In this document: piece after piece, positions 1 to 64,000 of the stretch
How the letters are laid out: every line of letters begins with the position of its first letter
Position numbering within the stretch: position 1 is the first letter of the stretch
NCBI RefSeq assembly: GCF_007744075.1
Contig: NZ_CP036266.1
Location: 620,001 to 684,000, forward strand
Source of the DNA: Gimesia chilikensis
GTDB lineage: Bacteria > Planctomycetota > Planctomycetia > Planctomycetales > Planctomycetaceae
Length of the DNA stretch: 64,000 nt
Direction of reading: 5' to 3'
The notes under the pieces: model-generated
Database searches by the model: none
What the model was told of the DNA's origin: nothing
The model's input: only the letters and a program-made list of their open reading frames with translations
Program-made: the position numbers and the translations under genes

Positions 1-193
1 GGACGGGATCTTTATAGATATTCTTAATTTTCAGGCGGTATTCGGCATCGGAACCACGGGCGATGACGCCGAAGTCGATTTTGTCTTTATCGAACATCTT
101 CATCGCCCAGTCCTGTCCGAATGATGGGGCAGCATTCAGGACAAACAGACACAGGCTCAGGACGCCGAACCGGAAAATACAGTTTTTCAGCAT
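1..193 (-). CDS. DUF1573 family secreted protein (N-terminal fragment, truncated by window edge)
   Basis: The reverse strand from the ATG at 191-193 reads a signal peptide (positive n-region, hydrophobic LSLCLFVLNAAPSFG, then QDW) followed by the motif DFGVIARGSDAEYRLKIKN. This is the opening of a DUF1573 domain, in which a protein 'is linked to' and continues the tone of its neighbours; such proteins are common and multicopy in Planctomycetes. About 64 residues are visible and the rest lies to the left of base 1. The domain resembles an Ig-like or ASH fold and its function is unknown. Export is inferred from the signal peptide only. Confidence 0.75.
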   Translation of the reverse strand, partial: MLKNCIFRFGVLSLCLFVLNAAPSFGQDWAMKMFDKDKIDFGVIARGSDAEYRLKIKNIYKDPV

Positions 194-1185
194 TATTGAA
201 TCTCACTTCTGCAAAAAATGAATTAACTTCGATGTATCACTCAAGTCGAGGCGCTGAGACCGATTTCATCCGGCCAGGGACAATAACCGACTTTCAGCAC
301 ATAACCCTTACATCATTATAGTGCAGAATCCATTCACAGAGACGTTTCACACTATTTGTAAAAACGGGCTCGGCAGGCAGATAACTGTGGTGCCAAAGTT
401 CAGCAGACAGTCGAGATGCACAAGCCTGAATCAGTTAGCCAGTATTATACTGTGTTTCCGTTTCTGAGATCAAATTTGAGATTCAGAACATCAGTAAATG
501 GCATGTGTGTGACAAATACATCAGTCGGCATCGACACTTTGGTTGTGGCAATTTAGTTCGCATACGTTGAATTGTCAATGTTGTCTCTTTCCGGTCGCAA
601 CTACCGGTTCTGGACGGATTAAGCTGCGTAATCGAACCCGATTCAGATGACCTGATGCGATTGTTCATGATGTCGCAAACAGTTTCCATAACTGGCTTTG
701 AGCACTTACTACCCGCAAACGGTATTTTTATTACAACTGGTGAAAATCCATTCAACAGTCTTCTCTATTTGCTGATATTACTCATAGATTAACAGGCTTT
801 CCTAAAGTGGGTGTGCCTGTTCTTTTTCCAGTTCAGCAGGATGCTTACAGCAGTTTAACTCACGGATTGGAAAAGTGGGTTTCTTCAAAATCGAGCCAGC
901 ACGCATAGCGCGGAGTGATAGGCTTGAATTACGAGTGGGTTTCCACTCCGGCAAATACAACAGCGGGTCCCCGACGGTTCCAGCTGCATGATAAGGAAGA
1001 GGGGATCTCTTTCATTATCAGGTCAGTTTCATTCTGAGAGGAGTGCAGGCTGGTCCGTTTCATACCAAAAGTGTGTGAGTGTGTTGTTAATTCGAGTAGA
1101 GAAGTGTGTGAGAAACGTCACTGTCTGCGCCGAGGTGGCGGGAATATCAGTTCGGTCTCATTCAAACAGGGAGCGATAGATTCAA
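194..1185. other. Intergenic stretch, no gene recognised
   Basis: About 990 bases separate the divergent DUF1573 and Cys/His-rich genes. Open frames here (for example 483-755 on the minus strand and 988-1179 on the plus strand) have no domain, no convincing ribosome-binding site and no family-like composition. Both gene promoters should lie here. I found no tRNA, repeat array or terminator with a T-run. Confidence 0.5.
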
Positions 1186-1977
1186 ATGAAAATTAAAAAT
1201 ACTGCCAGGGCAGGTATGACCGGACTGCTTGTGCTGGGAATTTCCTGCCTGGTGATCTCAGACCGACTTGAAGCCGGTCACAAATGTGGTCACTGCAAGA
1301 TGGGCGGTCTGTCGATGTTCCATAAAGGAGCGTGCTGCAGTCCGTGGCGTCCGGGCTTCAAACATAAATGCGGTCATAAGCACAAATGTGGTTCCGGTTG
1401 CGGGATGAGTTCCTGCGGCTGCGGAGACTCGTTCGTTGATCAATATTATCAGGGAGTCGTTTATGGTATGGGAAACGTTTCGCAGGGTGGCTGCCGGTCA
1501 TGCCAGTCTGGAGGTGCTGTGGCTGGTGCTTATGGGATGCCAGCCGGTGGTGGTCTCCCGCCGCAAGCGGGGTTAATTCCCGCTCCGGCAGTGCGACCAA
1601 CGATTCTGCATTATCCGGGAACGATGGGGATTGCCTATCGTCGACCAACGCGGATGATGCCGGCCGATGGTCCGGAGGGGCATCCGCGCGATGCCGGTCT
1701 GGATATCTATGCTCCAGGTGCAACCGACATTCGCGTGGTCGCACTGAACCGACAACGCGATGAGATGGTGGGATATCGTGATCCTGCGAATGATGATATC
1801 TGGGAATTCGTGACCAAGCGTCCTTTAATTCCCGGGATTCAGCATGTCTATCAGGTGTATGCGATATTCCCTGAGACAGGAAATGTTCCCCAGACCAGAC
1901 GAGTCCGTCTGATTATGGGACGAATCGTCGAACTCAGTTACAAACCGTATCCTCCAACTGACGGCACCCACCGGTAA
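1186..1977 (+). CDS. Secreted Cys/His-rich protein, planctomycete type
   Basis: A 263-residue protein with an N-terminal hydrophobic export segment (residues about 9-25). It is followed by a segment to about residue 110 that carries roughly eleven cysteines and many histidines in patterns such as HKCGHC, HKCGHKHKCGSGC and GCRSC. Residues 115-160 are a Pro/Gly-rich linker. The C-terminal 100 residues form a more ordinary domain ending in a VYQVYAIFPETG-like strand region. I recognise the general look of planctomycete surface proteins but not a named family. The Cys/His region suggests metal binding or disulfide cross-linking in the cell envelope, which is inference. The start is the ATG preceded by GGGAG at about -17. 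Confidence 0.7.
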   Translation: MKIKNTARAGMTGLLVLGISCLVISDRLEAGHKCGHCKMGGLSMFHKGACCSPWRPGFKHKCGHKHKCGSGCGMSSCGCGDSFVDQYYQGVVYGMGNVSQGGCRSCQSGGAVAGAYGMPAGGGLPPQAGLIPAPAVRPTILHYPGTMGIAYRRPTRMMPADGPEGHPRDAGLDIYAPGATDIRVVALNRQRDEMVGYRDPANDDIWEFVTKRPLIPGIQHVYQVYAIFPETGNVPQTRRVRLIMGRIVELSYKPYPPTDGTHR

Positions 1978-2062
1978 GGTGCCGGGGTTCAAAAGTATTC
2001 CTGTCAGCTCGAGCCGGGAACGACTGCTGAACCTGTTCGACTCGATTCCTCCCTGTGCACGC

Positions 2063-2165
2063 ACGCCCTGTCCGGAACGTGGTAGATTCTGATTGATGAA
2101 GTCTGGCCTCTGGTTAGCCAGAAAGCTTCATCTCAGCTATCATGTTCGGGACAGGGCGTGTTTTT
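2063..2165 (+). ncRNA. Long near-continuous hairpin ending in a T-run (structured RNA or complex terminator)
   Basis: The arm at 2063-2081 pairs with 2141-2159 with one mismatch and one wobble. Inside it TAG (2083-2085) pairs with CTA (2137-2139), CTGA (2089-2092) with TCAG (2133-2136), GATGAAG (2095-2101) with CTTCATC (2126-2132), and CTGGC (2103-2107) with GCCAG (2117-2121). The loop is 9 nt. Five Ts follow at 2161-2165. This is far longer than an ordinary terminator stem. It lies between the Cys/His-rich gene and lpxK. It may be a terminator, a small RNA or a palindromic mobile element. Confidence 0.5.
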
Positions 2166-2218
2166 GTTGAACTCTGCCCGCACGGTAATTCTGCCAACCC
2201 GGGAAGACAGGCTGAATT

Positions 2219-3277
2219 GTGAACGAGGTTGACTATCTGAGCATCATTTCCGGCGCCCGACATGATTGGCGTGCCCGGTGTCTCAAACCCTGTTTCGGGT
2301 TTCTCAGCCTCTTCTATGGAACCGCGGTCGCTGTTCGCAACCGTCTGTTTGACTGGGGTCTTAAACGGGCACGACCGGTGAGCGTGCCGGTGATCAGCCT
2401 GGGAAACCTGACGACCGGGGGGACCGGGAAGACACCGTTAGTTGCCTGGCTGTCTCAGTGGTTTCAAGCACAAGGGATTTCTGTCGCGCTACTCAGCCGA
2501 GGTTATCGTGCGCTGCCCGGTGAAGTGAATGATGAGAAACTGCTGCTGGATCGACTCTGCCCGCAGGTGCCGCATTATCAGAATCCGGATCGTTGTGCTT
2601 CAGCAGAGAAGGCTGTTGAAGCAGGGGCACGCTTACTGATTCTGGACGACGGGTTTCAGCATCGCAGGCTCGCACGTGATCTTGATATCGTGTTGATCGA
2701 TGCGGTGAATCCCTGGGGCTACGGTCATCAATTACCGCGGGGACTGTTACGGGAGTCGAAGTCGGGATTGCGGCGGGCAGGATTTGTGTTGATCACGCGG
2801 GTGGATCAGTGTCCGCCTGAGTTGCTGGAGAATCTGATAACGGAAGTCAAACAATTTGTGCCCGAGCACAGGATCGCCCATGTGCGTTTTGTTCCCCGGG
2901 GCCTGGTCAATGCCGCTGGAGAAACCAGGAGCCTGCATGAAGTGACCGGGAAACAGGTATGGGGTTTTTGCGCGATCGGGAATCCTCGCGGATTTCAGCA
3001 AACACTGGTGGATGCGGGAGGCCGGGTTTGCGGCATGCGCGTCTTTGCGGATCATCACCACTATCGTGAAAGAGACCTGCAGGAAATTGGCTCAGAGGCA
3101 GCACAGTCGGGAGCCGAGTTGATTTTGACGACTGCGAAAGACCTGGTGAAAATTAGTGAACAAAAACTGTCAGGGCTTCCGGTCTGGGCGGTGGAAATCG
3201 GTGCGGAAATCGTGCAGGGAGCGGCTGATTTTGAGGAAATCCTGCGGAAAACGGGGCTGGCGGAGTCGGGGGAATAA
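2219..3277 (+). CDS. lpxK: Tetraacyldisaccharide 4'-kinase
   Basis: LpxK phosphorylates the 4' position of the lipid A disaccharide at the inner face of the cytoplasmic membrane. The 352-residue product has the LpxK signature: GNLTTGGTGKTP (Walker A, about residues 61-72) and LILDDGFQHRRLARDLDI followed by a GHQLPRGLLRE motif. An N-terminal segment rich in FLSLFYG is typical for membrane association. The start is a GTG with AGG about 10 nt upstream. It stands alone here, with a long hairpin directly before it and no other lpx gene beside it. Its presence implies a lipid A-type outer leaflet, consistent with Gram-negative-like planctomycetes. Confidence 0.93.
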   Translation: MNEVDYLSIISGARHDWRARCLKPCFGFLSLFYGTAVAVRNRLFDWGLKRARPVSVPVISLGNLTTGGTGKTPLVAWLSQWFQAQGISVALLSRGYRALPGEVNDEKLLLDRLCPQVPHYQNPDRCASAEKAVEAGARLLILDDGFQHRRLARDLDIVLIDAVNPWGYGHQLPRGLLRESKSGLRRAGFVLITRVDQCPPELLENLITEVKQFVPEHRIAHVRFVPRGLVNAAGETRSLHEVTGKQVWGFCAIGNPRGFQQTLVDAGGRVCGMRVFADHHHYRERDLQEIGSEAAQSGAELILTTAKDLVKISEQKLSGLPVWAVEIGAEIVQGAADFEEILRKTGLAESGE

Positions 3278-3591
3278 GTCTGTACCCGCTGAGTCAGGGA
3301 GGGAATCAGCTCCAAACCAGTGGAAAACCAATCTATATCGGGTTAAATCACGTCAGAGATCCCGAAATTTGCTGTAATCCCGTTTCAGATATACTTGATT
3401 TTGGTTCTGCGTTCTGTCATCCTGAGAAGAGAGTAACTTCACACAATGCAGGCCGTTTACCCCGTAAACGAACTTTTCCTGCCAGAAACCTACCAAACTG
3501 ACGGGCCGCTTAGACTGAATGTGGTGACCGTATCCCTGCCTCCATCATTGGTCTGTTCAATCATAATTCAAATAAACGAGGTGTTTAAGTT
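3278..3591. other. Intergenic region before the cupredoxin-like gene
   Basis: About 310 bases without a supported gene. An open frame at 3446-3637 has no family features and overlaps the next start. GAGGTG at 3577-3582 is a good ribosome-binding site for the ATG at 3592. The promoter of the exported-protein run probably lies here, but I could not fix -35 and -10 boxes. Confidence 0.4.
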
Positions 3592-4365
3592 ATGCAAAAG
3601 AAAAATATTAGCCAGGTTCTGCTCGCCGCTGTTTTGATCTCTGGCCTGAATTTTTTCACGCCTGTTACTGCTTCTGCAGAAGGCTGGGGTTCGATCACTG
3701 GTAAGTTTGTCTTCGATGGTCCTGTCCCCGAGCGTCCCGTACAGCGAAAGAAAGGCGATCCCAACGTCAAGGATGCTGCCGTTTGTGCAGCTGACACTCA
3801 TCTGGGAAATGACCTGGTTGTCAATCCTGACAACAAAGGCATCCAGAATATCTTCCTCTACATGCGTCGGGCAAAAGACATTCATCCCGATCTGAAGGAA
3901 TCCAAAGACAAGACCGTCGTGTTCGACCAGAAAGGTTGTACTTTCGAGCCTCACGCTCTGATTGTTCGTACCGACCAGAAAGTGATTGTCAAATCTGACG
4001 ATCCCGTCGCTCACAACACCCATACCTTCCCGATCAAGAACCAGGCTGTCAACTTCATCCTGGCTCCCAAAGATCGTGAAGGAAAAGAAGTTTCCAACCC
4101 GATTCCTGAAATTCTGCCGATGCAGGTTAAGTGCGACATCCATCCCTGGATGACCGCTTACTGGTTCGTGGTAGATCATCCTTACGCTGTGGTATCTGAT
4201 GCAGATGGAAAATTCACCATCAAGAATCTGCCCGCCGGTAAGCAGACTTTCCGGATCTGGCATGAAAAGAAAGGTTACCTGGATCGTAGCTTCAACGTGA
4301 ACGTCAAGGACGGGGAAACCCTCGACCTGGGCGAGATCAAATACAAAGCATCTGATTTCGAGTAA
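3592..4365 (+). CDS. Exported cupredoxin-like protein with carboxypeptidase-regulatory-like C-terminus
   Basis: A 257-residue protein with a signal peptide (cleavage expected after VTASA, about residue 29). The body resembles planctomycete 'methylamine utilisation / plastocyanin-like' proteins. His-containing segments (VAHNTHTFPIKN) and a late VKCDIHPWM motif supply Cys, His and Met in a type-1 copper-like arrangement. Residues 200-250 look like a small beta-sandwich (DADGKFTIKNLPAGKQTFRIWH) typical of CarboxypepD_reg/SpaA-like modules. A role as a periplasmic copper or redox protein is inferred from the motif. It is followed by a clear terminator at 4397-4425, so it is probably a single transcription unit. 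Confidence 0.75.
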   Translation: MQKKNISQVLLAAVLISGLNFFTPVTASAEGWGSITGKFVFDGPVPERPVQRKKGDPNVKDAAVCAADTHLGNDLVVNPDNKGIQNIFLYMRRAKDIHPDLKESKDKTVVFDQKGCTFEPHALIVRTDQKVIVKSDDPVAHNTHTFPIKNQAVNFILAPKDREGKEVSNPIPEILPMQVKCDIHPWMTAYWFVVDHPYAVVSDADGKFTIKNLPAGKQTFRIWHEKKGYLDRSFNVNVKDGETLDLGEIKYKASDFE

Positions 4366-4396
4366 TCCTCTGTAACATCAGAGAAACGTACAGACA

Positions 4397-4425
4397 GGGC
4401 ACGTCCGATTGGGCGTGTCCTTTTT
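4397..4425 (+). terminator. Rho-independent terminator after the cupredoxin-like gene
   Basis: A ten-base stem (4397-4406 with 4411-4420, two G-U pairs) has a GATT loop and is followed by five Ts. It lies 32 nt after the stop codon at 4365. Confidence 0.85.
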
Positions 4426-4470
4426 AATGCCCTTAGATCTGTTGCTGAATGATGCGGGGTCGTTTTCGCC

Positions 4471-6645
4471 ATGCATAAACCGTGCGGTTGCATCGCTCTG
4501 CTGGTGCTGGGAGCGATCTTATTCTCGACAGAGATCAGCCTGGCTCAGACAGAGCCACAGGCAGCCGCCGATCAATTTCGCGAATCGGTCTCCCTGGACG
4601 TGAATAATGCGGTGCTCAAGAAGATGGGCTCCGTGCAGGATTTTCTGGCAGGCGCGCAATGGGAAGACGCGATCAACAGTCTGATCCAGATCTCCCAGGA
4701 ATACGGCAACACGCTTTATCCGGAATCCCCGGGACGCTATCTGCGGGTGGCGACTTACTGTCAGAACCTGCTCGCAGGATTTCCCCCGGAAGCGATTCAG
4801 ATCTACCGGGAAAAGGTTGATCCCCGGGCCCGCAGGTGGCTGGAAGAGGCGGAAGCGGAATCGTCGGTCGGCCCGCTGTTGCAGATTGTCGATCAGGCAC
4901 TGATGAGCAGTTACGGCGACGATGCCCTGTATCGCCTCGGCGAAATCTCCTGGGAACGCGGTGAACTGGGACAGTCGCGGGATTACTGGCGGAAACTGCT
5001 ACCGCCTGAACCGGGATCTGCAGCGCGCAGTGATACCGGACTCTTCTATTATCCCGATTCCGATTTATCTGTACCCCCGATTCTGGCGCGTCTGATTCTG
5101 GTCAGTCTATTCGAGGGAAATTTCAAACAGGCTGAAGCGGAACTGGCTGTGTTTCGCGAGCGGTATCCCGATGCGGAAGGCTCACTCGCCGGTAAGCAGG
5201 GGAACCTGGCAGACCAACTTACAGGAATTCTATCAGATCGCGGTCAGGTCTCACTGGCGCATGATCAAGACGAAATGCAGACCTTTGCCGGACACCAGAC
5301 CCGTAATTTCCGGGCCGGACATGCTCTGGACGTCGGGGCCGCAGCCTGGTCTTTTCGTGTGCCTCTGGTCTGGAGCCAGGAATACACGCGGAAACCTGCC
5401 TTTGGTCAACGCGTGCCGCCGGGACTCTTCCCTGTTGTACATGGGGAGCATGTTTTTATTAATGACTCAGAACGCATTTATGCACTCAACTGGAAGACAG
5501 GAACACCCGCCTGGTCTGACGCGGATCCTCAGGCGAGTCCGATTATATATCCTTCCGTTCTACAGGGGGCAGTCAGACTGCCGTTTCGTTCCGTCGTGGG
5601 AGTCCCCCGGTTTACGATGACTGTTGCCGACGGACGGTTATACGCCCGCATGGGATCGCCGGTTACTTCCGTGGCGAAAGATGAGCGGCTGGGACTGTTT
5701 TCGGAACTGGTTTGCCTGGACTTGAATGAAGGCGAAGGCAAAATGCTCTGGAAGATTTCTTCCGCCGAGTTGCGCGAGCAGAATTTTGTCTGGTCGTTTG
5801 AAGGGGCACCAGTTATTGCCGGTGATCGTTTCTACGTCGTGTTACACCGGGGTTTTCCCGAAGTGCAGACGAATGTCGCCTGTTTCTCTACCGAGACCGG
5901 GGAGATGCTGTGGAATCAGAAAGTCTGCCTGGCACTGCGGAACATTGAAGAGGGTGTGAACTACATTACCCATCTGCTGCTGACACTCGCAGAGGGGCAA
6001 CTGTATCTCTCCACGGATATGGGAGCGATCGCATCACTGAATTCTCAGGATGGGAAACTCAACTGGGTCGTGACATACCCTTCCGCAGACGATGTTTCCC
6101 GGCGGGAATTGAGCGATCACATGATGAGTGGTCTGGTCCCCTGCCTGTATGACCAGGGAATTCTATTCGTCGCTCCCCAGGATACGAAAACCCTCATGGC
6201 CTTCGATGCGTCTTCGGGACTTTTGCTCTGGGAGCGGGAATGGCCGGAGCAGATTCGAAACCTGCTGGGAGTCACAGCGCGGACCCTGGTAGTCAGCGGG
6301 AATCAACTGTATGGCATCGATCGGGCAAGTGGGGCGTTACGCTGGAAGGCAGGCTATCTTGATCCGGAGGGTTTCGGCTATGGTCGAGGGCTGCTCGCTG
6401 GAGAGAACGTATACTGGCCGTTGAGGGATGAATTGCTGGTCGTAGACATTGAGCGAGGCACACTCAAACAGAGAATCCCGTTGCAAGCCTTACAGGGAGA
6501 AACGGGAGGGAACCTGGTGATCGCGGGAGATCAGCTGTTGATCGCGCAGCCCCGAAAGGTGACCGCGTTCCAGAATCACGGCATCGTGCCTGGATCACGA
6601 AAAGCGAATGAGAATCTGTCTGCAGAGAAGACGCAGGCACGTTGA
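4471..6645 (+). CDS. Secreted TPR/PQQ-type beta-propeller protein
   Basis: A 724-residue protein with a signal peptide (VLGAILFSTEISLAQ, cleavage near residue 26). Residues about 30-290 are helical, with TPR-like spacing (QWEDAINSLIQISQEYGNTLY and similar). From about residue 315 to 700 there are repeated PQQ/BamB-like blades, recognisable as short 'IYALNWKTGTPAW', 'LVCLDLNEG...LWKI' and 'LMAFDASSGLLLWERE' strands. Such propellers bind PQQ in dehydrogenases, but many are pure scaffolds. No PQQ-dehydrogenase catalytic or haem motif is visible, so a scaffold or BamB-like role is more likely. It shares its architecture with the gene at 8282-12865. Confidence 0.75.
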   Translation: MHKPCGCIALLVLGAILFSTEISLAQTEPQAAADQFRESVSLDVNNAVLKKMGSVQDFLAGAQWEDAINSLIQISQEYGNTLYPESPGRYLRVATYCQNLLAGFPPEAIQIYREKVDPRARRWLEEAEAESSVGPLLQIVDQALMSSYGDDALYRLGEISWERGELGQSRDYWRKLLPPEPGSAARSDTGLFYYPDSDLSVPPILARLILVSLFEGNFKQAEAELAVFRERYPDAEGSLAGKQGNLADQLTGILSDRGQVSLAHDQDEMQTFAGHQTRNFRAGHALDVGAAAWSFRVPLVWSQEYTRKPAFGQRVPPGLFPVVHGEHVFINDSERIYALNWKTGTPAWSDADPQASPIIYPSVLQGAVRLPFRSVVGVPRFTMTVADGRLYARMGSPVTSVAKDERLGLFSELVCLDLNEGEGKMLWKISSAELREQNFVWSFEGAPVIAGDRFYVVLHRGFPEVQTNVACFSTETGEMLWNQKVCLALRNIEEGVNYITHLLLTLAEGQLYLSTDMGAIASLNSQDGKLNWVVTYPSADDVSRRELSDHMMSGLVPCLYDQGILFVAPQDTKTLMAFDASSGLLLWEREWPEQIRNLLGVTARTLVVSGNQLYGIDRASGALRWKAGYLDPEGFGYGRGLLAGENVYWPLRDELLVVDIERGTLKQRIPLQALQGETGGNLVIAGDQLLIAQPRKVTAFQNHGIVPGSRKANENLSAEKTQAR

Positions 6646-6703
6646 AAATGTAAGATGTAATGTAGCTCCAAGTCCAATTCTAATTTTAAACAAGGTGAAT
6701 GAC

Positions 6704-7306
6704 ATGAAGGTATCGTATCGTAATATCCTCGGCTCCCTGTTGAGTCTGGTTTGTTTGTGTGGTTTGTCTGCCAGTGCCCAGGGGCAGGTGAATGCTCCTC
6801 CAGGAAAAGTGGAAGTCGGCGATGCGGCTCCCGCTTTCACAGCTACAGATGACGCGGGCAAAGGCTGGAAGTCGACTGATTATATTGGCAAGAAAATTCT
6901 GGTGGTCTACTTCTACCCTGCCGACATGACCGGTGGCTGCACCAAGCAGGCCTGTGGGTTCCGCGATGATATGAAGAAGCTGCAGGGGAAAGACGTAGAA
7001 GTTGTGGGTGTCAGTGGTGATTCAGTACGTAATCATCAGTTGTTCAAAAAAGAGTATGATCTGAACTTCACGCTGCTGGCAGATGAAGATGGCAGTGTGG
7101 CCAAGAAGTTTGGCGTTCCCCTGCGTCCCGGTTCCACGATTGAGCGGACCATCGACGGGAAAAAGGAGAAGCTGACCCGTGGTGTAACAGCAGCCCGCTG
7201 GACTTTTGTGATCGACAAAGACGGTAAGGTTGCCATGAAGAACACCAAGGTCAAAGCTGCTGATGACAGCAAAGCCATCCTGAAGAAAGTCAACGAACTG
7301 AAGTAG
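6704..7306 (+). CDS. Exported peroxiredoxin, PrxQ/BCP type
   Basis: Peroxiredoxins reduce hydrogen peroxide and organic peroxides through a cysteine thiol. The 200-residue product has an N-terminal signal peptide (SLLSLVCLCGLSASAQG), then an AhpC/TSA domain from about residue 30. GGCTKQACGFRDD contains the peroxidatic Cys and, five residues later, the PrxQ-type resolving Cys. The later strand AARWTFVIDKDGKVA is also typical. The ATG at 6704 is chosen over an upstream in-frame ATG at 6608 because AAGGTG lies 6 nt before it and the signal peptide then starts correctly. Export suggests it protects periplasmic or surface proteins. It sits between the two propeller genes. Confidence 0.88.
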   Translation: MKVSYRNILGSLLSLVCLCGLSASAQGQVNAPPGKVEVGDAAPAFTATDDAGKGWKSTDYIGKKILVVYFYPADMTGGCTKQACGFRDDMKKLQGKDVEVVGVSGDSVRNHQLFKKEYDLNFTLLADEDGSVAKKFGVPLRPGSTIERTIDGKKEKLTRGVTAARWTFVIDKDGKVAMKNTKVKAADDSKAILKKVNELK

Positions 7307-7467
7307 TTCCTGCTCCTAAAACCGTTCTTTGGGCCGAAAACTACGGTTCAGAAGCGTTCACTCACCCGTAAAAATCGTCATTCGTACTCGACAGTCAACC
7401 GGCTGAGGGCATACAATTGACGGTGCGGGTGAGTTATTTTTTTGTTTGTTACCAGGGAGACAAGCCC

Positions 7468-8175
7468 ATGAGTCGTAACCGTTTGAATCAAATCCTGTCT
7501 GTCTCTGCCGCTGTGCTTCTGCTGGCTGCGATGACGCTGGCAGGATGCGGGAAAACGGAAACGTCGAATGAGACGGTAACGGACGCCTCTACCGAAACGC
7601 CGGTCACCAAACCGGAAGCCGAACTGGGGGCAGCAGCGCCTTTCCCGGGATCGGCATCCCCGAAACCTGACATGAGTCAGACAGAGACGGTTTCCTTCCA
7701 GTCGGGAATGGAAGTCGGAGAGATCCCGATGCCGTTTGAAGTGGAAGATGTCACGGGACCCAATGAGGGAAAGACACTCTGCTACCGTTGTCTATATGGG
7801 GAACGCCCCGTTGTGGGGATTTTCGTGCGGGAACTGGGACCACAGACCGAGACTCTGATTCAGCAGATCGATCAGGAAGTGGCCGCTCACAAAGATGATA
7901 AGCTGGCTGCATTCGTTGTATTGCTGAGTGAGAATCCTGGTGAGCAGAAATCGAAGTTAAAACAAATCGCCAGCGAGAAGAAAATTCAACATGTACCACT
8001 GACGGTGTATGAAGGCACTGACAGTCCGCTGGGTTATAACGTAAAGCAGGAGGCTGTCGTGAATGTCATGCTCTGGGAGGGCGTTGTCAAAGCGAACCGG
8101 GCATTCCGTACCGGGGAGCTGGATCAATCGGGCATTCAGGAAGTCATCGAAGACACCCGCTTGATGGTGAATTAG
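7468..8175 (+). CDS. Lipoprotein with thioredoxin-like fold, no CxxC
   Basis: A 235-residue lipoprotein. The lipobox LAGC ends the hydrophobic signal (residues 8-26), with a Thr/Glu/Pro-rich linker after it. The region from about residue 80 (FEVEDVTGPNEG...YRCLYGERPVVGIFVRELGP) resembles a thioredoxin-like domain. The usual CxxC pair is missing, so it is unlikely to be an oxidoreductase. The ATG at 7468 has AGGGAGA 7 nt upstream, which decides it over an in-frame upstream start at 7417. Its position next to a secreted peroxiredoxin hints at a redox or envelope partner, which is inference. Confidence 0.72.
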   Translation: MSRNRLNQILSVSAAVLLLAAMTLAGCGKTETSNETVTDASTETPVTKPEAELGAAAPFPGSASPKPDMSQTETVSFQSGMEVGEIPMPFEVEDVTGPNEGKTLCYRCLYGERPVVGIFVRELGPQTETLIQQIDQEVAAHKDDKLAAFVVLLSENPGEQKSKLKQIASEKKIQHVPLTVYEGTDSPLGYNVKQEAVVNVMLWEGVVKANRAFRTGELDQSGIQEVIEDTRLMVN

Positions 8176-8281
8176 TTCTGTTGCCGGAGATGTGAGTCCG
8201 GTCAGGGCCAGGAGATTCGAAACTCGCTCGAATTTCAAAGTTATTTTATTTAGACAGGACGTGGAAACACCGCTTTTGCCT

Positions 8282-11200
8282 ATGTTGTTTGCATCAGACG
8301 CTACCAGATTACTTCCAGAACGCACCCGCTGTTTCCTGTATGGGGGCATGCTGATTCTGAGTTTACTGCTGCCCGGTTTCTGTTTCGGGCAGGAGTCCCT
8401 GGATGCGTGGCCCAATGGCCGCGATCAACTGGAGTTGTTTCCTGCGAGCCGTCAGTTTTCAAAACGCTATCAGGATGCCCGCCAGCTGATCGATGAGAAG
8501 AACTATTCTGCTGGGATTCCTGAGTTGCAGGCGATTCTGGATGCTCCGGAAGATTTTGTGGCCATTGATCGTGGCGTGGGCTTTCACAGCCTGAAACGGG
8601 CTGCCGAAGATCAACTGGCGGCGTTACCTCCGGATGGGAAAAAATACTATTCGGTGCAGTACGGTCCCACCGCTGAGCAGATGCTGCGCGAAGCACGGGA
8701 GCAGGACAACCAGGACCTCCTCCGCGAAGTCGTTCGTCGATTTTTTCATACCCAGGCGGGGGCCGAGGCTGCTTACACTCTGGGTTCTTATTACTACGAG
8801 CGGGGTGATTTACCGGCTGCAGCGCAGTTGTGGGAATCCCTCAGCGAACGGCATGATCTGGCTATTGAGAAGGAACCACATCTGACGTTCAAGCTGGCGG
8901 TCGCCTGGTACCATCTGGGGAACCTCGGAAAAAGTCGCCAGTCGCTGATGAAGCTGGCCCGAGAGACCAACGGTACAGACTATGTCTTTCCGAATGGCAA
9001 AAAGGTCGCGTTGTTCCAGGAAGGGCAGAACCCTGTCGCGTGGTTATCCCAACTGGTGGGAACGCTGGATCTGAAGGGAGCCCGGGAACAGTCTGACTGG
9101 ACTCTCTATCGCGGGAATGCAGAGCGAATCGCTTCCGCAGAGTTCGCCGTCCCTTCCTCGAAACCGGAGTGGCAGTTTTCCACGATCCGCGACCCATTCT
9201 TACAGAACAATCCAAATCTGCCTCCCCTGGAAGCGATCCTGCAGAAACTGGGTGACTTCCGTCGCAAGCATCTGTCGGGGGTATTACCTGCTGCCAGTCC
9301 GATTGTGGCAGGCGATACCGTTGTCGTGAGAACGCACAATAACCTCAAGGGCTTGGACCTGCGGTCCGGGAAACTGAAGTGGGAGACGACGGTTTCGGAT
9401 GCGTTGTTCCGCGAGATGCTGAAGGATCCGCAGAATTCCGATGAAGAATTTCTGGGTACGCCCCAGACCCCGTTACAGAAGTATCTGACGCAGCGAGCCT
9501 GGCAGGATTACACGGTCGGCCATTTAAGCTCAGATGGCAAGCTGGTATTCAGCGTGGAAAACGTTGGCTTTATCGGCGGTTTCTATCACTTCAGTCGGGA
9601 AGATCAGGAGAGCGTGCTCTCACCCAACTCATACAACCGTCTGATGGCCTTTGAAGTCGACACGGGTAAGTTCGTCTGGGAACTGGGAGGTCCCCGGTTA
9701 CAGAACCCGATTAATTACTCGGGGCACTACTTCCTTGGGCCGCCGTTACCCCTGAATGGCAAGCTGTATGCTCTGGCAGAAGAGGGACGCGAGTTTCGTC
9801 TGCTGGTGCTGGATCCGCAGACCGGAAAAACGCTCTGGACGCAGTCGCTGTTTCGCAGCGAGTATCCGATCGCCCGCGATTATACAACGGATCGTCGTCC
9901 GCTGGATCATATTCGTCGCCGCATGGGGTTGAGTCCTTCGCTGGCCCACGGCGTTCTGGTCTGTCCAACCGGTTCGGGGTGTACGGTGGGGATCAACGCC
10001 GTAACACGTCAACTGCTCTGGAGAAATGTGGAGCCACGCCGAAATGCGATTACCTCTTACGCTGCCTTCAGCCGCGATGCGAACGAGAACGCCGAAGGCT
10101 GGGCGGAATTCGCACCGTTGATCGTGGGTGACCGGGTCCTGTTAGAGTCACGTACGGGACAGAACCTGAAGTGCCTGGATCTGTTTGATGGTCGACTGAT
10201 CTGGTCGCGACCGCGGCAGGAATACCTGTTTATTGCCTCGGTACAGGATGGGAATATCCTGATGGTAGGACCGGGTTCAATTGAGGCACTCAAGTTAAGT
10301 GATGGAAGTCCGGCCTGGCCGAAAGCTCAGAAGATTCCAGCCCCCAGCGGACGGGGCATCGTGGTGCGGGATACATATTTTCTACCTGTGGATACAGGAG
10401 AGATCCTGAGTATCCGCCTGGATGATGGTCTGATTCTGGCCCGGACGCGGATCGAGACTGACACGCTGGTGGGAAATCTGTCAGCCGGGAGCGGGATGCT
10501 GGTCGCTCAGAATGAGACCGAAGTCGTCGGGTTTCGATCGGCGGCGTCCATCATTGAACAGATTCGCCTGGCGAGTCAGTCGGATCAGCCAGCGAAACAG
10601 GCAGAGGCGGAACTCTTGCGGGGTGAGTTGTATCTTTACTCTGGAAATGTGAAGCAGGCCCTGGCGAAAATTGAGCGGTCGATTGAGATCAAACCCACCA
10701 TCCGTGCGCGGCGACTGTATGCAGACATGATGCTGGAAAGTCTCGATCATGACTTCAGTCAGTATGAGAGTCAGATCAGTAAGATTGAACCACTGCTCGT
10801 TGACGAAAATCAACAGCGGCGTTTCTTCCAGATCCTGGCTACGAATTACCAGTCCAAGGGAAATCTGAAAGCGGCTCTGGAGAACTACCTGAAGCTCTCG
10901 GAATTGAAGAATCTGTTTTCTACCGAGACTGCCAAGGGGGGCGTTTTTGTTCGCACCGATCGCTGGATTCGTTCTCAGCTGGAACTGTTGATGGTGCGGG
11001 CGAATGAAGAGCAACGTCAGGAAATTGATGCATTCTTCTCCAGCTATTATACGAACCATCTGGCCTCTGCCGGTCAGGTTGAACTACAGCGATTCCTGAA
11101 GTGCTGTGGTAATCTCCCAGCCACACGTCAGGCGCGAATGCTGCTGGTTGAACGGCTGACGCAAGAGCTGAAAACGGCATCTCCGGGAAAGCAGTCGGTC

Positions 11201-12865
11201 TTGCGTCGGCAACTGATGCAGCAGCTTGAGCAGCTGCGCAACTCGGCTCAGCCTGTGAGTGCCTCCTTCGCCACGGCTAGACTGGCTGAGATCTATGTGT
11301 CACTCAATCAGTATGCCCAGGCAGAGGAGTTGTTGCAGGAGCTGAAAACAAAGTGGCCCGATGTCATCTGTCTGGATGGAAAATCGGGTCGACAGGTGGC
11401 GGAGTCCTGGCAGTCAGATCCGGAGTTTCAGAAACAGTCACGTTCCAGGTCAGTCTGGCCTGACTATCCGGCCCAGGTATATCGCGATGAGCAGTCCAAA
11501 GGTCAGAACACTTCGCTGCCGGTGGAAATTATCGGGCTGACAAATCCTTTATTCGAAAATCATCGACTGGAAGTGGGGCCGGCGAAAGAACAGCTGCTGG
11601 CATTTGACGGTGCTGGGAAGCCGCTGTGGACCTTCTCACTGGCGGAAGCCGGGATCGAAGTTCCACAACAGCCTTTCTTCTCGGCCCGCGTATTCGAGAA
11701 TTATCTGGTCGTGAATTTTGGGGCCGAATTTTTTGTGCTGGATACCATCAATCGGAAAACCGATGGTCAGCCAACCCTGCTCTGGAAACAGAGGATGATC
11801 GCCGGTCCGCCGAGCCTGCGTGATTACATTTCCATTGAACGCAGTGGTTTAGCGCCGGTGCTACGCGAATATATCACGCGGAATTCGGATCGCGAACAAC
11901 TGGGACGCATTGGCACAATCAATTCTGAATTCCTCTGCTATCAACTGGGGAGTGAATTAATCGCCGCCGATCTGCTGACTGGAGAAATTCTCTGGAAACG
12001 TCAGGGGCTGCCCAACAACAGCTGGCATTTTGGTGATGCGGAGCATGTGATTCTGATGACTTCTCAGAGCCGGACCGAGCCGCGGTATGTGGTTCGGAGT
12101 GGTCAGAATGGAGAGTCCGTCAATGCTTTCAAACTGAAGCCAGGTCACTCGGCGATTTTTGCGTTTGAACGCTATCTGCTGACACTGGGACCGCCCGCCG
12201 ATGATACGCGTCGACTTGAATTGCGGGACCTGGTCAGCGATGAAGTGGTCTGGAGTTTCGAGATCAACAAAGATACGAATTATACGCTGGGGCAGAATTA
12301 TGAGATCGCCATGGTGGCAGCGGATGGAACGATTTCCATACGAGACCTGCGGACTGGCGAGCAGAAGGTCGAAGTCAAAGGCCAGGCTGCACCCAATGTG
12401 ATGCGTGTGCTGCTGCTGGAGAACAAAAAGCAGTACCTGGTGTTTGTCAGTCTGCCCTATGTCGTAAAAAGTAGAGTAACGTATCGCCCTTTGAGTATGA
12501 CGTCTCTCCTGTTTAACGGGATGTTGTATTCCATCGATCGTGAAACGGGAGAGCTGATGTGGTCCCGGATGCTCGAGGCGCAGGGGATCGACTTCACACA
12601 GTTCTTCGATTTGCCGGTGATGACGTTTGGCATCCGCCGGGTTATGGGTATTTCAACTTCTTCGGGAAATCAGGTAGATCTGGAGGTCATCGATCTGCGG
12701 GATGGTTCGCAGGTACTTAAAGAGACGACGAGCAGCAATCGTCTGCGAACCTGGGTCGTACCCGATCTGGAGAAGAAAGATATTCTGATTGAACCATTCC
12801 AGATCCGGTTGAGTTTTGAAGAACCGCCGGTAGTCGCGCCGAAACCTGTAGCGGCTCCTCAGTAG
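8282..12865 (+). CDS. Large secreted protein: two PQQ-type propellers flanking a TPR region
   Basis: About 1527 residues. A signal peptide (GGMLILSLLLPGFCFGQ) ends near residue 39. Residues 60-260 have TPR-like helices (GAEAAYTLGSYYYERGDLPA). The first PQQ/BamB-like propeller spans about residues 335-755, with repeated VVVRTHNNLKGLDLRSGKLKW-type blades. A long helical TPR-like stretch covers about 760-1070 (AELLRGELYLYSGNVKQALAKIERSIEIKP). A second propeller runs about 1080-1510. A Pro/Ala tail closes it. The ATG at 8282 is chosen for the signal peptide; a GTG at 8192 is in frame but adds an uncharacteristic N-terminus. Its size and double propeller suggest a scaffold for envelope complexes. 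No haem or enzyme active site is visible. Confidence 0.72.
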   Translation: MLFASDATRLLPERTRCFLYGGMLILSLLLPGFCFGQESLDAWPNGRDQLELFPASRQFSKRYQDARQLIDEKNYSAGIPELQAILDAPEDFVAIDRGVGFHSLKRAAEDQLAALPPDGKKYYSVQYGPTAEQMLREAREQDNQDLLREVVRRFFHTQAGAEAAYTLGSYYYERGDLPAAAQLWESLSERHDLAIEKEPHLTFKLAVAWYHLGNLGKSRQSLMKLARETNGTDYVFPNGKKVALFQEGQNPVAWLSQLVGTLDLKGAREQSDWTLYRGNAERIASAEFAVPSSKPEWQFSTIRDPFLQNNPNLPPLEAILQKLGDFRRKHLSGVLPAASPIVAGDTVVVRTHNNLKGLDLRSGKLKWETTVSDALFREMLKDPQNSDEEFLGTPQTPLQKYLTQRAWQDYTVGHLSSDGKLVFSVENVGFIGGFYHFSREDQESVLSPNSYNRLMAFEVDTGKFVWELGGPRLQNPINYSGHYFLGPPLPLNGKLYALAEEGREFRLLVLDPQTGKTLWTQSLFRSEYPIARDYTTDRRPLDHIRRRMGLSPSLAHGVLVCPTGSGCTVGINAVTRQLLWRNVEPRRNAITSYAAFSRDANENAEGWAEFAPLIVGDRVLLESRTGQNLKCLDLFDGRLIWSRPRQEYLFIASVQDGNILMVGPGSIEALKLSDGSPAWPKAQKIPAPSGRGIVVRDTYFLPVDTGEILSIRLDDGLILARTRIETDTLVGNLSAGSGMLVAQNETEVVGFRSAASIIEQIRLASQSDQPAKQAEAELLRGELYLYSGNVKQALAKIERSIEIKPTIRARRLYADMMLESLDHDFSQYESQISKIEPLLVDENQQRRFFQILATNYQSKGNLKAALENYLKLSELKNLFSTETAKGGVFVRTDRWIRSQLELLMVRANEEQRQEIDAFFSSYYTNHLASAGQVELQRFLKCCGNLPATRQARMLLVERLTQELKTASPGKQSVLRRQLMQQLEQLRNSAQPVSASFATARLAEIYVSLNQYAQAEELLQELKTKWPDVICLDGKSGRQVAESWQSDPEFQKQSRSRSVWPDYPAQVYRDEQSKGQNTSLPVEIIGLTNPLFENHRLEVGPAKEQLLAFDGAGKPLWTFSLAEAGIEVPQQPFFSARVFENYLVVNFGAEFFVLDTINRKTDGQPTLLWKQRMIAGPPSLRDYISIERSGLAPVLREYITRNSDREQLGRIGTINSEFLCYQLGSELIAADLLTGEILWKRQGLPNNSWHFGDAEHVILMTSQSRTEPRYVVRSGQNGESVNAFKLKPGHSAIFAFERYLLTLGPPADDTRRLELRDLVSDEVVWSFEINKDTNYTLGQNYEIAMVAADGTISIRDLRTGEQKVEVKGQAAPNVMRVLLLENKKQYLVFVSLPYVVKSRVTYRPLSMTSLLFNGMLYSIDRETGELMWSRMLEAQGIDFTQFFDLPVMTFGIRRVMGISTSSGNQVDLEVIDLRDGSQVLKETTSSNRLRTWVVPDLEKKDILIEPFQIRLSFEEPPVVAPKPVAAPQ

Positions 12866-12934
12866 GGCAACTCAGGCGATCGGTGCTAATGATCTGAGTC
12901 GACGCGCGAGTACTTTGCGGACTTCTGTGACGAT

Positions 12935-13915
12935 TTAATAGTTGTCGTCGTCTTCGTCATCCTCGAAGTCTTCAAAATCGTCATCATCCCGGTCCGGGTG
13001 CAGGGGGTTATCCGGGGAGAAGAAGAAGTCTCCCAGTCCCATCGGCATCATGTTGCCACCCAGGTTCTGCTGACGCTTTTCTGAGAGAGATTCGAGGTCG
13101 AGGGCATCATCACCCAGGCAGCTCTTCAGGGACTCGAGCCAGATGGTATCTTTGCTGAGGGGGTGTTCTTTATCCTGAGCGGCACGTTTGAGTGCCAGTC
13201 GCAGCACGTTGATGCCGTCACGGGTTGAGAAATCGAGTTTCAGGCTGTGTGACTGCTGCAGGAAGTCGACGGTCAGGTCGAGCATATGCTCATCGGCGAA
13301 GGGGAGATGATAGTGCAGGATCATCTTCTCATCTTCGCGGTTCGGATGTTCGAGAGTGATGCTGGGCTGCAGACGACTGAGGATATAGTCGGGGATTTCG
13401 AAGGTAGACTCATCCTCGTTCATGGTGACCGCACAACGGAAATCGGGATGTGCGGGGATTGTGACGCCGGCGACAATGGATTCGATGTAGCGCCGATGAT
13501 CGAGCAGTGGCGCGAGGCTGGCCCATGATTTTTCATTCATGCGGTTGCCTTCATCGAGCACACAGATGCCGCCACGAATCATGGCGCTGACGAGTGGAGA
13601 GGCGTGATACTTGATTTTCCCACTTTCGGCGAGTACCGGGGTGACCAGCAGATCTTCAGGTCGTGTGTCTGCAGTACATTGATAGATGTAGAGTTCCTGC
13701 TCGCGTGTGCGTGCGCCTGCGATGGCCAGCGAAGTTTTTCCGATACCGGGGGTGCCCACCAGTCGCGGTGTGAGTGGCATATCTTTTTCGTCGATTACCA
13801 GCCAGCAGGCGAGCAACTGCTTGAGTGCTTCATGTTGTCCGATCCAGTCGCTGACGGTCTGGTCCGGCCGTCCCAGATGCAGTCCGACACCATCGATTTC
13901 CACGTGTTGTGACAT
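12935..13915 (-). CDS. MoxR-like AAA ATPase with acidic tail
   Basis: A 326-residue cytosolic AAA+ ATPase of the MoxR/AAA_5 group. Walker A is GTPGIGKTS (about residues 54-62) and Walker B is ICVLDEGN (about 116-123). Sensor-like and lid regions follow ([20 protein letters not shown]). MoxR ATPases usually act as chaperones with a von Willebrand A partner to assemble metalloenzymes or envelope complexes. No VWA gene is beside it, and its neighbours are the convergent propeller gene and the CBS protein. The C-terminus is extremely acidic (long runs of D and E in the last 20 residues), possibly for partner or cation binding. Confidence 0.82.
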
Positions 13916-14360
13916 TGCCCTGATTTCTATTGTCTGACCAGGGGCTGTGAAACACCGCCGGTGCAGGAGATTCTAAAGTTGAGTAGGCGAAGCCTGATTA
14001 TAAGCGTCCCGGAGCGTATCTGTCAGGTCTCGACTTCCAGGATGGGGGAGAAATTGGTGTAAAAGGCGCAGGAATCATTTTTTGCAGAAATCGTTAAGTC
14101 GTTGAAATTGTGAAAGATAACGCTGGTCAGATCACATGTACGGATACGTGATTAGCGGAAAAGATTTTGAGTAATCAAAAAGTGGTTGGTAAAATATAAA
14201 AGTTTTCCACATTCGATTATGAATAACGTGCCAGGCGTTATTTCATTTCTATATTGAGTTCACACTGATCACCTCGTTCTGAAGTCATTTCCTGTCACTG
14301 TTTATTGTGTGACTCACTGACCTGGTCTCTAAAATCGCCAATTTAGAAGGGGGAAAAGCT
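13916..14360. other. AT-rich divergent promoter region
   Basis: About 445 bases between the divergent MoxR-like and CBS genes. An inverted repeat AATAACG/CGTTATT (14222-14228 and 14236-14242) lies 118 nt before the CBS start and may be an operator or attenuator. AAGGGGG at about 14346-14352 is the CBS ribosome-binding site. No gene is supported. Confidence 0.4.
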
Positions 14361-14840
14361 ATGGATAAGCCTGTACTCGCGAAAGACATCATGGTCACGA
14401 AGTTAATCACCTTAACTCCGGACATGGATGTACATGAAGCAATCGGGAAGCTGTTAAATCATCGGATTTCCGGTGCACCCGTATTGGATTCAGAACGCAG
14501 ATTACTGGGTGTCTTTTCAGAACGGTGCTGCATGGATGTGCTGATTAAAGCCAGCTATGAGCAGTTGCCTTCAACTCAGATCTTTCCGTTTATCGATACG
14601 GAACCGCGGTGTATCACGGAAGACACGGATCTGTTGACCATCGCGCAGATTTTTCAGAGCACGCCGACACGTCGTCTGCCGGTCGTCCGCGATGGAAACT
14701 GCCTGGTTGGCCAGATCAGTCGCCGTGATCTCTTGAAAGCGGAATTGAAACATCTGCAGTTCAAGACCAATCTGCCTCAGGAGAAAAACCTGTTGTATCT
14801 GAGTGGTATTATGAACCGGGAAGAGTCGCCGATTGCCTGA
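14361..14840 (+). CDS. Two-CBS-domain protein
   Basis: A 159-residue protein made of two CBS motifs (about residues 8-65 and 75-135). Each has the DIMVTKLITLTPDMDVHEA and CITEDTDLLTIAQIF type openings and the 'G(A)PVLD..RRLLGVFSERC' and 'RLPVVRDGNCLVGQISRRDLL' ends. CBS pairs bind adenosine nucleotides and act as energy sensors of partner enzymes. No effector domain is fused, so it probably works in trans. It is followed by a strong terminator at 14885-14923. The ATG has an AAGGGGG ribosome-binding site. Confidence 0.85.
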   Translation: MDKPVLAKDIMVTKLITLTPDMDVHEAIGKLLNHRISGAPVLDSERRLLGVFSERCCMDVLIKASYEQLPSTQIFPFIDTEPRCITEDTDLLTIAQIFQSTPTRRLPVVRDGNCLVGQISRRDLLKAELKHLQFKTNLPQEKNLLYLSGIMNREESPIA

Positions 14841-14884
14841 TCGGTCTCCTGTTGCAGAGTAAAATAGAAGAGTGAGTCTTGCCT

Positions 14885-14923
14885 GAGAAAAACCAGCTGA
14901 ACCTGTTTCAGCTGGTTTTTCTC
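14885..14923 (+). terminator. Perfect 17-bp hairpin terminator
   Basis: Arms 14885-14901 and 14907-14923 pair perfectly around a 5-nt loop. The base of the stem itself is A-rich and T-rich (GAGAAAAACC / GGTTTTTCTC), so it can work in both directions. It separates the CBS gene from frr. Confidence 0.85.
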
Positions 14924-15076
14924 GTTCCTGACGGTTTGATTTTCAGAGCTGGTCAACTAAAATCGGGCCAGTTCGCGTTGCTGACAGACTGAACATTTCC
15001 GGTCAGTGGGGCGAGCGGTATCCAGTCAGACATCGATTCTATTCAGATAAAGCTAACTATTCGAAGGACTTGCAGC

Positions 15077-15637
15077 ATGGACCAGGCAGAAATTTTACTC
15101 GACGCGGAAGAGAGAATGGACAAAGCGGTTCACGTATTTCAAGGTCAGCTGCAGGGGATTCGTACGGGGCGGGCCACCCCCGGTCTGGTGGATTCGATCC
15201 GCGTGGATTACTACGGTTCACCGACTCCGTTGAAGCAGATGGCGAACGTGAGCGTTCCCGAGCCGCAGCAGATTCTGATTCGCCCCTTCGATGCCCAGAT
15301 GGTGGGAGAGATTGCCAAAGCGATCCAGGCCAGCGATATGGGACTGGCACCGAATACCGATGGCCGCGTGGTGCGGTTAAACATTCCCCCGCTTTCGACG
15401 GAGCGTCGTCGACAGTTGGTCTCCCGCGTGAAAGAGCTGGCTGAAGAAGCCCGGATTTCGATCCGCAACATCCGCCGGGATGCAAACAAGCATGCTGACC
15501 AGTCCGAAAAAGACAAAGTGATGGGGGAAGACGAACGGGACGATACCAAGGATCAGATCCAGGAACTGACCAAGAAGTTCGAAGGTAAAGTCAACAGCAT
15601 GGCGGATGCGAAAGAAAAAGACGTGATGGACGAGTAG
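15077..15637 (+). CDS. frr: Ribosome recycling factor
   Basis: RRF works with EF-G in the cytoplasm to split the post-termination ribosome. The 186-residue length is standard. The family motifs are present: QGIRTGRATPGLVDSIRVDYYG near residues 28-50, PLKQMANVSVPEP, and RLNIPPLSTERRRQLV followed by ISIRNIRRDANK. AAGGA lies about 8 nt before the ATG. In many bacteria frr follows pyrH and tsf; here it stands alone behind a terminator, followed about 140 nt later by pgk. Confidence 0.96.
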   Translation: MDQAEILLDAEERMDKAVHVFQGQLQGIRTGRATPGLVDSIRVDYYGSPTPLKQMANVSVPEPQQILIRPFDAQMVGEIAKAIQASDMGLAPNTDGRVVRLNIPPLSTERRRQLVSRVKELAEEARISIRNIRRDANKHADQSEKDKVMGEDERDDTKDQIQELTKKFEGKVNSMADAKEKDVMDE

Positions 15638-15779
15638 TCCGTCGGTCTTTCAGTAGCCCGCGCTCGCAACTTAAAGTGCTCCCGCCAGTATAATCAGGAA
15701 TTCGTCGTTTTTCGGACGGGTTCAATACAGTCACATTCTATCTTAACCTCTGTAATCAAAGAGACAGGTTCAAGTTTCC

Positions 15780-16967
15780 ATGGCAAAGAAAACAATTGAA
15801 AACGTAGACGTAGCGGGTAAGACCGTATTGATGCGTGTGGATTTTAACGTTCCGCTGGATGACGATCTGAATATTACCGATGATCGCCGGGTGCGGATGG
15901 CTCTGCCTTCGATCAAGTCGGTTATCGATCGTGGCGGTCGCCTGATTCTGATGAGTCACCTGGGACGTCCCAAGGGGGATGCCGGTGATGCGAAATTCAG
16001 CCTCAAGCCAACCGCTGCCTGCCTGGGTAAGCTGCTGGATCAGGACGTCGCCTTTGCGACGGATACGGTTGGCGACGATGCGAAGGCGAAAGTCGCTGCC
16101 CTGGAAGATGGCCAGGTACTGATCCTGGAGAACCTGCGGTTCAACGATGGTGAGAAAAAAGGGGATGCCGCTTTCGCAGGTGCGCTGGCAGCGTTCGCTG
16201 ATATCTACTGCAACGACGCTTTTGGTACCTGCCACCGGACCGATGCTTCGATGGTCGCAGTTCCGGAAGCCATGGACGGTAAGCCGAAAGTCGTTGGTTT
16301 CCTGGTATCGAAGGAAATTCAATACCTGTCCGATGCGATTGCGAATCCACAGCGTCCGTTCGTGGCGATTCTGGGGGGAGCGAAAGTCTCTGACAAGATC
16401 AACGTGATCAACAACCTGCTGGGCATTTGTGATAAGGTGCTGATCGGCGGGGCAATGGCTTACACCTTTGCTTTGGCGCAGGGGGGCCAGGTTGGTGACA
16501 GCCTGGTAGAGAAGGACAAGGTCGAACTGGCCAAAGAGCTGATCGCCAAAGGGGGCGACAAACTAATGCTGCCGGTCGACACACACTGTGGCGACGACTT
16601 TAGCAGCAACTGCAACAAGCAGGTTGTGAAAGCCGGTGAAATCCCCGATGGTTTTGAGGGACTGGACATCGGCCCGGAATCGGCGAAACTATTTGCTGAG
16701 ACAGTCAAGTCCGCTAAAACAGTGGTCTGGAACGGACCGATGGGTGTGTTCGAAATGCCGCCGTTCGATGAAGGAACCAAAGCGGTTGCCCAGGCGATCG
16801 CAGACAGCGATGCGACCAGCATCATTGGTGGTGGCGACAGTGCCGCCGCGATCCAGCAGCTCGGTTTTGCCGATCAGGTCTCGCATGTGAGTACCGGCGG
16901 TGGTGCCAGCCTGGCGATGCTGGAAGGTCAGGAATTTGCAGCTGTGAATCTGCTGGATGAAGCCTGA
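15780..16967 (+). CDS. pgk: Phosphoglycerate kinase
   Basis: PGK transfers the acyl-phosphate of 1,3-bisphosphoglycerate to ADP in glycolysis, or the reverse in gluconeogenesis. The 395-residue product has the N-terminal [12 protein letters not shown] motif, [10 protein letters not shown] substrate-site residues, [12 protein letters not shown], the hinge [12 protein letters not shown] and the nucleotide-site WNGPMGVFE and GGGDSAAAI. No key residue looks altered. It is monocistronic, with a terminator directly after it, and is not beside gap in this window. Confidence 0.96.
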
Positions 16968-16997
16968 TTGAATCCCGCTGAATAATCGAGTTTCTCA

Positions 16998-17032
16998 GAC
17001 ACAGTCCTTCACGTGAGGGACTGTGTCTTTTT
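16998..17032 (+). terminator. Terminator after pgk
   Basis: A 15-base inverted repeat (16998-17012 with 17013-17027, one G-U pair) with a small CACGTG turn is followed by five Ts, 31 nt after the pgk stop. Confidence 0.85.
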
Positions 17033-17171
17033 GTTTGGCAATGATCTACTCGCAACCCGGGTAGCGAGGCGGTAGAATAAAGGATGTGGCGGGTTCTGTT
17101 TGTGCCACCCGTAAAACTCTGGTGTTATTTCAATAGCTCTCATTAGCAGTAGTGAATGGGGAGTGAGGCAA

Positions 17172-17969
17172 ATGGTGACGTCGTTATTCTCAAGTGAAGA
17201 AATCGAGCGGTTTCAGCGAGACGGTTTTGTGGTCGTGGAATCGTTATTCAGTGAGGAAGAAGTAGCGCTACTGGGGCAGATTGGTCGGGCAGACCTGGCG
17301 ATGCAGCAGGCGACTTTCAGCCGGGCTGACGGAGAAGGGGGCGCGGTCAAACTGAGCGTGGAGAACGAAGTCGGCGAAGACATCTATGGTGCGATTGCCG
17401 CCGGTCACCGGGTTGTGGATCGGATGGAAGAACTGCTCGGTGATGAAGTCTACCATTACCACCATAAGATGATCCAGAAAGAAGCGAAAGTGGGTGGTGC
17501 CTGGGCATGGCATCAGGATTATGGATACTGGTACAACAATGGTTGCCTGTTTCCGGATATGGCCAGCTGTATGATTGCTGTCGACCGGGCGACCCAGGAG
17601 AACGGTTGCCTGCAGGTGCTCAAAGGGAGCCATCTGATGGGGCGGATGAATCATGGCAAGGTGGGTGACCAGACTGGCGCAGATCCGGAGCGTGTGGCGG
17701 CGGCCTGCGAGCGGTTTGAACTCGTGTACTGCACGCTGGAACCGGGATCGGCGATCTTCTTTCACTCCAATCTGCTGCACCGTTCAGATCAGAATAAAAG
17801 CGACCATCCGCGGTGGGGGTTCATCTGCTGCTACAACACGAAGCACAACGATCCATATAAGGAGTCGCGACACCCTCAGTACACACCGCTGACGAAGAGG
17901 GATGATGCGGACGTGTTGAAAATCGGTCATGCCCAGTGGGAACAGATACAGGCAGATTCATCGCTGTGA
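17172..17969 (+). CDS. Phytanoyl-CoA dioxygenase (PhyH) family protein
   Basis: PhyH-family enzymes are Fe(II)/2-oxoglutarate-dependent hydroxylases. The 265-residue product opens with a typical FSSEEIERFQRDGFVVVESLFS. The iron-binding His-x-Asp is in WAWHQDYGYW (about residue 115), and the distal His and the 2-oxoglutarate-binding Arg region are in FFHSNLLHRSDQNKSDHPRW. The substrate is not predictable; planctomycetes carry many such paralogues. The ATG at 17172 is preferred over a GTG at 17163. It ends 27 nt before queG and may be co-transcribed with it. Confidence 0.85.
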   Translation: MVTSLFSSEEIERFQRDGFVVVESLFSEEEVALLGQIGRADLAMQQATFSRADGEGGAVKLSVENEVGEDIYGAIAAGHRVVDRMEELLGDEVYHYHHKMIQKEAKVGGAWAWHQDYGYWYNNGCLFPDMASCMIAVDRATQENGCLQVLKGSHLMGRMNHGKVGDQTGADPERVAAACERFELVYCTLEPGSAIFFHSNLLHRSDQNKSDHPRWGFICCYNTKHNDPYKESRHPQYTPLTKRDDADVLKIGHAQWEQIQADSSL

Positions 17970-17996
17970 TGAGTGACGTCGAATTGTGGGAGCAGA

Positions 17997-19157
<1,161 letters not shown>

Positions 19158-19303
19158 GGCGAATAAACTGGAAAATGCGGGGAGAAAGTGGCGGGCTCTG
19201 ATGGAAAAGTGACAGTGCGTGTATTACGATCTGCAACAGAGTTAAGCCAACAAAAAATCTTTGGTTCGAATATCAGAACGTTATTGTGAATGGGAGCAGT
19301 GAG

Positions 19304-20107
19304 ATGGGCGATCAACCTCTTGTCGGAGTCAATGGTGCCAGCGGTCGGATGGGACAGCGGGTGGCTGTGCTCGTATATCAGGATCCGGATCTGAAACTGG
19401 GGGCTGCCCTGGAATCGGAGTCTTCTCCTGCCCTGGGGAAAGACGTGGGTGAAGTTGCCGGCATCGGTCCTGTTGGCCTGAACATTACGTCTGAGTTGAC
19501 CGACCGCGTGGATGTGATCATCGACTTCTCCCTGCCAGCCGGACTGGTGAAAATCGCCGGAGTCTGTGCTGAACGGCAGATTCCGCTGGTTGCTGCTACC
19601 ACGGGATTGACGCCGGAACAGCGAAACGAAGTGCTGACGGCTTCACAGACCACTCCCCTGATTCTGGCCCCCAATATGAGTGTGGCTGTGAATCTGATGA
19701 TGAAGCTGGTGCGGGAAGCCGCCCATTCGCTGAAGAATACTCCCAGTGGCGTGGACGTAGAAATCATTGAGCGGCATCACCGGTTTAAGGAAGATGCACC
19801 CAGTGGGACCGCATTGCACTTTGGTGAAATCATTGCCGACGAGATGGGGCAGACCGAACACGTTCACGGACGCGAAGGACGTCCGGGACCACGTCCGGTT
19901 TGTGAAATCGGCTATCACGCGTTGCGGACCGGCGACAATGTGGGTGAGCATACAATTGTCTTCGGCATGATGGGTGAGACGATTGACCTCACAGTCCGCG
20001 GCCATACCCGTGACAGTTATGTTTATGGCGCCCTGATGGCGGCCAAATATCTGACAACCCAGAAGGCGGGTCTGTATACAATGGCGGACGTGCTGGGCCT
20101 GAACTAA
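19304..20107 (+). CDS. dapB: 4-hydroxy-tetrahydrodipicolinate reductase
   Basis: DapB makes tetrahydrodipicolinate with NAD(P)H in the lysine/meso-diaminopimelate pathway, so it also feeds peptidoglycan synthesis. The 267-residue product starts with the dinucleotide motif GVNGASGRMGQRV. It contains VIDFSLPAG, VAATTGLTPEQ and the signature EIIERHHRFKEDAPSGTA (about residue 150). The ATG at 19304 has GGGAG 7 nt upstream; a GTG at 19286 in frame is rejected. DapB has relevance here because the same window carries the mre/PBP2 wall-elongation operon. Confidence 0.95.
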   Translation: MGDQPLVGVNGASGRMGQRVAVLVYQDPDLKLGAALESESSPALGKDVGEVAGIGPVGLNITSELTDRVDVIIDFSLPAGLVKIAGVCAERQIPLVAATTGLTPEQRNEVLTASQTTPLILAPNMSVAVNLMMKLVREAAHSLKNTPSGVDVEIIERHHRFKEDAPSGTALHFGEIIADEMGQTEHVHGREGRPGPRPVCEIGYHALRTGDNVGEHTIVFGMMGETIDLTVRGHTRDSYVYGALMAAKYLTTQKAGLYTMADVLGLN

Positions 20108-20141
20108 ATCTCGGCCTGTCAGTAAGTTATGTTGCAAATCT

Positions 20142-20179
20142 AAAACTGCCGGTACTATGCGATGGTGCCGGCAGTTTTT
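20142..20179 (+). terminator. Terminator after dapB
   Basis: AAACTGCCGG (from 20143) pairs with CCGGCAGTTT (to 20177), with further weak pairs inside, and ends in a T-run at 20174-20179. It lies about 35 nt after the stop. Confidence 0.8.
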
Positions 20180-20409
20180 GTTCTCAGCGACAGGTATCAC
20201 CGGTTTATTTTGGTAAGTCTGCCCCTTTTACCAAGTCTGTGAAATGATCAAGAGTGATACACCCGGTAACCGATACAAAAAGAGCGCTGACTGCCTCTCG
20301 ACAGAACAGATTGAGGGGGAGAACGGACACCGTGTCCTGTCTAACCGGAATTCAGGGATTGAATTCTGATCTGCTGTCAAAACAGAGTCCCGTCTCGAAG
20401 GATCGAGTC
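20180..20409. promoter_or_regulatory. Upstream region of the membrane protein/ExeA pair with inverted and direct repeats
   Basis: An inverted repeat TTGGTAA/TTACCAA sits at 20210-20216 and 20228-20234. A direct repeat AAGTCTG sits at 20215-20221 and 20233-20239, offset by 18 bases. Either could be an operator for the following gene pair. No gene is supported between the dapB terminator and 20410. Confidence 0.3.
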
Positions 20410-21012
20410 ATGAGCTGGCTGAAGTCTCTCAAATTCAAAAGCGTTCTGAGTCTCATTTCACGAGATTCCTCTCAAACCGAACGCCAATCTCGCTTTGGTG
20501 TTCGCTGGAACCAGACGGCTAAAGTCTTCGTCGGTTTGATCGCCAGTGTCTGTTCAATGATGGCACTGATCTCCTTCTTCGGTTCACTGGAAGAGCCTTC
20601 TGTGGAAGATAAGCTGCTTTCCGATGCCGAGTCGCTGGCACCGGATCTGGGAAGCGGGGATGAACTGTCGATGGAATTTGGTCTGGATGCGGAGCTGCCG
20701 CTGCAGGAAGCGGTTGCCGATGTGGAAGGAGCCATGGGGGAAGTACAGACGGTTTCTGTGGAGCAGGCAGCAGGCAGCGGAGAGACCGGTTCGGGAGTCT
20801 ATCATGCGTTGGGGCGCGATTATGGAGATCAGCAGACGAGTGGACGCGTCGAGCAGGTTTCTGGAGCGCATCCCATTTATGTGTCGAGTAACAGGCAGTC
20901 CGGGGGTACGCAGAATGCAAGCAGCTCCGGGGCTGCCTGGCTGACTGGAGAAATTGAAGAGCTCGAGCTGCCGACAGTGCGCAGCGCAGCTGTTCCTTCC
21001 AGAAATTATTAA
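20410..21012 (+). CDS. Single-pass membrane protein, unknown function
   Basis: A 200-residue protein. A basic N-terminus is followed by one membrane helix (FVGLIASVCSMMALISFF, about residues 40-58). A low-complexity acidic, Gly/Ser-rich region makes up the rest, presumably periplasmic if the basic end is inside. No domain is recognised. AAGGA lies 7 nt before the ATG at 20410; the frame stays open upstream to 20254 but without a good start. The gene ends 56 nt before the ExeA-type ATPase, suggesting a two-gene operon in which it could anchor or receive the ATPase's action. Confidence 0.6.
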   Translation: MSWLKSLKFKSVLSLISRDSSQTERQSRFGVRWNQTAKVFVGLIASVCSMMALISFFGSLEEPSVEDKLLSDAESLAPDLGSGDELSMEFGLDAELPLQEAVADVEGAMGEVQTVSVEQAAGSGETGSGVYHALGRDYGDQQTSGRVEQVSGAHPIYVSSNRQSGGTQNASSSGAAWLTGEIEELELPTVRSAAVPSRNY

Positions 21013-21068
21013 GAGAACAATTAAACGGAAGTCTCAGACCTTTCAACCATTCGCGGGAATCAGAGTCG

Positions 21069-21896
21069 ATGTATCAGAGTTACTGGAATCTGCAGAGCGG
21101 CCCTTTCGAAGAAAAGATGGACGCTGGGTATTTTTATGAGAGCCACCCGCATCAGGCCGGACTGCTGAAGTTGCAATACCTGGTGGAGAACCGCAAGGGA
21201 GCCGGCCTGCTGGTCGGAAACCCGGGCAGCGGGAAATCCTACCTGTGCCACGTGCTGAAAAGTCAGCTTGCAGAGCGGCATCAGCCGTTCGTACAACTGG
21301 TCTTTCCCCAGCTTTCACCTGTCGAGTTGATTTCATATCTCGCGGTTGAGTTAGGGGCGGAAGAGGCGGGCATCGAGCCGGGAGTGACCGGTAAGGATCG
21401 CATCATCCGCGCCCTGCATCGGCAGTTACAGTTGCTTTGTGATCAGGGGGCACAGCCTGTGATCGTGATTGATGAAGCACATCTGATTGCAGATCAGCGA
21501 ATTTTCGAGACGCTGCATCAGTTGCTCAATTTTCAGCAGACCTCCGATGTCGACTTCACGCTGTTGCTGGTAGGAGACCGGTTGTTGCTGAGTCACCTGC
21601 AACGTTCCGCTCAGCTGGATGACCGCATTTCGGTCCGTTGTCTGCTCAGACCGTTTTCTGCGGAAGAGACACAACGGTACGTTGAGCATCGACTGCAGGT
21701 CGCCGGTCGGACCGAACCGGTGTTCGAAGCATCTGCATTCCAGACGTTGTTCGAACTGACGCAGGGGAATCCGCGGAAGATCAATCGTTTGTGTGATCTG
21801 GGGCTGCTGGTCGGTTATGCCGACGAACTGCCGCTGATTACGTCAGACGTTCTGGAAGCGGTTTCAGAAGAACTCGTAACCTCCATTCCAGACTGA
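21069..21896 (+). CDS. ExeA/GspA-type AAA ATPase
   Basis: A 275-residue AAA ATPase of the general-secretion ExeA (AAA_22) group. It opens with YWNLQSGPFEEKMDAGYFYES, a typical N-terminus of the family. Walker A is GNPGSGKS (about residues 48-55) and Walker B is VIVIDEAH (about 133-140). A sensor region LLLVGD and an arginine-rich lid (RFEV...NPRKINRLCDLGLLVGYA) follow. ExeA normally also has a peptidoglycan-binding C-terminus and helps place the secretin in the wall; this protein lacks it. The neighbouring membrane protein may substitute. Very similar short ATPases also occur in transposition modules (TniB), but no transposase is present. Confidence 0.82.
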   Translation: MYQSYWNLQSGPFEEKMDAGYFYESHPHQAGLLKLQYLVENRKGAGLLVGNPGSGKSYLCHVLKSQLAERHQPFVQLVFPQLSPVELISYLAVELGAEEAGIEPGVTGKDRIIRALHRQLQLLCDQGAQPVIVIDEAHLIADQRIFETLHQLLNFQQTSDVDFTLLLVGDRLLLSHLQRSAQLDDRISVRCLLRPFSAEETQRYVEHRLQVAGRTEPVFEASAFQTLFELTQGNPRKINRLCDLGLLVGYADELPLITSDVLEAVSEELVTSIPD

Positions 21897-21962
21897 TACT
21901 CATTCAGCGGAATAATTCTATTTAACGTAGTATCATCTACAGTTGAGTATATCGATTAAGTT

Positions 21963-21999
21963 ACGCGCTGACCTGTTTCTGAGGGCAGCGCGTTTTTTT
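21963..21999 (+). terminator. Terminator after the ExeA-type ATPase gene
   Basis: ACGCGCTG (21963-21970) pairs perfectly with CAGCGCGT (21986-21993) and is followed by seven Ts. Confidence 0.8.
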
Positions 22000-22075
22000 G
22001 TGAACCTGCTCCCGTGCTTTGGTGTCTGCTTCCCAACGGGTAATGCTACCCCATTAATTCGTACAGGGAAAAACC

Positions 22076-22156
22076 ATGTTTCACTTCTTCTCCAGCGAGA
22101 GTTCATCGAGCAGCTCGTCAGAATCTGACGGGACGGGGTCGGTGTGTGAAGTGTGA
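22076..22156 (+). CDS. Candidate small serine-rich protein, 26 residues
   Basis: An ATG at 22076 with a good ribosome-binding site AGGGA (22065-22069) 6 nt upstream opens a 26-codon frame. Eleven of the residues are serine, including seven in a row at positions 9-15, with an aromatic MFHFF start and one Cys near the end. A strong terminator starts 21 nt after its stop, and another terminator lies upstream, so the pair would bound a one-gene transcript. I could not identify a promoter. Alternatively the region is just a double terminator with chance reading frame. Confidence 0.4.
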   Translation: MFHFFSSESSSSSSSESDGTGSVCEV

Positions 22157-22177
22157 ACGTCGACATTGAATGAATTC

Positions 22178-22214
22178 AAGCCCGTCCGATTCTTTGATCG
22201 GACGGGCTTTTTTT
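22178..22214 (+). terminator. Strong terminator
   Basis: A 13-base perfect stem (22178-22190 with 22197-22209), a 6-nt loop and a seven-base T-run from 22208. Confidence 0.9.
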
Positions 22215-22367
22215 ATTGGTATGCCCCAGTTGGGGCGAGGCTCGCATTTTTTCGTTGCATCAGCCGATCTGGCGCTGCACGGGCACAAAAAGGCTGCTGA
22301 GGCTGCTCACCTCTTCAGCTGGCCGGCAGATGTGACACACTCCTCTTGAGAAAGGAGGCTATGAGCA

Positions 22368-23549
22368 ATGGTTCATAAAGTTCATGTGAATGTGGGAACG
22401 ATCGGTCATATCGATCATGGAAAGACAACGCTGACGGCTGCGATTTTGAAGGTGCAGGCACAGCGTGGTCTGGCGCGCGTCAAGTCGTACCAGGAGATCG
22501 CCCGCGGCGGTATCGAACGCGATAAAAACAAGACTGTGACGATCCTGGCGTCGCATGTGAAGTACGAAACGGACAAGCGGACGTACGCGCACATCGACTG
22601 TCCGGGACACGCGGATTACATCAAGAACATGATTTCCGGTGCAGCTCAGATGGATGGTGCGGTGCTGCTGGTCTCTGCCGCCGACGGTCCGATGCCCCAG
22701 ACACGCGAGCACATTCTGCTGGCGCGGCAGGTGGGTGTTCCGTACCTGGTCGTGTTTCTTAACAAGTGTGATCTGGTGGATGATCCGGAGCTGATCGAAC
22801 TGGTAGAGCTGGAGCTGCGGGAAATGCTGACGCATTATGGCTTTACTGGAGATGAAGTTCCCTTTATCTACGGTTCCGCGAAACTGGCCGATGCACGTCC
22901 GGATGATCCGGACGCCTCCCGGTGTATCCACGAACTGCTGGAGACGCTCGACACCTACGTGCCGGATCCGCAGAGGCTGACTGACAGGCCGTTTCTGATG
23001 TCGGTCGAAAACGTGTTCAGCATCATGGGCCGCGGGTCTGTGGTGACGGGTAAGATTGAACAGGGACAAATCCGTCCCGGCGATGCGGTCGAGATTGTCG
23101 GTCTGTGTGAAGATACGCGCACTGATGTTGTGACTTCGGTGGAGTCGTTCAACGCACTGGTCGACACGGGCTATGCCGGCGACAACGTGGGTTGCCTGTT
23201 GAGAAAGACGAACTACTCAGAAGTTTCGCGGGGTCAGGTGCTGGCAGCAGTTGGCACCGTGACGCCGTATCGAAACTTCGAGGCGGAAGTTTATGTTTTG
23301 AAAAAGGAAGAAGGGGGACGGCATACGCCTTTTTTTGATGGCTATACGCCCCAGTTTTTCTTTCGTACGACGAACGTCACGGGAACCGCACGGGTGGAAG
23401 GCCAGGCAGATCTGGCCATGCCCGGTGATGGTGTGACACTGAACGTGATGCTCAACCAGCCGATCGCGCTGGCTGAGGGGGACCGGTTTGCGATACGCGA
23501 AGGCAGCAAAACGGTCGGTTCGGGAGTGGTCACACGCGTGATTGCCTGA
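22368..23549 (+). CDS. Divergent elongation factor Tu paralogue
   Basis: A 393-residue three-domain EF-Tu. GTPase motifs are intact: GHIDHGKTT (P-loop), DCPGH with the catalytic His at residue 81, and NKCD. Domains 2 and 3 are complete ([33 protein letters not shown]). It differs from normal EF-Tu in switch I: R-G-I-T-I is K55-T56-V57-T58-I59, with two extra residues before it. The amino-acid pocket has N215 in the V-E-N-V-F motif where E. coli has Asp (I-E-D-V-F). It stands alone with no ribosomal, secE or nusG genes. AAAGGAGG lies 9 nt before the ATG. The main tuf gene is presumably elsewhere; this one may be a specialised or antibiotic-tolerant form. Confidence 0.9.
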
Positions 23550-23555
23550 TGTGGG

Positions 23556-23591
23556 TGCCCCTGGTCTGCCTTGGTGGATCAGGGGCATTTT
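23556..23591 (+). terminator. Terminator after the EF-Tu paralogue
   Basis: TGCCCCTG (23556-23563) pairs with CAGGGGCA (23580-23587) and is followed by a short T-run. Confidence 0.7.
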
Positions 23592-23805
23592 ACTGGAGCA
23601 GCAGTGCTGTTCGTGGCCGTGTTCTGTTTTAGTCTGCGTGAAAATGGGGGACAGCCCTTGCGAAATACAGGGGGTCGGGTTCACAATAGGCCAATTCATT
23701 TCAACCCGATAGGGAAATCTCGTTGCGTGTGGGAGTAATACAGGCCAGCTTAAAAGCGGTCTGAATCGATTCCCTGCACGGACCGTCAACAAGGTAAATG
23801 TCTGA

Positions 23806-25584
23806 ATGTGGTCTTCGCGTCTGTTCTGGAAACTGTTCCTGGTTTATGCCGGTCTGAATATTGCTTCCGCGATTGTATTCGTGTTGATTGTTTCGGGACG
23901 CCAGAAAACCCAGGTGGAAGACCAGGTGCAGCAGCGTCTGCATGACTCAGCGGTGATCATGCGGAGCAGCATGGAGGGGGTCTTCGACAGAGGATTCTCT
24001 GAGCAGCTGCAGATCAAAGTTGAGAAGCTGGGGGCAGAAACCGGCACGCGGATTACGCTGATCGACATGGACGGGGTCGTGATTGCCGATTCGGATCAGA
24101 GTTCACTGCAGCTGGTCCGCGACATGGAAAACCACAAAAACCGGGTGGAAGTCATCAAAGCGCTGGCCACGGGTTCGGGGACTTCCGAACGGAGAAGTCC
24201 GACACTGAGTGAGCCCATGAAGTATTATGCGCTCTTGTACCGGCATGATGGCGAGCCTAAGGGGGTGGTGCGTGTTTCGATCACGATGTCCAAAATTCAG
24301 CTGGAGATCGCGTCGATTGAGAAGCTGATCTGGAGTATTGCGCTACTGGTCAGCTTTACCGTGATGTTGATTACCTATTGGGTGGTCGCTCGCATGATCC
24401 GTCCCCTGACGATTCTGACCAATGCAGCCGAGTCGATTGCCAATGGGGATTACGATCAGAAACTGTATTTCCCCCAGCATGATGAGCTGGGAATCCTGGC
24501 CCAGTCCTTTAATCATATGAGCAAGGAAATGGCCGAACGCGTGCGTCAGCTGCAGGCGAGCGGTGATCGTCTGAGTACCGTGCTGGAGGGTATGGTCGAG
24601 GGCGTAATCGCGACCAATGAACGACAGCATGTGCTGTTTGCCAACGAGTCGGCGGGGCGGTTGTTGTTTTTCTCGCCGGAAGAGGCACAGGGTAAGCCGC
24701 TGTTTGAATCGGTACGAAATCATCAGCTGCAAAAGGCGGTGACAGAGGTGTTAAAAACCCTGGAACCCCAGCGGATGGAAGTCGAACTCGAGAGTACCAG
24801 CGATCGGATTCTGGGGGTGACCACGACTCCGCTGCCCGGCACTCCCTGTCCGGGTCTGGTGATCGTGTTGTTTGATATGACCGAGTTACGGCGGTTGGAA
24901 TCATTGCGTCAGGAGTTTGTTGCGAATGTCTCACATGAATTGAAGACGCCTTTGAGTTCCATCAAGGCGTATACGGAGACCCTGATCCGTGGCGCGATGG
25001 ATGATCCGGAGATCAGCAAAACCTTTCTGATGCGGATCGAAGAACAGGCAGACCGTCTGCACCAGCTGATTCTCGACTTGATCAGCCTGGCGAGTATCGA
25101 ATCAGGAAATCAGGTCTTCGATATTATCAGTATCGAGCTGCGTCCGTTTGTTGAGTCCTGCCTGGTAGATCAACAGACTGTGGCGGAGTCAAAGCAGATT
25201 GAACTGATTATCGAAGAGCAGGAGCCCGGTTTGCGGGTCAAAGCTGACGAAGAAGGCTTGCACCAGATCCTGGGGAACCTGATCAACAACGCGATCAAGT
25301 ACACGCCGGAGCAGGGAACGATTACGATTCGCTGGCAGCGTGATGAAGGTAACATGGTGTTACTGCAGGTGCAGGATACCGGGATCGGGATTGAGGAGAA
25401 GCATCTGGCCCGTCTATTCGAGCGGTTCTTCCGGGTCGACAAAGCGCGTTCGCGTGAGCTGGGTGGAACCGGGCTGGGGCTCTCCATTGTGAAGCATCTT
25501 GTACAATCGTTTAATGGTACGATTGGTGTGACCAGTAAGGTCGGGACAGGAACGACGTTTTCTGTCCGTCTCCCCCGTGGCTGA
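23806..25584 (+). CDS. phoR: Phosphate-regulon sensor histidine kinase PhoR-like
   Basis: A 592-residue membrane kinase. Helix 1 is at about residues 10-30, an extracytoplasmic sensor loop runs to about 165, and helix 2 is at about 170-192. HAMP follows (RMIRPLTILTNAAESIANGD), then a PAS domain (about 250-360). HisKA has FVANVSHELKTPLSS with the phospho-acceptor His377. The ATPase domain has NLINNAIKYTPEQG, DTGIGIEEKHLARLFERFFR and GGTGLGLSIVKH. A periplasmic domain is larger than in E. coli PhoR. It heads a phosphate gene cluster that ends in phoB, so its role is phosphorylation and dephosphorylation of PhoB in response to phosphate. Motif assignment is direct; the substrate is inferred from context. 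Confidence 0.9.
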   Translation: MWSSRLFWKLFLVYAGLNIASAIVFVLIVSGRQKTQVEDQVQQRLHDSAVIMRSSMEGVFDRGFSEQLQIKVEKLGAETGTRITLIDMDGVVIADSDQSSLQLVRDMENHKNRVEVIKALATGSGTSERRSPTLSEPMKYYALLYRHDGEPKGVVRVSITMSKIQLEIASIEKLIWSIALLVSFTVMLITYWVVARMIRPLTILTNAAESIANGDYDQKLYFPQHDELGILAQSFNHMSKEMAERVRQLQASGDRLSTVLEGMVEGVIATNERQHVLFANESAGRLLFFSPEEAQGKPLFESVRNHQLQKAVTEVLKTLEPQRMEVELESTSDRILGVTTTPLPGTPCPGLVIVLFDMTELRRLESLRQEFVANVSHELKTPLSSIKAYTETLIRGAMDDPEISKTFLMRIEEQADRLHQLILDLISLASIESGNQVFDIISIELRPFVESCLVDQQTVAESKQIELIIEEQEPGLRVKADEEGLHQILGNLINNAIKYTPEQGTITIRWQRDEGNMVLLQVQDTGIGIEEKHLARLFERFFRVDKARSRELGGTGLGLSIVKHLVQSFNGTIGVTSKVGTGTTFSVRLPRG

Positions 25585-25671
25585 GATCGGGGTTGAGTGT
25601 GGTAAGTGCTGTGTAATTCCTGTGTTAGGATGCGCATTTCCGGTGGTTGAGTTGTTCCGGAAAGATTAAGT

Positions 25672-25716
25672 ACTTCACGGTTTCTTAATATAGTCTTAAC
25701 AAATTGCGGGTATGGT
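25672..25716 (+). promoter_or_regulatory. Candidate Pho box and -10 element before pstS
   Basis: TCTTAA occurs at 25683-25688 and again at 25694-25699, exactly 11 bases apart; a weaker copy ACTTCA lies a further 11 bases upstream at 25672. PhoB/OmpR-family regulators bind direct repeats with 11-bp spacing that replace the -35 box. A possible -10 TATGGT is at 25711-25716. The spacing is read from the sequence; the regulator is inferred. Confidence 0.5.
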
Positions 25717-25833
25717 TACACGCGTCTGAGAGAGGCTACAGGTGCCCGTTCGCTCTGAACGGCGGTGTGGTCTCTGAATCAAAGCGAAGAACCATCTTAT
25801 TTAACCATATCGCATTTGGGAGAAACACACACG

Positions 25834-26838
25834 ATGATCACGACAAACAAGGGGAAAGTATGGGGGCTGCTGTGTCTGGCCATTGGCGTTTCCCTGATTG
25901 GCGTTGGATGCAACGGGAACAGCGACGGCCCGGCAGCCAAGCAGGCTGGATCTGAGCCGGGAGCCGAAGCACCTGCTGAGGGTGGCGAGAAGCTGGAAGG
26001 CAGTGTGAAAATTGATGGCTCCAGCACCGTGTATCCCGTGAGTGAAGCGGTTGCCGAAGAGTTTCGTGCAGTGCAGCCTAAGATTCGTGTGACAGTTGGT
26101 GTCTCCGGTACCGGTGGTGGAATGAAGAAATTCATCGCTGGCGAAGTTGATATCTGCGATGCATCTCGGGCGATGAAAGAAAAAGAAGCCAACGCCTGTA
26201 AAGAACAGGGAATCGAGTTCATCGAACTGTCAGTTGCGTTTGACGGTCTGGCTGTGATCGTGAACCCTAAGAACGACTGGTGCGACTGCCTGACCGTCGG
26301 TCAGCTCAAAGAACTGTGGCGTCCGGAAAGTGGCGTTAAGCAGTGGAAAGACCTGGATCCCAAGTGGCCTGCCAAAGACATCAAGCTGTACGGTCCGGGA
26401 ACTGACTCGGGTACTTTCGATTACTTCACCGAAGCAATCGTTGGTGAATCCAAGGCCAGCCGGGCTGACTACACTGCCAGTGAAGACGATAACGTGCTGG
26501 TGACCGGTGTCTCCGAAGACGCAGATGCCCTGGGTTACTTCGGCTATGCATACTACGACGAAAACAAAGACAAACTGAAGCTGCTGGCTGTTGATGGCGG
26601 CAAAGGTTGTGTCAAACCTTCTCTGGAAACCGTGCGGAACAACACTTATGAGCCACTGTCCCGCCCGCTGTTCATCTATGTGCGGAAGTCTGCTCTGGAG
26701 CGACCTGAAGTAGTTGCCTTCGTCAAATTCTACATGGAAAACGCTGCAGCTCTGTCGAAAGACGTGGGATATGTGCCCGTCTCCGAAGAAGTTCAGAAGA
26801 AGAACATGGAAACCTTTAATGGAGCTTTGTCGAAGTGA
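25834..26838 (+). CDS. pstS: Phosphate-binding lipoprotein PstS
   Basis: PstS captures phosphate outside the cytoplasmic membrane for the PstCAB transporter. The 334-residue product has a lipoprotein signal ending LIGVGC. The family motif [17 protein letters not shown] is near residue 65, followed by [24 protein letters not shown] with the phosphate-contacting Ser/Gly residues, and [13 protein letters not shown]. The ATG at 25834 has GGGAGA 10 nt upstream and gives a proper signal, unlike the open frame upstream to 25765. Its stop overlaps the GTG of pstC by 4 nt (GTGA). Confidence 0.95.
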
Positions 26839-27830
26839 CAAACGAACGTTCTGACGCAGAACAACCAGTTGAAGTAAACGGGGGTGAGGCAGCGGTCGTT
26901 GGGCTGCCTCGCCCTGCGTCTCTTGAAAGTGCGAGTGGTCTGTGGAACCGTCTGCGTCCTGTGTATGAGGGCCTGGTACACTTCTCGCTGTTTATCTGCG
27001 CCAGCATTTCAGTGCTGGTGACCGTAGGCATTGTGATCATTCTGCTGTACGAATCGGTTAAGTTCTTCTACGATGTGCCTGTGCTGGAGTTTCTGACGGG
27101 GACTGAATGGACGCCGTTGCTTAAGCCACAGCACTTCGGGATTCTGCCTCTGCTCTGTGGGACGATGCTGGTCGCCGGCGGTTCCGCGCTTGTGGCGGTT
27201 CCGATTGGTCTGGGGACGGCAATTTACCTGAGTGAGTATGCGTCTCCCCGCTTCCGCGACATCGTGAAACCAATCCTGGAAATCCTGGCCGGTATCCCAT
27301 CGGTCGTTTATGGATTTATGGCAATTGTGTTTGTGTCTCCGATCATCCGCCAGATTTTTCCCAGTGCCGGCGTATTCAATGCTGCCAGTGCCTGTGTCGT
27401 GGTGGGGATCATGATCCTGCCGATGATCATTTCTCTGAGTGAAGATATTCTGCAGTCGGTCCCGATTTCATTGCGGGCAGCAGCTTCTGCACTGGGAGCA
27501 AACAAATTTGAAGTGACCGTACGGGTGGTCCTGCCGGCTGCGATGTCGGGGATTATTGCCAGTTTCCTGCTGGCCATCTCCCGTGCAATCGGTGAAACAA
27601 TGGCGGTGACTCTGGCAGCAGGGGCGACACCCAAGCTGACCCTGAATCCCCTGGAAAGTATTCAGACCATGACCGCTTACATTGTGCAAGTGAGTCTGGG
27701 AGATACACCTGCAGGCACGATTGAGTACCGTACAATTTTTGCAGTCGGCCTTGCCTTGTTTGTCACAACAATGACGATGAACGTGATTGCTCAATATATT
27801 CTCTCCCGAGTAGGAGAACGCTACGAATGA
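26835..27830 (+). CDS. pstC: Phosphate ABC transporter permease PstC
   Basis: A 331-residue inner-membrane permease of the PstC type with about six helices. The first is VLVTVGIVIILLYESV (about residues 55-75). The cytoplasmic EAA-like loop lies in LRAAASALGANKFEVTVRVVLPAAMSGI, which contacts the ATPase. The start is GTG overlapping pstS, and its stop overlaps the ATG of pstA by 4 nt, so the three genes are translationally coupled. An N-terminal extension of about 45 hydrophilic residues precedes helix 1. Confidence 0.95.
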   Translation: MTNERSDAEQPVEVNGGEAAVVGLPRPASLESASGLWNRLRPVYEGLVHFSLFICASISVLVTVGIVIILLYESVKFFYDVPVLEFLTGTEWTPLLKPQHFGILPLLCGTMLVAGGSALVAVPIGLGTAIYLSEYASPRFRDIVKPILEILAGIPSVVYGFMAIVFVSPIIRQIFPSAGVFNAASACVVVGIMILPMIISLSEDILQSVPISLRAAASALGANKFEVTVRVVLPAAMSGIIASFLLAISRAIGETMAVTLAAGATPKLTLNPLESIQTMTAYIVQVSLGDTPAGTIEYRTIFAVGLALFVTTMTMNVIAQYILSRVGERYE

Positions 27831-28705
27831 GCACGAAACTCGATATTTATACAAAGAGACGCCGTGGGCGTATCATTAACGGGATGTTCACTGTGGCCTG
27901 TTTTCTGGCCACGATTTCCTGTGTGCTGGTGCTGTTGGTTTTGATCTGGAATATCATTCTGCAGGGCAAAAGCTGGTTGAGCTGGGACTTTATCGAGTCC
28001 CTGCCTTCACGGTTCCCTGAAAAAGCCGGTATCAAGACAGCGCTGTGGGGCAGCATCTGGCTGATCTGTCTGACGGCTCTGTTTTCAGTACCGCTGGGAG
28101 TAGGGGCTGCCGTTTATCTGGAAGAGTATGCTCCACGCAGTCGCTGGCGGAAATTGATTCAGTTGAATATTGCGAATCTGGCCGGTGTGCCTTCCATTGT
28201 TTACGGAATTCTGGGGTTGGGACTGTTCGTCCGGGCGTTGGCTTTTGAACGGAGCGTGCTGTCCGGCGCATTGACACTGACTCTGGTTGTATTACCGATT
28301 ATTATTCTGGCATCCCAGGAAGCGCTGCGGGCGGTACCGGATTCGATCCGACGTTCGGCTTATGCTCTGGGGGCGACCCGCTGGCAGACGGTGTGGTACC
28401 AGGTGCTGCCGGCTTCCCTGCCGGGGATTATGACAGGAGTGATTCTGTCCCTCTCACGGGCACTCGGAGAAGCGGCACCCCTGCTGGTTGTCGGGGCAAT
28501 GGCTTATGTTCCCTTTGTACCGGAAAAATTATCGGATGAGTTTACGGCTCTGCCGATTCAGATTTTCAACTGGACCTCGCGGCCGCAGGAAGAGTTTCAT
28601 CATCTGGCGGCAGCCGGGATTTTAGTACTGCTGGTCGTACTGGTCAGCATGAATGCAGTAGCGGTGTTCGTGCGGCATAAATACGGAAAAAAGATTCGCT
28701 GGTAA
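27827..28705 (+). CDS. pstA: Phosphate ABC transporter permease PstA
   Basis: A 292-residue partner permease with six helices and the EAA-loop segment IRRSAYALGATRWQTVWYQVLPASLPG. Other typical PstA strings are GVGAAVYLEEYAP and NLAGVPSIVYGILGLGLFV. It forms the membrane channel with PstC. The ATGA overlap couples it to pstC. A 94-nt gap separates it from pstB. Confidence 0.95.
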   Translation: MSTKLDIYTKRRRGRIINGMFTVACFLATISCVLVLLVLIWNIILQGKSWLSWDFIESLPSRFPEKAGIKTALWGSIWLICLTALFSVPLGVGAAVYLEEYAPRSRWRKLIQLNIANLAGVPSIVYGILGLGLFVRALAFERSVLSGALTLTLVVLPIIILASQEALRAVPDSIRRSAYALGATRWQTVWYQVLPASLPGIMTGVILSLSRALGEAAPLLVVGAMAYVPFVPEKLSDEFTALPIQIFNWTSRPQEEFHHLAAAGILVLLVVLVSMNAVAVFVRHKYGKKIRW

Positions 28706-28723
28706 GAGAGGGATCCTGGCGAT

Positions 28724-28746
28724 CGGGAAAATACGAAATTCTCCCG
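28724..28746 (+). promoter_or_regulatory. Weak hairpin between pstA and pstB
   Basis: CGGGAAAAT (28724-28732) faces ATTCTCCCG (28738-28746) with one mismatch. There is no T-run, so it is more likely an mRNA processing or differential-expression structure than a terminator. Confidence 0.3.
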
Positions 28747-28799
28747 CACATATTTGATTTCGATTATCTATAATAGTATTCAGCGGGGATAACCAATTT

Positions 28800-29690
28800 A
28801 TGGCTTCAACACCCTCGGTTAAAAATAATATGCAATCACCTGATAAAGCAGCCTCCACTCATTCACAGGGTCCTGTCGTGCGGCCTTCGATTCCTGAAGG
28901 TAAAAGCATGCGGACTGCCGATGAGTTGGCGCAGGCTACCGAAAAGATCAGCGTGCGTGACCTGTCGTTTTATTATTCGGATAACCGCGCTTTAACTGAT
29001 ATTTCACTTTCGATTCCTGAGCGGTGCGTGACTGCATTCATTGGCCCCTCAGGCTGTGGAAAGTCGACGTTTCTCCGGTGTCTGAACCGGATGAATGATA
29101 TGATCGAAGGCACCCGGGTCGAAGGCGAGATCCTGCTGGAAGGTCAGGATATTTATTCCAGCCGCACAGACATCGTGACCTTGCGGAAGCGGATCGGGAT
29201 GGTATTCCAGAAGTCGACTCCGTTTCCGAAATCGATTTTCGATAACGTGTCGTTCGGTCCCAAGATCGCAGGTATTCGTAAAAAGAAAGATCTGTACGAG
29301 ATCGTCGAGCGTTCTCTGCAGCGGTCGGCCTTGTGGGAAGAAGTCAAAGATCGCCTGAGCGATTCTGCATTGAACCTGTCGGGTGGTCAGCAGCAGCGGT
29401 TATGTATTGCCCGTGCTCTGGCCAACGATCCAGATATTCTGTTGATGGATGAACCGGCGTCGGCACTCGATCCGGCTTCAACGGCACGTATCGAAGACCT
29501 GATCTTCGAACTCAAAGAACAGTACACGATTGTGATCGTTACGCATAACATGCAGCAGGCGGCTCGTGTGTCCGACCAGGCTGCCTTTTTCTATCAGGGG
29601 CTGCTGATCGAATCCGGAGCGACGGAAGAGCTCTTCACGAATCCCAAGAAACAGCAGACCGAAGACTACATTACCGGCAGATTTGGATAA
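28800..29690 (+). CDS. pstB: Phosphate ABC transporter ATPase PstB
   Basis: A 296-residue ABC ATPase. Walker A is GPSGCGKST (about residues 82-90), the signature LSGGQQQRL is at about 196, and Walker B is [13 protein letters not shown]. The Q-loop ([17 protein letters not shown]) is of PstB type. It has about 45 extra N-terminal residues before the usual start of the fold. It drives phosphate import with PstCA. The gene ends 4 nt before the phoU ATG. Confidence 0.95.
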
Positions 29691-29694
29691 GCCA

Positions 29695-30366
29695 ATGACA
29701 AAACATTTACAGCGTGATATGGAATCACTGGAGCGGGAAATCATCACCCAGTCATCACTGGTGGAAGAGATGATTTCCAAAGCCAGTCGCGCGCTTTACG
29801 AAGTTCAGGTTGATCTGGCCAATGAAGTGATTGAGCAGGAACGGGCGATCAACGAGAGTGAAGTGAAGATTGAGGAAGACTGCCTGAAGATTCTGGCGCT
29901 GCACCAGCCGGTGGCCGTCGATTTGCGCGAGACGGCAACGGTGCTGAAGATTAACAATGATCTGGAGCGTATTGCCGACCTGGCGGTGAATATCGCTGAG
30001 CGGACCATCGGATTGTCGCATTATCCGAATTTCCATATTCCTGCTGCTCTGGAACCCATGACGAAAGTTACGGTTTCGATGTTACGCGACGCGATTGACG
30101 CGTTCATCGATTTCGATACCGATAAGGCCCGTGAGGTCTGTAAACGTGATGATATTGTCGACGGTTACAACCGCGAGATCATCAATGAAATCTACGGATT
30201 GATGCAGACCGATCCGAGCCTGATTAAGCCGGCATTACATTTTTTCTCTTCAGCGCGCCACATTGAACGTATTGCCGACCATACTACAAATATTGCGGAA
30301 GATGTGATTTACCTGACCGAGGGCGAAATTGTCCGTCATCGTCACAAAGAAACATTTTCCACCTGA
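29695..30366 (+). CDS. phoU: Phosphate transport regulator PhoU
   Basis: A 223-residue helical protein with two PhoU repeats. The metal-binding motifs ERIADLAVNIAER (about residue 95) and ERIADHTTNIAEDV (about residue 197) are both present. PhoU links the Pst transporter to PhoR so that the regulon is off when phosphate is plentiful. The ATG at 29695 is 4 nt after the pstB stop; a TTG at 29683 inside pstB is less likely. Confidence 0.95.
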   Translation: MTKHLQRDMESLEREIITQSSLVEEMISKASRALYEVQVDLANEVIEQERAINESEVKIEEDCLKILALHQPVAVDLRETATVLKINNDLERIADLAVNIAERTIGLSHYPNFHIPAALEPMTKVTVSMLRDAIDAFIDFDTDKAREVCKRDDIVDGYNREIINEIYGLMQTDPSLIKPALHFFSSARHIERIADHTTNIAEDVIYLTEGEIVRHRHKETFST

Positions 30367-30399
30367 CCCGCTTTTACAGAGGTGTTATAAGAAAAAGAC

Positions 30400-31113
30400 A
30401 TGTCAAAGAAACGCATTCTTGTGATTGAAGATGATCGTTCTCTCTCTGAAGTTCTCGCATACAATCTGCGACAGGAGAAGTACGATGCCGTGGTGGCCCT
30501 GGATGGGATGGACGGGTTACGGCAGGCCCAGTTGAAAACGCCTGACCTGATTATATTAGACCTGATGTTGCCTCAGATGGACGGACTGGAAGTCTGTCGC
30601 AGACTGCGATCAGACCCGGTAACCAGTAATGTGCTGATTCTGATGCTGACCGCGAAATCTGAAGAGACCGATCAGGTCGTCGGATTCACGCTGGGGGCTG
30701 ATGATTACGTGACCAAGCCGTTCAGCGTCAAGATTCTGCTGGAGCGGATCAAGGCTCTGCTTCGTCGACGTGAAAGCAATGGCGAAGCCTCTGATACCAT
30801 CGTGAGCCAGGGAGTTATGATCGACCGCCGGCGTCACCGGGTGATGATTGACGATGTGCCCATCTCACTGACCCGCAGTGAATTCGAACTGCTGGAAGCG
30901 CTGGTTCGTCAGCCGGGTCGGGTGTTCTCCCGCTCTGAGTTGATTGATGCGGCTCTGGGAGACGATGCCCTGGTGCTGGAGCGGACGATTGACGTTCATA
31001 TCCGGGCTCTGCGTCAGAAACTGGATAAGCACGCGGAGTTGATTGAAACGGTGCGTGGAGTTGGTTACCGATTCCGTGATCCAGACACCGCATTTAAGAA
31101 ACAGACGACATAA
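30400..31113 (+). CDS. phoB: Phosphate-regulon response regulator PhoB
   Basis: A 237-residue OmpR/PhoB-family regulator. The receiver domain has the acidic pocket E10-D11-D12, phospho-acceptor D54 in LIILDLMLPQMDG, the T/S and K in LMLTAKSEE and DDYVTKPF. The C-terminal winged helix has LTRSEFELLEALVRQPGRVFS and VDVHIRALRQKLD-like recognition regions. It is the last gene of the phosphate cluster, 33 nt after phoU, and probably binds the direct repeats before pstS. The cognate kinase is at 23806. Confidence 0.93.
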   Translation: MSKKRILVIEDDRSLSEVLAYNLRQEKYDAVVALDGMDGLRQAQLKTPDLIILDLMLPQMDGLEVCRRLRSDPVTSNVLILMLTAKSEETDQVVGFTLGADDYVTKPFSVKILLERIKALLRRRESNGEASDTIVSQGVMIDRRRHRVMIDDVPISLTRSEFELLEALVRQPGRVFSRSELIDAALGDDALVLERTIDVHIRALRQKLDKHAELIETVRGVGYRFRDPDTAFKKQTT

Positions 31114-31142
31114 ATCGTTTGGCAGAAGGCTGAAACGACACT

Positions 31143-31175
31143 AAACAGGTCTGCGAGAGCAGGCCTGTTTTTGTT
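31143..31175 (+). terminator. Terminator of the phosphate operon
   Basis: AAACAGGTCTGC (31143-31154) pairs with GCAGGCCTGTTT (31159-31170) with one G-U pair around GAGA, followed by Ts. It lies 30 nt after phoB. Confidence 0.85.
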
Positions 31176-31311
31176 TTGCAATTGGATGTCAGAACTTAAG
31201 TGCCTGTTGTGGCTGGGTTAGGGGAGAAAATGGCCCGATTGAGTGTACTGAATGGCACATGAATCGGGATTTCTTTCTATCTGAACTGTCAAAAACTTGC
31301 GGAAACGGTAG

Positions 31312-31363
31312 TTGACAGTCTCAAGAAGGTCGATATACTTATCTTAGTTGAGACTGAGTCTCA
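31312..31363 (+). promoter_or_regulatory. Sigma70-type promoter with Fur-like operator before bfd
   Basis: A -35 TTGACA (31312-31317) and a -10 TATACT (31334-31339) are separated by 16 bases, close to the consensus. Nine bases on, the perfect palindrome TGAGACT-G-AGTCTCA (31349-31363) would cover the start site. Its 7-1-7 form matches the layout of Fur boxes (TGAnAnT-n-AnTnTCA). With bfd and bfr next to it, iron control is the natural reading. The regulator is inferred. Confidence 0.65.
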
Positions 31364-31509
31364 TGATCGACATTCCACCAGGTCCAAGCCTGAGATCGGG
31401 GTTCCAACCGTTTCCTACCTGAGGAACTCCGGGTTTTTCAAGATCACTATCCACGTAAAAAAAGCGTCTGCCACCATGGATGCGACAGACGCCTGGGTAT
31501 AAGTGTAAG
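31364..31509 (+). promoter_or_regulatory. Leader of bfd with hairpin and mini-ORF
   Basis: GCGTCTG (31464-31470) pairs with CAGACGC (31486-31492) in the leader. A nine-codon frame ATG...TAA runs 31476-31502 inside it and stops 7 nt before the bfd ATG. No good ribosome-binding site precedes it. It may be incidental. Confidence 0.3.
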
Positions 31510-31797
31510 ATGTCTACAGTAACCGGAAGCCAGATCGAGCGTGTGGGAGCCACCCCGGCCCCTGAAGTTGCACCACGCCGCCGTTTTCTCTGCCACTGTC
31601 TGAAAGTGACTCCAGATCAGGTCCAGCAGTGTATTACTGAGACCCAGGCAGAGACCGTCCACGAAGTAACCCGCGGTTGCGGAGCTGGAAAAGGCTGCAC
31701 AGCCTGCCATTGCCGCATTAAGGACTTACTGGCAGGGCTGTGTGATGACTGTGGACAGTCCAAGCGACGTTGTCTGTGTGCCGCTCAGCCGGTTTAA
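31510..31797 (+). CDS. bfd: Bacterioferritin-associated ferredoxin-like [2Fe-2S] protein
   Basis: A 95-residue protein with a BFD-like [2Fe-2S] domain. The first ligand pair is in FLCHCLKVTPDQV (about residue 30), and the second is in the GCGAGKGCTACHC stretch (about residue 65), followed by IKDLL. Extra cysteines near the end (DDCGQSKRRCLC) are unusual and could form another metal site. Bfd donates electrons to bacterioferritin to release stored iron. The bfr gene lies directly downstream on the opposite strand. The start could also be the ATG at 31480, ten codons upstream; the ribosome-binding site is weak for both. Confidence 0.8.
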   Translation: MSTVTGSQIERVGATPAPEVAPRRRFLCHCLKVTPDQVQQCITETQAETVHEVTRGCGAGKGCTACHCRIKDLLAGLCDDCGQSKRRCLCAAQPV

Positions 31798-31802
31798 ACC
31801 TG

Positions 31803-32273
31803 CTATTCGCGAATCTGCTCGGCCAGGTAGTTCTGAATGCCGACCTGTTTGATCAGTTCCAGCTGTGATTCGCACCAGTCGATGCTTTCCTCTGACTCGA
31901 CGACCATCTGATCCATCAATTCCCGGCTGCCGGCGTCTTTTTCCTGTCGGCAGAGTTCGATGGCTTCGTTGTAGGTTGAGACCCCTTTGGTTTCCAGTTC
32001 CAGGCTGTTCTGGATCTGTTCTTCAACAGTCTTACCCACGCGAATGACGTCGTAGCGGGCGATTTCCGGAACGCCATCCAGATAGAGGATGCGATCGATG
32101 ACCTGCTCGGCGTGTTTCATTTCTTCGATGGATTCGTCGTAGAAGTGCTTGGCCAGTTTGTCAAAGCCCCAGTCTTTGCACATCTTGGAAGAGATGAAGT
32201 ACAGGTTGATGGCGGTGAGTTCGATTGTCAGGCCATCGTTTAACGCGTCGATTACTTTCTGGCTACCCTTCAT
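31803..32273 (-). CDS. bfr: Bacterioferritin with incomplete ferroxidase site
   Basis: A 156-residue four-helix ferritin closely aligned along its whole length with E. coli Bfr. Haem ligand Met52 is present (EEMKHAEQ). Ferroxidase ligands E18, E51, H54 and E94 are present. However, the helix D positions 127 and 130, Glu and His in E. coli (DEEGHIDW), are both Ser here (ESEESIDW). That resembles the beta-type, haem-binding subunits of two-subunit bacterioferritins, which need a partner for iron oxidation. No second bfr gene is in the window. It converges on bfd with 5 nt between stops. Confidence 0.93.
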   Translation of the reverse strand: MKGSQKVIDALNDGLTIELTAINLYFISSKMCKDWGFDKLAKHFYDESIEEMKHAEQVIDRILYLDGVPEIARYDVIRVGKTVEEQIQNSLELETKGVSTYNEAIELCRQEKDAGSRELMDQMVVESEESIDWCESQLELIKQVGIQNYLAEQIRE

Positions 32274-32340
32274 TGGTTCTGCTTTCTCAATCTTGTCTTT
32301 CCTGCCCCTGCCGAATTCCGGGCGGGAGCAAATGTTGTTG

Positions 32341-32371
32341 ATAATATTTGACTACCGGTAGTATTCGTTAA
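32341..32371 (-). promoter_or_regulatory. Candidate bfr promoter with palindrome in a 19-bp spacer
   Basis: On the minus strand TTAACG (32371-32366) and TATTAT (32346-32341) are 19 bases apart, and the perfect palindrome ACTACCGGTAGT (32351-32362) fills the spacer. MerR-family activators bind in such long spacers. This is a suggestion from layout only. Confidence 0.35.
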
Positions 32372-32480
32372 TGGCTCCAATTGTACCAGAGTGAATCTGG
32401 CGAAAAATGTCTATTTATATAGATTGAAACGAGATCTCTGACTTCGTGGAGTTCGCAGCGGAGATTTCTGAAACCGGTTC

Positions 32481-33296
32481 TCAATTACTGCTGTTTTCGG
32501 GGGCAAGATTGAGCAGTTCCACTTTCCGGAACTGAACCGGGTGACTTTCCGACTGCAGGGAAATGGTTCCTTTATCCAGCATGATTGGGGCGCCCTGTTC
32601 GATCAGCTTCTGGGCATCGGCGTCTTTGGGGTCGAGCTGAGGCTTGGTGTACGACAGCACGGTTTCCCCATCAATGACGTGTTTGATGATCTTGTTGCCT
32701 TTGACTTCGACGTCAACGGTCACCCACTGATCGCCCCGATAGGTTTTGGAAGAGGAGTCGATGCAGTGGGGCATGAAGAGTTTGTTGTCCATGACGACAT
32801 TCGTACCCGGGGTGCAGAGGTTGGCCGTGCTGCGTTTGCCCGTCGGTTTCCCACCCAGCAGCTGGACTTCAATGGAAACCGGAAAACGCTGGTCGAGGGA
32901 CATGCTTTCGGGGCTCTGGCCGTGGACCATGATACCGCTGTTACGAAATGCCCAGCCCGGTCCGCCTTTGACCTGATCGCCGATGAAACGATATTCCACG
33001 CGGATGATGTAGTGGGAAAAGGAGTCTTTGTAGAAGATGTGACCGAATTTTTCATCGAAGGCATCGTAGTGCTCATAGTCGACGGTGAGTAACCCGTCCT
33101 TCACCCGAAATGTATCTGCATAATTGACGCCTGGTTCATAACCCCGAATTTTGACCGTCCAGCCATCCAGGTTCTTCCCGTTGAACAGGGGGATCCATTT
33201 TTCCTGAGTTGCTTTCTCTTCAGCAGAGAGAGTAGCAGGCAGGCAGAGTGTCAGGCAGAGAGACAGACCGGCAATGAGAGCAGATGCGGTTTTCAC
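32481..33296 (-). CDS. Secreted DUF1080 (3-keto-glycoside hydrolase-like) protein
   Basis: A 271-residue exported protein with signal peptide (IAGLSLCLTLCLPATLSAEE). The rest is one DUF1080 concanavalin-like beta-sandwich: WIPLFNGKNLDGWTVK near residue 35, then IMVHGQ, IEVQLLGG and GTISLQSESHPVQFRKVELL. DUF1080 proteins are annotated as 3-keto-disaccharide hydrolases, and homologues act by eliminating the glycosidic bond after C3 oxidation. The start is a GTG with AAGGA 8 nt upstream. It is a single gene between bfr and a small lipoprotein gene. Confidence 0.82.
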   Translation of the reverse strand: MKTASALIAGLSLCLTLCLPATLSAEEKATQEKWIPLFNGKNLDGWTVKIRGYEPGVNYADTFRVKDGLLTVDYEHYDAFDEKFGHIFYKDSFSHYIIRVEYRFIGDQVKGGPGWAFRNSGIMVHGQSPESMSLDQRFPVSIEVQLLGGKPTGKRSTANLCTPGTNVVMDNKLFMPHCIDSSSKTYRGDQWVTVDVEVKGNKIIKHVIDGETVLSYTKPQLDPKDADAQKLIEQGAPIMLDKGTISLQSESHPVQFRKVELLNLAPENSSN

Positions 33297-33465
33297 GGTT
33301 TCATTCCTTCAGGCAGTCGTGCGATGGAGTCGGATTCAAAAGTCAGCAGGTCTCCCCTGGGGGAAGAAGCATTTATTATAAGTGATGCTGAGCTAAATAG
33401 CACGTTTTGGCATCAAAGAATCCGTGATTTGGATTCGCGGGTTGCATCGTGTTCAGACAATGAAA

Positions 33466-33492
33466 AAACGCCCGTTGAATTAACGGGCGTTT
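33466..33492 (-). terminator. Terminator of the small lipoprotein gene
   Basis: AAACGCCCGTT (33466-33476) pairs perfectly with AACGGGCGTTT (33482-33492) around 5 nt. On the minus strand it is followed by a T-run (As at 33463-33468 on the plus strand). It lies about 60 nt after the stop of the gene at 33554-33796. Confidence 0.8.
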
Positions 33493-33553
33493 CTTTAATT
33501 TACATCAGGCCGGAGGCCTGTGGCTGACCTGGTGGTCGGCCGACTGATGAGAA

Positions 33554-33796
33554 TCAGCCTTCTTTCTTGGACTCTTCGCCACCTTCTGGTACTTCTGCAC
33601 CAGCGCCACCGGTGGTGGAACCAGCTTCAGGAGCAGGAGCTTCGCCAGCAGGTGCTTCGCCTGCAGGAGCTTCAGCAGCGGGCTCTTCAGCAGGTGCAGG
33701 AGCTTCGGTAGCAGGCTTGCCGCAACCAACGGCCCAGATTGACATGCTGATGGTGGCGGGCACGACGAACAGTCGGCTCAGTTTTGTGAAAGACAT
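33554..33796 (-). CDS. Small Ala/Pro/Glu-rich lipoprotein
   Basis: An 80-residue lipoprotein. The signal region has hydrophobic LFVVPATISMSIWAVGC with the lipid-modified Cys. The mature part is a low-complexity series of EAPA, GEAPA and EPAAEAP repeats followed by a Gly/Glu/Lys tail. Short lipoproteins of this kind often tether or space the envelope; no enzyme function is expected. The start at 33796 has AAGGGA 7 nt upstream. The coding region is internally repetitive at DNA level, so copy-number variation between strains is likely. Confidence 0.7.
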   Translation of the reverse strand: MSFTKLSRLFVVPATISMSIWAVGCGKPATEAPAPAEEPAAEAPAGEAPAGEAPAPEAGSTTGGAGAEVPEGGEESKKEG

Positions 33797-34302
33797 TGAG
33801 TTGTCCCTTCCGATTTCGTTGTTCAAAAAAAGTGAGTCACTTGCATTCTGTCAATGAAGACATTCTGTCTAGAAACATTAAAAAATGAGCACCCCCAGAT
33901 TTCAAGCGCCATCGAGAAACTTTAGATCAGTTTTCAATTTGAATAGGGAGAAACTGAGGTTTTTCTGGCTCTGAGAAACTGGCTTTACTGCAACCGGTTT
34001 ACTGGTTATAGCGAAATCGCGGGGCGTTGGCAGGGTTCAGGAGTGCGCTGAGAAGCGTCTGGCGGATTGCCAAATTAATACAAAAAGGTCAAGATTAATT
34101 TCATTTAATCCATAAAAAACTGGCAAAAATTAGGGGGAAACTGTTTTTCGAATTATCAAAATTTTTATAAGAAACTTTGATATAACAGTTTGCTAATTTG
34201 TTCCGGGTTTGTCACACTAATCTCAGTTCTGAGAATTTGATTCTTATTCAAGTAAGTGTCCAGTTTACTCAGGGCTGATATCTGTTCTTATTTTTGCGTC
34301 AT

Positions 34303-34324
34303 AATACGCTGAGCGTATTTTTTT
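34303..34324 (+). terminator. Orphan terminator-like hairpin
   Basis: AATACGC (34303-34309) pairs with GCGTATT (34313-34319) around TGA, with seven Ts to 34324. No gene ends immediately upstream on this strand. It may end a small RNA or attenuate the following cold-shock gene. Confidence 0.5.
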
Positions 34325-34379
34325 CAGTGCGTCACTATTTTACGAACGTGTTTTCTTGAAGTGGTGATCAATTACGAGT

Positions 34380-34403
34380 GACAATAAACTCCGTTTTATT
34401 GTC
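34380..34403 (+). promoter_or_regulatory. Leader hairpin of the cold-shock gene
   Basis: GACAATAAA (34380-34388) pairs perfectly with TTTATTGTC (34395-34403). The stem is mostly A-T. It lies 18 nt before the GAGG site. Temperature-sensitive leader structures are typical of csp mRNAs. Confidence 0.45.
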
Positions 34404-34433
34404 GAGAGACTTTTAAGTTAGAGGATGGGCTAC

Positions 34434-34631
34434 ATGGCCACTGGAACAATCAAAAAAATTACTGAAAAAGGTTTTGGCTTCATCAACGATGGTCAACAGG
34501 ATATCTTTTTTCATCTCTCATCACTGGACGGAATCACGTTCGATCAACTGGTAGAAGGCCAGACTGTTGAATTCGAAAGCGAAAAAAGCGATCGCGGTCT
34601 GCGAGCTGTTCGCGTAACAACATCTGAGTAA
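34434..34631 (+). CDS. Cold-shock domain protein
   Basis: A 65-residue CspA-family protein that binds single-stranded nucleic acid. RNP1 is KGFGFI and RNP2 is DIFFHLS. Length and order match the family. The ATG at 34434 follows GAGG by 9 nt; an ATG at 34425 sits directly on the site and is less likely. The long AT-rich leader suggests post-transcriptional control, as in csp genes elsewhere. The preceding gene is on the opposite strand. Confidence 0.92.
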   Translation: MATGTIKKITEKGFGFINDGQQDIFFHLSSLDGITFDQLVEGQTVEFESEKSDRGLRAVRVTTSE

Positions 34632-34639
34632 TTCTACTA

Positions 34640-35512
34640 TCAGTTCCACGCTTCCACAGAATTGCGTAGTACTCCCAGTCCCTGAATCTCTACATCAACC
34701 TGGTCTCCAGGTTTTAGGTAGACGGGGGGCTTGCGTGCCATGCCAACTCCTGGTGGCGTCCCGGTAAAGATAATATCGCCTGGTTCCAGTGTCATAAACT
34801 GAGACAGGAACTGCACAATCTCTTCGATTGTGAAGATAAACTTATCGGTACAGGAATTCTGCATCACCTCTCCATTCAACGTCAGTTTAATGGAGAGGTT
34901 GTTTGCATCCTCGATTTCATCCGAGGTGACCAGATAGGGACCGATCGGTGCAAAGGTGTCTGGTGTTTTACCTAAAAGCCATTGTCCGCCCGGACGTCCG
35001 ATCTGCCAGTCGCGTGCGGAGACATCGTGTCCGTTCATGTAACCGGCAACGTATTCAAGTGCGTTGTCCAGGTTCGCATTGCGACATGTCTTTCCGATGA
35101 CGACGACCAGTTCGGCTTCGTAGTCTACCTCTTTGGCCACTTCCGGAATACGAATCGGCTGATCGGGACCTGTGACGGAAGTCGTGAATTTACTGAAGCA
35201 AACCGGTTCATCGGGAAAGGCCATGCCTGTTTCCTCGGCGTGATCGCGATAGTTCAGGCCGATGCAGATGACTTTCCCCGGTTGCGGAATCGGAGCGCAG
35301 AGCGTACCGGTAATCTGTCGGTCGGCCTCCACGGCCTGTTTCGCAGCTTTACAGGCACGTTCGAGTCCGTCTTCCAGGCTGAGCACGCCCTTTAATGAGG
35401 GGGGCAGTGTGTCGTCGAACGCACGCACATCGTAGAAGGTCAACTGACCCTCATGGTCGGTAACTGAAACAACGGTCGGACCCTGTTCTGTGTGTAAAGT
35501 GGCTAACTTCAT
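34640..35512 (-). CDS. Fumarylacetoacetate hydrolase family protein
   Basis: A 290-residue FAH-family enzyme. The core has GKVICIGLNYRDHAEETG (about residue 78), FSKFTTSVTGPDQPI, and the metal-binding acidic residues in DYEAELVVVIGK. C-terminal motifs are EPGDIIFTGTPPGVG and PPVYLKPGDQVDVEIQGLG. Members cleave or decarboxylate beta-keto acids, for example in aromatic and ketogluconate catabolism. The exact substrate is not predictable. AAGGGAG lies 9 nt before its ATG. It converges on the cold-shock gene with 8 nt between stops. Confidence 0.85.
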   Translation of the reverse strand: MKLATLHTEQGPTVVSVTDHEGQLTFYDVRAFDDTLPPSLKGVLSLEDGLERACKAAKQAVEADRQITGTLCAPIPQPGKVICIGLNYRDHAEETGMAFPDEPVCFSKFTTSVTGPDQPIRIPEVAKEVDYEAELVVVIGKTCRNANLDNALEYVAGYMNGHDVSARDWQIGRPGGQWLLGKTPDTFAPIGPYLVTSDEIEDANNLSIKLTLNGEVMQNSCTDKFIFTIEEIVQFLSQFMTLEPGDIIFTGTPPGVGMARKPPVYLKPGDQVDVEIQGLGVLRNSVEAWN

Positions 35513-35810
35513 ACCCGAGTACTCCCTTCGACGACTGGTTGTGAAACATCAAAAGCTCTTGTTCAGCAGTCGGAAATCTTATGCTCTTGCGCTGATGAGA
35601 TGTAGTGAACGTCAGCATCATCTCAAGCAGAAATGTGAAAGAATCCCCATCGGGTCCGGGTTTTCCAGTTATGGGGTTTAAATATCCGATACGCATGATT
35701 TCCATATCCAGCGGGGATTGCTATGCTGTGAGCAGTGGGTCTGTTCTGCAGAACGGATCAGATCTGACACGCGATTTTGAACTCTTCCTTATCTACAGCG
35801 ACTGAATATT

Positions 35811-36887
<1,077 letters not shown>

Positions 36888-37313
36888 TTTTCAAGCTTCA
36901 AATTTCCCACCAGACCGCGATCGCCATGCGCGCGTTTCAGGGTACATCTGAGCGGTTACGATCGAGAGTCCCTGTCAGCAGGAGGGCTATGCCGCTTTTT
37001 TGGGTGGTCGCATGTTTAATGGGGGAATCAGGACCCCGACCTTGCGCGTGTGACTCAAATTTTTTTAATGGCTCGCGCAATAGTTTGGTTTCTTTTGTAA
37101 TTTCCGGAACGCCAGAGGTTCGAAAAGGAATATATGACCAGAGTGTCCAGAAATGGCACTGTGTTCTATATCAGGGAACCTCCGATTGGATGATCCGGTC
37201 AGTGCCGGTCTCTCGTCTGTTCGCGCTCCCGTCTCCAGGCGGTGTACTCCGCCGTCAGTTGATTGTCTATTGGGGACAATCTCTACTGAGTTTGCTGCAC
37301 AGGGAAGGCACAC
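36888..37313. other. Intergenic region before the PAS gene
   Basis: About 425 bases between purM and the PAS protein. A 145-codon frame at 36926-37363 overlaps the PAS start, has Arg/Ser/Pro composition of a shadow and no ribosome-binding site. Promoter elements for the PAS-chemoreceptor pair should lie here. No riboswitch or tRNA was recognised. Confidence 0.4.
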
Positions 37314-37832
37314 ATGGAACGCCCGATTCCAACCGGTCAGGAACGCACATTTGCAGATCATGAGATTATCGTCAGCAAGACGGATCTCAAGGGACACATT
37401 ACTTACGCGAATCAGACCTTTATCGAGATCTCCGGTTACACCGAGGAAGAACTGTTGGGGCAGCCTCACAATCTGATCCGTCATCCGGATATGCCGCGCT
37501 GTGTGTTCAAGCTGTTGTGGGATACGATCCAGGCGGGTGAAGAGATCTTCGCTTACGTCGTCAATCTTTGTAAGAACGGCGACCATTACTGGGTACTGGC
37601 CCATGTTACTCCTACGTGGAATCTGTCCGGCCAGATCAGTGGCTATCACTCCAGTCGCCGGGTGCCCGAACGCAAGGCACTGGATAAAGTGATTCCTCTT
37701 TACCGGTCGTTGAAGCGGATTGAAGGAGCCAACTCTGACTGGCGAACCGGGATGCAGAATGCAACCGTGGAACTGCTGTCTCAACTGGATGCAGTCGGGA
37801 TGGAATACGATGAGTATGTCTTTGCCCTGTAA
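37314..37832 (+). CDS. PAS-domain protein, Aer-like sensor half
   Basis: A 172-residue cytosolic protein with one PAS domain at about residues 15-125, much like the N-terminus of the aerotaxis receptor Aer. Features are TDLKGHITYANQTFIEISGY, EELLGQPHNLIRHPDMP and the late YVVNLCKNGDHYWVLAHVTP, which fits the FAD-binding type (NLIRHPDMP is an Aer hallmark). There is no membrane segment. The methyl-accepting protein starts 37 nt downstream. The pair looks like an Aer split in two, with redox sensing here and signalling in the next gene; that link is inference. Confidence 0.8.
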   Translation: MERPIPTGQERTFADHEIIVSKTDLKGHITYANQTFIEISGYTEEELLGQPHNLIRHPDMPRCVFKLLWDTIQAGEEIFAYVVNLCKNGDHYWVLAHVTPTWNLSGQISGYHSSRRVPERKALDKVIPLYRSLKRIEGANSDWRTGMQNATVELLSQLDAVGMEYDEYVFAL

Positions 37833-37869
37833 CTCTTAAGCCAGAAGATTGAGACCCCGGAGGGACCCC

Positions 37870-39114
37870 ATGCTGAAACTGGAAGCAGCCATACAGTCGA
37901 CTGGAGAAGAACGTTCCACGTCTCCCCTCACAAACGAGGAACGCGCGGAACTGGAACACTATCGCCGCTGGGTCAAACAGCTGGCGGATGTTTGCGAGTC
38001 TGCAGCGGCAGGGAACCTGGAAGTTCGCCTGCTCCATATCGATGCGGACGGTGATCTGGGACGCGCGCTGGTTTCGGTTAACGGGCTGCTGGATTACACG
38101 GATGCGTTTGTACGCGAATCCAAGGCTTCATTGAACGCCGCTGCTCACGGGAAATTCTTCCGCAAAGTATTGCTCAAAGGAATGCGGGGTACTTTCCGTC
38201 ATGCTTCTGAAGTGATTAACGAGGCGGGCGAAAAGATGAAGTACCAGGCAGAGGAACTGCAACAGTCTGAAACCAGACGTCTGGAGATGGCGGATGAATT
38301 CGAGCAGGAAGTGCAGGGGATATCAACGATTGTTTCCGCAGCCGCTACACAGCTGCATGCCACAGTTCAGTCATTGAAATCTGTGACGGAACGTGCGATT
38401 CTCGAAACGAATATGGCCGTCGAATCGATCGACCAGACCGCACAGAATGTCGATGTGGTGGCGGATTCGACGGTGCAGTTGAATCAGTCGATCCAGCAGA
38501 TCGACGACCGGGTCAAACAGTCTACGGAGGTGGTGCAGCAGGCGGTCAATGAGAGCGAGCATGCCCGTGAATTCATGTCTGGGCTGGTGGAAGCGACGAA
38601 TGACATCGGTTCCTTCGCCAAGATGATCGCTGATATCGCGAAGCAGACGAATCTGCTGGCATTGAATGCGACGATCGAAGCGGCGCGTGCCGGCGAGGCG
38701 GGAGCGGGGTTTGCGGTGGTGGCTTCTGAAGTGAAAAACCTGGCACAGGATACCGCCCGGGCCACCAATCATATTACCGAGCACATTCGCCAGATCCAGG
38801 ACGTGGTGCATGACGCGGTGACGAATATTGCGACCGTGAGCAGTACGATCCGTAAAGTAGACGAGATCAGCGAATCAATTTCGACGTCGATTTCCGAACA
38901 AAGCCAGGCGATTGCGACGATTCATCAAAACGTCAAAGACGCCGCTGGCAAAACGGTTTCGACATCGGAGACCGTCAAACGTGTTTCCTCCACGGCTTCG
39001 GAGACCTTCCTCTCCACGAGTGACCTGGTCAGTGCTGCCAACGATATTGCCCGACAGTCTGAGAGTCTGAATGCGGCCGTCAATCAGTTCCTGATGACGA
39101 TCCGATCGAAATGA
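37870..39114 (+). CDS. Soluble methyl-accepting chemotaxis protein
   Basis: A 414-residue chemoreceptor without a membrane segment. Residues about 30-150 hold a HAMP-like or dimerisation region ([19 protein letters not shown]). The signalling hairpin tip is textbook: [39 protein letters not shown] (shown here as a long consensus across residues about 255-295). Methylation-helix regions flank it. GGAGG lies 6 nt before the ATG at 37870. It probably couples to CheA/CheW encoded elsewhere; none is in the window. Its input is likely the PAS protein encoded just upstream. Confidence 0.88.
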
Positions 39115-39121
39115 AAACGGC

Positions 39122-40351
39122 TCAGAGTTTGAGGTGGATCTGGTTCTTCTCCAGATGCCGGACAATCAGCCATGTGATCCAGAAGAAGAGCAGGAAACTG
39201 CCCCAGGCGTACCACCAGGGAGCGTCTTTCGTGGCGAAGGGCTTGATGGATTCCATGACGAGGTCGTGCAGAATGTAGGCGGCCAGAGCGTTGGTTCCCA
39301 GCGTGCGAAACAGGGGGATATTCAGGTTGCCTCGATCGCAGGCGAGGTGAAACAACAGGTAGACGAACAGTGACAGTCCCGCTGAGAAGACGAGGTACGA
39401 GAGTGTTCCCGCCCGTTGGCTCATCATCCAGTAGTTCCATTTTCGCTGATCCTGCTCCGGCGGTTTGACAAACGGAGGTTCCGCCAGATAAGCGGAGAAC
39501 GGCTCTCCCTCTTTGGCTTTGAATTGTGCTTCTGTAGGAATGACCGGATGGATGGCCAGTTTCAGATCCTGGTTGCCTGCCATGGATTGATCTATTGCGG
39601 GCACATCATAGAGACGGGTCCCACAGGAGATGATCCAGCCTGAAAGCATCAACGCACACGACCAGAACAGGATGGGCTTGATGCGGGGCAGTCCTTCTGC
39701 TTCCACGACCCAGTCGCAGGCGAGCGTGCCGATGATGGCGGGGATGGTCCAGGTCAGAAAGCCCAGCGGTCCGCCGTCGATGCCGTTGGGGGGCGAGTTG
39801 ACCCAGGTGAAATAAAAGTAGTACGAGAGCACCACATGCGCGGCGGCGGAAAAGAGCATATAGACGATCCGCACGGAGGCCCGGGCGCGGATCACGGGCG
39901 TGATCCAGAGCGAGGTGACGGCGATGTGCATCAGCGTCTGGAACCAGTTACGTTTGAGTGGATCGGCAATGGCGCCCCAGACGCCGATCGACTGCAGTTC
40001 GCTCCAGCTTTTCGCGACCGGTGAGACGCGGTAGATGATCAGCGAGACCATTACCAGTCCCAGCAGGCGTCTGACTACCCGCAGGTAAGCCGAGACGGCC
40101 CCCTGGGTCTGTATCCGTCTGCCGAAGGTCAATCGATAAGCAAAGCCGACCGCGAACAGGAAGTGGGGCATGATCGTGTCAGCATAACTGCAGTATGTAT
40201 TGTGATGTTTGAGCACGATCGGGCAGAGGATGAAGAAGCCCATGTAGTTCACAAGGAACATGCCCGCTACGGTGTAGCCCCGGAACTGGTCGAGGGAGAC
40301 GATGCGTTTCCGGTTTTTGTCAGCGGTCGCAGCCGGGGCGGTGTCTGTCAT
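39122..40351 (-). CDS. HGSNAT/DUF5009-like acyltransferase membrane protein
   Basis: A 409-residue polytopic membrane protein with about ten helices. The N-terminus IVSLDQFRGYTVAGMFLVNYMG and the His-containing first loop (CPIVLKHHNTYCSYADTIMP) match the heparan-alpha-glucosaminide N-acetyltransferase / DUF5009 family, in which a conserved His acts in acetyl transfer across the membrane. A soluble loop of about 50 residues lies between late helices. Planctomycetes carry several. The acceptor could be a sugar amine. It lies head-on with the chemoreceptor gene and 8 nt beyond it. Confidence 0.75.
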   Translation of the reverse strand: MTDTAPAATADKNRKRIVSLDQFRGYTVAGMFLVNYMGFFILCPIVLKHHNTYCSYADTIMPHFLFAVGFAYRLTFGRRIQTQGAVSAYLRVVRRLLGLVMVSLIIYRVSPVAKSWSELQSIGVWGAIADPLKRNWFQTLMHIAVTSLWITPVIRARASVRIVYMLFSAAAHVVLSYYFYFTWVNSPPNGIDGGPLGFLTWTIPAIIGTLACDWVVEAEGLPRIKPILFWSCALMLSGWIISCGTRLYDVPAIDQSMAGNQDLKLAIHPVIPTEAQFKAKEGEPFSAYLAEPPFVKPPEQDQRKWNYWMMSQRAGTLSYLVFSAGLSLFVYLLFHLACDRGNLNIPLFRTLGTNALAAYILHDLVMESIKPFATKDAPWWYAWGSFLLFFWITWLIVRHLEKNQIHLKL

Positions 40352-40468
40352 GCTGTTTTATCAATTCGTCGAGATTAAGGAAAAAGCAAATGTGCTAAGT
40401 ATTAATCTCTACTAATATACGGTTTGCTGGACGAATTGAAACAGGATAGTTCTGAATTTGCTGAACCC

Positions 40469-40819
40469 TCAACAGATATTAATACCCAGCACTTCGGTGA
40501 GAAAGATGAACCAGATGACGAACCAGGCTACAAAATTCGCTCCCGCCTGAATGATGGCACTGACCAGGCCCAGAATCAGATCGGTAACTCGGTTCCCGAT
40601 GAGATGCAGATGAAAGTTTCCGATCAATAACAGGACCGCCCCCACAAACATGAGGACCCACGCCGGTCCGATCATCAGGAGGTCCATTCCATGTGGGGTG
40701 ATGTTGAAAACCTGTTTTACGAGGTACGCCAGGAACATGATCAGGAATTCTCCGCCCCAGAAGATGGTGTAAGCCAGGAGATGAAATCGTTTAAAGGGGG
40801 ATACCTGAGGTTGTTGCAT
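40469..40819 (-). CDS. Small membrane protein, three helices
   Basis: A 116-residue protein with three or four hydrophobic segments (AYTIFWGGEFLIMFLAYLV; GPAWVLMFVGAVLLLIG; late FVAWFVIWFIFLTEVLG). No family is recognised. GAGGT lies about 8 nt before its ATG. It sits between two opposite-facing or same-strand genes with no clear partner. A structural or transport-accessory role is guesswork. Confidence 0.6.
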   Translation of the reverse strand: MQQPQVSPFKRFHLLAYTIFWGGEFLIMFLAYLVKQVFNITPHGMDLLMIGPAWVLMFVGAVLLLIGNFHLHLIGNRVTDLILGLVSAIIQAGANFVAWFVIWFIFLTEVLGINIC

Positions 40820-40948
40820 CGGAGTGACCTCTCGTCTGAATGCGGAAATTTGAGGGACGGTGCGGCGGTTGTGCGACCGGCTCTCTGATTCAGGCGGGAG
40901 AAGCGGGGAAAGATCACGCGTGGATTTGATATTTTTTGAGAATGCAGT

Positions 40949-42109
40949 TCAGCGCGTCTGTTTTTGTTCGCGGCGGAACTGGCCGGGGGTGGTGCCGGTC
41001 TGTTTTTTGAAGGCGACGTTCAGATATTCGGAGTGGCGAAAGCCGGTGCGGCTGGCGATTTCGATCAGAGGGAGTTCGGTTTCTTCGAGCAACTGTTTTA
41101 CACGATCGAGGCGGATGCGCATGATCTCTTCGTGTGGTGAGCGGCCGATGATTTTCTGGAAGCGGCTTTCGAGGACCCGCCGGGAGAGGGGGACCGACTT
41201 TAAAACGTCCTGCACGTTAATGCCTTCGCAGGCCTGCTGGCGGATGAAGCGGACGGCGTCGGAAATCAGTTTGTCGTCGATGGCCTGGATATCGGTGGAC
41301 TGGCGCGTGGCAATACCCAGAGGTTTGATGAGATGAGCGTCTGAAGAGACCGGTTCGCCGGCGATCATGCGATCGAGCAGGGCGGCTGCTTCGTAGCCGG
41401 TGAGACGCGTGTTGGGGATCACGCTGGAGAGGGGAGGCTCGGAGAGGTTACAGAGAATTTCATCATTGTCCACGCCGATGATGGCGACCTCTTCGGGAAC
41501 AGAGACGTTGATCGTACGGCAGACATCGAGCAGTTGCTGCGCTTTAATGTCGTAACAGGCCATGATGCCGACCGGTTTGGGGAGTTGCTGAATCCAGTCG
41601 GCCAGGCGTTGCTGTTCGGCTTCCCAGGGGGGCGCCTGTTTGCGACCGGCGGTCTGCGGATAGGCGTGACAGGTGAAGCCGGCGTCCTGGATGACGTTCT
41701 GGAAATGGTCTTCCCGCCAGCGGGACCAGTTGAAGCGATGATCGCCGCAGAAGGCGTAGTGCTCGAAGCCGCGTTCGATGAGGTGCTGCGCGGCCAGGGA
41801 GGCGATGGCGCGGTCATCGGTTTCGACCCAGGGGAGGGAGGGGGCCAGACGGGCGGCACTGACATCGACGGCCGGGACGCCGGAGTTCACGACGGCTTCG
41901 GCGGTCTTCGTGTTTTCAATTCGCGCGATGATGCCGTCGCCGTGCCAGCTGTTGAGCCAGTTGACGGGGACGTTGCCTCGGCCATGTTCGGGGAGGTAGA
42001 TCGACCAGGAGTGGTGCTCGTGGATGTAAGCCATGATGCCACGTAAGAGTCCGCGGGCATAGGAGTTGGATGATTCGATGAGCAGGGCGATTGAGGGGCG
42101 TGATTTCAT
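40949..42109 (-). CDS. XylR-type AraC-family regulator
   Basis: About 386 residues. The N-terminal two-thirds is a LacI/periplasmic-binding-protein-like sugar sensor (IALLIESSNSYARGLLRGI; VETDDRAIASLAAQHLIERGF; EVAIIGVDNDEILCNL). The C-terminal 100 residues are an AraC double helix-turn-helix (VQDVLKSVPLSRRVLESRF; LIEIASRTGFRHSEYLNVAF). This is the XylR arrangement and usually activates sugar catabolic genes upon binding a sugar. Start is taken at the ATG 42109 because family members begin near RPSIALLIESS; the frame stays open to 42187. It faces away from the Gfo/Idh/MocA gene, a typical regulator-target pair. Confidence 0.85.
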   Translation of the reverse strand: MKSRPSIALLIESSNSYARGLLRGIMAYIHEHHSWSIYLPEHGRGNVPVNWLNSWHGDGIIARIENTKTAEAVVNSGVPAVDVSAARLAPSLPWVETDDRAIASLAAQHLIERGFEHYAFCGDHRFNWSRWREDHFQNVIQDAGFTCHAYPQTAGRKQAPPWEAEQQRLADWIQQLPKPVGIMACYDIKAQQLLDVCRTINVSVPEEVAIIGVDNDEILCNLSEPPLSSVIPNTRLTGYEAAALLDRMIAGEPVSSDAHLIKPLGIATRQSTDIQAIDDKLISDAVRFIRQQACEGINVQDVLKSVPLSRRVLESRFQKIIGRSPHEEIMRIRLDRVKQLLEETELPLIEIASRTGFRHSEYLNVAFKKQTGTTPGQFRREQKQTR

Positions 42110-42376
42110 AGAGCCGGTTTCGGGCGGAATTGAGGGCGACGTAAATGTAATATTCTTAAAGGGATTCCGTGACAGCTCGTCTGGCAAACGGTCTCAGACC
42201 CCTGATAGCATGGATGAGGGCAGTTTTGTTGTGCGGTGAAATATCTCAATTTATTATGCGCAAGTTTACATGGTACTCGATCAGGGGGCATTTACAATAA
42301 AGAAAATGGGCCGGGTTCCCCTGATGAGGGAACCGGATCAAACAGAGAGTCTCTCCTGCAGCGTAGAAGGAATGCC
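42110..42376. promoter_or_regulatory. Divergent control region between XylR-type regulator and dehydrogenase
   Basis: About 267 bases separate the two divergent genes. They contain AT-rich TATCTCAATTTATTATG (about 42243-42259) flanked by similar TTGTGCG (42228-42234) and TGCGCAA (42258-42264) half-sites. These could be an operator. GAAGGA lies before the dehydrogenase ATG. Confidence 0.35.
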
Positions 42377-43492
42377 ATGAGTGAGAAACAGATGAATGTC
42401 GCGATTGTCGGTCTGGGATTTGGTGCCGAGTTCATTCCCATTTACCAGGCGCATCCGAATGCCAACATGTATGCGATCTGTCAGCGTTCGGAAGATCATC
42501 TGAACGAGATCGGCGATACGTTCGGGATTGAGAAACGTTATACCTCTTACGACGAGCTGCTGGCGGATCCTGATGTGGATGCCGTCCATATTAATACGCC
42601 GATTCCCGATCATGCTCCGCAGTCGATTAAAGCGTTGAAGGCAGGGAAGCACGTGGCGTGTACGGTGCCGATGGCGACGACGGTGGCGGAGTGCGAAGAA
42701 ATCGTCAAGACGGTCAAAGAGACCGGACTGAAATACATGATGATGGAGACGGTGGTTTACAGCCGCGAGTTTCTCTTCATCAAGGAGATGTATGACAAAG
42801 GGGAGCTGGGCAAGATTCAGTACATGCAGGCCAGTCACCCGCAGGACATGGAAGGCTGGCCCGAGTACTGGGAGCGGATGATCCCGATGCATTATGCAAC
42901 GCACGTGGTGAGTCCGGTGCTGGGGATGGTCAACGGTCGGGCCGAGTATGTGAGCTGCTTTGGTTCCGGGACCGTGAACGACGACATTGCGGAAAAGTCG
43001 GGCAACAAATTCGCTGTGGAGACGTGTCACATCAAGATCAAGGATTCCGATATCGCGGCTCACATCTGGCGGTTCCTGTTTGATACCGCGCGGCAGTACC
43101 GGGAATCGGTCGACGTGTATGGCACGAAAAAATCGTTTGAGTGGCCTCTAATCGAAGGGGAGAACCCGGTGCTGCATACGGCGAAGAAACCGGAACCGGA
43201 AATTCCCGAGCGTGTGGAAGTGCCCGATTACGCACATCTGCTGCCGCCTGAAATTCAGAATTTCACCCGGGCGATTCATGACGCCGACCATCTCTCGTTT
43301 CTGCAGGGGGCCGGGCACGGTGGTTCGCATCCGCACCTGGTGCATGCGTTCCTGAAGTCGCTGGTGGAAGACACTGATCCCTGGCCAAATGCCCCGCTGT
43401 CTGCGAACTGGACCAGTGTAGGAATTCTGGCACATGAGTCTGCTGTGGCAGGGGGCGACATTCGCAAGCTGCCCGAGTTCACACTGGAATAA
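42377..43492 (+). CDS. Gfo/Idh/MocA family oxidoreductase
   Basis: A 371-residue NAD(P)-dependent sugar-type oxidoreductase. The Rossmann motif VAIVGLGFGAEFIPIYQAHP is at residues 8-27. The conserved EKP-like segment is CTVPMATTVAECEE (about 110), altered from the usual E-K-P to T-V-P. The C-terminal alpha/beta domain has YRESVDVYGTKKSFEW. Planctomycete members often oxidise or epimerise sugars through 3-keto intermediates. The ATG at 42377 follows GAAGGA by 6 nt; the frame is open upstream to a GTG at 42236. It is the first gene after the divergent regulator and 68 nt before the giant fusion gene. Confidence 0.88.
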   Translation: MSEKQMNVAIVGLGFGAEFIPIYQAHPNANMYAICQRSEDHLNEIGDTFGIEKRYTSYDELLADPDVDAVHINTPIPDHAPQSIKALKAGKHVACTVPMATTVAECEEIVKTVKETGLKYMMMETVVYSREFLFIKEMYDKGELGKIQYMQASHPQDMEGWPEYWERMIPMHYATHVVSPVLGMVNGRAEYVSCFGSGTVNDDIAEKSGNKFAVETCHIKIKDSDIAAHIWRFLFDTARQYRESVDVYGTKKSFEWPLIEGENPVLHTAKKPEPEIPERVEVPDYAHLLPPEIQNFTRAIHDADHLSFLQGAGHGGSHPHLVHAFLKSLVEDTDPWPNAPLSANWTSVGILAHESAVAGGDIRKLPEFTLE

Positions 43493-43560
43493 CTGGCGTA
43501 CGTCACATTTCGCTTTTAATTCGATTGACATCATTCACATAGATATTCGAGGGGACCGTT

Positions 43561-46500
43561 ATGGCTCGTTACTCCCTGTTCCTGTTATCGCTGATTCTGG
43601 CGGCACCGCTGGCTGCTGCAGAGGAGTTCACGCTCCACCAGTTTGACCGTCTGCAACTGGGGGATAAGTTCTATGCGGAAGGGGCGACCTTCGGCGATCT
43701 GAACCGGGACGGTCACCAAGATCTGATTTCCGGACCGTATTGGTATGCGGGGCCGGATTTCAAAACGAAGCACGAGTACTATCCGGTCAAGGAATGGAGC
43801 ATTAACGGCTATTCCGACAACTTCTTTGCATTTGTGAATGATGTCAACAAGGATGAGTGGCCCGATATTGTGATCATCGGGTTCCCCGGTAAGGAAGCTT
43901 ACTGGTATGCGAATCCGCAGAAACAGTCGGGGCACTGGAAGCGGTACCTGGCGCATCCGGTGGTCGATAACGAGTCGCCGACGTATACCGACCTGACTGG
44001 GGATGGAGAGCCGGAACTGGTGTTCCACACGGGGGGACAGCTCGGCTATGCGGGGCCGGGGAAAGATCCGACGAAGCCTTGGAGCTTTCATGCGGTCTCG
44101 CCCAATCTGAAGTATGGTCGCTTTACGCACGGGCTGGGTGTGGGTGATGTGAATGGCGACGGAAAGCAGGACATCCTCGAGAAGAACGGCTGGTGGGAAC
44201 AACCGGCTGATCTGCAGAAAGCCGGTTTCTGGACTCGGCACCCATTTAAGTTTACTGGTGCGGGCGGTTCGCAGATGTACGCTTACGACGTGGATGGCGA
44301 CGGGGACCAGGATGTGATCACCAGCAAGGCGGCCCACGCGTATGGTCTCTCCTGGTTTGAGAACGTCAAGAAAGATGGCGAGATTACGTTCGTCGAGCAT
44401 CCGATCATGGGGAGCAAGCCTGAAGAGAACAAGTATGGAGTGGTCTTCTCACAGTTGCACGCCGTCGATCTGGTGGACATGGACGGCGACGGGATTAAGG
44501 ACATTGTAACCGGGAAACGGTTCTGGGCGCACCAGGGGCATGATCCGGGAGCGAAAGAACCGCCGGTCAACTACTGGTTTAAAATTGTGCGGACGCCGAA
44601 GGGTGTGGATTTTCTGCCTTACCAGATTAATGACAAGTCGGGAGTGGGGACCCAGGTGGTCGCCGGCGATGTGACGGGGAACAAGCTCCCGGATCTGGTA
44701 GTGGGGAATAAGTCGGGCACATATCTGCTGAAGCATAAACAGGTGAAAGTAGATGAAGCGACCTGGAAAAAGGCACAGCCGAAAAAGTATGTGCCCAAGA
44801 AAGTCTCGGTGAAGAATGAACTCAAGCCGGGCGAGCATTTCGCTACAAACGCAGACGGACGACGGTTGAATCTCGATTTCGAGACCGGTGATCTGAAAGA
44901 CTGGGTTTCGGAGGGAGAGGCATTCCGTTCGCAGCCGGTCAAAGGGGATACGGTCAAGGCGCGTCGTCGTGATATGGTGAGCAATCACCAGGGACAGTAC
45001 TGGGTGGGTACCTATGAGGTGCTGGAAGATGTGCCCGTGGGGACACTGTCTTCGGCTTCGATCAAAGTGACACATCCTTATGCCACGTTTTATGTCGGTG
45101 GCGGAAGTCACGATTCGACGCGTGTCGAAATTGTGGACCGGGCGACAAACAAGGTGATCGCGAAAGCCAGTGGTCGCAACAATGAGCGGATGCACCAGGA
45201 GCTGGTGGATCTGACGAAATACCAGGGCAAAGAGATCTTCATTCGACTGGTGGATCAGCATAAGGGAGGCTGGGGACACATTAACTTCGATCATTTCCGC
45301 TTCCACGATAAAAAGCCCGCACAACTGGAAGTAGCGGACAGTGGAGCCCCCGCGCAGGAGCATACACAAAAGTATGACGGTCTGCCCGGAAAGAAGGCGG
45401 CGGAAGTGATGTCGGTACCGGACGGGTTTTCGGTCTCACTGGTTGCTGCCGAACCTGATGTGCAGCAGCCGATCGCGATGACGATTGACGATCGCGGGCG
45501 TTTGTGGGTGGCGGAATCGTATGCCTATCCCAGCAAGCAGCCGGAGGGAAAAGGGAAAGACCGGATTCTGATTTTCGAAGACAAAGATGCCGACGGCAAA
45601 TTTGAGACGCGGAAAGTCTTTCAGGAGAAGCTGAACCTGGTGAGCGGTCTGGAAGTCGGTTTTGGCGGCGTGTGGGTGGGGCAGGCGCCGTACCTGCTGT
45701 TCATTCCCGATAAGAACGGCGACGATAAGCCAGACGGAGAACCCGAGATTCTACTGGACGGCTGGCATTACGAAGATACGCACGAAACGTTGAACTCGTT
45801 CATCTGGGGGCCGGATGGCTGGCTCTACGGCTGCCACGGTGTGTTTACGCATTCCCGGGTCGGGAAGCCGGGTACCCCCGATGATCAGCGACAGCCGATC
45901 AATGCCGGGATCTGGCGGTATCATCCGACGCGGCACGAATTCGAAGTCTTTGCGCACGGGACGAGTAACCCGTGGGGTGTGGACTTCAACGATCAGGGGC
46001 AGTGCTTTCTGACCTGCTGTGTGATTCCGCACCTGTTTCATATTGTTCAGAACGCACGCTATCGCAGACAGGCAGGGCAGCATTTCAATCCTTACACTTA
46101 CGACGACATTAAAACGATTGCCAAACACCGGCACTGGACCGGTGGGCAATGGAACCAGTCGGACCGGGTCGCTTCAGACCGGGTGGGCGGGGGACACGCG
46201 CATGCCGGGGCGATGATCTACCTGGGAGGCAGCTGGCCGAAGAAGTATCACAATCAGTTGTTCATGAATAACATTCATGGTGCCCGTTTGAATCAGGATC
46301 AGCTGGCCCGCGAAGGGTCGGGATATATTGGCGACTTCGCTCCCGATTTCCTGTATGCGAACGATCGTTCCTCACAGATTCTGTATCTGCGGTACGGTCC
46401 GGACGGGCAGGTCTATTTCATTGACTGGTATGACACGAACCAGTGCCATCATCGTGAATTTCAAAAGCACGACCGTTCGAACGGGCGGATTTTTCGCGTG

Positions 46501-48786
46501 GCATATAACGATGCGAAGCCGGTCAAAGTCGATCTGCAAAAACTGACGAGTGCTGAGCTGGTCAAGCTGCAACTGCACGAGAACGACTGGTACGTGCGGC
46601 AGTCCCGACGCATTCTGCAGGAGCGTGGTGCCGACCCGGAAGTGCACGCACAACTGGCGGAGATTGCCTTCGGTAATGACGACGTGACGCGTCGCCTGCG
46701 AGGATTGTGGGCCCTGCATGTGACGGGGGGACTTTCGGAAGCGAAAGTGATGCAGGCTTTAAAAGACCCGAGCGAATTCATGCGGGGCTGGGCGATACAG
46801 TTGGCGCTGGAGACGGGAGAGCCGTCAAAGCAGTTGTTGGAAACAATGGAAGCACTGGCGAAGCAGGATCCTTCACCGGTGGTGCGTCTCTACCTGGGAT
46901 CAGCGGCCAACCGGCTGCCACTGGATCAGCGGGCGGGAATTCTCAAAGGTCTGGTGAGTCACGCGGAAGATCAGCACGATCATAATCTGCCGCTGCTCTA
47001 TTGGTATGCCCTGGAGCCGCTGGCACCGCATGATATGCAGCAAGCCTATGCCCTGGCGAAAGATGCGAAGATTCCGCTGATCGAGTCGTACACATTGCGG
47101 CGGATCGCGGATATCGGAACGGAAGAGGCGGTCGCGTTTCTGGTGGAACAGCTGGGAGATGCACAGGCTGCGGATGAGCAAAAAGTCTTTCTGGATTCGA
47201 TTAACAGCGCACTGCGGGGACGACGCCAGTTTCCGATGCCGGTACCCTGGAAGAGTGTGGGTAAACGACTGATGGCGAGCCAGGATCCGGTGGTGAAGTC
47301 ACGTTCTTTGTCGCTGGCGGTGACCTTTGGTGACCCGGCGGCAATGCAGCGCTTGCGGGAAATCGTCGCGGACCAGAAGAACGATCTGGCGGGACGGAAG
47401 TCGGCCTTGGATAGTCTGCTGGGAGTCCGGGATCCGCAACTGGTGCCAATTCTGATTCCGTTGCTGGATCAGAAGGGAATCCGCCGCGAAGCACTGCGGG
47501 GGCTGGCCGGTTACCCGGATGCAGCGATCGCGACTGCGATCCTGGAGCGGTATCCTCAGTACGATTTGAATGAGAAGCGGGATGCGTTAAATACGCTGGC
47601 AAGTCGTTTGAATTTCGCGGAGCAGCTGGTGGCTGCGGTCGAAGCGGGTGAAGTCCCTTCCAAGGATCTGTCTGCGGAAATTATCCGTCAGCTGGGGAAT
47701 CTCAAAGATAAAGAGCTGAATGCCAAGATCGGTAAGGTATGGGGCGTTGTCCGCGAGTCGGCAGCGGATAAGAAAAAACTGATCGCCAGCTATAAGAATA
47801 TGATCGAGCGACCGCATCCGACGCCTGATATCAACCTGGGACGGGCGATTTTTGCGAAGACCTGCCAACAGTGCCATAAGCTGTTTGGAACAGGAGCCAG
47901 CATTGGTCCGGAACTGACCGGTTCGAACCGGGCCAACCTCGATTATCTGCTGTCGAACGTGGTCGATCCGAGTGCGGTGATGGCGAAGGATTATCAGCCG
48001 GCCGTGATTGTCACGGAATCAGGGCGGATTATTACCGGGATCATCAAGAAGGAAGATAAGAACGCGGTGACGGTCGCGACGGCGAACGAGACGGTGATTA
48101 TTCCTCGTGACGAAATCGACGAGATGAGCCTGAGTGACAAGTCGATGATGCCTGATAACCTGTGGAAACAGCTGAGCCGGATCGAGGTACGTTCGCTGGT
48201 CAAATATCTGGCGAGCCCCGGCCAGGTGCCGATGAAGGCGACGCCGGAGAATCTGAAGCAGTTCTTTAACGGTCAAGATCTGACCGGCTGGACGGGGGAC
48301 AGTCAGCTCTGGTTCGTGGAGAACGGTGAGATTGTAGGCCGTTCGCCGGGGATCAAGCGGAATGAGTTCCTGGTGAGTGACATGCTGGTCGGTGATTTCG
48401 AACTGAAGGTCAAAGTAAAGCTCACCCCGAATGCAGGGAACAGCGGGATTCAGTTCCGCAGCAGTCTGCAGCCAGGAGGCCATGTCAAAGGGTACCAGGC
48501 CGACATCGGTGCCGGCTGGTGGGGCAAGCTGTATGAAGAACATGGCCGGGGTCTGTTATTCAAGGAATCCGGAGAGCAGCATGTCCGTGAAGGGGACTGG
48601 AATGAATACCGGGTGGTTGCTGTCGGCCCGCGGATTCGGACTTACATCAACGGTAAATTGTGCACGGATCTGAATGACCCCCAGGGAGCCAAGTCCGGCA
48701 TTCTGGCGTTTCAGATTCATTCTGGCGGGCCGATGGAGGTCCGCTTTAAGGATCTGGAATTGCGCCTGGATCCTCCCCGGGATTAA
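43561..48786 (+). CDS. Giant secreted FG-GAP / PVC dehydrogenase-propeller / HEAT / cytochrome c / DUF1080 fusion
   Basis: 1741 residues. Signal peptide 1-20. About seven FG-GAP/VCBS calcium-loop repeats span 40-390 (NRDGHQD, NGDGKQD, DGDGIKD). A galactose-binding-like beta-sandwich covers about 430-590. A glucose/sorbosone dehydrogenase-like propeller, the PVC 'membrane-bound dehydrogenase' domain, lies at about 612-985 (FSVSLVAAEPDVQQPIAMTID). HEAT-like helices run 1000-1410. A PVC-type c-haem domain has the motif C1435-Q-Q-C-H1439 and a late Met-rich axial region (SMMPDN). A DUF1080 domain closes it at about 1563-1737. The gene lies 68 nt after the Gfo/Idh/MocA gene. The order suggests that one polypeptide oxidises a bound glycan, wires electrons through haem and breaks the bond with the DUF1080 part. 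Confidence 0.85.
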   Translation: MARYSLFLLSLILAAPLAAAEEFTLHQFDRLQLGDKFYAEGATFGDLNRDGHQDLISGPYWYAGPDFKTKHEYYPVKEWSINGYSDNFFAFVNDVNKDEWPDIVIIGFPGKEAYWYANPQKQSGHWKRYLAHPVVDNESPTYTDLTGDGEPELVFHTGGQLGYAGPGKDPTKPWSFHAVSPNLKYGRFTHGLGVGDVNGDGKQDILEKNGWWEQPADLQKAGFWTRHPFKFTGAGGSQMYAYDVDGDGDQDVITSKAAHAYGLSWFENVKKDGEITFVEHPIMGSKPEENKYGVVFSQLHAVDLVDMDGDGIKDIVTGKRFWAHQGHDPGAKEPPVNYWFKIVRTPKGVDFLPYQINDKSGVGTQVVAGDVTGNKLPDLVVGNKSGTYLLKHKQVKVDEATWKKAQPKKYVPKKVSVKNELKPGEHFATNADGRRLNLDFETGDLKDWVSEGEAFRSQPVKGDTVKARRRDMVSNHQGQYWVGTYEVLEDVPVGTLSSASIKVTHPYATFYVGGGSHDSTRVEIVDRATNKVIAKASGRNNERMHQELVDLTKYQGKEIFIRLVDQHKGGWGHINFDHFRFHDKKPAQLEVADSGAPAQEHTQKYDGLPGKKAAEVMSVPDGFSVSLVAAEPDVQQPIAMTIDDRGRLWVAESYAYPSKQPEGKGKDRILIFEDKDADGKFETRKVFQEKLNLVSGLEVGFGGVWVGQAPYLLFIPDKNGDDKPDGEPEILLDGWHYEDTHETLNSFIWGPDGWLYGCHGVFTHSRVGKPGTPDDQRQPINAGIWRYHPTRHEFEVFAHGTSNPWGVDFNDQGQCFLTCCVIPHLFHIVQNARYRRQAGQHFNPYTYDDIKTIAKHRHWTGGQWNQSDRVASDRVGGGHAHAGAMIYLGGSWPKKYHNQLFMNNIHGARLNQDQLAREGSGYIGDFAPDFLYANDRSSQILYLRYGPDGQVYFIDWYDTNQCHHREFQKHDRSNGRIFRVAYNDAKPVKVDLQKLTSAELVKLQLHENDWYVRQSRRILQERGADPEVHAQLAEIAFGNDDVTRRLRGLWALHVTGGLSEAKVMQALKDPSEFMRGWAIQLALETGEPSKQLLETMEALAKQDPSPVVRLYLGSAANRLPLDQRAGILKGLVSHAEDQHDHNLPLLYWYALEPLAPHDMQQAYALAKDAKIPLIESYTLRRIADIGTEEAVAFLVEQLGDAQAADEQKVFLDSINSALRGRRQFPMPVPWKSVGKRLMASQDPVVKSRSLSLAVTFGDPAAMQRLREIVADQKNDLAGRKSALDSLLGVRDPQLVPILIPLLDQKGIRREALRGLAGYPDAAIATAILERYPQYDLNEKRDALNTLASRLNFAEQLVAAVEAGEVPSKDLSAEIIRQLGNLKDKELNAKIGKVWGVVRESAADKKKLIASYKNMIERPHPTPDINLGRAIFAKTCQQCHKLFGTGASIGPELTGSNRANLDYLLSNVVDPSAVMAKDYQPAVIVTESGRIITGIIKKEDKNAVTVATANETVIIPRDEIDEMSLSDKSMMPDNLWKQLSRIEVRSLVKYLASPGQVPMKATPENLKQFFNGQDLTGWTGDSQLWFVENGEIVGRSPGIKRNEFLVSDMLVGDFELKVKVKLTPNAGNSGIQFRSSLQPGGHVKGYQADIGAGWWGKLYEEHGRGLLFKESGEQHVREGDWNEYRVVAVGPRIRTYINGKLCTDLNDPQGAKSGILAFQIHSGGPMEVRFKDLELRLDPPRD

Positions 48787-48799
48787 AGCTGTTGCAAGG

Positions 48800-48831
48800 C
48801 AGGCTGGTCTTTCAGCAAGAGGGCCAGCCTG
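48800..48831. terminator. Hairpin between convergent genes
   Basis: CAGGCTGG (48800-48807) pairs perfectly with CCAGCCTG (48824-48831) in the 50-nt gap between the fusion gene and the isomerase gene. There is no T-run on either side, so termination is only a possibility. Confidence 0.4.
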
Positions 48832-48836
48832 TGTAT

Positions 48837-49673
48837 TCACTCAAAAAAGCCGCACTCCCGCAGGTAGACTACACTCTGCTTGACGCGGTTGTGATGTTCT
48901 TCCAGCGTCAGCTCCGGTTCCCCTTCGATGCCTTCGATTTCGAGACTGTAGGGACCATTGAAGTTATTGTCTTCCAGGATGTAGCGGATCTTCAAGAAGT
49001 CAACGCCTCCCGCTTCGCCCAGGGCGGCGAAATTCCAGTCCTTGAATTTGCAGTAGGAATCCTTGAGGTGCACGTGTTTGACCCAGGTGACGACCTCGTG
49101 CAGGGACTCCAGAACATTCGCGTGCTCGTTGTAGTAATTGATGTTGCCGGTGTCGAAGTTGAGCCGCAGGTTCGGGTGATCCAGGTCCTGCATGGTGCGG
49201 AGCATGCCGGCTGCGTTGACGCAGATGCCGGGATGTGTTTCGAAGCAGTAGGTGATGCCCTGTGCTCCTGCGTAATCGCCGATTTCACGGAGGTGCTGGT
49301 AGAGGGTGTCACGATCCGATTCCTGTTCGATTTCTCCTGCGCCGCCTACAACGAGTTTGACACCCAGCTGATGAGCGAGGTCGAGCTTTCGTTTCGTCTT
49401 GATGACGACTTCCGGATCGAGGGGATTGCCGGTGGTAATGTTGCAGCTCGAGAGTTTCACATGGTGTTGTTTCAACAGATCTTTGACGTGCGCGATATCC
49501 TCAGCGGTGGAGGCTTCCGTGAGCAGCGGAGTCTCTTTGAAGAACGAGGGGACGCCGTGGTTTTTGATGTTGAGTTCGAGGTGATCGATTCCGGCATCGC
49601 GGATGTTTTCGATCGCGGCGACGGGACCAAAGCGACCGTAGGAGTTGGTCAGGCAGGAAACGAGGGCGGCCAT
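48837..49673 (-). CDS. TIM-barrel sugar phosphate isomerase/epimerase-like enzyme
   Basis: A 278-residue AP-endonuclease-2/xylose-isomerase-like TIM barrel. Metal-binding acidic and His residues are in ITYCFETHPG (Glu at about 144), LRLNFDTGNINYY, WVKHVHLKDSY and YSLEIEGIEGEPE. Such enzymes in planctomycetes are part of keto-sugar and inositol pathways. It lies convergent to the fusion gene and may share its substrate. The promoter would lie between it and the TPR gene at 49822. Confidence 0.85.
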   Translation of the reverse strand: MAALVSCLTNSYGRFGPVAAIENIRDAGIDHLELNIKNHGVPSFFKETPLLTEASTAEDIAHVKDLLKQHHVKLSSCNITTGNPLDPEVVIKTKRKLDLAHQLGVKLVVGGAGEIEQESDRDTLYQHLREIGDYAGAQGITYCFETHPGICVNAAGMLRTMQDLDHPNLRLNFDTGNINYYNEHANVLESLHEVVTWVKHVHLKDSYCKFKDWNFAALGEAGGVDFLKIRYILEDNNFNGPYSLEIEGIEGEPELTLEEHHNRVKQSVVYLRECGFFE

Positions 49674-49821
49674 GCATTCGACTTTCTATATCAGTGATCA
49701 GCGAACCGTTGTTGCAGTACTGCTTTCAGCATGTTACTTTGACTTCAGATGAAATTCAAAGCTACTAGCCTAAAGTCCTGGAGCGGAGCTCACATGGCAC
49801 AGGCACGGATGGAGTTCTCGG

Positions 49822-51600
49822 ATGTCTGAGGTTCAGGAATTACTCAATACCGCGTTGACGCATCACCATGCAGGGCAACTGGATCAGGCAGAAGCTGTCT
49901 ACCAGCAATTGCTGGAACAGGACCCCCGCCACTGGGAGCCCCGCTACTACCTGGGAACACTGCAACTGCAGCGGGGGCATCTGGATCTGAGTATTCAGAG
50001 CTTCCTGAAGGTGATTCAGCTCAATCCGGAACTGCCAGACGCCCATAATAATCTGGGTGTGGCCTATCATGCGATCGGGAAATGGCAGGAAGCCGGTCAG
50101 TCTTTCGAGCACGCGCTGCGTCTGAATCCCCATTATGAGCGGGCCTATTTTAACCTGGGGAGCCTGTTTGAGAGCCGAGGACTACTGGCTGATGCGGTTA
50201 AATGCTTCCGGAAATCATACGAACAGAGCGGGAGCCCCGAGACGTATGAGAAACTGGCAGACGTGTTGAAAGTGGCGCGTCGCTTCGCGGAAGCGGAAGA
50301 GATCTACCGGGAACTGTTGCAGCAGGCGTCCGGGGATTTCAATCTTTCCATGAAGCTGGCCTATGTGCTGGTGCTGCAGCGTCAATACCCCGAAGCGGTG
50401 GAACTCTATGAGGCGATGCTGGAGACCCACCCCGGTCATTACCAGATTCTGGTGAGCCTGAGTTACGTGCTGGAATGCATGGGTAATATCCCGGCGGCGA
50501 TTCAGACAGCAGAGCGTTCCATCGAAGCAGCCCCCGATCAGCCCGAGGGATATAACAACCTGGGGAACGCGTTGCGGCTGTCGCATCGCTTTGATGAATC
50601 CTGTGTGAACTTCGAAAAAGCATTAGAACTGCGGCCTCATTTTCCGATTGCGGAATTCAATCTGGCGACCACACGCATGCTGACAGGTGACTTACAGGCT
50701 GGCTGGGAGGGGTATGAGCGTCGGTCCGACATCGATACATCAACGCGCATGAGTTACCCCGGCCCCGCCTGGCAGGGAGAACCACTGGAAGGGAAGTCGA
50801 TCTGCCTGTGGTGCGAACAGGGCTTCGGAGACACTTTGATGTTTATTCGTTTTGCCAGCGAATTGAAACGCCGCGGGGCAGGACGAGTACTGGTACTCAT
50901 TCAGCCGGAACTGGCCGGTCTGTTAAAGAGCATTGAGGAGATTGATGAACTGCTGGTTCCCGGAGATCCGGTTGTCGAATGTGACTATCAGTGCTCCCTG
51001 TTGAGTGTACCCCGTTTTCTGGAAACCAGCCTGAAGACGATTCCCGGCGAGGTGCCCCTCTTTCAACCTGCCGCGGAGCGGACGGCGCACTGGAGCGACG
51101 TGCTCTCAGCGTTGGAAGGCAAAAAAGTGGGTTTGAACTGGAGCGGGAATCTGCAGTTTCCCCGGGATGAATTCCGCTCGATTCCGCTGGAGCAGCTATC
51201 TCCTCTGCTGGAAGTGGCTGGCGTACTATTTGTGAGCGTGCAGCAGGTGAATGGCTTAGACCAGCTGGCGTCATTTGAAGCGGCCGGAAAACTCTGGCAA
51301 CCGGGGCCGGAGTACCAGGCAGAAGTTGGTGATTTTACTGAAGCCGCTGCTTTGATGCAAAATCTGGATCTGATGATTACAACCGACACGGCCTGTGCCC
51401 ATCTGGCAGGAGGTCTGGGAGTACCGGTCTGGATTCTGGTATCGCGTCTTCCTGAATGGCGCTGGTTGCTGGATCGGAGTGACAGTCCCTGGTATCCGAC
51501 AGCGCGTCTCTTTCGGCAGGCGGAACTGGGCGACTGGGGGCCCGTGGTCGAGGACGTGAAAGCGGCTCTGGAGCAGAAGTTCAGTCAGGACGCCCCCTGA
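49822..51600 (+). CDS. TPR protein with GT9-like glycosyltransferase domain
   Basis: A 592-residue cytosolic protein. Residues about 5-300 are TPR repeats (AEAVYQQLLEQDPRHWEPRYYLG; PDAHNNLGVAYHAIGKWQEA; PEGYNNLGNALRLSHRFDES). From about 320 to 590 there is a heptosyltransferase-like (GT9/GT-B) fold with WCEQGFGDTLMFIRFASELK and DLMITTDTACAHLAGGLGVPVW, the donor-site region. Similar fusions modify proteins or envelope glycans. Which substrate is glycosylated is not clear. Followed by a 350-nt gap to the PilZ-like gene. Confidence 0.82.
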   Translation: MSEVQELLNTALTHHHAGQLDQAEAVYQQLLEQDPRHWEPRYYLGTLQLQRGHLDLSIQSFLKVIQLNPELPDAHNNLGVAYHAIGKWQEAGQSFEHALRLNPHYERAYFNLGSLFESRGLLADAVKCFRKSYEQSGSPETYEKLADVLKVARRFAEAEEIYRELLQQASGDFNLSMKLAYVLVLQRQYPEAVELYEAMLETHPGHYQILVSLSYVLECMGNIPAAIQTAERSIEAAPDQPEGYNNLGNALRLSHRFDESCVNFEKALELRPHFPIAEFNLATTRMLTGDLQAGWEGYERRSDIDTSTRMSYPGPAWQGEPLEGKSICLWCEQGFGDTLMFIRFASELKRRGAGRVLVLIQPELAGLLKSIEEIDELLVPGDPVVECDYQCSLLSVPRFLETSLKTIPGEVPLFQPAAERTAHWSDVLSALEGKKVGLNWSGNLQFPRDEFRSIPLEQLSPLLEVAGVLFVSVQQVNGLDQLASFEAAGKLWQPGPEYQAEVGDFTEAAALMQNLDLMITTDTACAHLAGGLGVPVWILVSRLPEWRWLLDRSDSPWYPTARLFRQAELGDWGPVVEDVKAALEQKFSQDAP

Positions 51601-51950
51601 TTTCCAGTGAAAATGCAAAATGAGTGATCCGCCTCATCTCATGCGGGATGAACGTTTTCTCACGTCGTAAACTCATACGCGACTGGCGTCTTTGCCGATT
51701 AGAGAAGCAGGCGTCTCAAGTCCGGTTATGCGGTCTGGGCCCGGTTGCAGGGAAAACAGAGGCTTTCGGGCTGTGTTGTTCTGCTGGAACAATTTGACCA
51801 GAAATTCTTTGCAGGCTAGATTTCTGGTATCTCTCTCCCTGAAACCCCGTCAGGCATGTTTCAACGAATGCACTTCTCCCGACATGACTGAAATCAATTC
51901 AAGATATTCCGGGCCGTACAGCTCTGGAGTCCTTTCTGATACGTTTAGCG
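51601..51950. other. Intergenic region before the PilZ-like gene
   Basis: About 350 bases. A frame at 51692-51958 shows no domain. No terminator with a T-run was seen after the TPR-glycosyltransferase gene. The PilZ-like start has no good ribosome-binding site, so its exact start is uncertain. Confidence 0.35.
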
Positions 51951-52481
51951 ATGAGTGAATCAATGCGAGATATGATCAAGGTGCCTGCGAGAGAATCTGT
52001 CTCATCCCCTCAGATCGAGGATGCAATCCATAAACTCAGCCCGGACAAACGAACGGCGTTTCTGCAGGAGACTCAGAAGTTTCCCTGTCTGCGACGGATT
52101 CCCGAGTTGAACAAGCTGGCGGATTCGATTGTCGCCAGCTGGAACCTGGAACCGTTTTCATTGAGCAGTCGCCGGTGGCATCGGATTCCCTGCGAGCGTC
52201 AGATCGGTCTGGCCTTCTTTGACCCGAAGACAAAATCACTGAGTTCGGAACTGACTATCGTTGAGTGCCGGAATCTTTCGATCGAAGGCATCTCCTTCTT
52301 TCACGATATGCCGATCCTGTCGCGCGAGGTCGCGATCACATTCGACCTGGAACAGGCCGAACGTGAGTTTATCGTGGTCAGTCTGGCCTGGAGTCGATTT
52401 TCCCAAGCGCACCTGTTCCAGAGTGGTGGGCGGTTTCTGTACCAGATCGGCATGGATGCGAGTCTGTCTGAGACAGGCTGA
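51951..52481 (+). CDS. PilZ-like c-di-GMP-binding protein
   Basis: A 176-residue cytosolic protein. An N-terminal helical region to about 60 is followed by a PilZ-like beta-barrel. The c-di-GMP signature is present: RRWHR (RxxxR, about residues 72-76) and about 45 residues later NLSIEG ((D/N)xSxxG), then GISFFHDMPIL. The last strand region is LFQSGGRFLYQI. PilZ proteins carry c-di-GMP signals to motility, polysaccharide or adhesion systems. The start could also be the second Met at 51963. It converges on the SirB1-type gene with 3 nt between stops. Confidence 0.7.
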   Translation: MSESMRDMIKVPARESVSSPQIEDAIHKLSPDKRTAFLQETQKFPCLRRIPELNKLADSIVASWNLEPFSLSSRRWHRIPCERQIGLAFFDPKTKSLSSELTIVECRNLSIEGISFFHDMPILSREVAITFDLEQAEREFIVVSLAWSRFSQAHLFQSGGRFLYQIGMDASLSETG

Positions 52482-52484
52482 GCT

Positions 52485-53330
52485 TCAATTCCACTGAGCC
52501 AGTTCGGTGTGCACTTTCTGCAGCATGAGCTGGAGGTCATCCTGTTCGGATTCGGGACAGCTTTTGAGGCAGTTTTCCAGCAGTTCGACGGAGAGTCCGA
52601 GTTTCTGCGTTTTGAAACTGAGCGCAGCCAGATCCTTCTTATGTGTACTGGAGAGCGGGTGCAGGGCACACAGTCGTCGCTGCACATTCCAGGCACGTGC
52701 AAAATCCTGACGCTCTTCATGAATGCGTTTCAGGTTCATCAGCATACGAATGATGATTTCCCGATGGGTGGCCGGTTGCAACAGGCGTTTTAATACACTC
52801 CGGGGAAATTCTCCGAGTTCGCCCAGCCGGTTAAGACATTCCTCCTCGCTGTAGATCGTCCCTTTCGAGTAGGGATCGATAAACAGCGGGCCATCCTGGG
52901 CATCGTAGCGAACCAGGAACTGCAGGGGGGCGGCGACACCGTGAATGTCGATGCCCAGTTCTTTGCCGACTGCCATGTAAATCAGGGAGAGCGAAATCGG
53001 GAGTCCCTGGCGGCTTTCGATGACATGATTCAGGTAGCTGCCTTCCGCCTGGTGGTAGCAGATGGTATCTCCCCCCAGTCCGTGCTGACCGGCCAGGCAC
53101 TGGACAAGGCATTGCACCAGTGCGCGGTCATCTTCCGCGAGGGCGACGCGGCCCGAAAGTTCGCAGGCCCGCTGGCGGACCCAGATCAGAACGTGTTCAA
53201 AGACGAGGTCTGGTTGATCATCACGGGCCAGCTCGAGTGCGGCTTTTGTGAGATCAATCTGCTTGTCGTGGTGCAGGAGCCGGGAAAATTCGGGATCCTG
53301 TTTGAACTGAAATATTTGCTTAAGGTCCAT
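52485..53330 (-). CDS. SirB1/transglutaminase-like family protein with TPR C-terminus
   Basis: A 281-residue protein of the SirB1_N (transglutaminase-like, DUF1577 relatives) family. Features are ICYHQAEGSYLNHVIESRQGLPISLSLIYMAVGKELG (about residues 88-125 across two strings), then GVAAPLQFLVRY and LFIDPYSKG. The C-terminal third is TPR-like (ARAWNVQRRLCALHP). The usual transglutaminase Cys position is occupied differently (ISLSLIYM), so it is probably non-catalytic, as in most of the family. Function is unknown; it is often found next to chemotaxis or motility genes in other bacteria. Confidence 0.8.
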   Translation of the reverse strand: MDLKQIFQFKQDPEFSRLLHHDKQIDLTKAALELARDDQPDLVFEHVLIWVRQRACELSGRVALAEDDRALVQCLVQCLAGQHGLGGDTICYHQAEGSYLNHVIESRQGLPISLSLIYMAVGKELGIDIHGVAAPLQFLVRYDAQDGPLFIDPYSKGTIYSEEECLNRLGELGEFPRSVLKRLLQPATHREIIIRMLMNLKRIHEERQDFARAWNVQRRLCALHPLSSTHKKDLAALSFKTQKLGLSVELLENCLKSCPESEQDDLQLMLQKVHTELAQWN

Positions 53331-53646
53331 CAGAGACGAACTTTGTCAGGAGGAACGGGCAGGATTCAGGAAAGAGTCAGTTGCAGACGGGGAGGACATC
53401 TGCCGTGGAACTTATTTTTAACCGATGATCGCGGCTTCGATCAATGCCACTTTTTTGCTTCAGCGAAAAACGGGGATGGTTTGTAAAAAAGACAAGCAGA
53501 CGGGGTCGGAGTCGGTCTTCCGGGCAGATCAGCCAAAATAACAGACATACAGCGTCCTGCTTTGATTGACGCTCGCGGGGCGAGTCGACACAATGAGCAG
53601 GACCGTGTAACTGATTCCCTGATTTGTGAGAAAAGTCTGAGATACA

Positions 53647-54870
53647 ATGCAATTTTTGCCTGTGGAAGAGCAACTGGCTATTATCGGCCGTGGTGTCGAG
53701 AAGATCGTTCCCGAACAGGAACTGGCAGAAAAACTGAAATGGAGCCGCGAGACCGGCACGCCTTTGCGGATTAAATATGGTATCGATCCTACAGGGATTG
53801 ACCTCCATTTAGGGCACACGGTGCCGATGCGGAAAATGCGTCAGTTTCAGGAGTTGGGACACCAGGCGGTAATCATTATCGGAAATTACACGGCGCTGGT
53901 GGGCGATCCCTCCGGACGTGACGAAACCCGGGCCCGTCTGACAGCAGAGCAGGTCGAAGCGAATGCCACCGATTACCTGAACCAGGTGGGGAAAGTGATC
54001 GACCTGAACAATGCTGAAGTCGTCCGGAACGGGGACTGGTTCAGCAAGATGAACTTCGCGGACATCCTGGAACTGTGCAGCAAAGTGACCGTCGCCCAGT
54101 TGCTGACACGCGACGACTTTTCGAAGCGTTATAAGGAAGAGGCGGCGATTTACCTGCACGAGTGCCTGTATCCGATTATGCAGGCCTGGGATTCAGTTGA
54201 GATCAAAGCAGACGTGGAGCTGGGAGGAACGGAGCAACTGTATTCGTTCATGCTGGCGCGGGACCTGCAGAAAGACCAGGGAATCCGACAGCAGGTCAGT
54301 GTGATGTCGCCGATTCTGGTGGGTACTGATGGCGTGCGGCGAATGGGGAAAAGCCTGGGGAACTATATCGGGATCAGCGAAGCCCCGTATGAGATGATGA
54401 AAAAATTCATGCAGCTTTCAGACGACAGCATGCAGATGTTCTTTGAGCTGCTGACAGATTTCCCGCTGGATGAAGTGAAGACGATCCTGGGGGGACATCC
54501 CAAGGAGGCCAAGGTCAAGCTGGCGAAAACCATTATCACCGAATACCACGACGCGGCTGCAGCAGATGATGCCGCCGAACGCTGGCAGAGGGAGATTGGC
54601 TCTGGTGGGATGCCTTCCGATATTCCGGTCGTGCAGATTTCGAAATCCGATCTGAATGAGGACGGAACTCTGGCGGCAGCGAACCTGTTGAAAGTGACCG
54701 GCCTGTGTGGTTCAACCAGCGATGCTCGACGTTCGATCCAGCAGGGAGGTGCCAAAATGGGGGCCGATAAGGACCGGATTGAATCACATGATCAGGCGAT
54801 TCCCGTGGCGTCGGGTCTGCTGTTATGGGTGGGCAAGAAACGATTCTGTCAGGTGGATCTGGTCGATTAA
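53647..54870 (+). CDS. tyrS: Tyrosyl-tRNA synthetase
   Basis: A 407-residue class I synthetase that charges tRNA-Tyr. The HIGH-type motif is DPTGIDLHLGHT (about residues 49-60). The KMSKS-type loop is RRMGKSLGN (about 230-238), where the usual Ser is Gly. The C-terminal S4-like domain (LKVTGLCGSTSDARRSIQQGG) binds tRNA. Length and layout fit bacterial TyrRS. The ATG has no strong ribosome-binding site, but the N-terminus matches family expectation (FLPVEEQLAIIGRG). Confidence 0.95.
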   Translation: MQFLPVEEQLAIIGRGVEKIVPEQELAEKLKWSRETGTPLRIKYGIDPTGIDLHLGHTVPMRKMRQFQELGHQAVIIIGNYTALVGDPSGRDETRARLTAEQVEANATDYLNQVGKVIDLNNAEVVRNGDWFSKMNFADILELCSKVTVAQLLTRDDFSKRYKEEAAIYLHECLYPIMQAWDSVEIKADVELGGTEQLYSFMLARDLQKDQGIRQQVSVMSPILVGTDGVRRMGKSLGNYIGISEAPYEMMKKFMQLSDDSMQMFFELLTDFPLDEVKTILGGHPKEAKVKLAKTIITEYHDAAAADDAAERWQREIGSGGMPSDIPVVQISKSDLNEDGTLAAANLLKVTGLCGSTSDARRSIQQGGAKMGADKDRIESHDQAIPVASGLLLWVGKKRFCQVDLVD

Positions 54871-54994
54871 GTCAAAGCACTTTGTATTCTCTGTGCGTTT
54901 CTATTTGCAATCAGGGGAAATGATTCCGCGCGGATTGCATTCATGAGGAATACTTCGTAAAACGTGGTATTAACGATCGCGCAGTAGAATCGTG

Positions 54995-55014
54995 CTTCAC
55001 CGTAGCGGGTGAAG
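54995..55014. promoter_or_regulatory. Inverted repeat before the second Gfo/Idh/MocA gene
   Basis: CTTCACC (54995-55001) pairs perfectly with GGTGAAG (55008-55014) around 6 nt, 38 nt before the ATG at 55053. It could be an operator or leader hairpin. Confidence 0.35.
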
Positions 55015-55052
55015 TATTACATATTTCAAAAGAAACACAGAAAGCAACAGTT

Positions 55053-56129
55053 ATGGCAACAGGATTTGGAATTGTCGGCTGTGGCATGATTTCGAATTTT
55101 CATGCAAAGGCGCTCGAAGAGATTCGTGGTGCCAAGCTGGTCGCCTGTTATGATCAGTTTCCAGCATCAGCTGATAAGTTTGCAGAAGCGAATGGTTGCA
55201 CAGCCTATCATGAGCTGGATGAGATGCTGGCCGATCCGGAAGTGGACGTCGTCACCATCTGCACCCCCAGTGGCGCCCACATGGATCCGGCGGTTGCTGC
55301 CGCAAATGCCGGCAAGCACGTCGTTGTGGAAAAGCCGCTGGAAATTACTCTGAAGCGGTGTGATGCGATCATCGACGCCTGTAAGAAAAATAAAGTTCAG
55401 CTGGCGACAATCATGCCGTCCCGCTTTGGCGCTGCCAATGTGGAATTGAAGAAGGCCATCGAAAAAGGCCGCTTCGGCAAGCTGACCCTGGGCGATACCT
55501 ACGTCAAATGGTGGCGGACACAGGAATATTACGACAGCGGCGGATGGCGTGGTACCTGGAAACTGGACGGCGGCGGCGCTTACATGAATCAGGCGATTCA
55601 TAACGTCGACCTGTTGTTCTGGTTCATGGGTGAAGTGGCCGATGTGAACGGCATGACCGGCACTCTGGCTCACGAGCGGATCGAAGTCGAAGATACCGGT
55701 GTGGCTACCATTCGTTTCAAGAATGGTGCCCTGGGTGTGATCGAAGCGACCACCAGTGTTTATCCCGGTCTGCTCAAGAAGACGGAAATCTCGGGTACCG
55801 AGGGAACCGTGATCATCGAGCAGGACGACGTACTGCACTGGGAGTTCTCCAAAGAACAGGCCCGTGATGCGAAGATCCGTGAGGAGCTGGGTAAGTCGAC
55901 CGGTAACACCGGCGGTGCCAGCGATCCTTCGGCGATTTCTTACGCCGGGCATATGGAACAGTTGAAAGACTTCATCAAGTCAATCAAGACCGGCAAAAAG
56001 CCGCTGGTAGACGGTAACGATGGTCGTAAGAGTGTCGAAATCATTCTGGCGATCTATCAGTCTTCCTGGACCGGCAAACAGGTTTCACTGCCTCTGAAAC
56101 GGGATCCCCGGATTCCGAAGAACAAGTAA
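55053..56129 (+). CDS. Gfo/Idh/MocA family oxidoreductase
   Basis: A 358-residue oxidoreductase with an N-terminal Rossmann fold (FGIVGCGMISNFHAKAL, residues 5-21) and the catalytic-site EKPLEITLKRCDAIIDACK (about 94-112). The C-terminal domain has GGAYMNQAIHNVDLLFWFMGE with the His of the active-site HxxD type. Likely an NAD(P)-linked sugar or inositol dehydrogenase. It has the normal E-K-P, unlike the homologue at 42377. It has its own leader with an inverted repeat and a strong terminator, so it is a single unit. Confidence 0.9.
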   Translation: MATGFGIVGCGMISNFHAKALEEIRGAKLVACYDQFPASADKFAEANGCTAYHELDEMLADPEVDVVTICTPSGAHMDPAVAAANAGKHVVVEKPLEITLKRCDAIIDACKKNKVQLATIMPSRFGAANVELKKAIEKGRFGKLTLGDTYVKWWRTQEYYDSGGWRGTWKLDGGGAYMNQAIHNVDLLFWFMGEVADVNGMTGTLAHERIEVEDTGVATIRFKNGALGVIEATTSVYPGLLKKTEISGTEGTVIIEQDDVLHWEFSKEQARDAKIREELGKSTGNTGGASDPSAISYAGHMEQLKDFIKSIKTGKKPLVDGNDGRKSVEIILAIYQSSWTGKQVSLPLKRDPRIPKNK

Positions 56130-56150
56130 ATCTGGAACGGATGCCAATTA

Positions 56151-56189
56151 AAGCAGGACGGGTTAAGGAGAGCCCGTCCTGCTTTTTTT
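56151..56189 (+). terminator. Terminator after the Gfo/Idh/MocA gene
   Basis: AAGCAGGACGGG (56151-56162) pairs perfectly with CCCGTCCTGCTT (56173-56184), followed by Ts to 56189. Confidence 0.9.
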
Positions 56190-56311
56190 ACGGACTGTGC
56201 CAGAGCGGGCAGGAACCTCCAGCTGAGAATAATCAAATTTAATAGACAAAAGTGAAGTGGCGGTTTATCTTCGAAGGGGGACAGGTAGCAGTAAATTCTG
56301 AGGAGCGAAAC

Positions 56312-57484
56312 ATGCGACGGTGTCTGATATTGCTCATGCTGATGTGCCTGCTGAATGTGACACAGCTGGCACTTGCGGATGAAATCCAGAAAGAAGTAGT
56401 CGCCGAGTCCCAGCCATTTCTGACAGTCCAGCTTGTAGATGAGACAGGAAAGCCAGTCGCCGGAGCGCAGACCGGGATGGTGGTGATGGTCAATGGATAT
56501 GATCGGCAGCAGGGAGCAAAATGGACTTTCGGGCATTTTGAAGAAAAGTCTGATGCAGAGGGGATCATCCGGTTACACAACAAAGACAAGTATCGAGGTA
56601 TGTTTTACGCACGGCATGCAGAACGGGGGCTGGTCGCTGTGAAGCGGACTGATCTCCTAGACGAGAGTCAGTCGCCACTCGTGCTGACCATGCTCCCGGA
56701 GTGTCATGTAAGCTGGACGATTCGGAGCAGTCAGCTGGAGCAAATCGGAAAAGGGACTGGTGCCATCCGTGGTTTCTGTGGGGCGGAGAATATGACCTGT
56801 CTGTGGTGCAGCCAGACAGGATCAACGCTGCATTTCTACCTACCGCCGGGGAAATACACTCTGGTTGCTGCTGGAGAAACGATCTGCCCGATCGAAAAAA
56901 CGATCGAGATCGAAGTGGGGCGAACAAGCCATGATGTAGAAGCCGCCGATGCTCCGGCTCTGAACTGGGTCTTGCTGGAAGGTAAGCCTGCTCCTGAAAT
57001 CGTTGACATTCAGGAGTGGAAAAATGAGCCAGTCAAGCTCTCACAACTTAAGGGTAAAGTCGTTCTGCTGGAATTCTGGGGCTGGTGGTGTGGACCTTGT
57101 GTAGTGCATGGCATTCCAGAACTGTTTCGGTTACGGGAAGAGTTTTCGCAAGACGATCTGGCAATTATAGGAGTTCACGTATCGCATGGTGTGGATGACG
57201 AAGTGGATTCGATCAGGGAGATGGATGAAAAACTGTCCCAGGTCCGTGAAAAGGTCTGGAAGGGACAGCAGATTGATTTCCCTGTCGCGCTGACACGGAA
57301 TCGAAAGCTGGCATTCACGCCTGGAGGTGACTCATTTGCCTTTTCACGAATGAGTGTTGCATACGGGATCAATCAATTTCCGACTTTGATTGTGATCGAT
57401 CGGCAGGGAAACGTATTTGGTAATCTGACGCTTTCGAAAAAAGAGGATCGTGAAAAGCTGAAGCAGCTCATCGAGTCGAAGTGA
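56312..57484 (+). CDS. Exported TlpA-like thioredoxin protein
   Basis: A 390-residue exported protein. The signal peptide is CLILLMLMCLLNVTQLALA (residues 3-21). Residues about 30-215 form a beta-sandwich sensor or carboxypeptidase-regulatory-like region (LTVQLVDETGKPVAGAQ). From about 225 a TlpA/AhpC-type thioredoxin domain follows with the active site WCGPC in LLEFWGWWCGPCVVHGIPEL and the cis-Pro strand INQFPTLIVID. It probably reduces or oxidises disulfides outside the membrane. The ATG at 56312 has AGGAG 8 nt upstream; the open frame to a GTG at 56252 is unlikely. Confidence 0.85.
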   Translation: MRRCLILLMLMCLLNVTQLALADEIQKEVVAESQPFLTVQLVDETGKPVAGAQTGMVVMVNGYDRQQGAKWTFGHFEEKSDAEGIIRLHNKDKYRGMFYARHAERGLVAVKRTDLLDESQSPLVLTMLPECHVSWTIRSSQLEQIGKGTGAIRGFCGAENMTCLWCSQTGSTLHFYLPPGKYTLVAAGETICPIEKTIEIEVGRTSHDVEAADAPALNWVLLEGKPAPEIVDIQEWKNEPVKLSQLKGKVVLLEFWGWWCGPCVVHGIPELFRLREEFSQDDLAIIGVHVSHGVDDEVDSIREMDEKLSQVREKVWKGQQIDFPVALTRNRKLAFTPGGDSFAFSRMSVAYGINQFPTLIVIDRQGNVFGNLTLSKKEDREKLKQLIESK

Positions 57485-57553
57485 TGTATTTACAATGTTG
57501 GATGTCACCTGTGACAACCCTTCAGGTGGATTGCAGGTGAGGAATTCACTCGT

Positions 57554-58186
57554 TTATTCAGCAGCGGTCTCGGCTGTCTGTTGGCGGTAGATGCGGATGA
57601 GCATCATGAAGCAGAGGAAGTCGTAGACCGTGTGTGTGGTGATCGGGATCAGCAGGTTCTGTGGTGTGAAGAGGATCAGCAGCAGGCTGAGGTAGACGCC
57701 CATCAGCGACGCGACGATGACGTAGACGCGGGTGACCGAGTGTAGAATGCCAAAGAGCAGATTGGTGAAGATGATGGCATAGACCACCCCAAACTGGTTG
57801 GACCAGGATTGCAGAACCCCGCGAAAGAGCAGTTCTTCTCCCAGGCCGATGAAGATACAGAGGATGAACACTTCCAGCACAGACGCCTTGACGATACGGG
57901 GGCCGATTTCGTCGAGCAAAAACTGATTGATCTTGTGAAATGCCTGGAAGGGGAGTTTCATCGTGAGCAGGAAGAATCCGAACATGGGCAGCGCAGCCAG
58001 CGTGCCAATGATGAGTGCCGACCAACTCCAGTTCAGATTCGCCAGCGGGTTGATATCCAGAGCCCAGCCAAATCCGAACGCAGCGAGGATGATGCCGATG
58101 GAGAACAGGGAGCCGCCCAGAATTAAAAGTTGCTGATCCTGGGGTGGATTGTCATCCAGTTCTTGTTCGTCGTCCGGGTTCGACAT
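57554..58186 (-). CDS. CPBP-family intramembrane metalloprotease
   Basis: About 210 residues with six or so helices. The CPBP (CAAX protease/bacteriocin-processing) motifs are present: GEELLFRG (EExxxR, about residue 125), FGILHSVTR (His of motif 3, about 155) and the late ITTHTVYDFL. These enzymes cleave membrane-bound peptides or process CAAX-like sites. The start is taken as the ATG at 58186; a GTG at 58201 is possible, and neither has a strong ribosome-binding site. It faces the TlpA-like gene convergently and mreB divergently. Confidence 0.85.
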   Translation of the reverse strand: MSNPDDEQELDDNPPQDQQLLILGGSLFSIGIILAAFGFGWALDINPLANLNWSWSALIIGTLAALPMFGFFLLTMKLPFQAFHKINQFLLDEIGPRIVKASVLEVFILCIFIGLGEELLFRGVLQSWSNQFGVVYAIIFTNLLFGILHSVTRVYVIVASLMGVYLSLLLILFTPQNLLIPITTHTVYDFLCFMMLIRIYRQQTAETAAE

Positions 58187-58463
58187 CGGGCAGGGGTTCA
58201 CTCTCTAAGTTCAAGGATAATGGGATTATAGCAGTGCCGGGGGGGAATCCAACTCCCGAAATGCTATCCAGGATTGCCAGGTTTTCCTGTTTTAAAGGCG
58301 ATGGATTAGTTTCAAAACTGCATCTTGCAGAAACTCACCATCTCGAATACATTTTCCCAATCTTAACAGGATGTTATGTGAATCACAGGCGTCTCGTCGG
58401 TTGATCGATGAGATTGTCGACTGTTTCTTATCCACTCAGTTCTTCTTTTTCCATGAAGCGGTA

Positions 58464-58480
58464 GTGCAAGGATGCTGCAC
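58464..58480 (+). promoter_or_regulatory. Small hairpin containing the mreB start codon
   Basis: GTGCA (58464-58468) pairs with TGCAC (58476-58480), placing AAGG and the ATG in the loop. It may lower mreB translation. It is only five base pairs. Confidence 0.25.
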
Positions 58481-59521
58481 CGTTTACGTCAATGGCTCTG
58501 TCCTGATTTGGCGATCGATCTGGGAACGGCGAATACACTCGTCGCGATCCAGGGCGAGGGGATTGCGCTGGACGAACCCTCGGTCGTGGCGTTGCATAAA
58601 GGCAGCCGCAAGATTCTGGGAAAAGGAACCGCAGTCGGAAAGCTGGCCAAGCAGATGCTGGGGCGCACGCCGGATAGCATCATCGCGGTACGACCTCTGA
58701 AAGATGGTGTGATCACCGACTTCGAACTCTGCGAGTCGATGTTGCGGTATTTCATACTCAAGGCCCGTCATCATTCGCGTGGTTTGCGACCGCGGGTTGT
58801 GATTGCAGTGCCGGGCAGTATCACGCCGGTCGAAAGGCGCGCCGTGTTCAACAGTGCCGAACGAGCAGGCGCCGGCCGGGTCTATCTGATTGAAGAATCC
58901 AAGGCGGCGGGCATTGGTGCCGGGCTGCCGATCTCTGAACCGATGGCGAGCATGGTTTGTGACATCGGTGGCGGGACGAGTGAAGTGGCCATCATGAGTC
59001 TGGGCGATACGGTGGTCAGTAACTCGGTGCGGATTGGCGGCGACAAGTGCGATGAAGCGATCGTGGAATACATGAAGCAGCATTTCTCGTTGCGGATCGG
59101 CGTGCAGACCGCAGAGGATCTGAAGCTGGAACTGGGCAGTGCTTATCCGCTGGAGCAGGAATTGACCGGTGAGGTCAAGGGACTGGATACGATCAGCAGT
59201 ATTCCGCGGAAAGCGATTGTGACCAGCGAAGAATTACGCGATGCCTTGCATGGTCCGCTGGAATCGATTCTGAACTGCTGTAAACAGACTATCGAACAGT
59301 GCAAGCCGGAACTCGTGGCGGATCTCGCGGATAACGGCATGGTCCTCACGGGCGGTGGTGCTCTACTGCGGGGACTGGAATATTACATGAGCGAACAGCT
59401 GGGGATTCCGGTGCGAGTGGATGAGGATCCACTGCGGACCGTGGCCCGCGGAACGGCGATCTGCCTGGAACATCTGAGCCAGTGGCGGCATGCCTTTGAT
59501 AATGGCGAAGGTGACTTTTAA
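58472..59521 (+). CDS. mreB: Rod-shape actin homologue MreB
   Basis: A 349-residue actin-like protein that organises lateral wall synthesis under the inner membrane. The N-terminus MLHRLRQWLCPD is amphipathic like that of E. coli, and it is followed by the nucleotide motifs LAIDLGTANTLVA, VVIAVPGSITPVERRAVF, CDIGGGTSEVAIM and MVLTGGGALLRGLE. The start exactly matches the expected N-terminus although the AAGG site lies almost on the ATG. It is the first gene of mreB-mreC-mreD-mrdA. Planctomycetes lack FtsZ, so the elongation machinery is of special note here. Confidence 0.95.
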   Translation: MLHRLRQWLCPDLAIDLGTANTLVAIQGEGIALDEPSVVALHKGSRKILGKGTAVGKLAKQMLGRTPDSIIAVRPLKDGVITDFELCESMLRYFILKARHHSRGLRPRVVIAVPGSITPVERRAVFNSAERAGAGRVYLIEESKAAGIGAGLPISEPMASMVCDIGGGTSEVAIMSLGDTVVSNSVRIGGDKCDEAIVEYMKQHFSLRIGVQTAEDLKLELGSAYPLEQELTGEVKGLDTISSIPRKAIVTSEELRDALHGPLESILNCCKQTIEQCKPELVADLADNGMVLTGGGALLRGLEYYMSEQLGIPVRVDEDPLRTVARGTAICLEHLSQWRHAFDNGEGDF

Positions 59522-59539
59522 AAGGACGGGCCCGGATCG

Positions 59540-60505
59540 ATGAAACGCGAATCCCGATCAGCAGAGATCAAGCTGGTACTCCTGGCGGTGACCATCGGGG
59601 TCGGTCTGTACTTTGTTCCGCAGGAGTACTCCAGACGACTGTCGAACCTGGTGCGGGATGCGGTGCGTCCCGGATTATCGCTGGTACAGACTTTGAAGAA
59701 ACGGGATGTCCCGGAAGTCAAAACGAATGTACCTGATGGTCGAGTGGAACAACTGGAACGCGAACTCGCGGCAGTGGAAGAAGAGAACCGTCGGCTTGCA
59801 CTGGAACGGCTGCGGCTGGCTGAGGAACTGGCTCAACTCAGGCGTACGGGGGCTCCCGATTACGACACCCACAAGAGTGACCGTTTGCTGGTTCCCGATC
59901 TGATTGAAGCCAACGTTCTGGGAGAAGCATCGATTGCGCTCCTGAAAGAAGGGCGGTTGTTGAACCAGGGCGGTGCGCAGGGCGTATTTGAATCTTCGTT
60001 TGTGCTGCAGTCCGATCTGCCTGTGATCGATCAGGGAACGGCGCAGGGTGTGAAAGCAGGCTACTCGCTTTATGCGGGACAGGCGGTGATTGGCAAGATC
60101 AGCGAAGTCGGCAAGTGGACGAGTACGCTGATTCCGATTACGTCGGTCAACTATCGTGGCTCGGCCCGGATTGCCCGCAAAACCGAGCAGGGGCTGCAAC
60201 TGGGGACAGATGGGATCCTGGTGGGACGCGGTGAAGGAAAATGCGAACTGTTACAGATCCCGCCGACCGAATCGATCCAGGTCGGGCAGGAAGTCTACAC
60301 GGGGGAAGTCGATCGTGAACTTCCCCTGAGCATGCAGTCGACGCTGGGGCAGCCGATGTATTACGGTCGGGTGATCGAAGCCGAGCTCCCCCGTGGGGCA
60401 CCATACTGGAAGATCGTTGTGGAACCGGCGGTGCGGCTGTCTGAAGTACGCCAGGTGAGTGTGCTGCGACAGATTATCAATCCGCGACGGCTGCTGGCAA
60501 ACTGA
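59540..60505 (+). CDS. mreC: Rod-shape-determining protein MreC
   Basis: A 321-residue membrane protein with one N-terminal helix (LVLLAVTIGVGLYFVPQ), a coiled coil (VEQLERELAAVEEENRRLALERLRLAEELAQL, about residues 68-98 spread over the helix) and a beta-barrel domain from about 130 (FVLQSDLPVIDQGTAQG; ITSVNYRGSARIARK). MreC links MreB to PBP2 in the periplasm. It starts 18 nt after mreB and ends 14 nt before mreD. Confidence 0.9.
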   Translation: MKRESRSAEIKLVLLAVTIGVGLYFVPQEYSRRLSNLVRDAVRPGLSLVQTLKKRDVPEVKTNVPDGRVEQLERELAAVEEENRRLALERLRLAEELAQLRRTGAPDYDTHKSDRLLVPDLIEANVLGEASIALLKEGRLLNQGGAQGVFESSFVLQSDLPVIDQGTAQGVKAGYSLYAGQAVIGKISEVGKWTSTLIPITSVNYRGSARIARKTEQGLQLGTDGILVGRGEGKCELLQIPPTESIQVGQEVYTGEVDRELPLSMQSTLGQPMYYGRVIEAELPRGAPYWKIVVEPAVRLSEVRQVSVLRQIINPRRLLAN

Positions 60506-60519
60506 GAAAGGAATCGACG

Positions 60520-61059
60520 TTGAAATTCTTCAGCTTACTGCTGCTCTGTTATCTGGCAGTGATTGCCCAGGTCGGGCTGGCGTCCGAAATGATTGTGGCG
60601 GGCAGCCGTCCTAATCTGCCGCTGGTCGTGCTCTGCCTGGCACTGTTCTGGTTACGGGATGCGCAGGTGTTTTTGTGGGCGATTCTGGTCGGCATCATCT
60701 GTGAAACCTTTGATGATGCCCATCCGGGAACGGGTGTGCTGGTGGTGACCGCGCTCTGCTGGTTTGTCTATCGTATTCAGTTGCACTTCGAGCTGCGATC
60801 ACTTGTGAGTCGTGCGTCAGTCTTCACCACGATGGCGCTGGCCTTTGATGTGCTGTTTCAGATTGTGAACCAAGGGAGCTTGCCTGCTGTGGAGACGTTG
60901 AAGGGTCTGCTGCCTGTCTCTGCAGGGAATGCGCTCTATTCGTCCGCGGTGGGGCTGTCTGTTTTGCTGCTGTGCAAGATCGGGAAGGTACTGCTGCCTG
61001 TCTCCGGTGGTTCCTCGCTTGCGGGAACACGTGCTTACACTTCTCGCTATTCTCATTGA
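60520..61059 (+). CDS. mreD: Rod-shape-determining protein MreD
   Basis: A 179-residue integral membrane protein with about five helices (LLLLCYLAVIAQVGLA; LPLVVLCLALFWLRDAQVFLWAILVGIICE). Its PNLPLVVLCLALF / ALVGIICETFDD region matches MreD membrane topology. The start is a TTG with AAAGGA about 8 nt upstream. It lies between mreC and mrdA, and likely moderates MreC's effect on PBP2. Confidence 0.88.
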   Translation: MKFFSLLLLCYLAVIAQVGLASEMIVAGSRPNLPLVVLCLALFWLRDAQVFLWAILVGIICETFDDAHPGTGVLVVTALCWFVYRIQLHFELRSLVSRASVFTTMALAFDVLFQIVNQGSLPAVETLKGLLPVSAGNALYSSAVGLSVLLLCKIGKVLLPVSGGSSLAGTRAYTSRYSH

Positions 61060-61099
61060 TGAGTGTCCCTGGCAGGGGGGTTGAGGAACTGACTTTCTA

Positions 61100-63352
61100 A
61101 TGCGAAACCGTCTCGGCAATGATCATATGACGCTGGAAAACGAGGCCGCGGGCCAGTCGTTTCAGGTGGATCGTCTGCCCGGCGTCCGCGTATTTCTGCT
61201 GGGGTTGATTCTGGTGGTCCCCCTGCTGGCGGTGAGTGGGCGATTACTCTTCATTCAGATGATGAATGCGGAACACTTTTATTCGCAGTTCGGAAAAACG
61301 ACCGAATCATTCGAAAGCATACCGAGTCGTGACGGGCGGATCGTTTCCATTGATGGTCGCGTGCTGGCACTGGATGTCGAACGCTTTGATCTGCAGGCGC
61401 ATTACCGCTGGCTGGAAGAACCGCCGAATCCGAGGTGGCTCAAACAACAGGCGTTGACGCTGCTCGAACCTGTGGAACGCCGCAACCGAGAGAAGGTTGA
61501 GGCGGCGCAGGAGAAAGTGCTGGCGCGACGACAGCAGTTATGGGACGAACTGGCACAGGTGATGAAGACCAGTTCGGAAGAACTGCAGACCTCATGCAGG
61601 GACGTACAACAACGCGTTGAGACTATTATTGAAAGTGTGAATGAGCGTGCGGCTCAAAAGGAAGGGGCGAGTTCGTCCGACGATTCTGATGTGGAAACGC
61701 AGGCCTCAGCAGAGCAGGATCAGCTGCAAAAATTCTGGACGTTGTTTAAAGATGCCTTAACGCGGCCCCCGCGTCGACCACGGCGTGAGCGGATTGTGGT
61801 GCGGGAAGAGCTGGATTATCACACCCTGGCTTCCGGGATTCCTCGCGAGATCGCGCTGGCCATCTCGGCACATCCGGAGCGGTTTCCGGGCATTCATATC
61901 CAGGTGGCGACATTGCGAGAATATCCACAGAAAACGCTGGCACCCCACGAGATTGGGATTCGGCATCGAATCGATGAGAAGACTTTGAAGTCTCGGCAGC
62001 AGCGGTTCCCTGAGGGAGATCCACTGGATTACAAGGAAGGCGACCGGATCGGCAAGATGGGGGTCGAGCGAACCTACGACAGATACCTGCGCGGCCTGCG
62101 AGGCTTGAAAAAAGTGGTTCGGAACCGTCAGGGGGAGATTATCCGTACCGAAATTATCCGCGAGCCGAAATCAGGCGATGACGTGGTGCTGACTTTGAAC
62201 ACGGGGCTGCAGGACCAGGTGCAGGACTTGCTGGATGAATCACTGCAGGAACTGCGCGAGGGAACCGAGGAACAACCTGCGGAACAGACCGACCCTGCAT
62301 CCGGTGGTTGTATTGTCGTACTTGATGTTCGCACCGGGGCGATCGTGGCGACGGCTTCCGCGCCGCGGTACGATTTGAATCTGCTACTGCATCCGACCCC
62401 GGAAGAGTGGCAGGCCGTATTGAATGATCCGCGACGACCATTGTTTCCCCGGGCGACACAGATGATGTTGCCCCCCGGTTCGACATTCAAGGCGCTGACT
62501 TCGATTGCCCTCATGGAAAGTGGTAAGGTAGACCCCGATGAACCTTTTATCTGTCGCGGGTATCTGGATCGTCCCGATCGGCACCGTGACTATATCTACC
62601 GACATTATGGCGTGGGTCATAATGAACTGACTTTGACGCGGGCGTTGCGGGAATCGTGTAACGTCTATTTCTTCCAGGCGGCCCGGACGATGGGACCGGA
62701 GACGATTCATCATTGGGCCGATCAACTCGGATTCGGTAAGCCGACGGGGATCGATATCCCGGGAGAGCGGGGCGGTCATCTGCCTGATCCCTCACCGCCT
62801 AAGTCTGAGAAGAAATCGCCCTGGTATCCCGGAGATACGCTGGGCATGGCCATCGGTCAGTCGCGGCTGACGGTGACGCCCCTGCAGATTGCGCGGCTGA
62901 TGGCGGTGGTGGCCAATGACGGGGAAATGGTCGTGCCTCATTTAGCACATAGCGTGGTGCCTTCCGCGGAATCATCCACGACAACGCGACAGATGATTTC
63001 GTATCCGCGACGTTACGTGAGTGGTATTCATCCCGGCACGCTGGAACGGGTGCGGGAAGGTCTGATTGAGGTGGTCGCGCATCCACGGGGGACCGGTTAT
63101 AAAACGGTGCGTCTCAAGGAAGTTACGATTGCTGGTAAAACGGGGACCGCGGAAAACGGAGGCGGCAAAAACGACCATGCGTGGTTTGCGGGGTTTGTAC
63201 CCGCACAGCGACCGAAGTACGCATTTGCCGTGGTGATCGAGCATGGCGGTTCGGGGAGTCGTGTGGCGGGGCCGGTGGCGCAGAAGCTGGTGCGAGCGAT
63301 GCTCGATACCAGCGTGCTGCAGCCAACACAACCGAAGTTGCAGGCGAACTGA
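61100..63352 (+). CDS. mrdA: Penicillin-binding protein 2, with extra pedestal insertion
   Basis: A 750-residue elongasome transpeptidase. One N-terminal helix (VFLLGLILVVPLLAVSGRLLFIQ, about residues 30-52) is followed by the pedestal. Catalytic motifs are S461-T-F-K464, S519-C-N521 and K680-T-G-T. Homologous motifs AGIHIQVATLREYP and RIGKMGVERTYD are present. E. coli PBP2 is about 630 residues; here about 120 extra residues at about 115-235 form a long coiled coil, an acidic Ser/Glu-rich stretch and a basic RPPRRPRR end. The ATG at 61100 has GAGGA 13 nt upstream; an ATG at 61127 is possible. rodA is not next to it, as the next gene is on the opposite strand. Confidence 0.93.
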   Translation: MRNRLGNDHMTLENEAAGQSFQVDRLPGVRVFLLGLILVVPLLAVSGRLLFIQMMNAEHFYSQFGKTTESFESIPSRDGRIVSIDGRVLALDVERFDLQAHYRWLEEPPNPRWLKQQALTLLEPVERRNREKVEAAQEKVLARRQQLWDELAQVMKTSSEELQTSCRDVQQRVETIIESVNERAAQKEGASSSDDSDVETQASAEQDQLQKFWTLFKDALTRPPRRPRRERIVVREELDYHTLASGIPREIALAISAHPERFPGIHIQVATLREYPQKTLAPHEIGIRHRIDEKTLKSRQQRFPEGDPLDYKEGDRIGKMGVERTYDRYLRGLRGLKKVVRNRQGEIIRTEIIREPKSGDDVVLTLNTGLQDQVQDLLDESLQELREGTEEQPAEQTDPASGGCIVVLDVRTGAIVATASAPRYDLNLLLHPTPEEWQAVLNDPRRPLFPRATQMMLPPGSTFKALTSIALMESGKVDPDEPFICRGYLDRPDRHRDYIYRHYGVGHNELTLTRALRESCNVYFFQAARTMGPETIHHWADQLGFGKPTGIDIPGERGGHLPDPSPPKSEKKSPWYPGDTLGMAIGQSRLTVTPLQIARLMAVVANDGEMVVPHLAHSVVPSAESSTTTRQMISYPRRYVSGIHPGTLERVREGLIEVVAHPRGTGYKTVRLKEVTIAGKTGTAENGGGKNDHAWFAGFVPAQRPKYAFAVVIEHGGSGSRVAGPVAQKLVRAMLDTSVLQPTQPKLQAN

Positions 63353-63364
63353 AGCCGGCCTGCG

Positions 63365-64000
63365 TTACTTCTGTTTTTTTTCACTGGGAGGAATCAGGGC
63401 CTCGGGCTGATCGATATGCAGGTAGTGCCCATGATCGGCGGTGAGGATCACGATGGTGTCCTTCCAGTTGCTGTTCTTTTCGACCCAGTCGGTGATGACT
63501 TTGAAGGCGGCTTCCCCGCTTTTGACAGCACCGATGGAGTTGTCGAGATTATTGTCGTGGTTGGCCCAGTCGACATCGCCGGCTTCGACCATCAGCCAGA
63601 ATCCTTTTTTGTTCTGGCTGAGCACATCGAGGGCTGACTCGGTCATATCGGCCAGGGTGGGGTTTTCTTTGATGTCGGCAGCTGAGTATTTTTCGGCGCT
63701 TGTCTTGCCGGGCGCGGGCTGGTAATCGCCATCTGCCGTCTGGAAGGGGAGGTGAGCTGCATGAGCCCCGACGCCGTAAACACCCAGCAGGCGGGTCTTG
63801 TTCTTGATGGCGGACTGAGTCGCTTTCTGGAGACCGGATTTTCCTTCCACGCCATCTGTTCTGAGGGCGACGGTATATTTTCCACCGTTTTTGACATCGG
63901 CCTGTTTGATGGTTTCTTCAGCGATGTACTTCCAGCCGGGAATAAAGTTTTTGCCGTCTGACTTGCTGCCTGAGGGTTTGGCTTTGGTACCATATCCGCC
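63365..64000 (-). CDS. Alkaline phosphatase (C-terminal part, truncated by window edge)
   Basis: About 211 residues of an alkaline phosphatase (PhoA-type, PF00245) enter from the right edge; the start lies beyond 64000. The motifs LMVEAGDVDWANHDNN and ILTADHGHYLHI provide Asp/His zinc and magnesium ligands. Alkaline phosphatase is normally secreted and releases phosphate from organic phosphate, which would fit a phosphate-limited habitat and the pst operon at 23.8-31.1 kb. The stop is 12 nt from mrdA's stop. Co-regulation by PhoB cannot be checked because the promoter is outside the window. Confidence 0.88.
   Translation of the reverse strand, partial: GGYGTKAKPSGSKSDGKNFIPGWKYIAEETIKQADVKNGGKYTVALRTDGVEGKSGLQKATQSAIKNKTRLLGVYGVGAHAAHLPFQTADGDYQPAPGKTSAEKYSAADIKENPTLADMTESALDVLSQNKKGFWLMVEAGDVDWANHDNNLDNSIGAVKSGEAAFKVITDWVEKNSNWKDTIVILTADHGHYLHIDQPEALIPPSEKKQK

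Follow-up and report, generated by a model that had tools for sequence, protein, structure and literature searches.

The window, a 64,000-nt stretch of contig NZ_CP036266.1 of Gimesia chilikensis, belongs to a complete genome of 8.29 Mb in a single contig and contains, at 43561..48786 on the plus strand, an open reading frame that starts with ATG and encodes 1741 amino acids followed by a stop codon. Its nearest named relatives come from Gimesia MAGs and match the whole protein length, with best-segment identities of 85-86%. Pfam and NCBIfam profiles, with the signal peptide placed by eye, gave the order signal peptide, FG-GAP, DUF7133/TIGR02604 propeller, HEAT, TIGR02603 haem domain and PF06439. 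The original prediction of a multi-domain chain of 1741 residues is thus borne out, and FG-GAP, DUF7133/TIGR02604, HEAT_2, Cytochrom_C/TIGR02603 and 3keto-disac_hyd each scored over their cut-offs, with PSCyt and PSD domains absent from the Pfam matches of the protein.

The putative Sec-type signal peptide (residues 1-20, MARYSLFLLSLILAAPLAAA; 43561..43620), read from the translation, is followed by an FG-GAP/VCBS propeller domain (residues ~21-400; 43621..44760), placed by alignment and by FG-GAP_3 at 89.6 bits; both FG-GAP_3 and FG-GAP exceed their Pfam cut-offs. An alignment of 40 FG-GAP sequences has 50 invariant columns; this is too many for a mere spacer, and this part may be an enzyme. 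In Verrucomicrobia loci (L047-L080 among others) it mostly forms a protein of its own, of ~440 aa, that shares roughly 50% identity with the window domain. Between FG-GAP and the second propeller lies a domain of ~155 aa that had been overlooked, labelled SAND here (residues ~430-590; 44848..45330) and conserved among fusions, where mean column identity is 57% in 21 sequences. The window copy has no Pfam match and the other 20 copies gave scattered weak ones, while a SAND search of the own genome returned one place. An AraC-type regulator of locus L079 (19491-20966, minus strand) has two related copies as its N-terminal part (100 bits), and SAND is possibly a ligand-binding domain common to enzyme and regulator. 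SAND also occurs in a 726-aa frame adjoining a fusion (L131, 6913-9090, minus strand).

The six-bladed dehydrogenase-type propeller (residues 611-983; 45391..46509) was placed by profiles, hhalign and an AF2 model. DUF7133 matches residues 611-983 with 236.1 bits (Pfam cut-off 27), and TIGR02604 matches residues 622-983 with 405.6 bits (NCBIfam cut-off 122.2), the best TIGR02604 score of the genome. The structural comparison comprised one AF2 model of residues 610-1741 and one VIA-align run, whose matches cover the propeller and, in one row, the DUF1080 part; the propeller is predicted to adopt the six-bladed fold of PQQ sugar dehydrogenases, which hhalign supports with a probability of 97.4% (E 1.1e-11). 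Profile matches to PDB sugar dehydrogenases were weak (2g8s, E 0.0098; 7cdy, E 0.086) and ranked under designed Pizza propellers and PknD, and the window propeller is not among the seven places in the genome that match PF07995 (GSDH) at E<=0.001. His741 (45781..45783), kept in 62/62 fusions, aligns with His147 of E. coli YliI, the position of His144 of sGDH, which is described as the catalytic base, with an Arg assisting PQQ (PMC6881810). The Arg/Asx dyad of PQQ sugar dehydrogenases is altered: at Ser802-Asn803 (45964..45969), the position of the Arg/Asn pair, Ser replaces Arg in 62/62 fusions while Asn803 is kept. The dehydrogenase-type propeller claimed in the original prediction is supported by the fold and the catalytic His; the Arg of the dyad and a PF07995 match are lacking.

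Ten propeller His residues, together with Cys820 and Cys962, are invariant in 62/62 fusions. By manual blade and loop assignment from a DSSP string, seven of these His lie in loops and two at strand ends on the face that holds PQQ in related proteins, and one lies elsewhere; in more distant TIGR02604 members the ten are only partly conserved. A genome search for PqqE gave a best score of 63.8 bits against a cut-off of 381, which 0/14 control genomes passed, so absence is not proven; PqqC gave no match in a search whose control was likewise silent. PQQ became a less favoured cofactor after the Arg-to-Ser replacement was seen, and the PqqE/PqqC searches agree with this, albeit with no positive control over cut-off. 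Scavenging of PQQ is possible despite no recognised PqqE/PqqC; fungi and E. coli are described as using PQQ that they do not synthesise (PMC6881810). Sequence and model together point to a divergent relative of PQQ sugar dehydrogenases/AA12, which would act in sugar oxidation.

A HEAT-type helical solenoid (residues ~990-1420; 46528..47820), seen as helices in the model and matched by HEAT_2 at 33.4 bits (Pfam cut-off 27.7), connects the propeller to the c-type haem domain TIGR02603 (residues 1423-1552; 47827..48216), which scored 107.4 bits (NCBIfam cut-off 68.15). Cytochrom_C reached 22.1 bits (Pfam cut-off 21.3) and Cytochrome_CBB3 21.6, under its cut-off of 27. A motif search confirmed the predicted c-type cytochrome motif CQQCH at residues 1435-1439 (47863..47877), the only CxxCH in the protein, and CxxCH is kept in 70/70 cores, so that an electron source is expected in or near the chain. 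The domain is intact: besides CQQCH, Met1530 (48148..48150; 62/62 fusions) falls on Met292, the distal haem ligand of Kustd1711 (PDB 7ZS0; E 3.3e-21). Kustd1711 is a Ca-tuned high-potential anammox cytochrome with a homologous haem domain and a Met distal ligand, its haem potential being given as about +350 mV with Ca (PDB 7ZS0). Unlike the fusion, with its single haem and propeller, Kustd1711 has two haem domains and is tied to nitrogen metabolism, with no propeller reported in the accessible part of its description.

The C-terminal 3-keto-disaccharide hydrolase/DUF1080 domain PF06439 (residues 1566-1735; 48256..48765) scored 125.7 bits (Pfam cut-off 26.8) and keeps the most conserved positions of the family, N1627-S-G, W1680 and H1720; a figure of PMC9765024 displays three putative DUF1080 active-site residues. 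DUF1080 belongs to the GH16 clan (PMC5352709), and its members are not all 3-keto enzymes, THTE_1561 being cited as an endo-xanthanase/lichenase (PMC9007349). The genome holds 37 DUF1080/PF06439 places, some of which are pieces of one frame. A second, stand-alone DUF1080 gene lies in the window at 32481-33296 on the minus strand (131 bits).

A query spanning the haem-DUF1080 junction matched 54 places in 52/392 Planctomycetota genomes (E<=1e-55), or 44/217 of the good genomes, the own genome being included in both counts. Two places (G247, G373) match one half only, leaving 52 places in 50 genomes that span both halves. Stop codons interrupt the matched stretch in 0/54 places; given this spread and these uninterrupted frames, the fusion is not a chance product. 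One place each was found in 50/52 genomes, in contrast to the many paralogues of the parts (39 TIGR02604 and 37 PF06439 places in the own genome). Forty of the 54 places were fetched and examined in context: propeller, cytochrome and DUF1080 share a single frame in 36/40, the modules are spread over more than one frame in 3/40, and 1/40 has cytochrome and DUF1080 only. VCBS stands first in 23 of these 40, last in 7 and is absent in 6. A tree was built from 70 cores that each measure at least 880 residues from propeller to cytochrome. The VCBS-last copies fall into a single clade (support 0.986) that branches within those with VCBS first or without it, some of the VCBS-less tips being contig-end fragments; on the most economical reading of the tree, the VCBS module would have been relocated once and lost several times. 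Excluded beforehand from the tree and residue counts were L074, L079 and L085-L126 except L086, and L086 and the split or truncated copies fell under the length limit; zero-length branches join L036/L151 and L022/L160, each pair probably being one genome obtained via two collections. Directly behind the fusion gene, L133 (13414-17220) and L137 (12905-16720) carry another chain with an N-terminal DUF1080 and a C-terminal haem domain; the L133 chain also matches Bac_rhamnosid_N.

The same parts also occur unfused. In Flaviramulus (L079), a SusC/SusD-like pair is followed by three genes in a row, for DUF1080, propeller-HEAT-cytochrome and FG-GAP. Their presence side by side, each in its own gene, in a sugar-use cluster from a different phylum suggests that they act jointly in oxidative glycan breakdown. 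The arrangement is rare: a search of 395 Bacteroidota genomes, that of L079 included, found four such propeller-cytochrome genes in three genomes (E<=1e-100). DUF1080 lies directly upstream in 3/4 (L079, L173, L174), FG-GAP directly downstream in 2/4 (L079, L172), and SusC/SusD-like genes are adjacent in 2/4 (L079, L173); L172 has a fragment of a SusC-like gene at a greater distance upstream. Only the unfused L079 and L173 have the SusC/SusD-like pair beside the parts; the window has none. Close to the unfused modules of L079 lies a PSCyt1/PSCyt2/PSD1 protein with a DUF2231 membrane part (21142-24027). The original prediction had staked its case on a dehydrogenase pocket in the propeller and conserved catalytic residues in DUF1080, and on the sequence side its failure is not what we found, given the propeller fold, the intact c-haem domain, the conserved DUF1080 positions and the clustering of the parts as separate genes in another phylum.

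Other combinations of the modules were also seen. L066 has an FG-GAP-DUF1080 fusion with no propeller, L074 a GDSL-DUF7133-HEAT chain adjoining an FG-GAP gene, and L016 a ThuA-DUF7133-HEAT-CBM4_9-cytochrome c chain (6665-10990); the last is followed by a stand-alone FG-GAP gene and then an FG-GAP-SAND-propeller-cytochrome gene. ThuA acts on 3-keto-trehalose, and its family is tied to 3-keto sugars. In the own genome, 39 TIGR02604 places fall in about 30 frames, only two of which also have a DUF1080 place. Judged by frame length and the register of places, ThuA and TIGR02604 share one frame three times, one frame joins DUF1080 to a below-cut-off TIGR02604, and a frame combining DUF1080 with ThuA lies ahead of a TIGR02604 gene. 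Proximity was assessed with over-cut-off places (35 of 37 for PF06439, 10 of 12 for ThuA) against 24 TIGR02604 frames, or 29 with weak ones (one 20.6-bit place omitted). Within 4 kb of TIGR02604 lay 4/10 ThuA places (p 0.0010; 0.0018 with weak TIGR02604) and, counting the window fusion, 3/35 PF06439 places (p 0.052), or 4/35 (p 0.028) when weak TIGR02604 frames are counted; by itself, this closeness of DUF1080 to TIGR02604 in the own genome cannot bear an argument. A link to sulfatases was dropped, as 2/104 within 4 kb is no enrichment (p 0.67; 104 of 109 places, four second pieces merged and one below cut-off dropped).

Around the fusion gene, Pfam supported the neighbours named in the original prediction. 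A Gfo/Idh/MocA oxidoreductase (PF01408; 42377..43492, plus strand) ends 68 nt upstream; its start was taken at ATG 42377, preceded by AAGGA, in an ORF that opens at 42236. By eye this protein has no signal peptide, whereas the fusion has one. A divergent XylR-type regulator (40949..42187, minus strand) combines a PBP1 sensor with an AraC HTH (PBP1_XylR, Peripla_BP_3, HTH_18), and an AP_endonuc_2 TIM barrel is convergent (48837..49673, minus strand). The TIM barrel matches the IolO, IolE and L-ribulose-5-phosphate 3-epimerase families of NCBIfam, none over cut-off; with family matches this weak, a role as a levoglucosan-type hydratase or eliminase is conjectural. The neighbour order is kept in the Gimesia loci L009-L012, L127 and L128, as far as contigs extend. 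In the same loci a 409-aa protein (39122-40351, minus strand), which matches neither Pfam nor NCBIfam at E<=0.001, keeps its order beside the XylR-type regulator.

The Gfo/Idh/MocA and TIM-barrel genes are not supported as general parts of the system. A Gfo gene lies directly upstream in 11/39 VCBS-first, 1/20 VCBS-less and 0/8 VCBS-last relatives, which lowers the simple view that Gfo/Idh/MocA is the oxidase of the system. This count took 75 frames in which a propeller is accompanied by one or more of VCBS, SAND and DUF1080 (incomplete and DUF1080-less copies included), 67 of them with enough upstream sequence; it omits the window and L043, and scores the split genes L011 and L031 as VCBS-less though a Gfo gene precedes their VCBS frame. 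Enzymes of these kinds serve in operons whose steps comprise oxidation, elimination, hydration and reduction (PMC10628242, PMC7676230), and by this analogy it is plausible that Gfo/Idh/MocA and the TIM barrel act downstream of the fusion.

From the domains, motifs, predicted fold, conservation and gene context we infer a substrate, a C3 position, a cofactor, an electron path, an order of steps and channelling. We give about an even chance to the fusion being an exported machine that oxidises and cleaves glycans. The FG-GAP and SAND domains would bind or present the glycan, and the TIGR02604 propeller would oxidise a ring hydroxyl, most likely at C3 of a terminal glycosyl unit, with electrons leaving the propeller for the c-haem of the TIGR02603 domain and then entering the respiratory chain. 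Hydrolysis or beta-elimination by the C-terminal DUF1080 domain would next cleave the keto-unit, its C2 proton now acidic. The product would be imported into the cell, and the Gfo/Idh/MocA enzyme and TIM barrel of the Gimesia cytosol may reduce or hydrate this keto-sugar. Counting against this are the replaced Arg (62/62), a redox centre with no PqqE/PqqC match, the PF07995 miss, the weak PDB profile matches, the weak DUF1080-TIGR02604 proximity, the rarity of the unfused form and the DUF1080 members with other activity; the Gfo/Idh/MocA proteins might be alternative oxidisers. The C3 position in particular has against it that sGDH oxidises C1 (PMC6881810).

If those Gfo/Idh/MocA proteins or others made the 3-keto-glycosides elsewhere for DUF1080 to take, the propeller could be non-redox (binding, lactonase-like or metal-hydrolytic) and the haem fed by another enzyme. 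We consider this improbable: the upstream Gfo/Idh/MocA protein appears to stay in the cytosol while the fusion is exported, a Gfo gene is missing directly upstream of 55/67 relatives (28/39, 19/20, 8/8), and the haem motif kept throughout calls for electrons to be supplied within the chain or close to it. Such a supply would also be provided by an ordinary C1 aldose-type dehydrogenase with scavenged PQQ that feeds the haem, DUF1080 cleaving or binding glycan independently of oxidation. The lost dyad Arg makes this unlikely too, as do the unrecognised PqqE/PqqC, though those controls were uninformative, and wider-family propellers share frames with PF06439 and ThuA, both of which are tied to 3-keto sugars. 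On its side are the PQQ sugar dehydrogenase fold with its catalytic His, the use of PQQ by non-synthesising organisms (PMC6881810), the GH16 clan membership of DUF1080 (PMC5352709), and the Coprinopsis AA12 pyranose dehydrogenase, described as a PQQ propeller with a cytochrome b domain and CBM1 (PMC4332668, PMC6881789), whose PQQ pocket likewise uses several His (PMC6881789). We give little credence to the His-rich top face, with its ten invariant His, Cys820 and Cys962, being a metal centre and the protein a new metal-dependent haem-c-coupled glycoside oxidase or dehydrogenase; invariance in 62/62 and the nine His in loops or at strand ends of the PQQ-side face speak for it, but their clustering is argued from topology only and distant TIGR02604 members retain only some of them.

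An oxidising and cleaving machine of the kind we favour would have partial counterparts in known systems. In the Bacteroides 3-keto-disaccharide pathway, oxidation is carried out by BT2158/BT2159-family 3-dehydrogenases, which are Gfo/Idh/MocA enzymes, whereas the window has a fused haem-coupled propeller instead. A 2024 study reportedly describes a broad-specificity 3-keto glycan pathway in Bacteroides with DUF1080 as the 3-keto cleaving enzyme. LacA of the LacABC route is a GMC flavoprotein; the GMC oxidoreductase profile PF05199 gave no match in this genome, with controls positive in 5/14. The LacABC route consists of separate proteins and the window of one chain, yet LacABC with a periplasmic DUF1080 3'-ketolactose hydrolase (Caulobacter, Pedobacter) likewise involves export, periplasmic 3-keto-glycoside formation and proposed DUF1080 cleavage, and in the Bacteroides BT2157-BT2160 pathway DUF1080 (BT2157) is likewise the 3-keto cleaving enzyme (PMC9007349). 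The fungal AA12 pyranose dehydrogenase CcPDH is ordered AA8 cytochrome b, AA12 PQQ propeller and CBM1; it differs in having a b-type haem, no bond-breaking domain and the dyad Arg, where the window protein has a c-haem, DUF1080 and Ser. The PVC-type haem-binding CxxCH proteins (TIGR02604 with TIGR02603) share propeller, HEAT and haem domain with the fusion but mostly lack DUF1080, in keeping with the two of about 30 frames counted above. He et al. (2017) noted that cytochrome proteins specific to planctomycetes and equipped with carbohydrate-binding domains may be counterparts of glycoside hydrolases that work by a different mechanism, their function then being unknown (PMC5615132). Titles and abstract beginnings of the searchable literature, which leaves most subscription papers outside and so cannot prove absence, yielded no description of a DUF1080-cytochrome-propeller fusion, and the searchable literature no statement on TIGR02604 protein function.

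The conserved chain, the occurrence of its parts unfused in a SusC/SusD cluster, and the frames shared by propeller and ThuA permit a direct, testable assignment of function: glycans would be broken down outside the cytosol by a 3-keto route that begins with haem-coupled oxidation. If this is so, a bacterial group thought important in marine polysaccharide turnover has an additional, respiratory means of opening glycans. More tentatively, and with greater doubt than the assignment for the window protein, TIGR02604 propellers as a whole may form a new class of glycoside (3-)dehydrogenases that are linked to haem c and have a centre rich in His and possibly free of PQQ, and many of them may be wired to a bond-breaking partner of their own (DUF1080, ThuA, GDSL); on this view the window protein would be the complete single-chain version, oxidising and cleaving without release of the reactive keto-glycoside. 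The same genome also encodes a 665-aa frame (G000:C1:7314131-7315894, plus strand; L001, L168) with DUF1080 followed in register by GSDH, the PQQ-type sugar dehydrogenase, which by its profile matches represents a second kind of fusion between an oxidase-like part and DUF1080.
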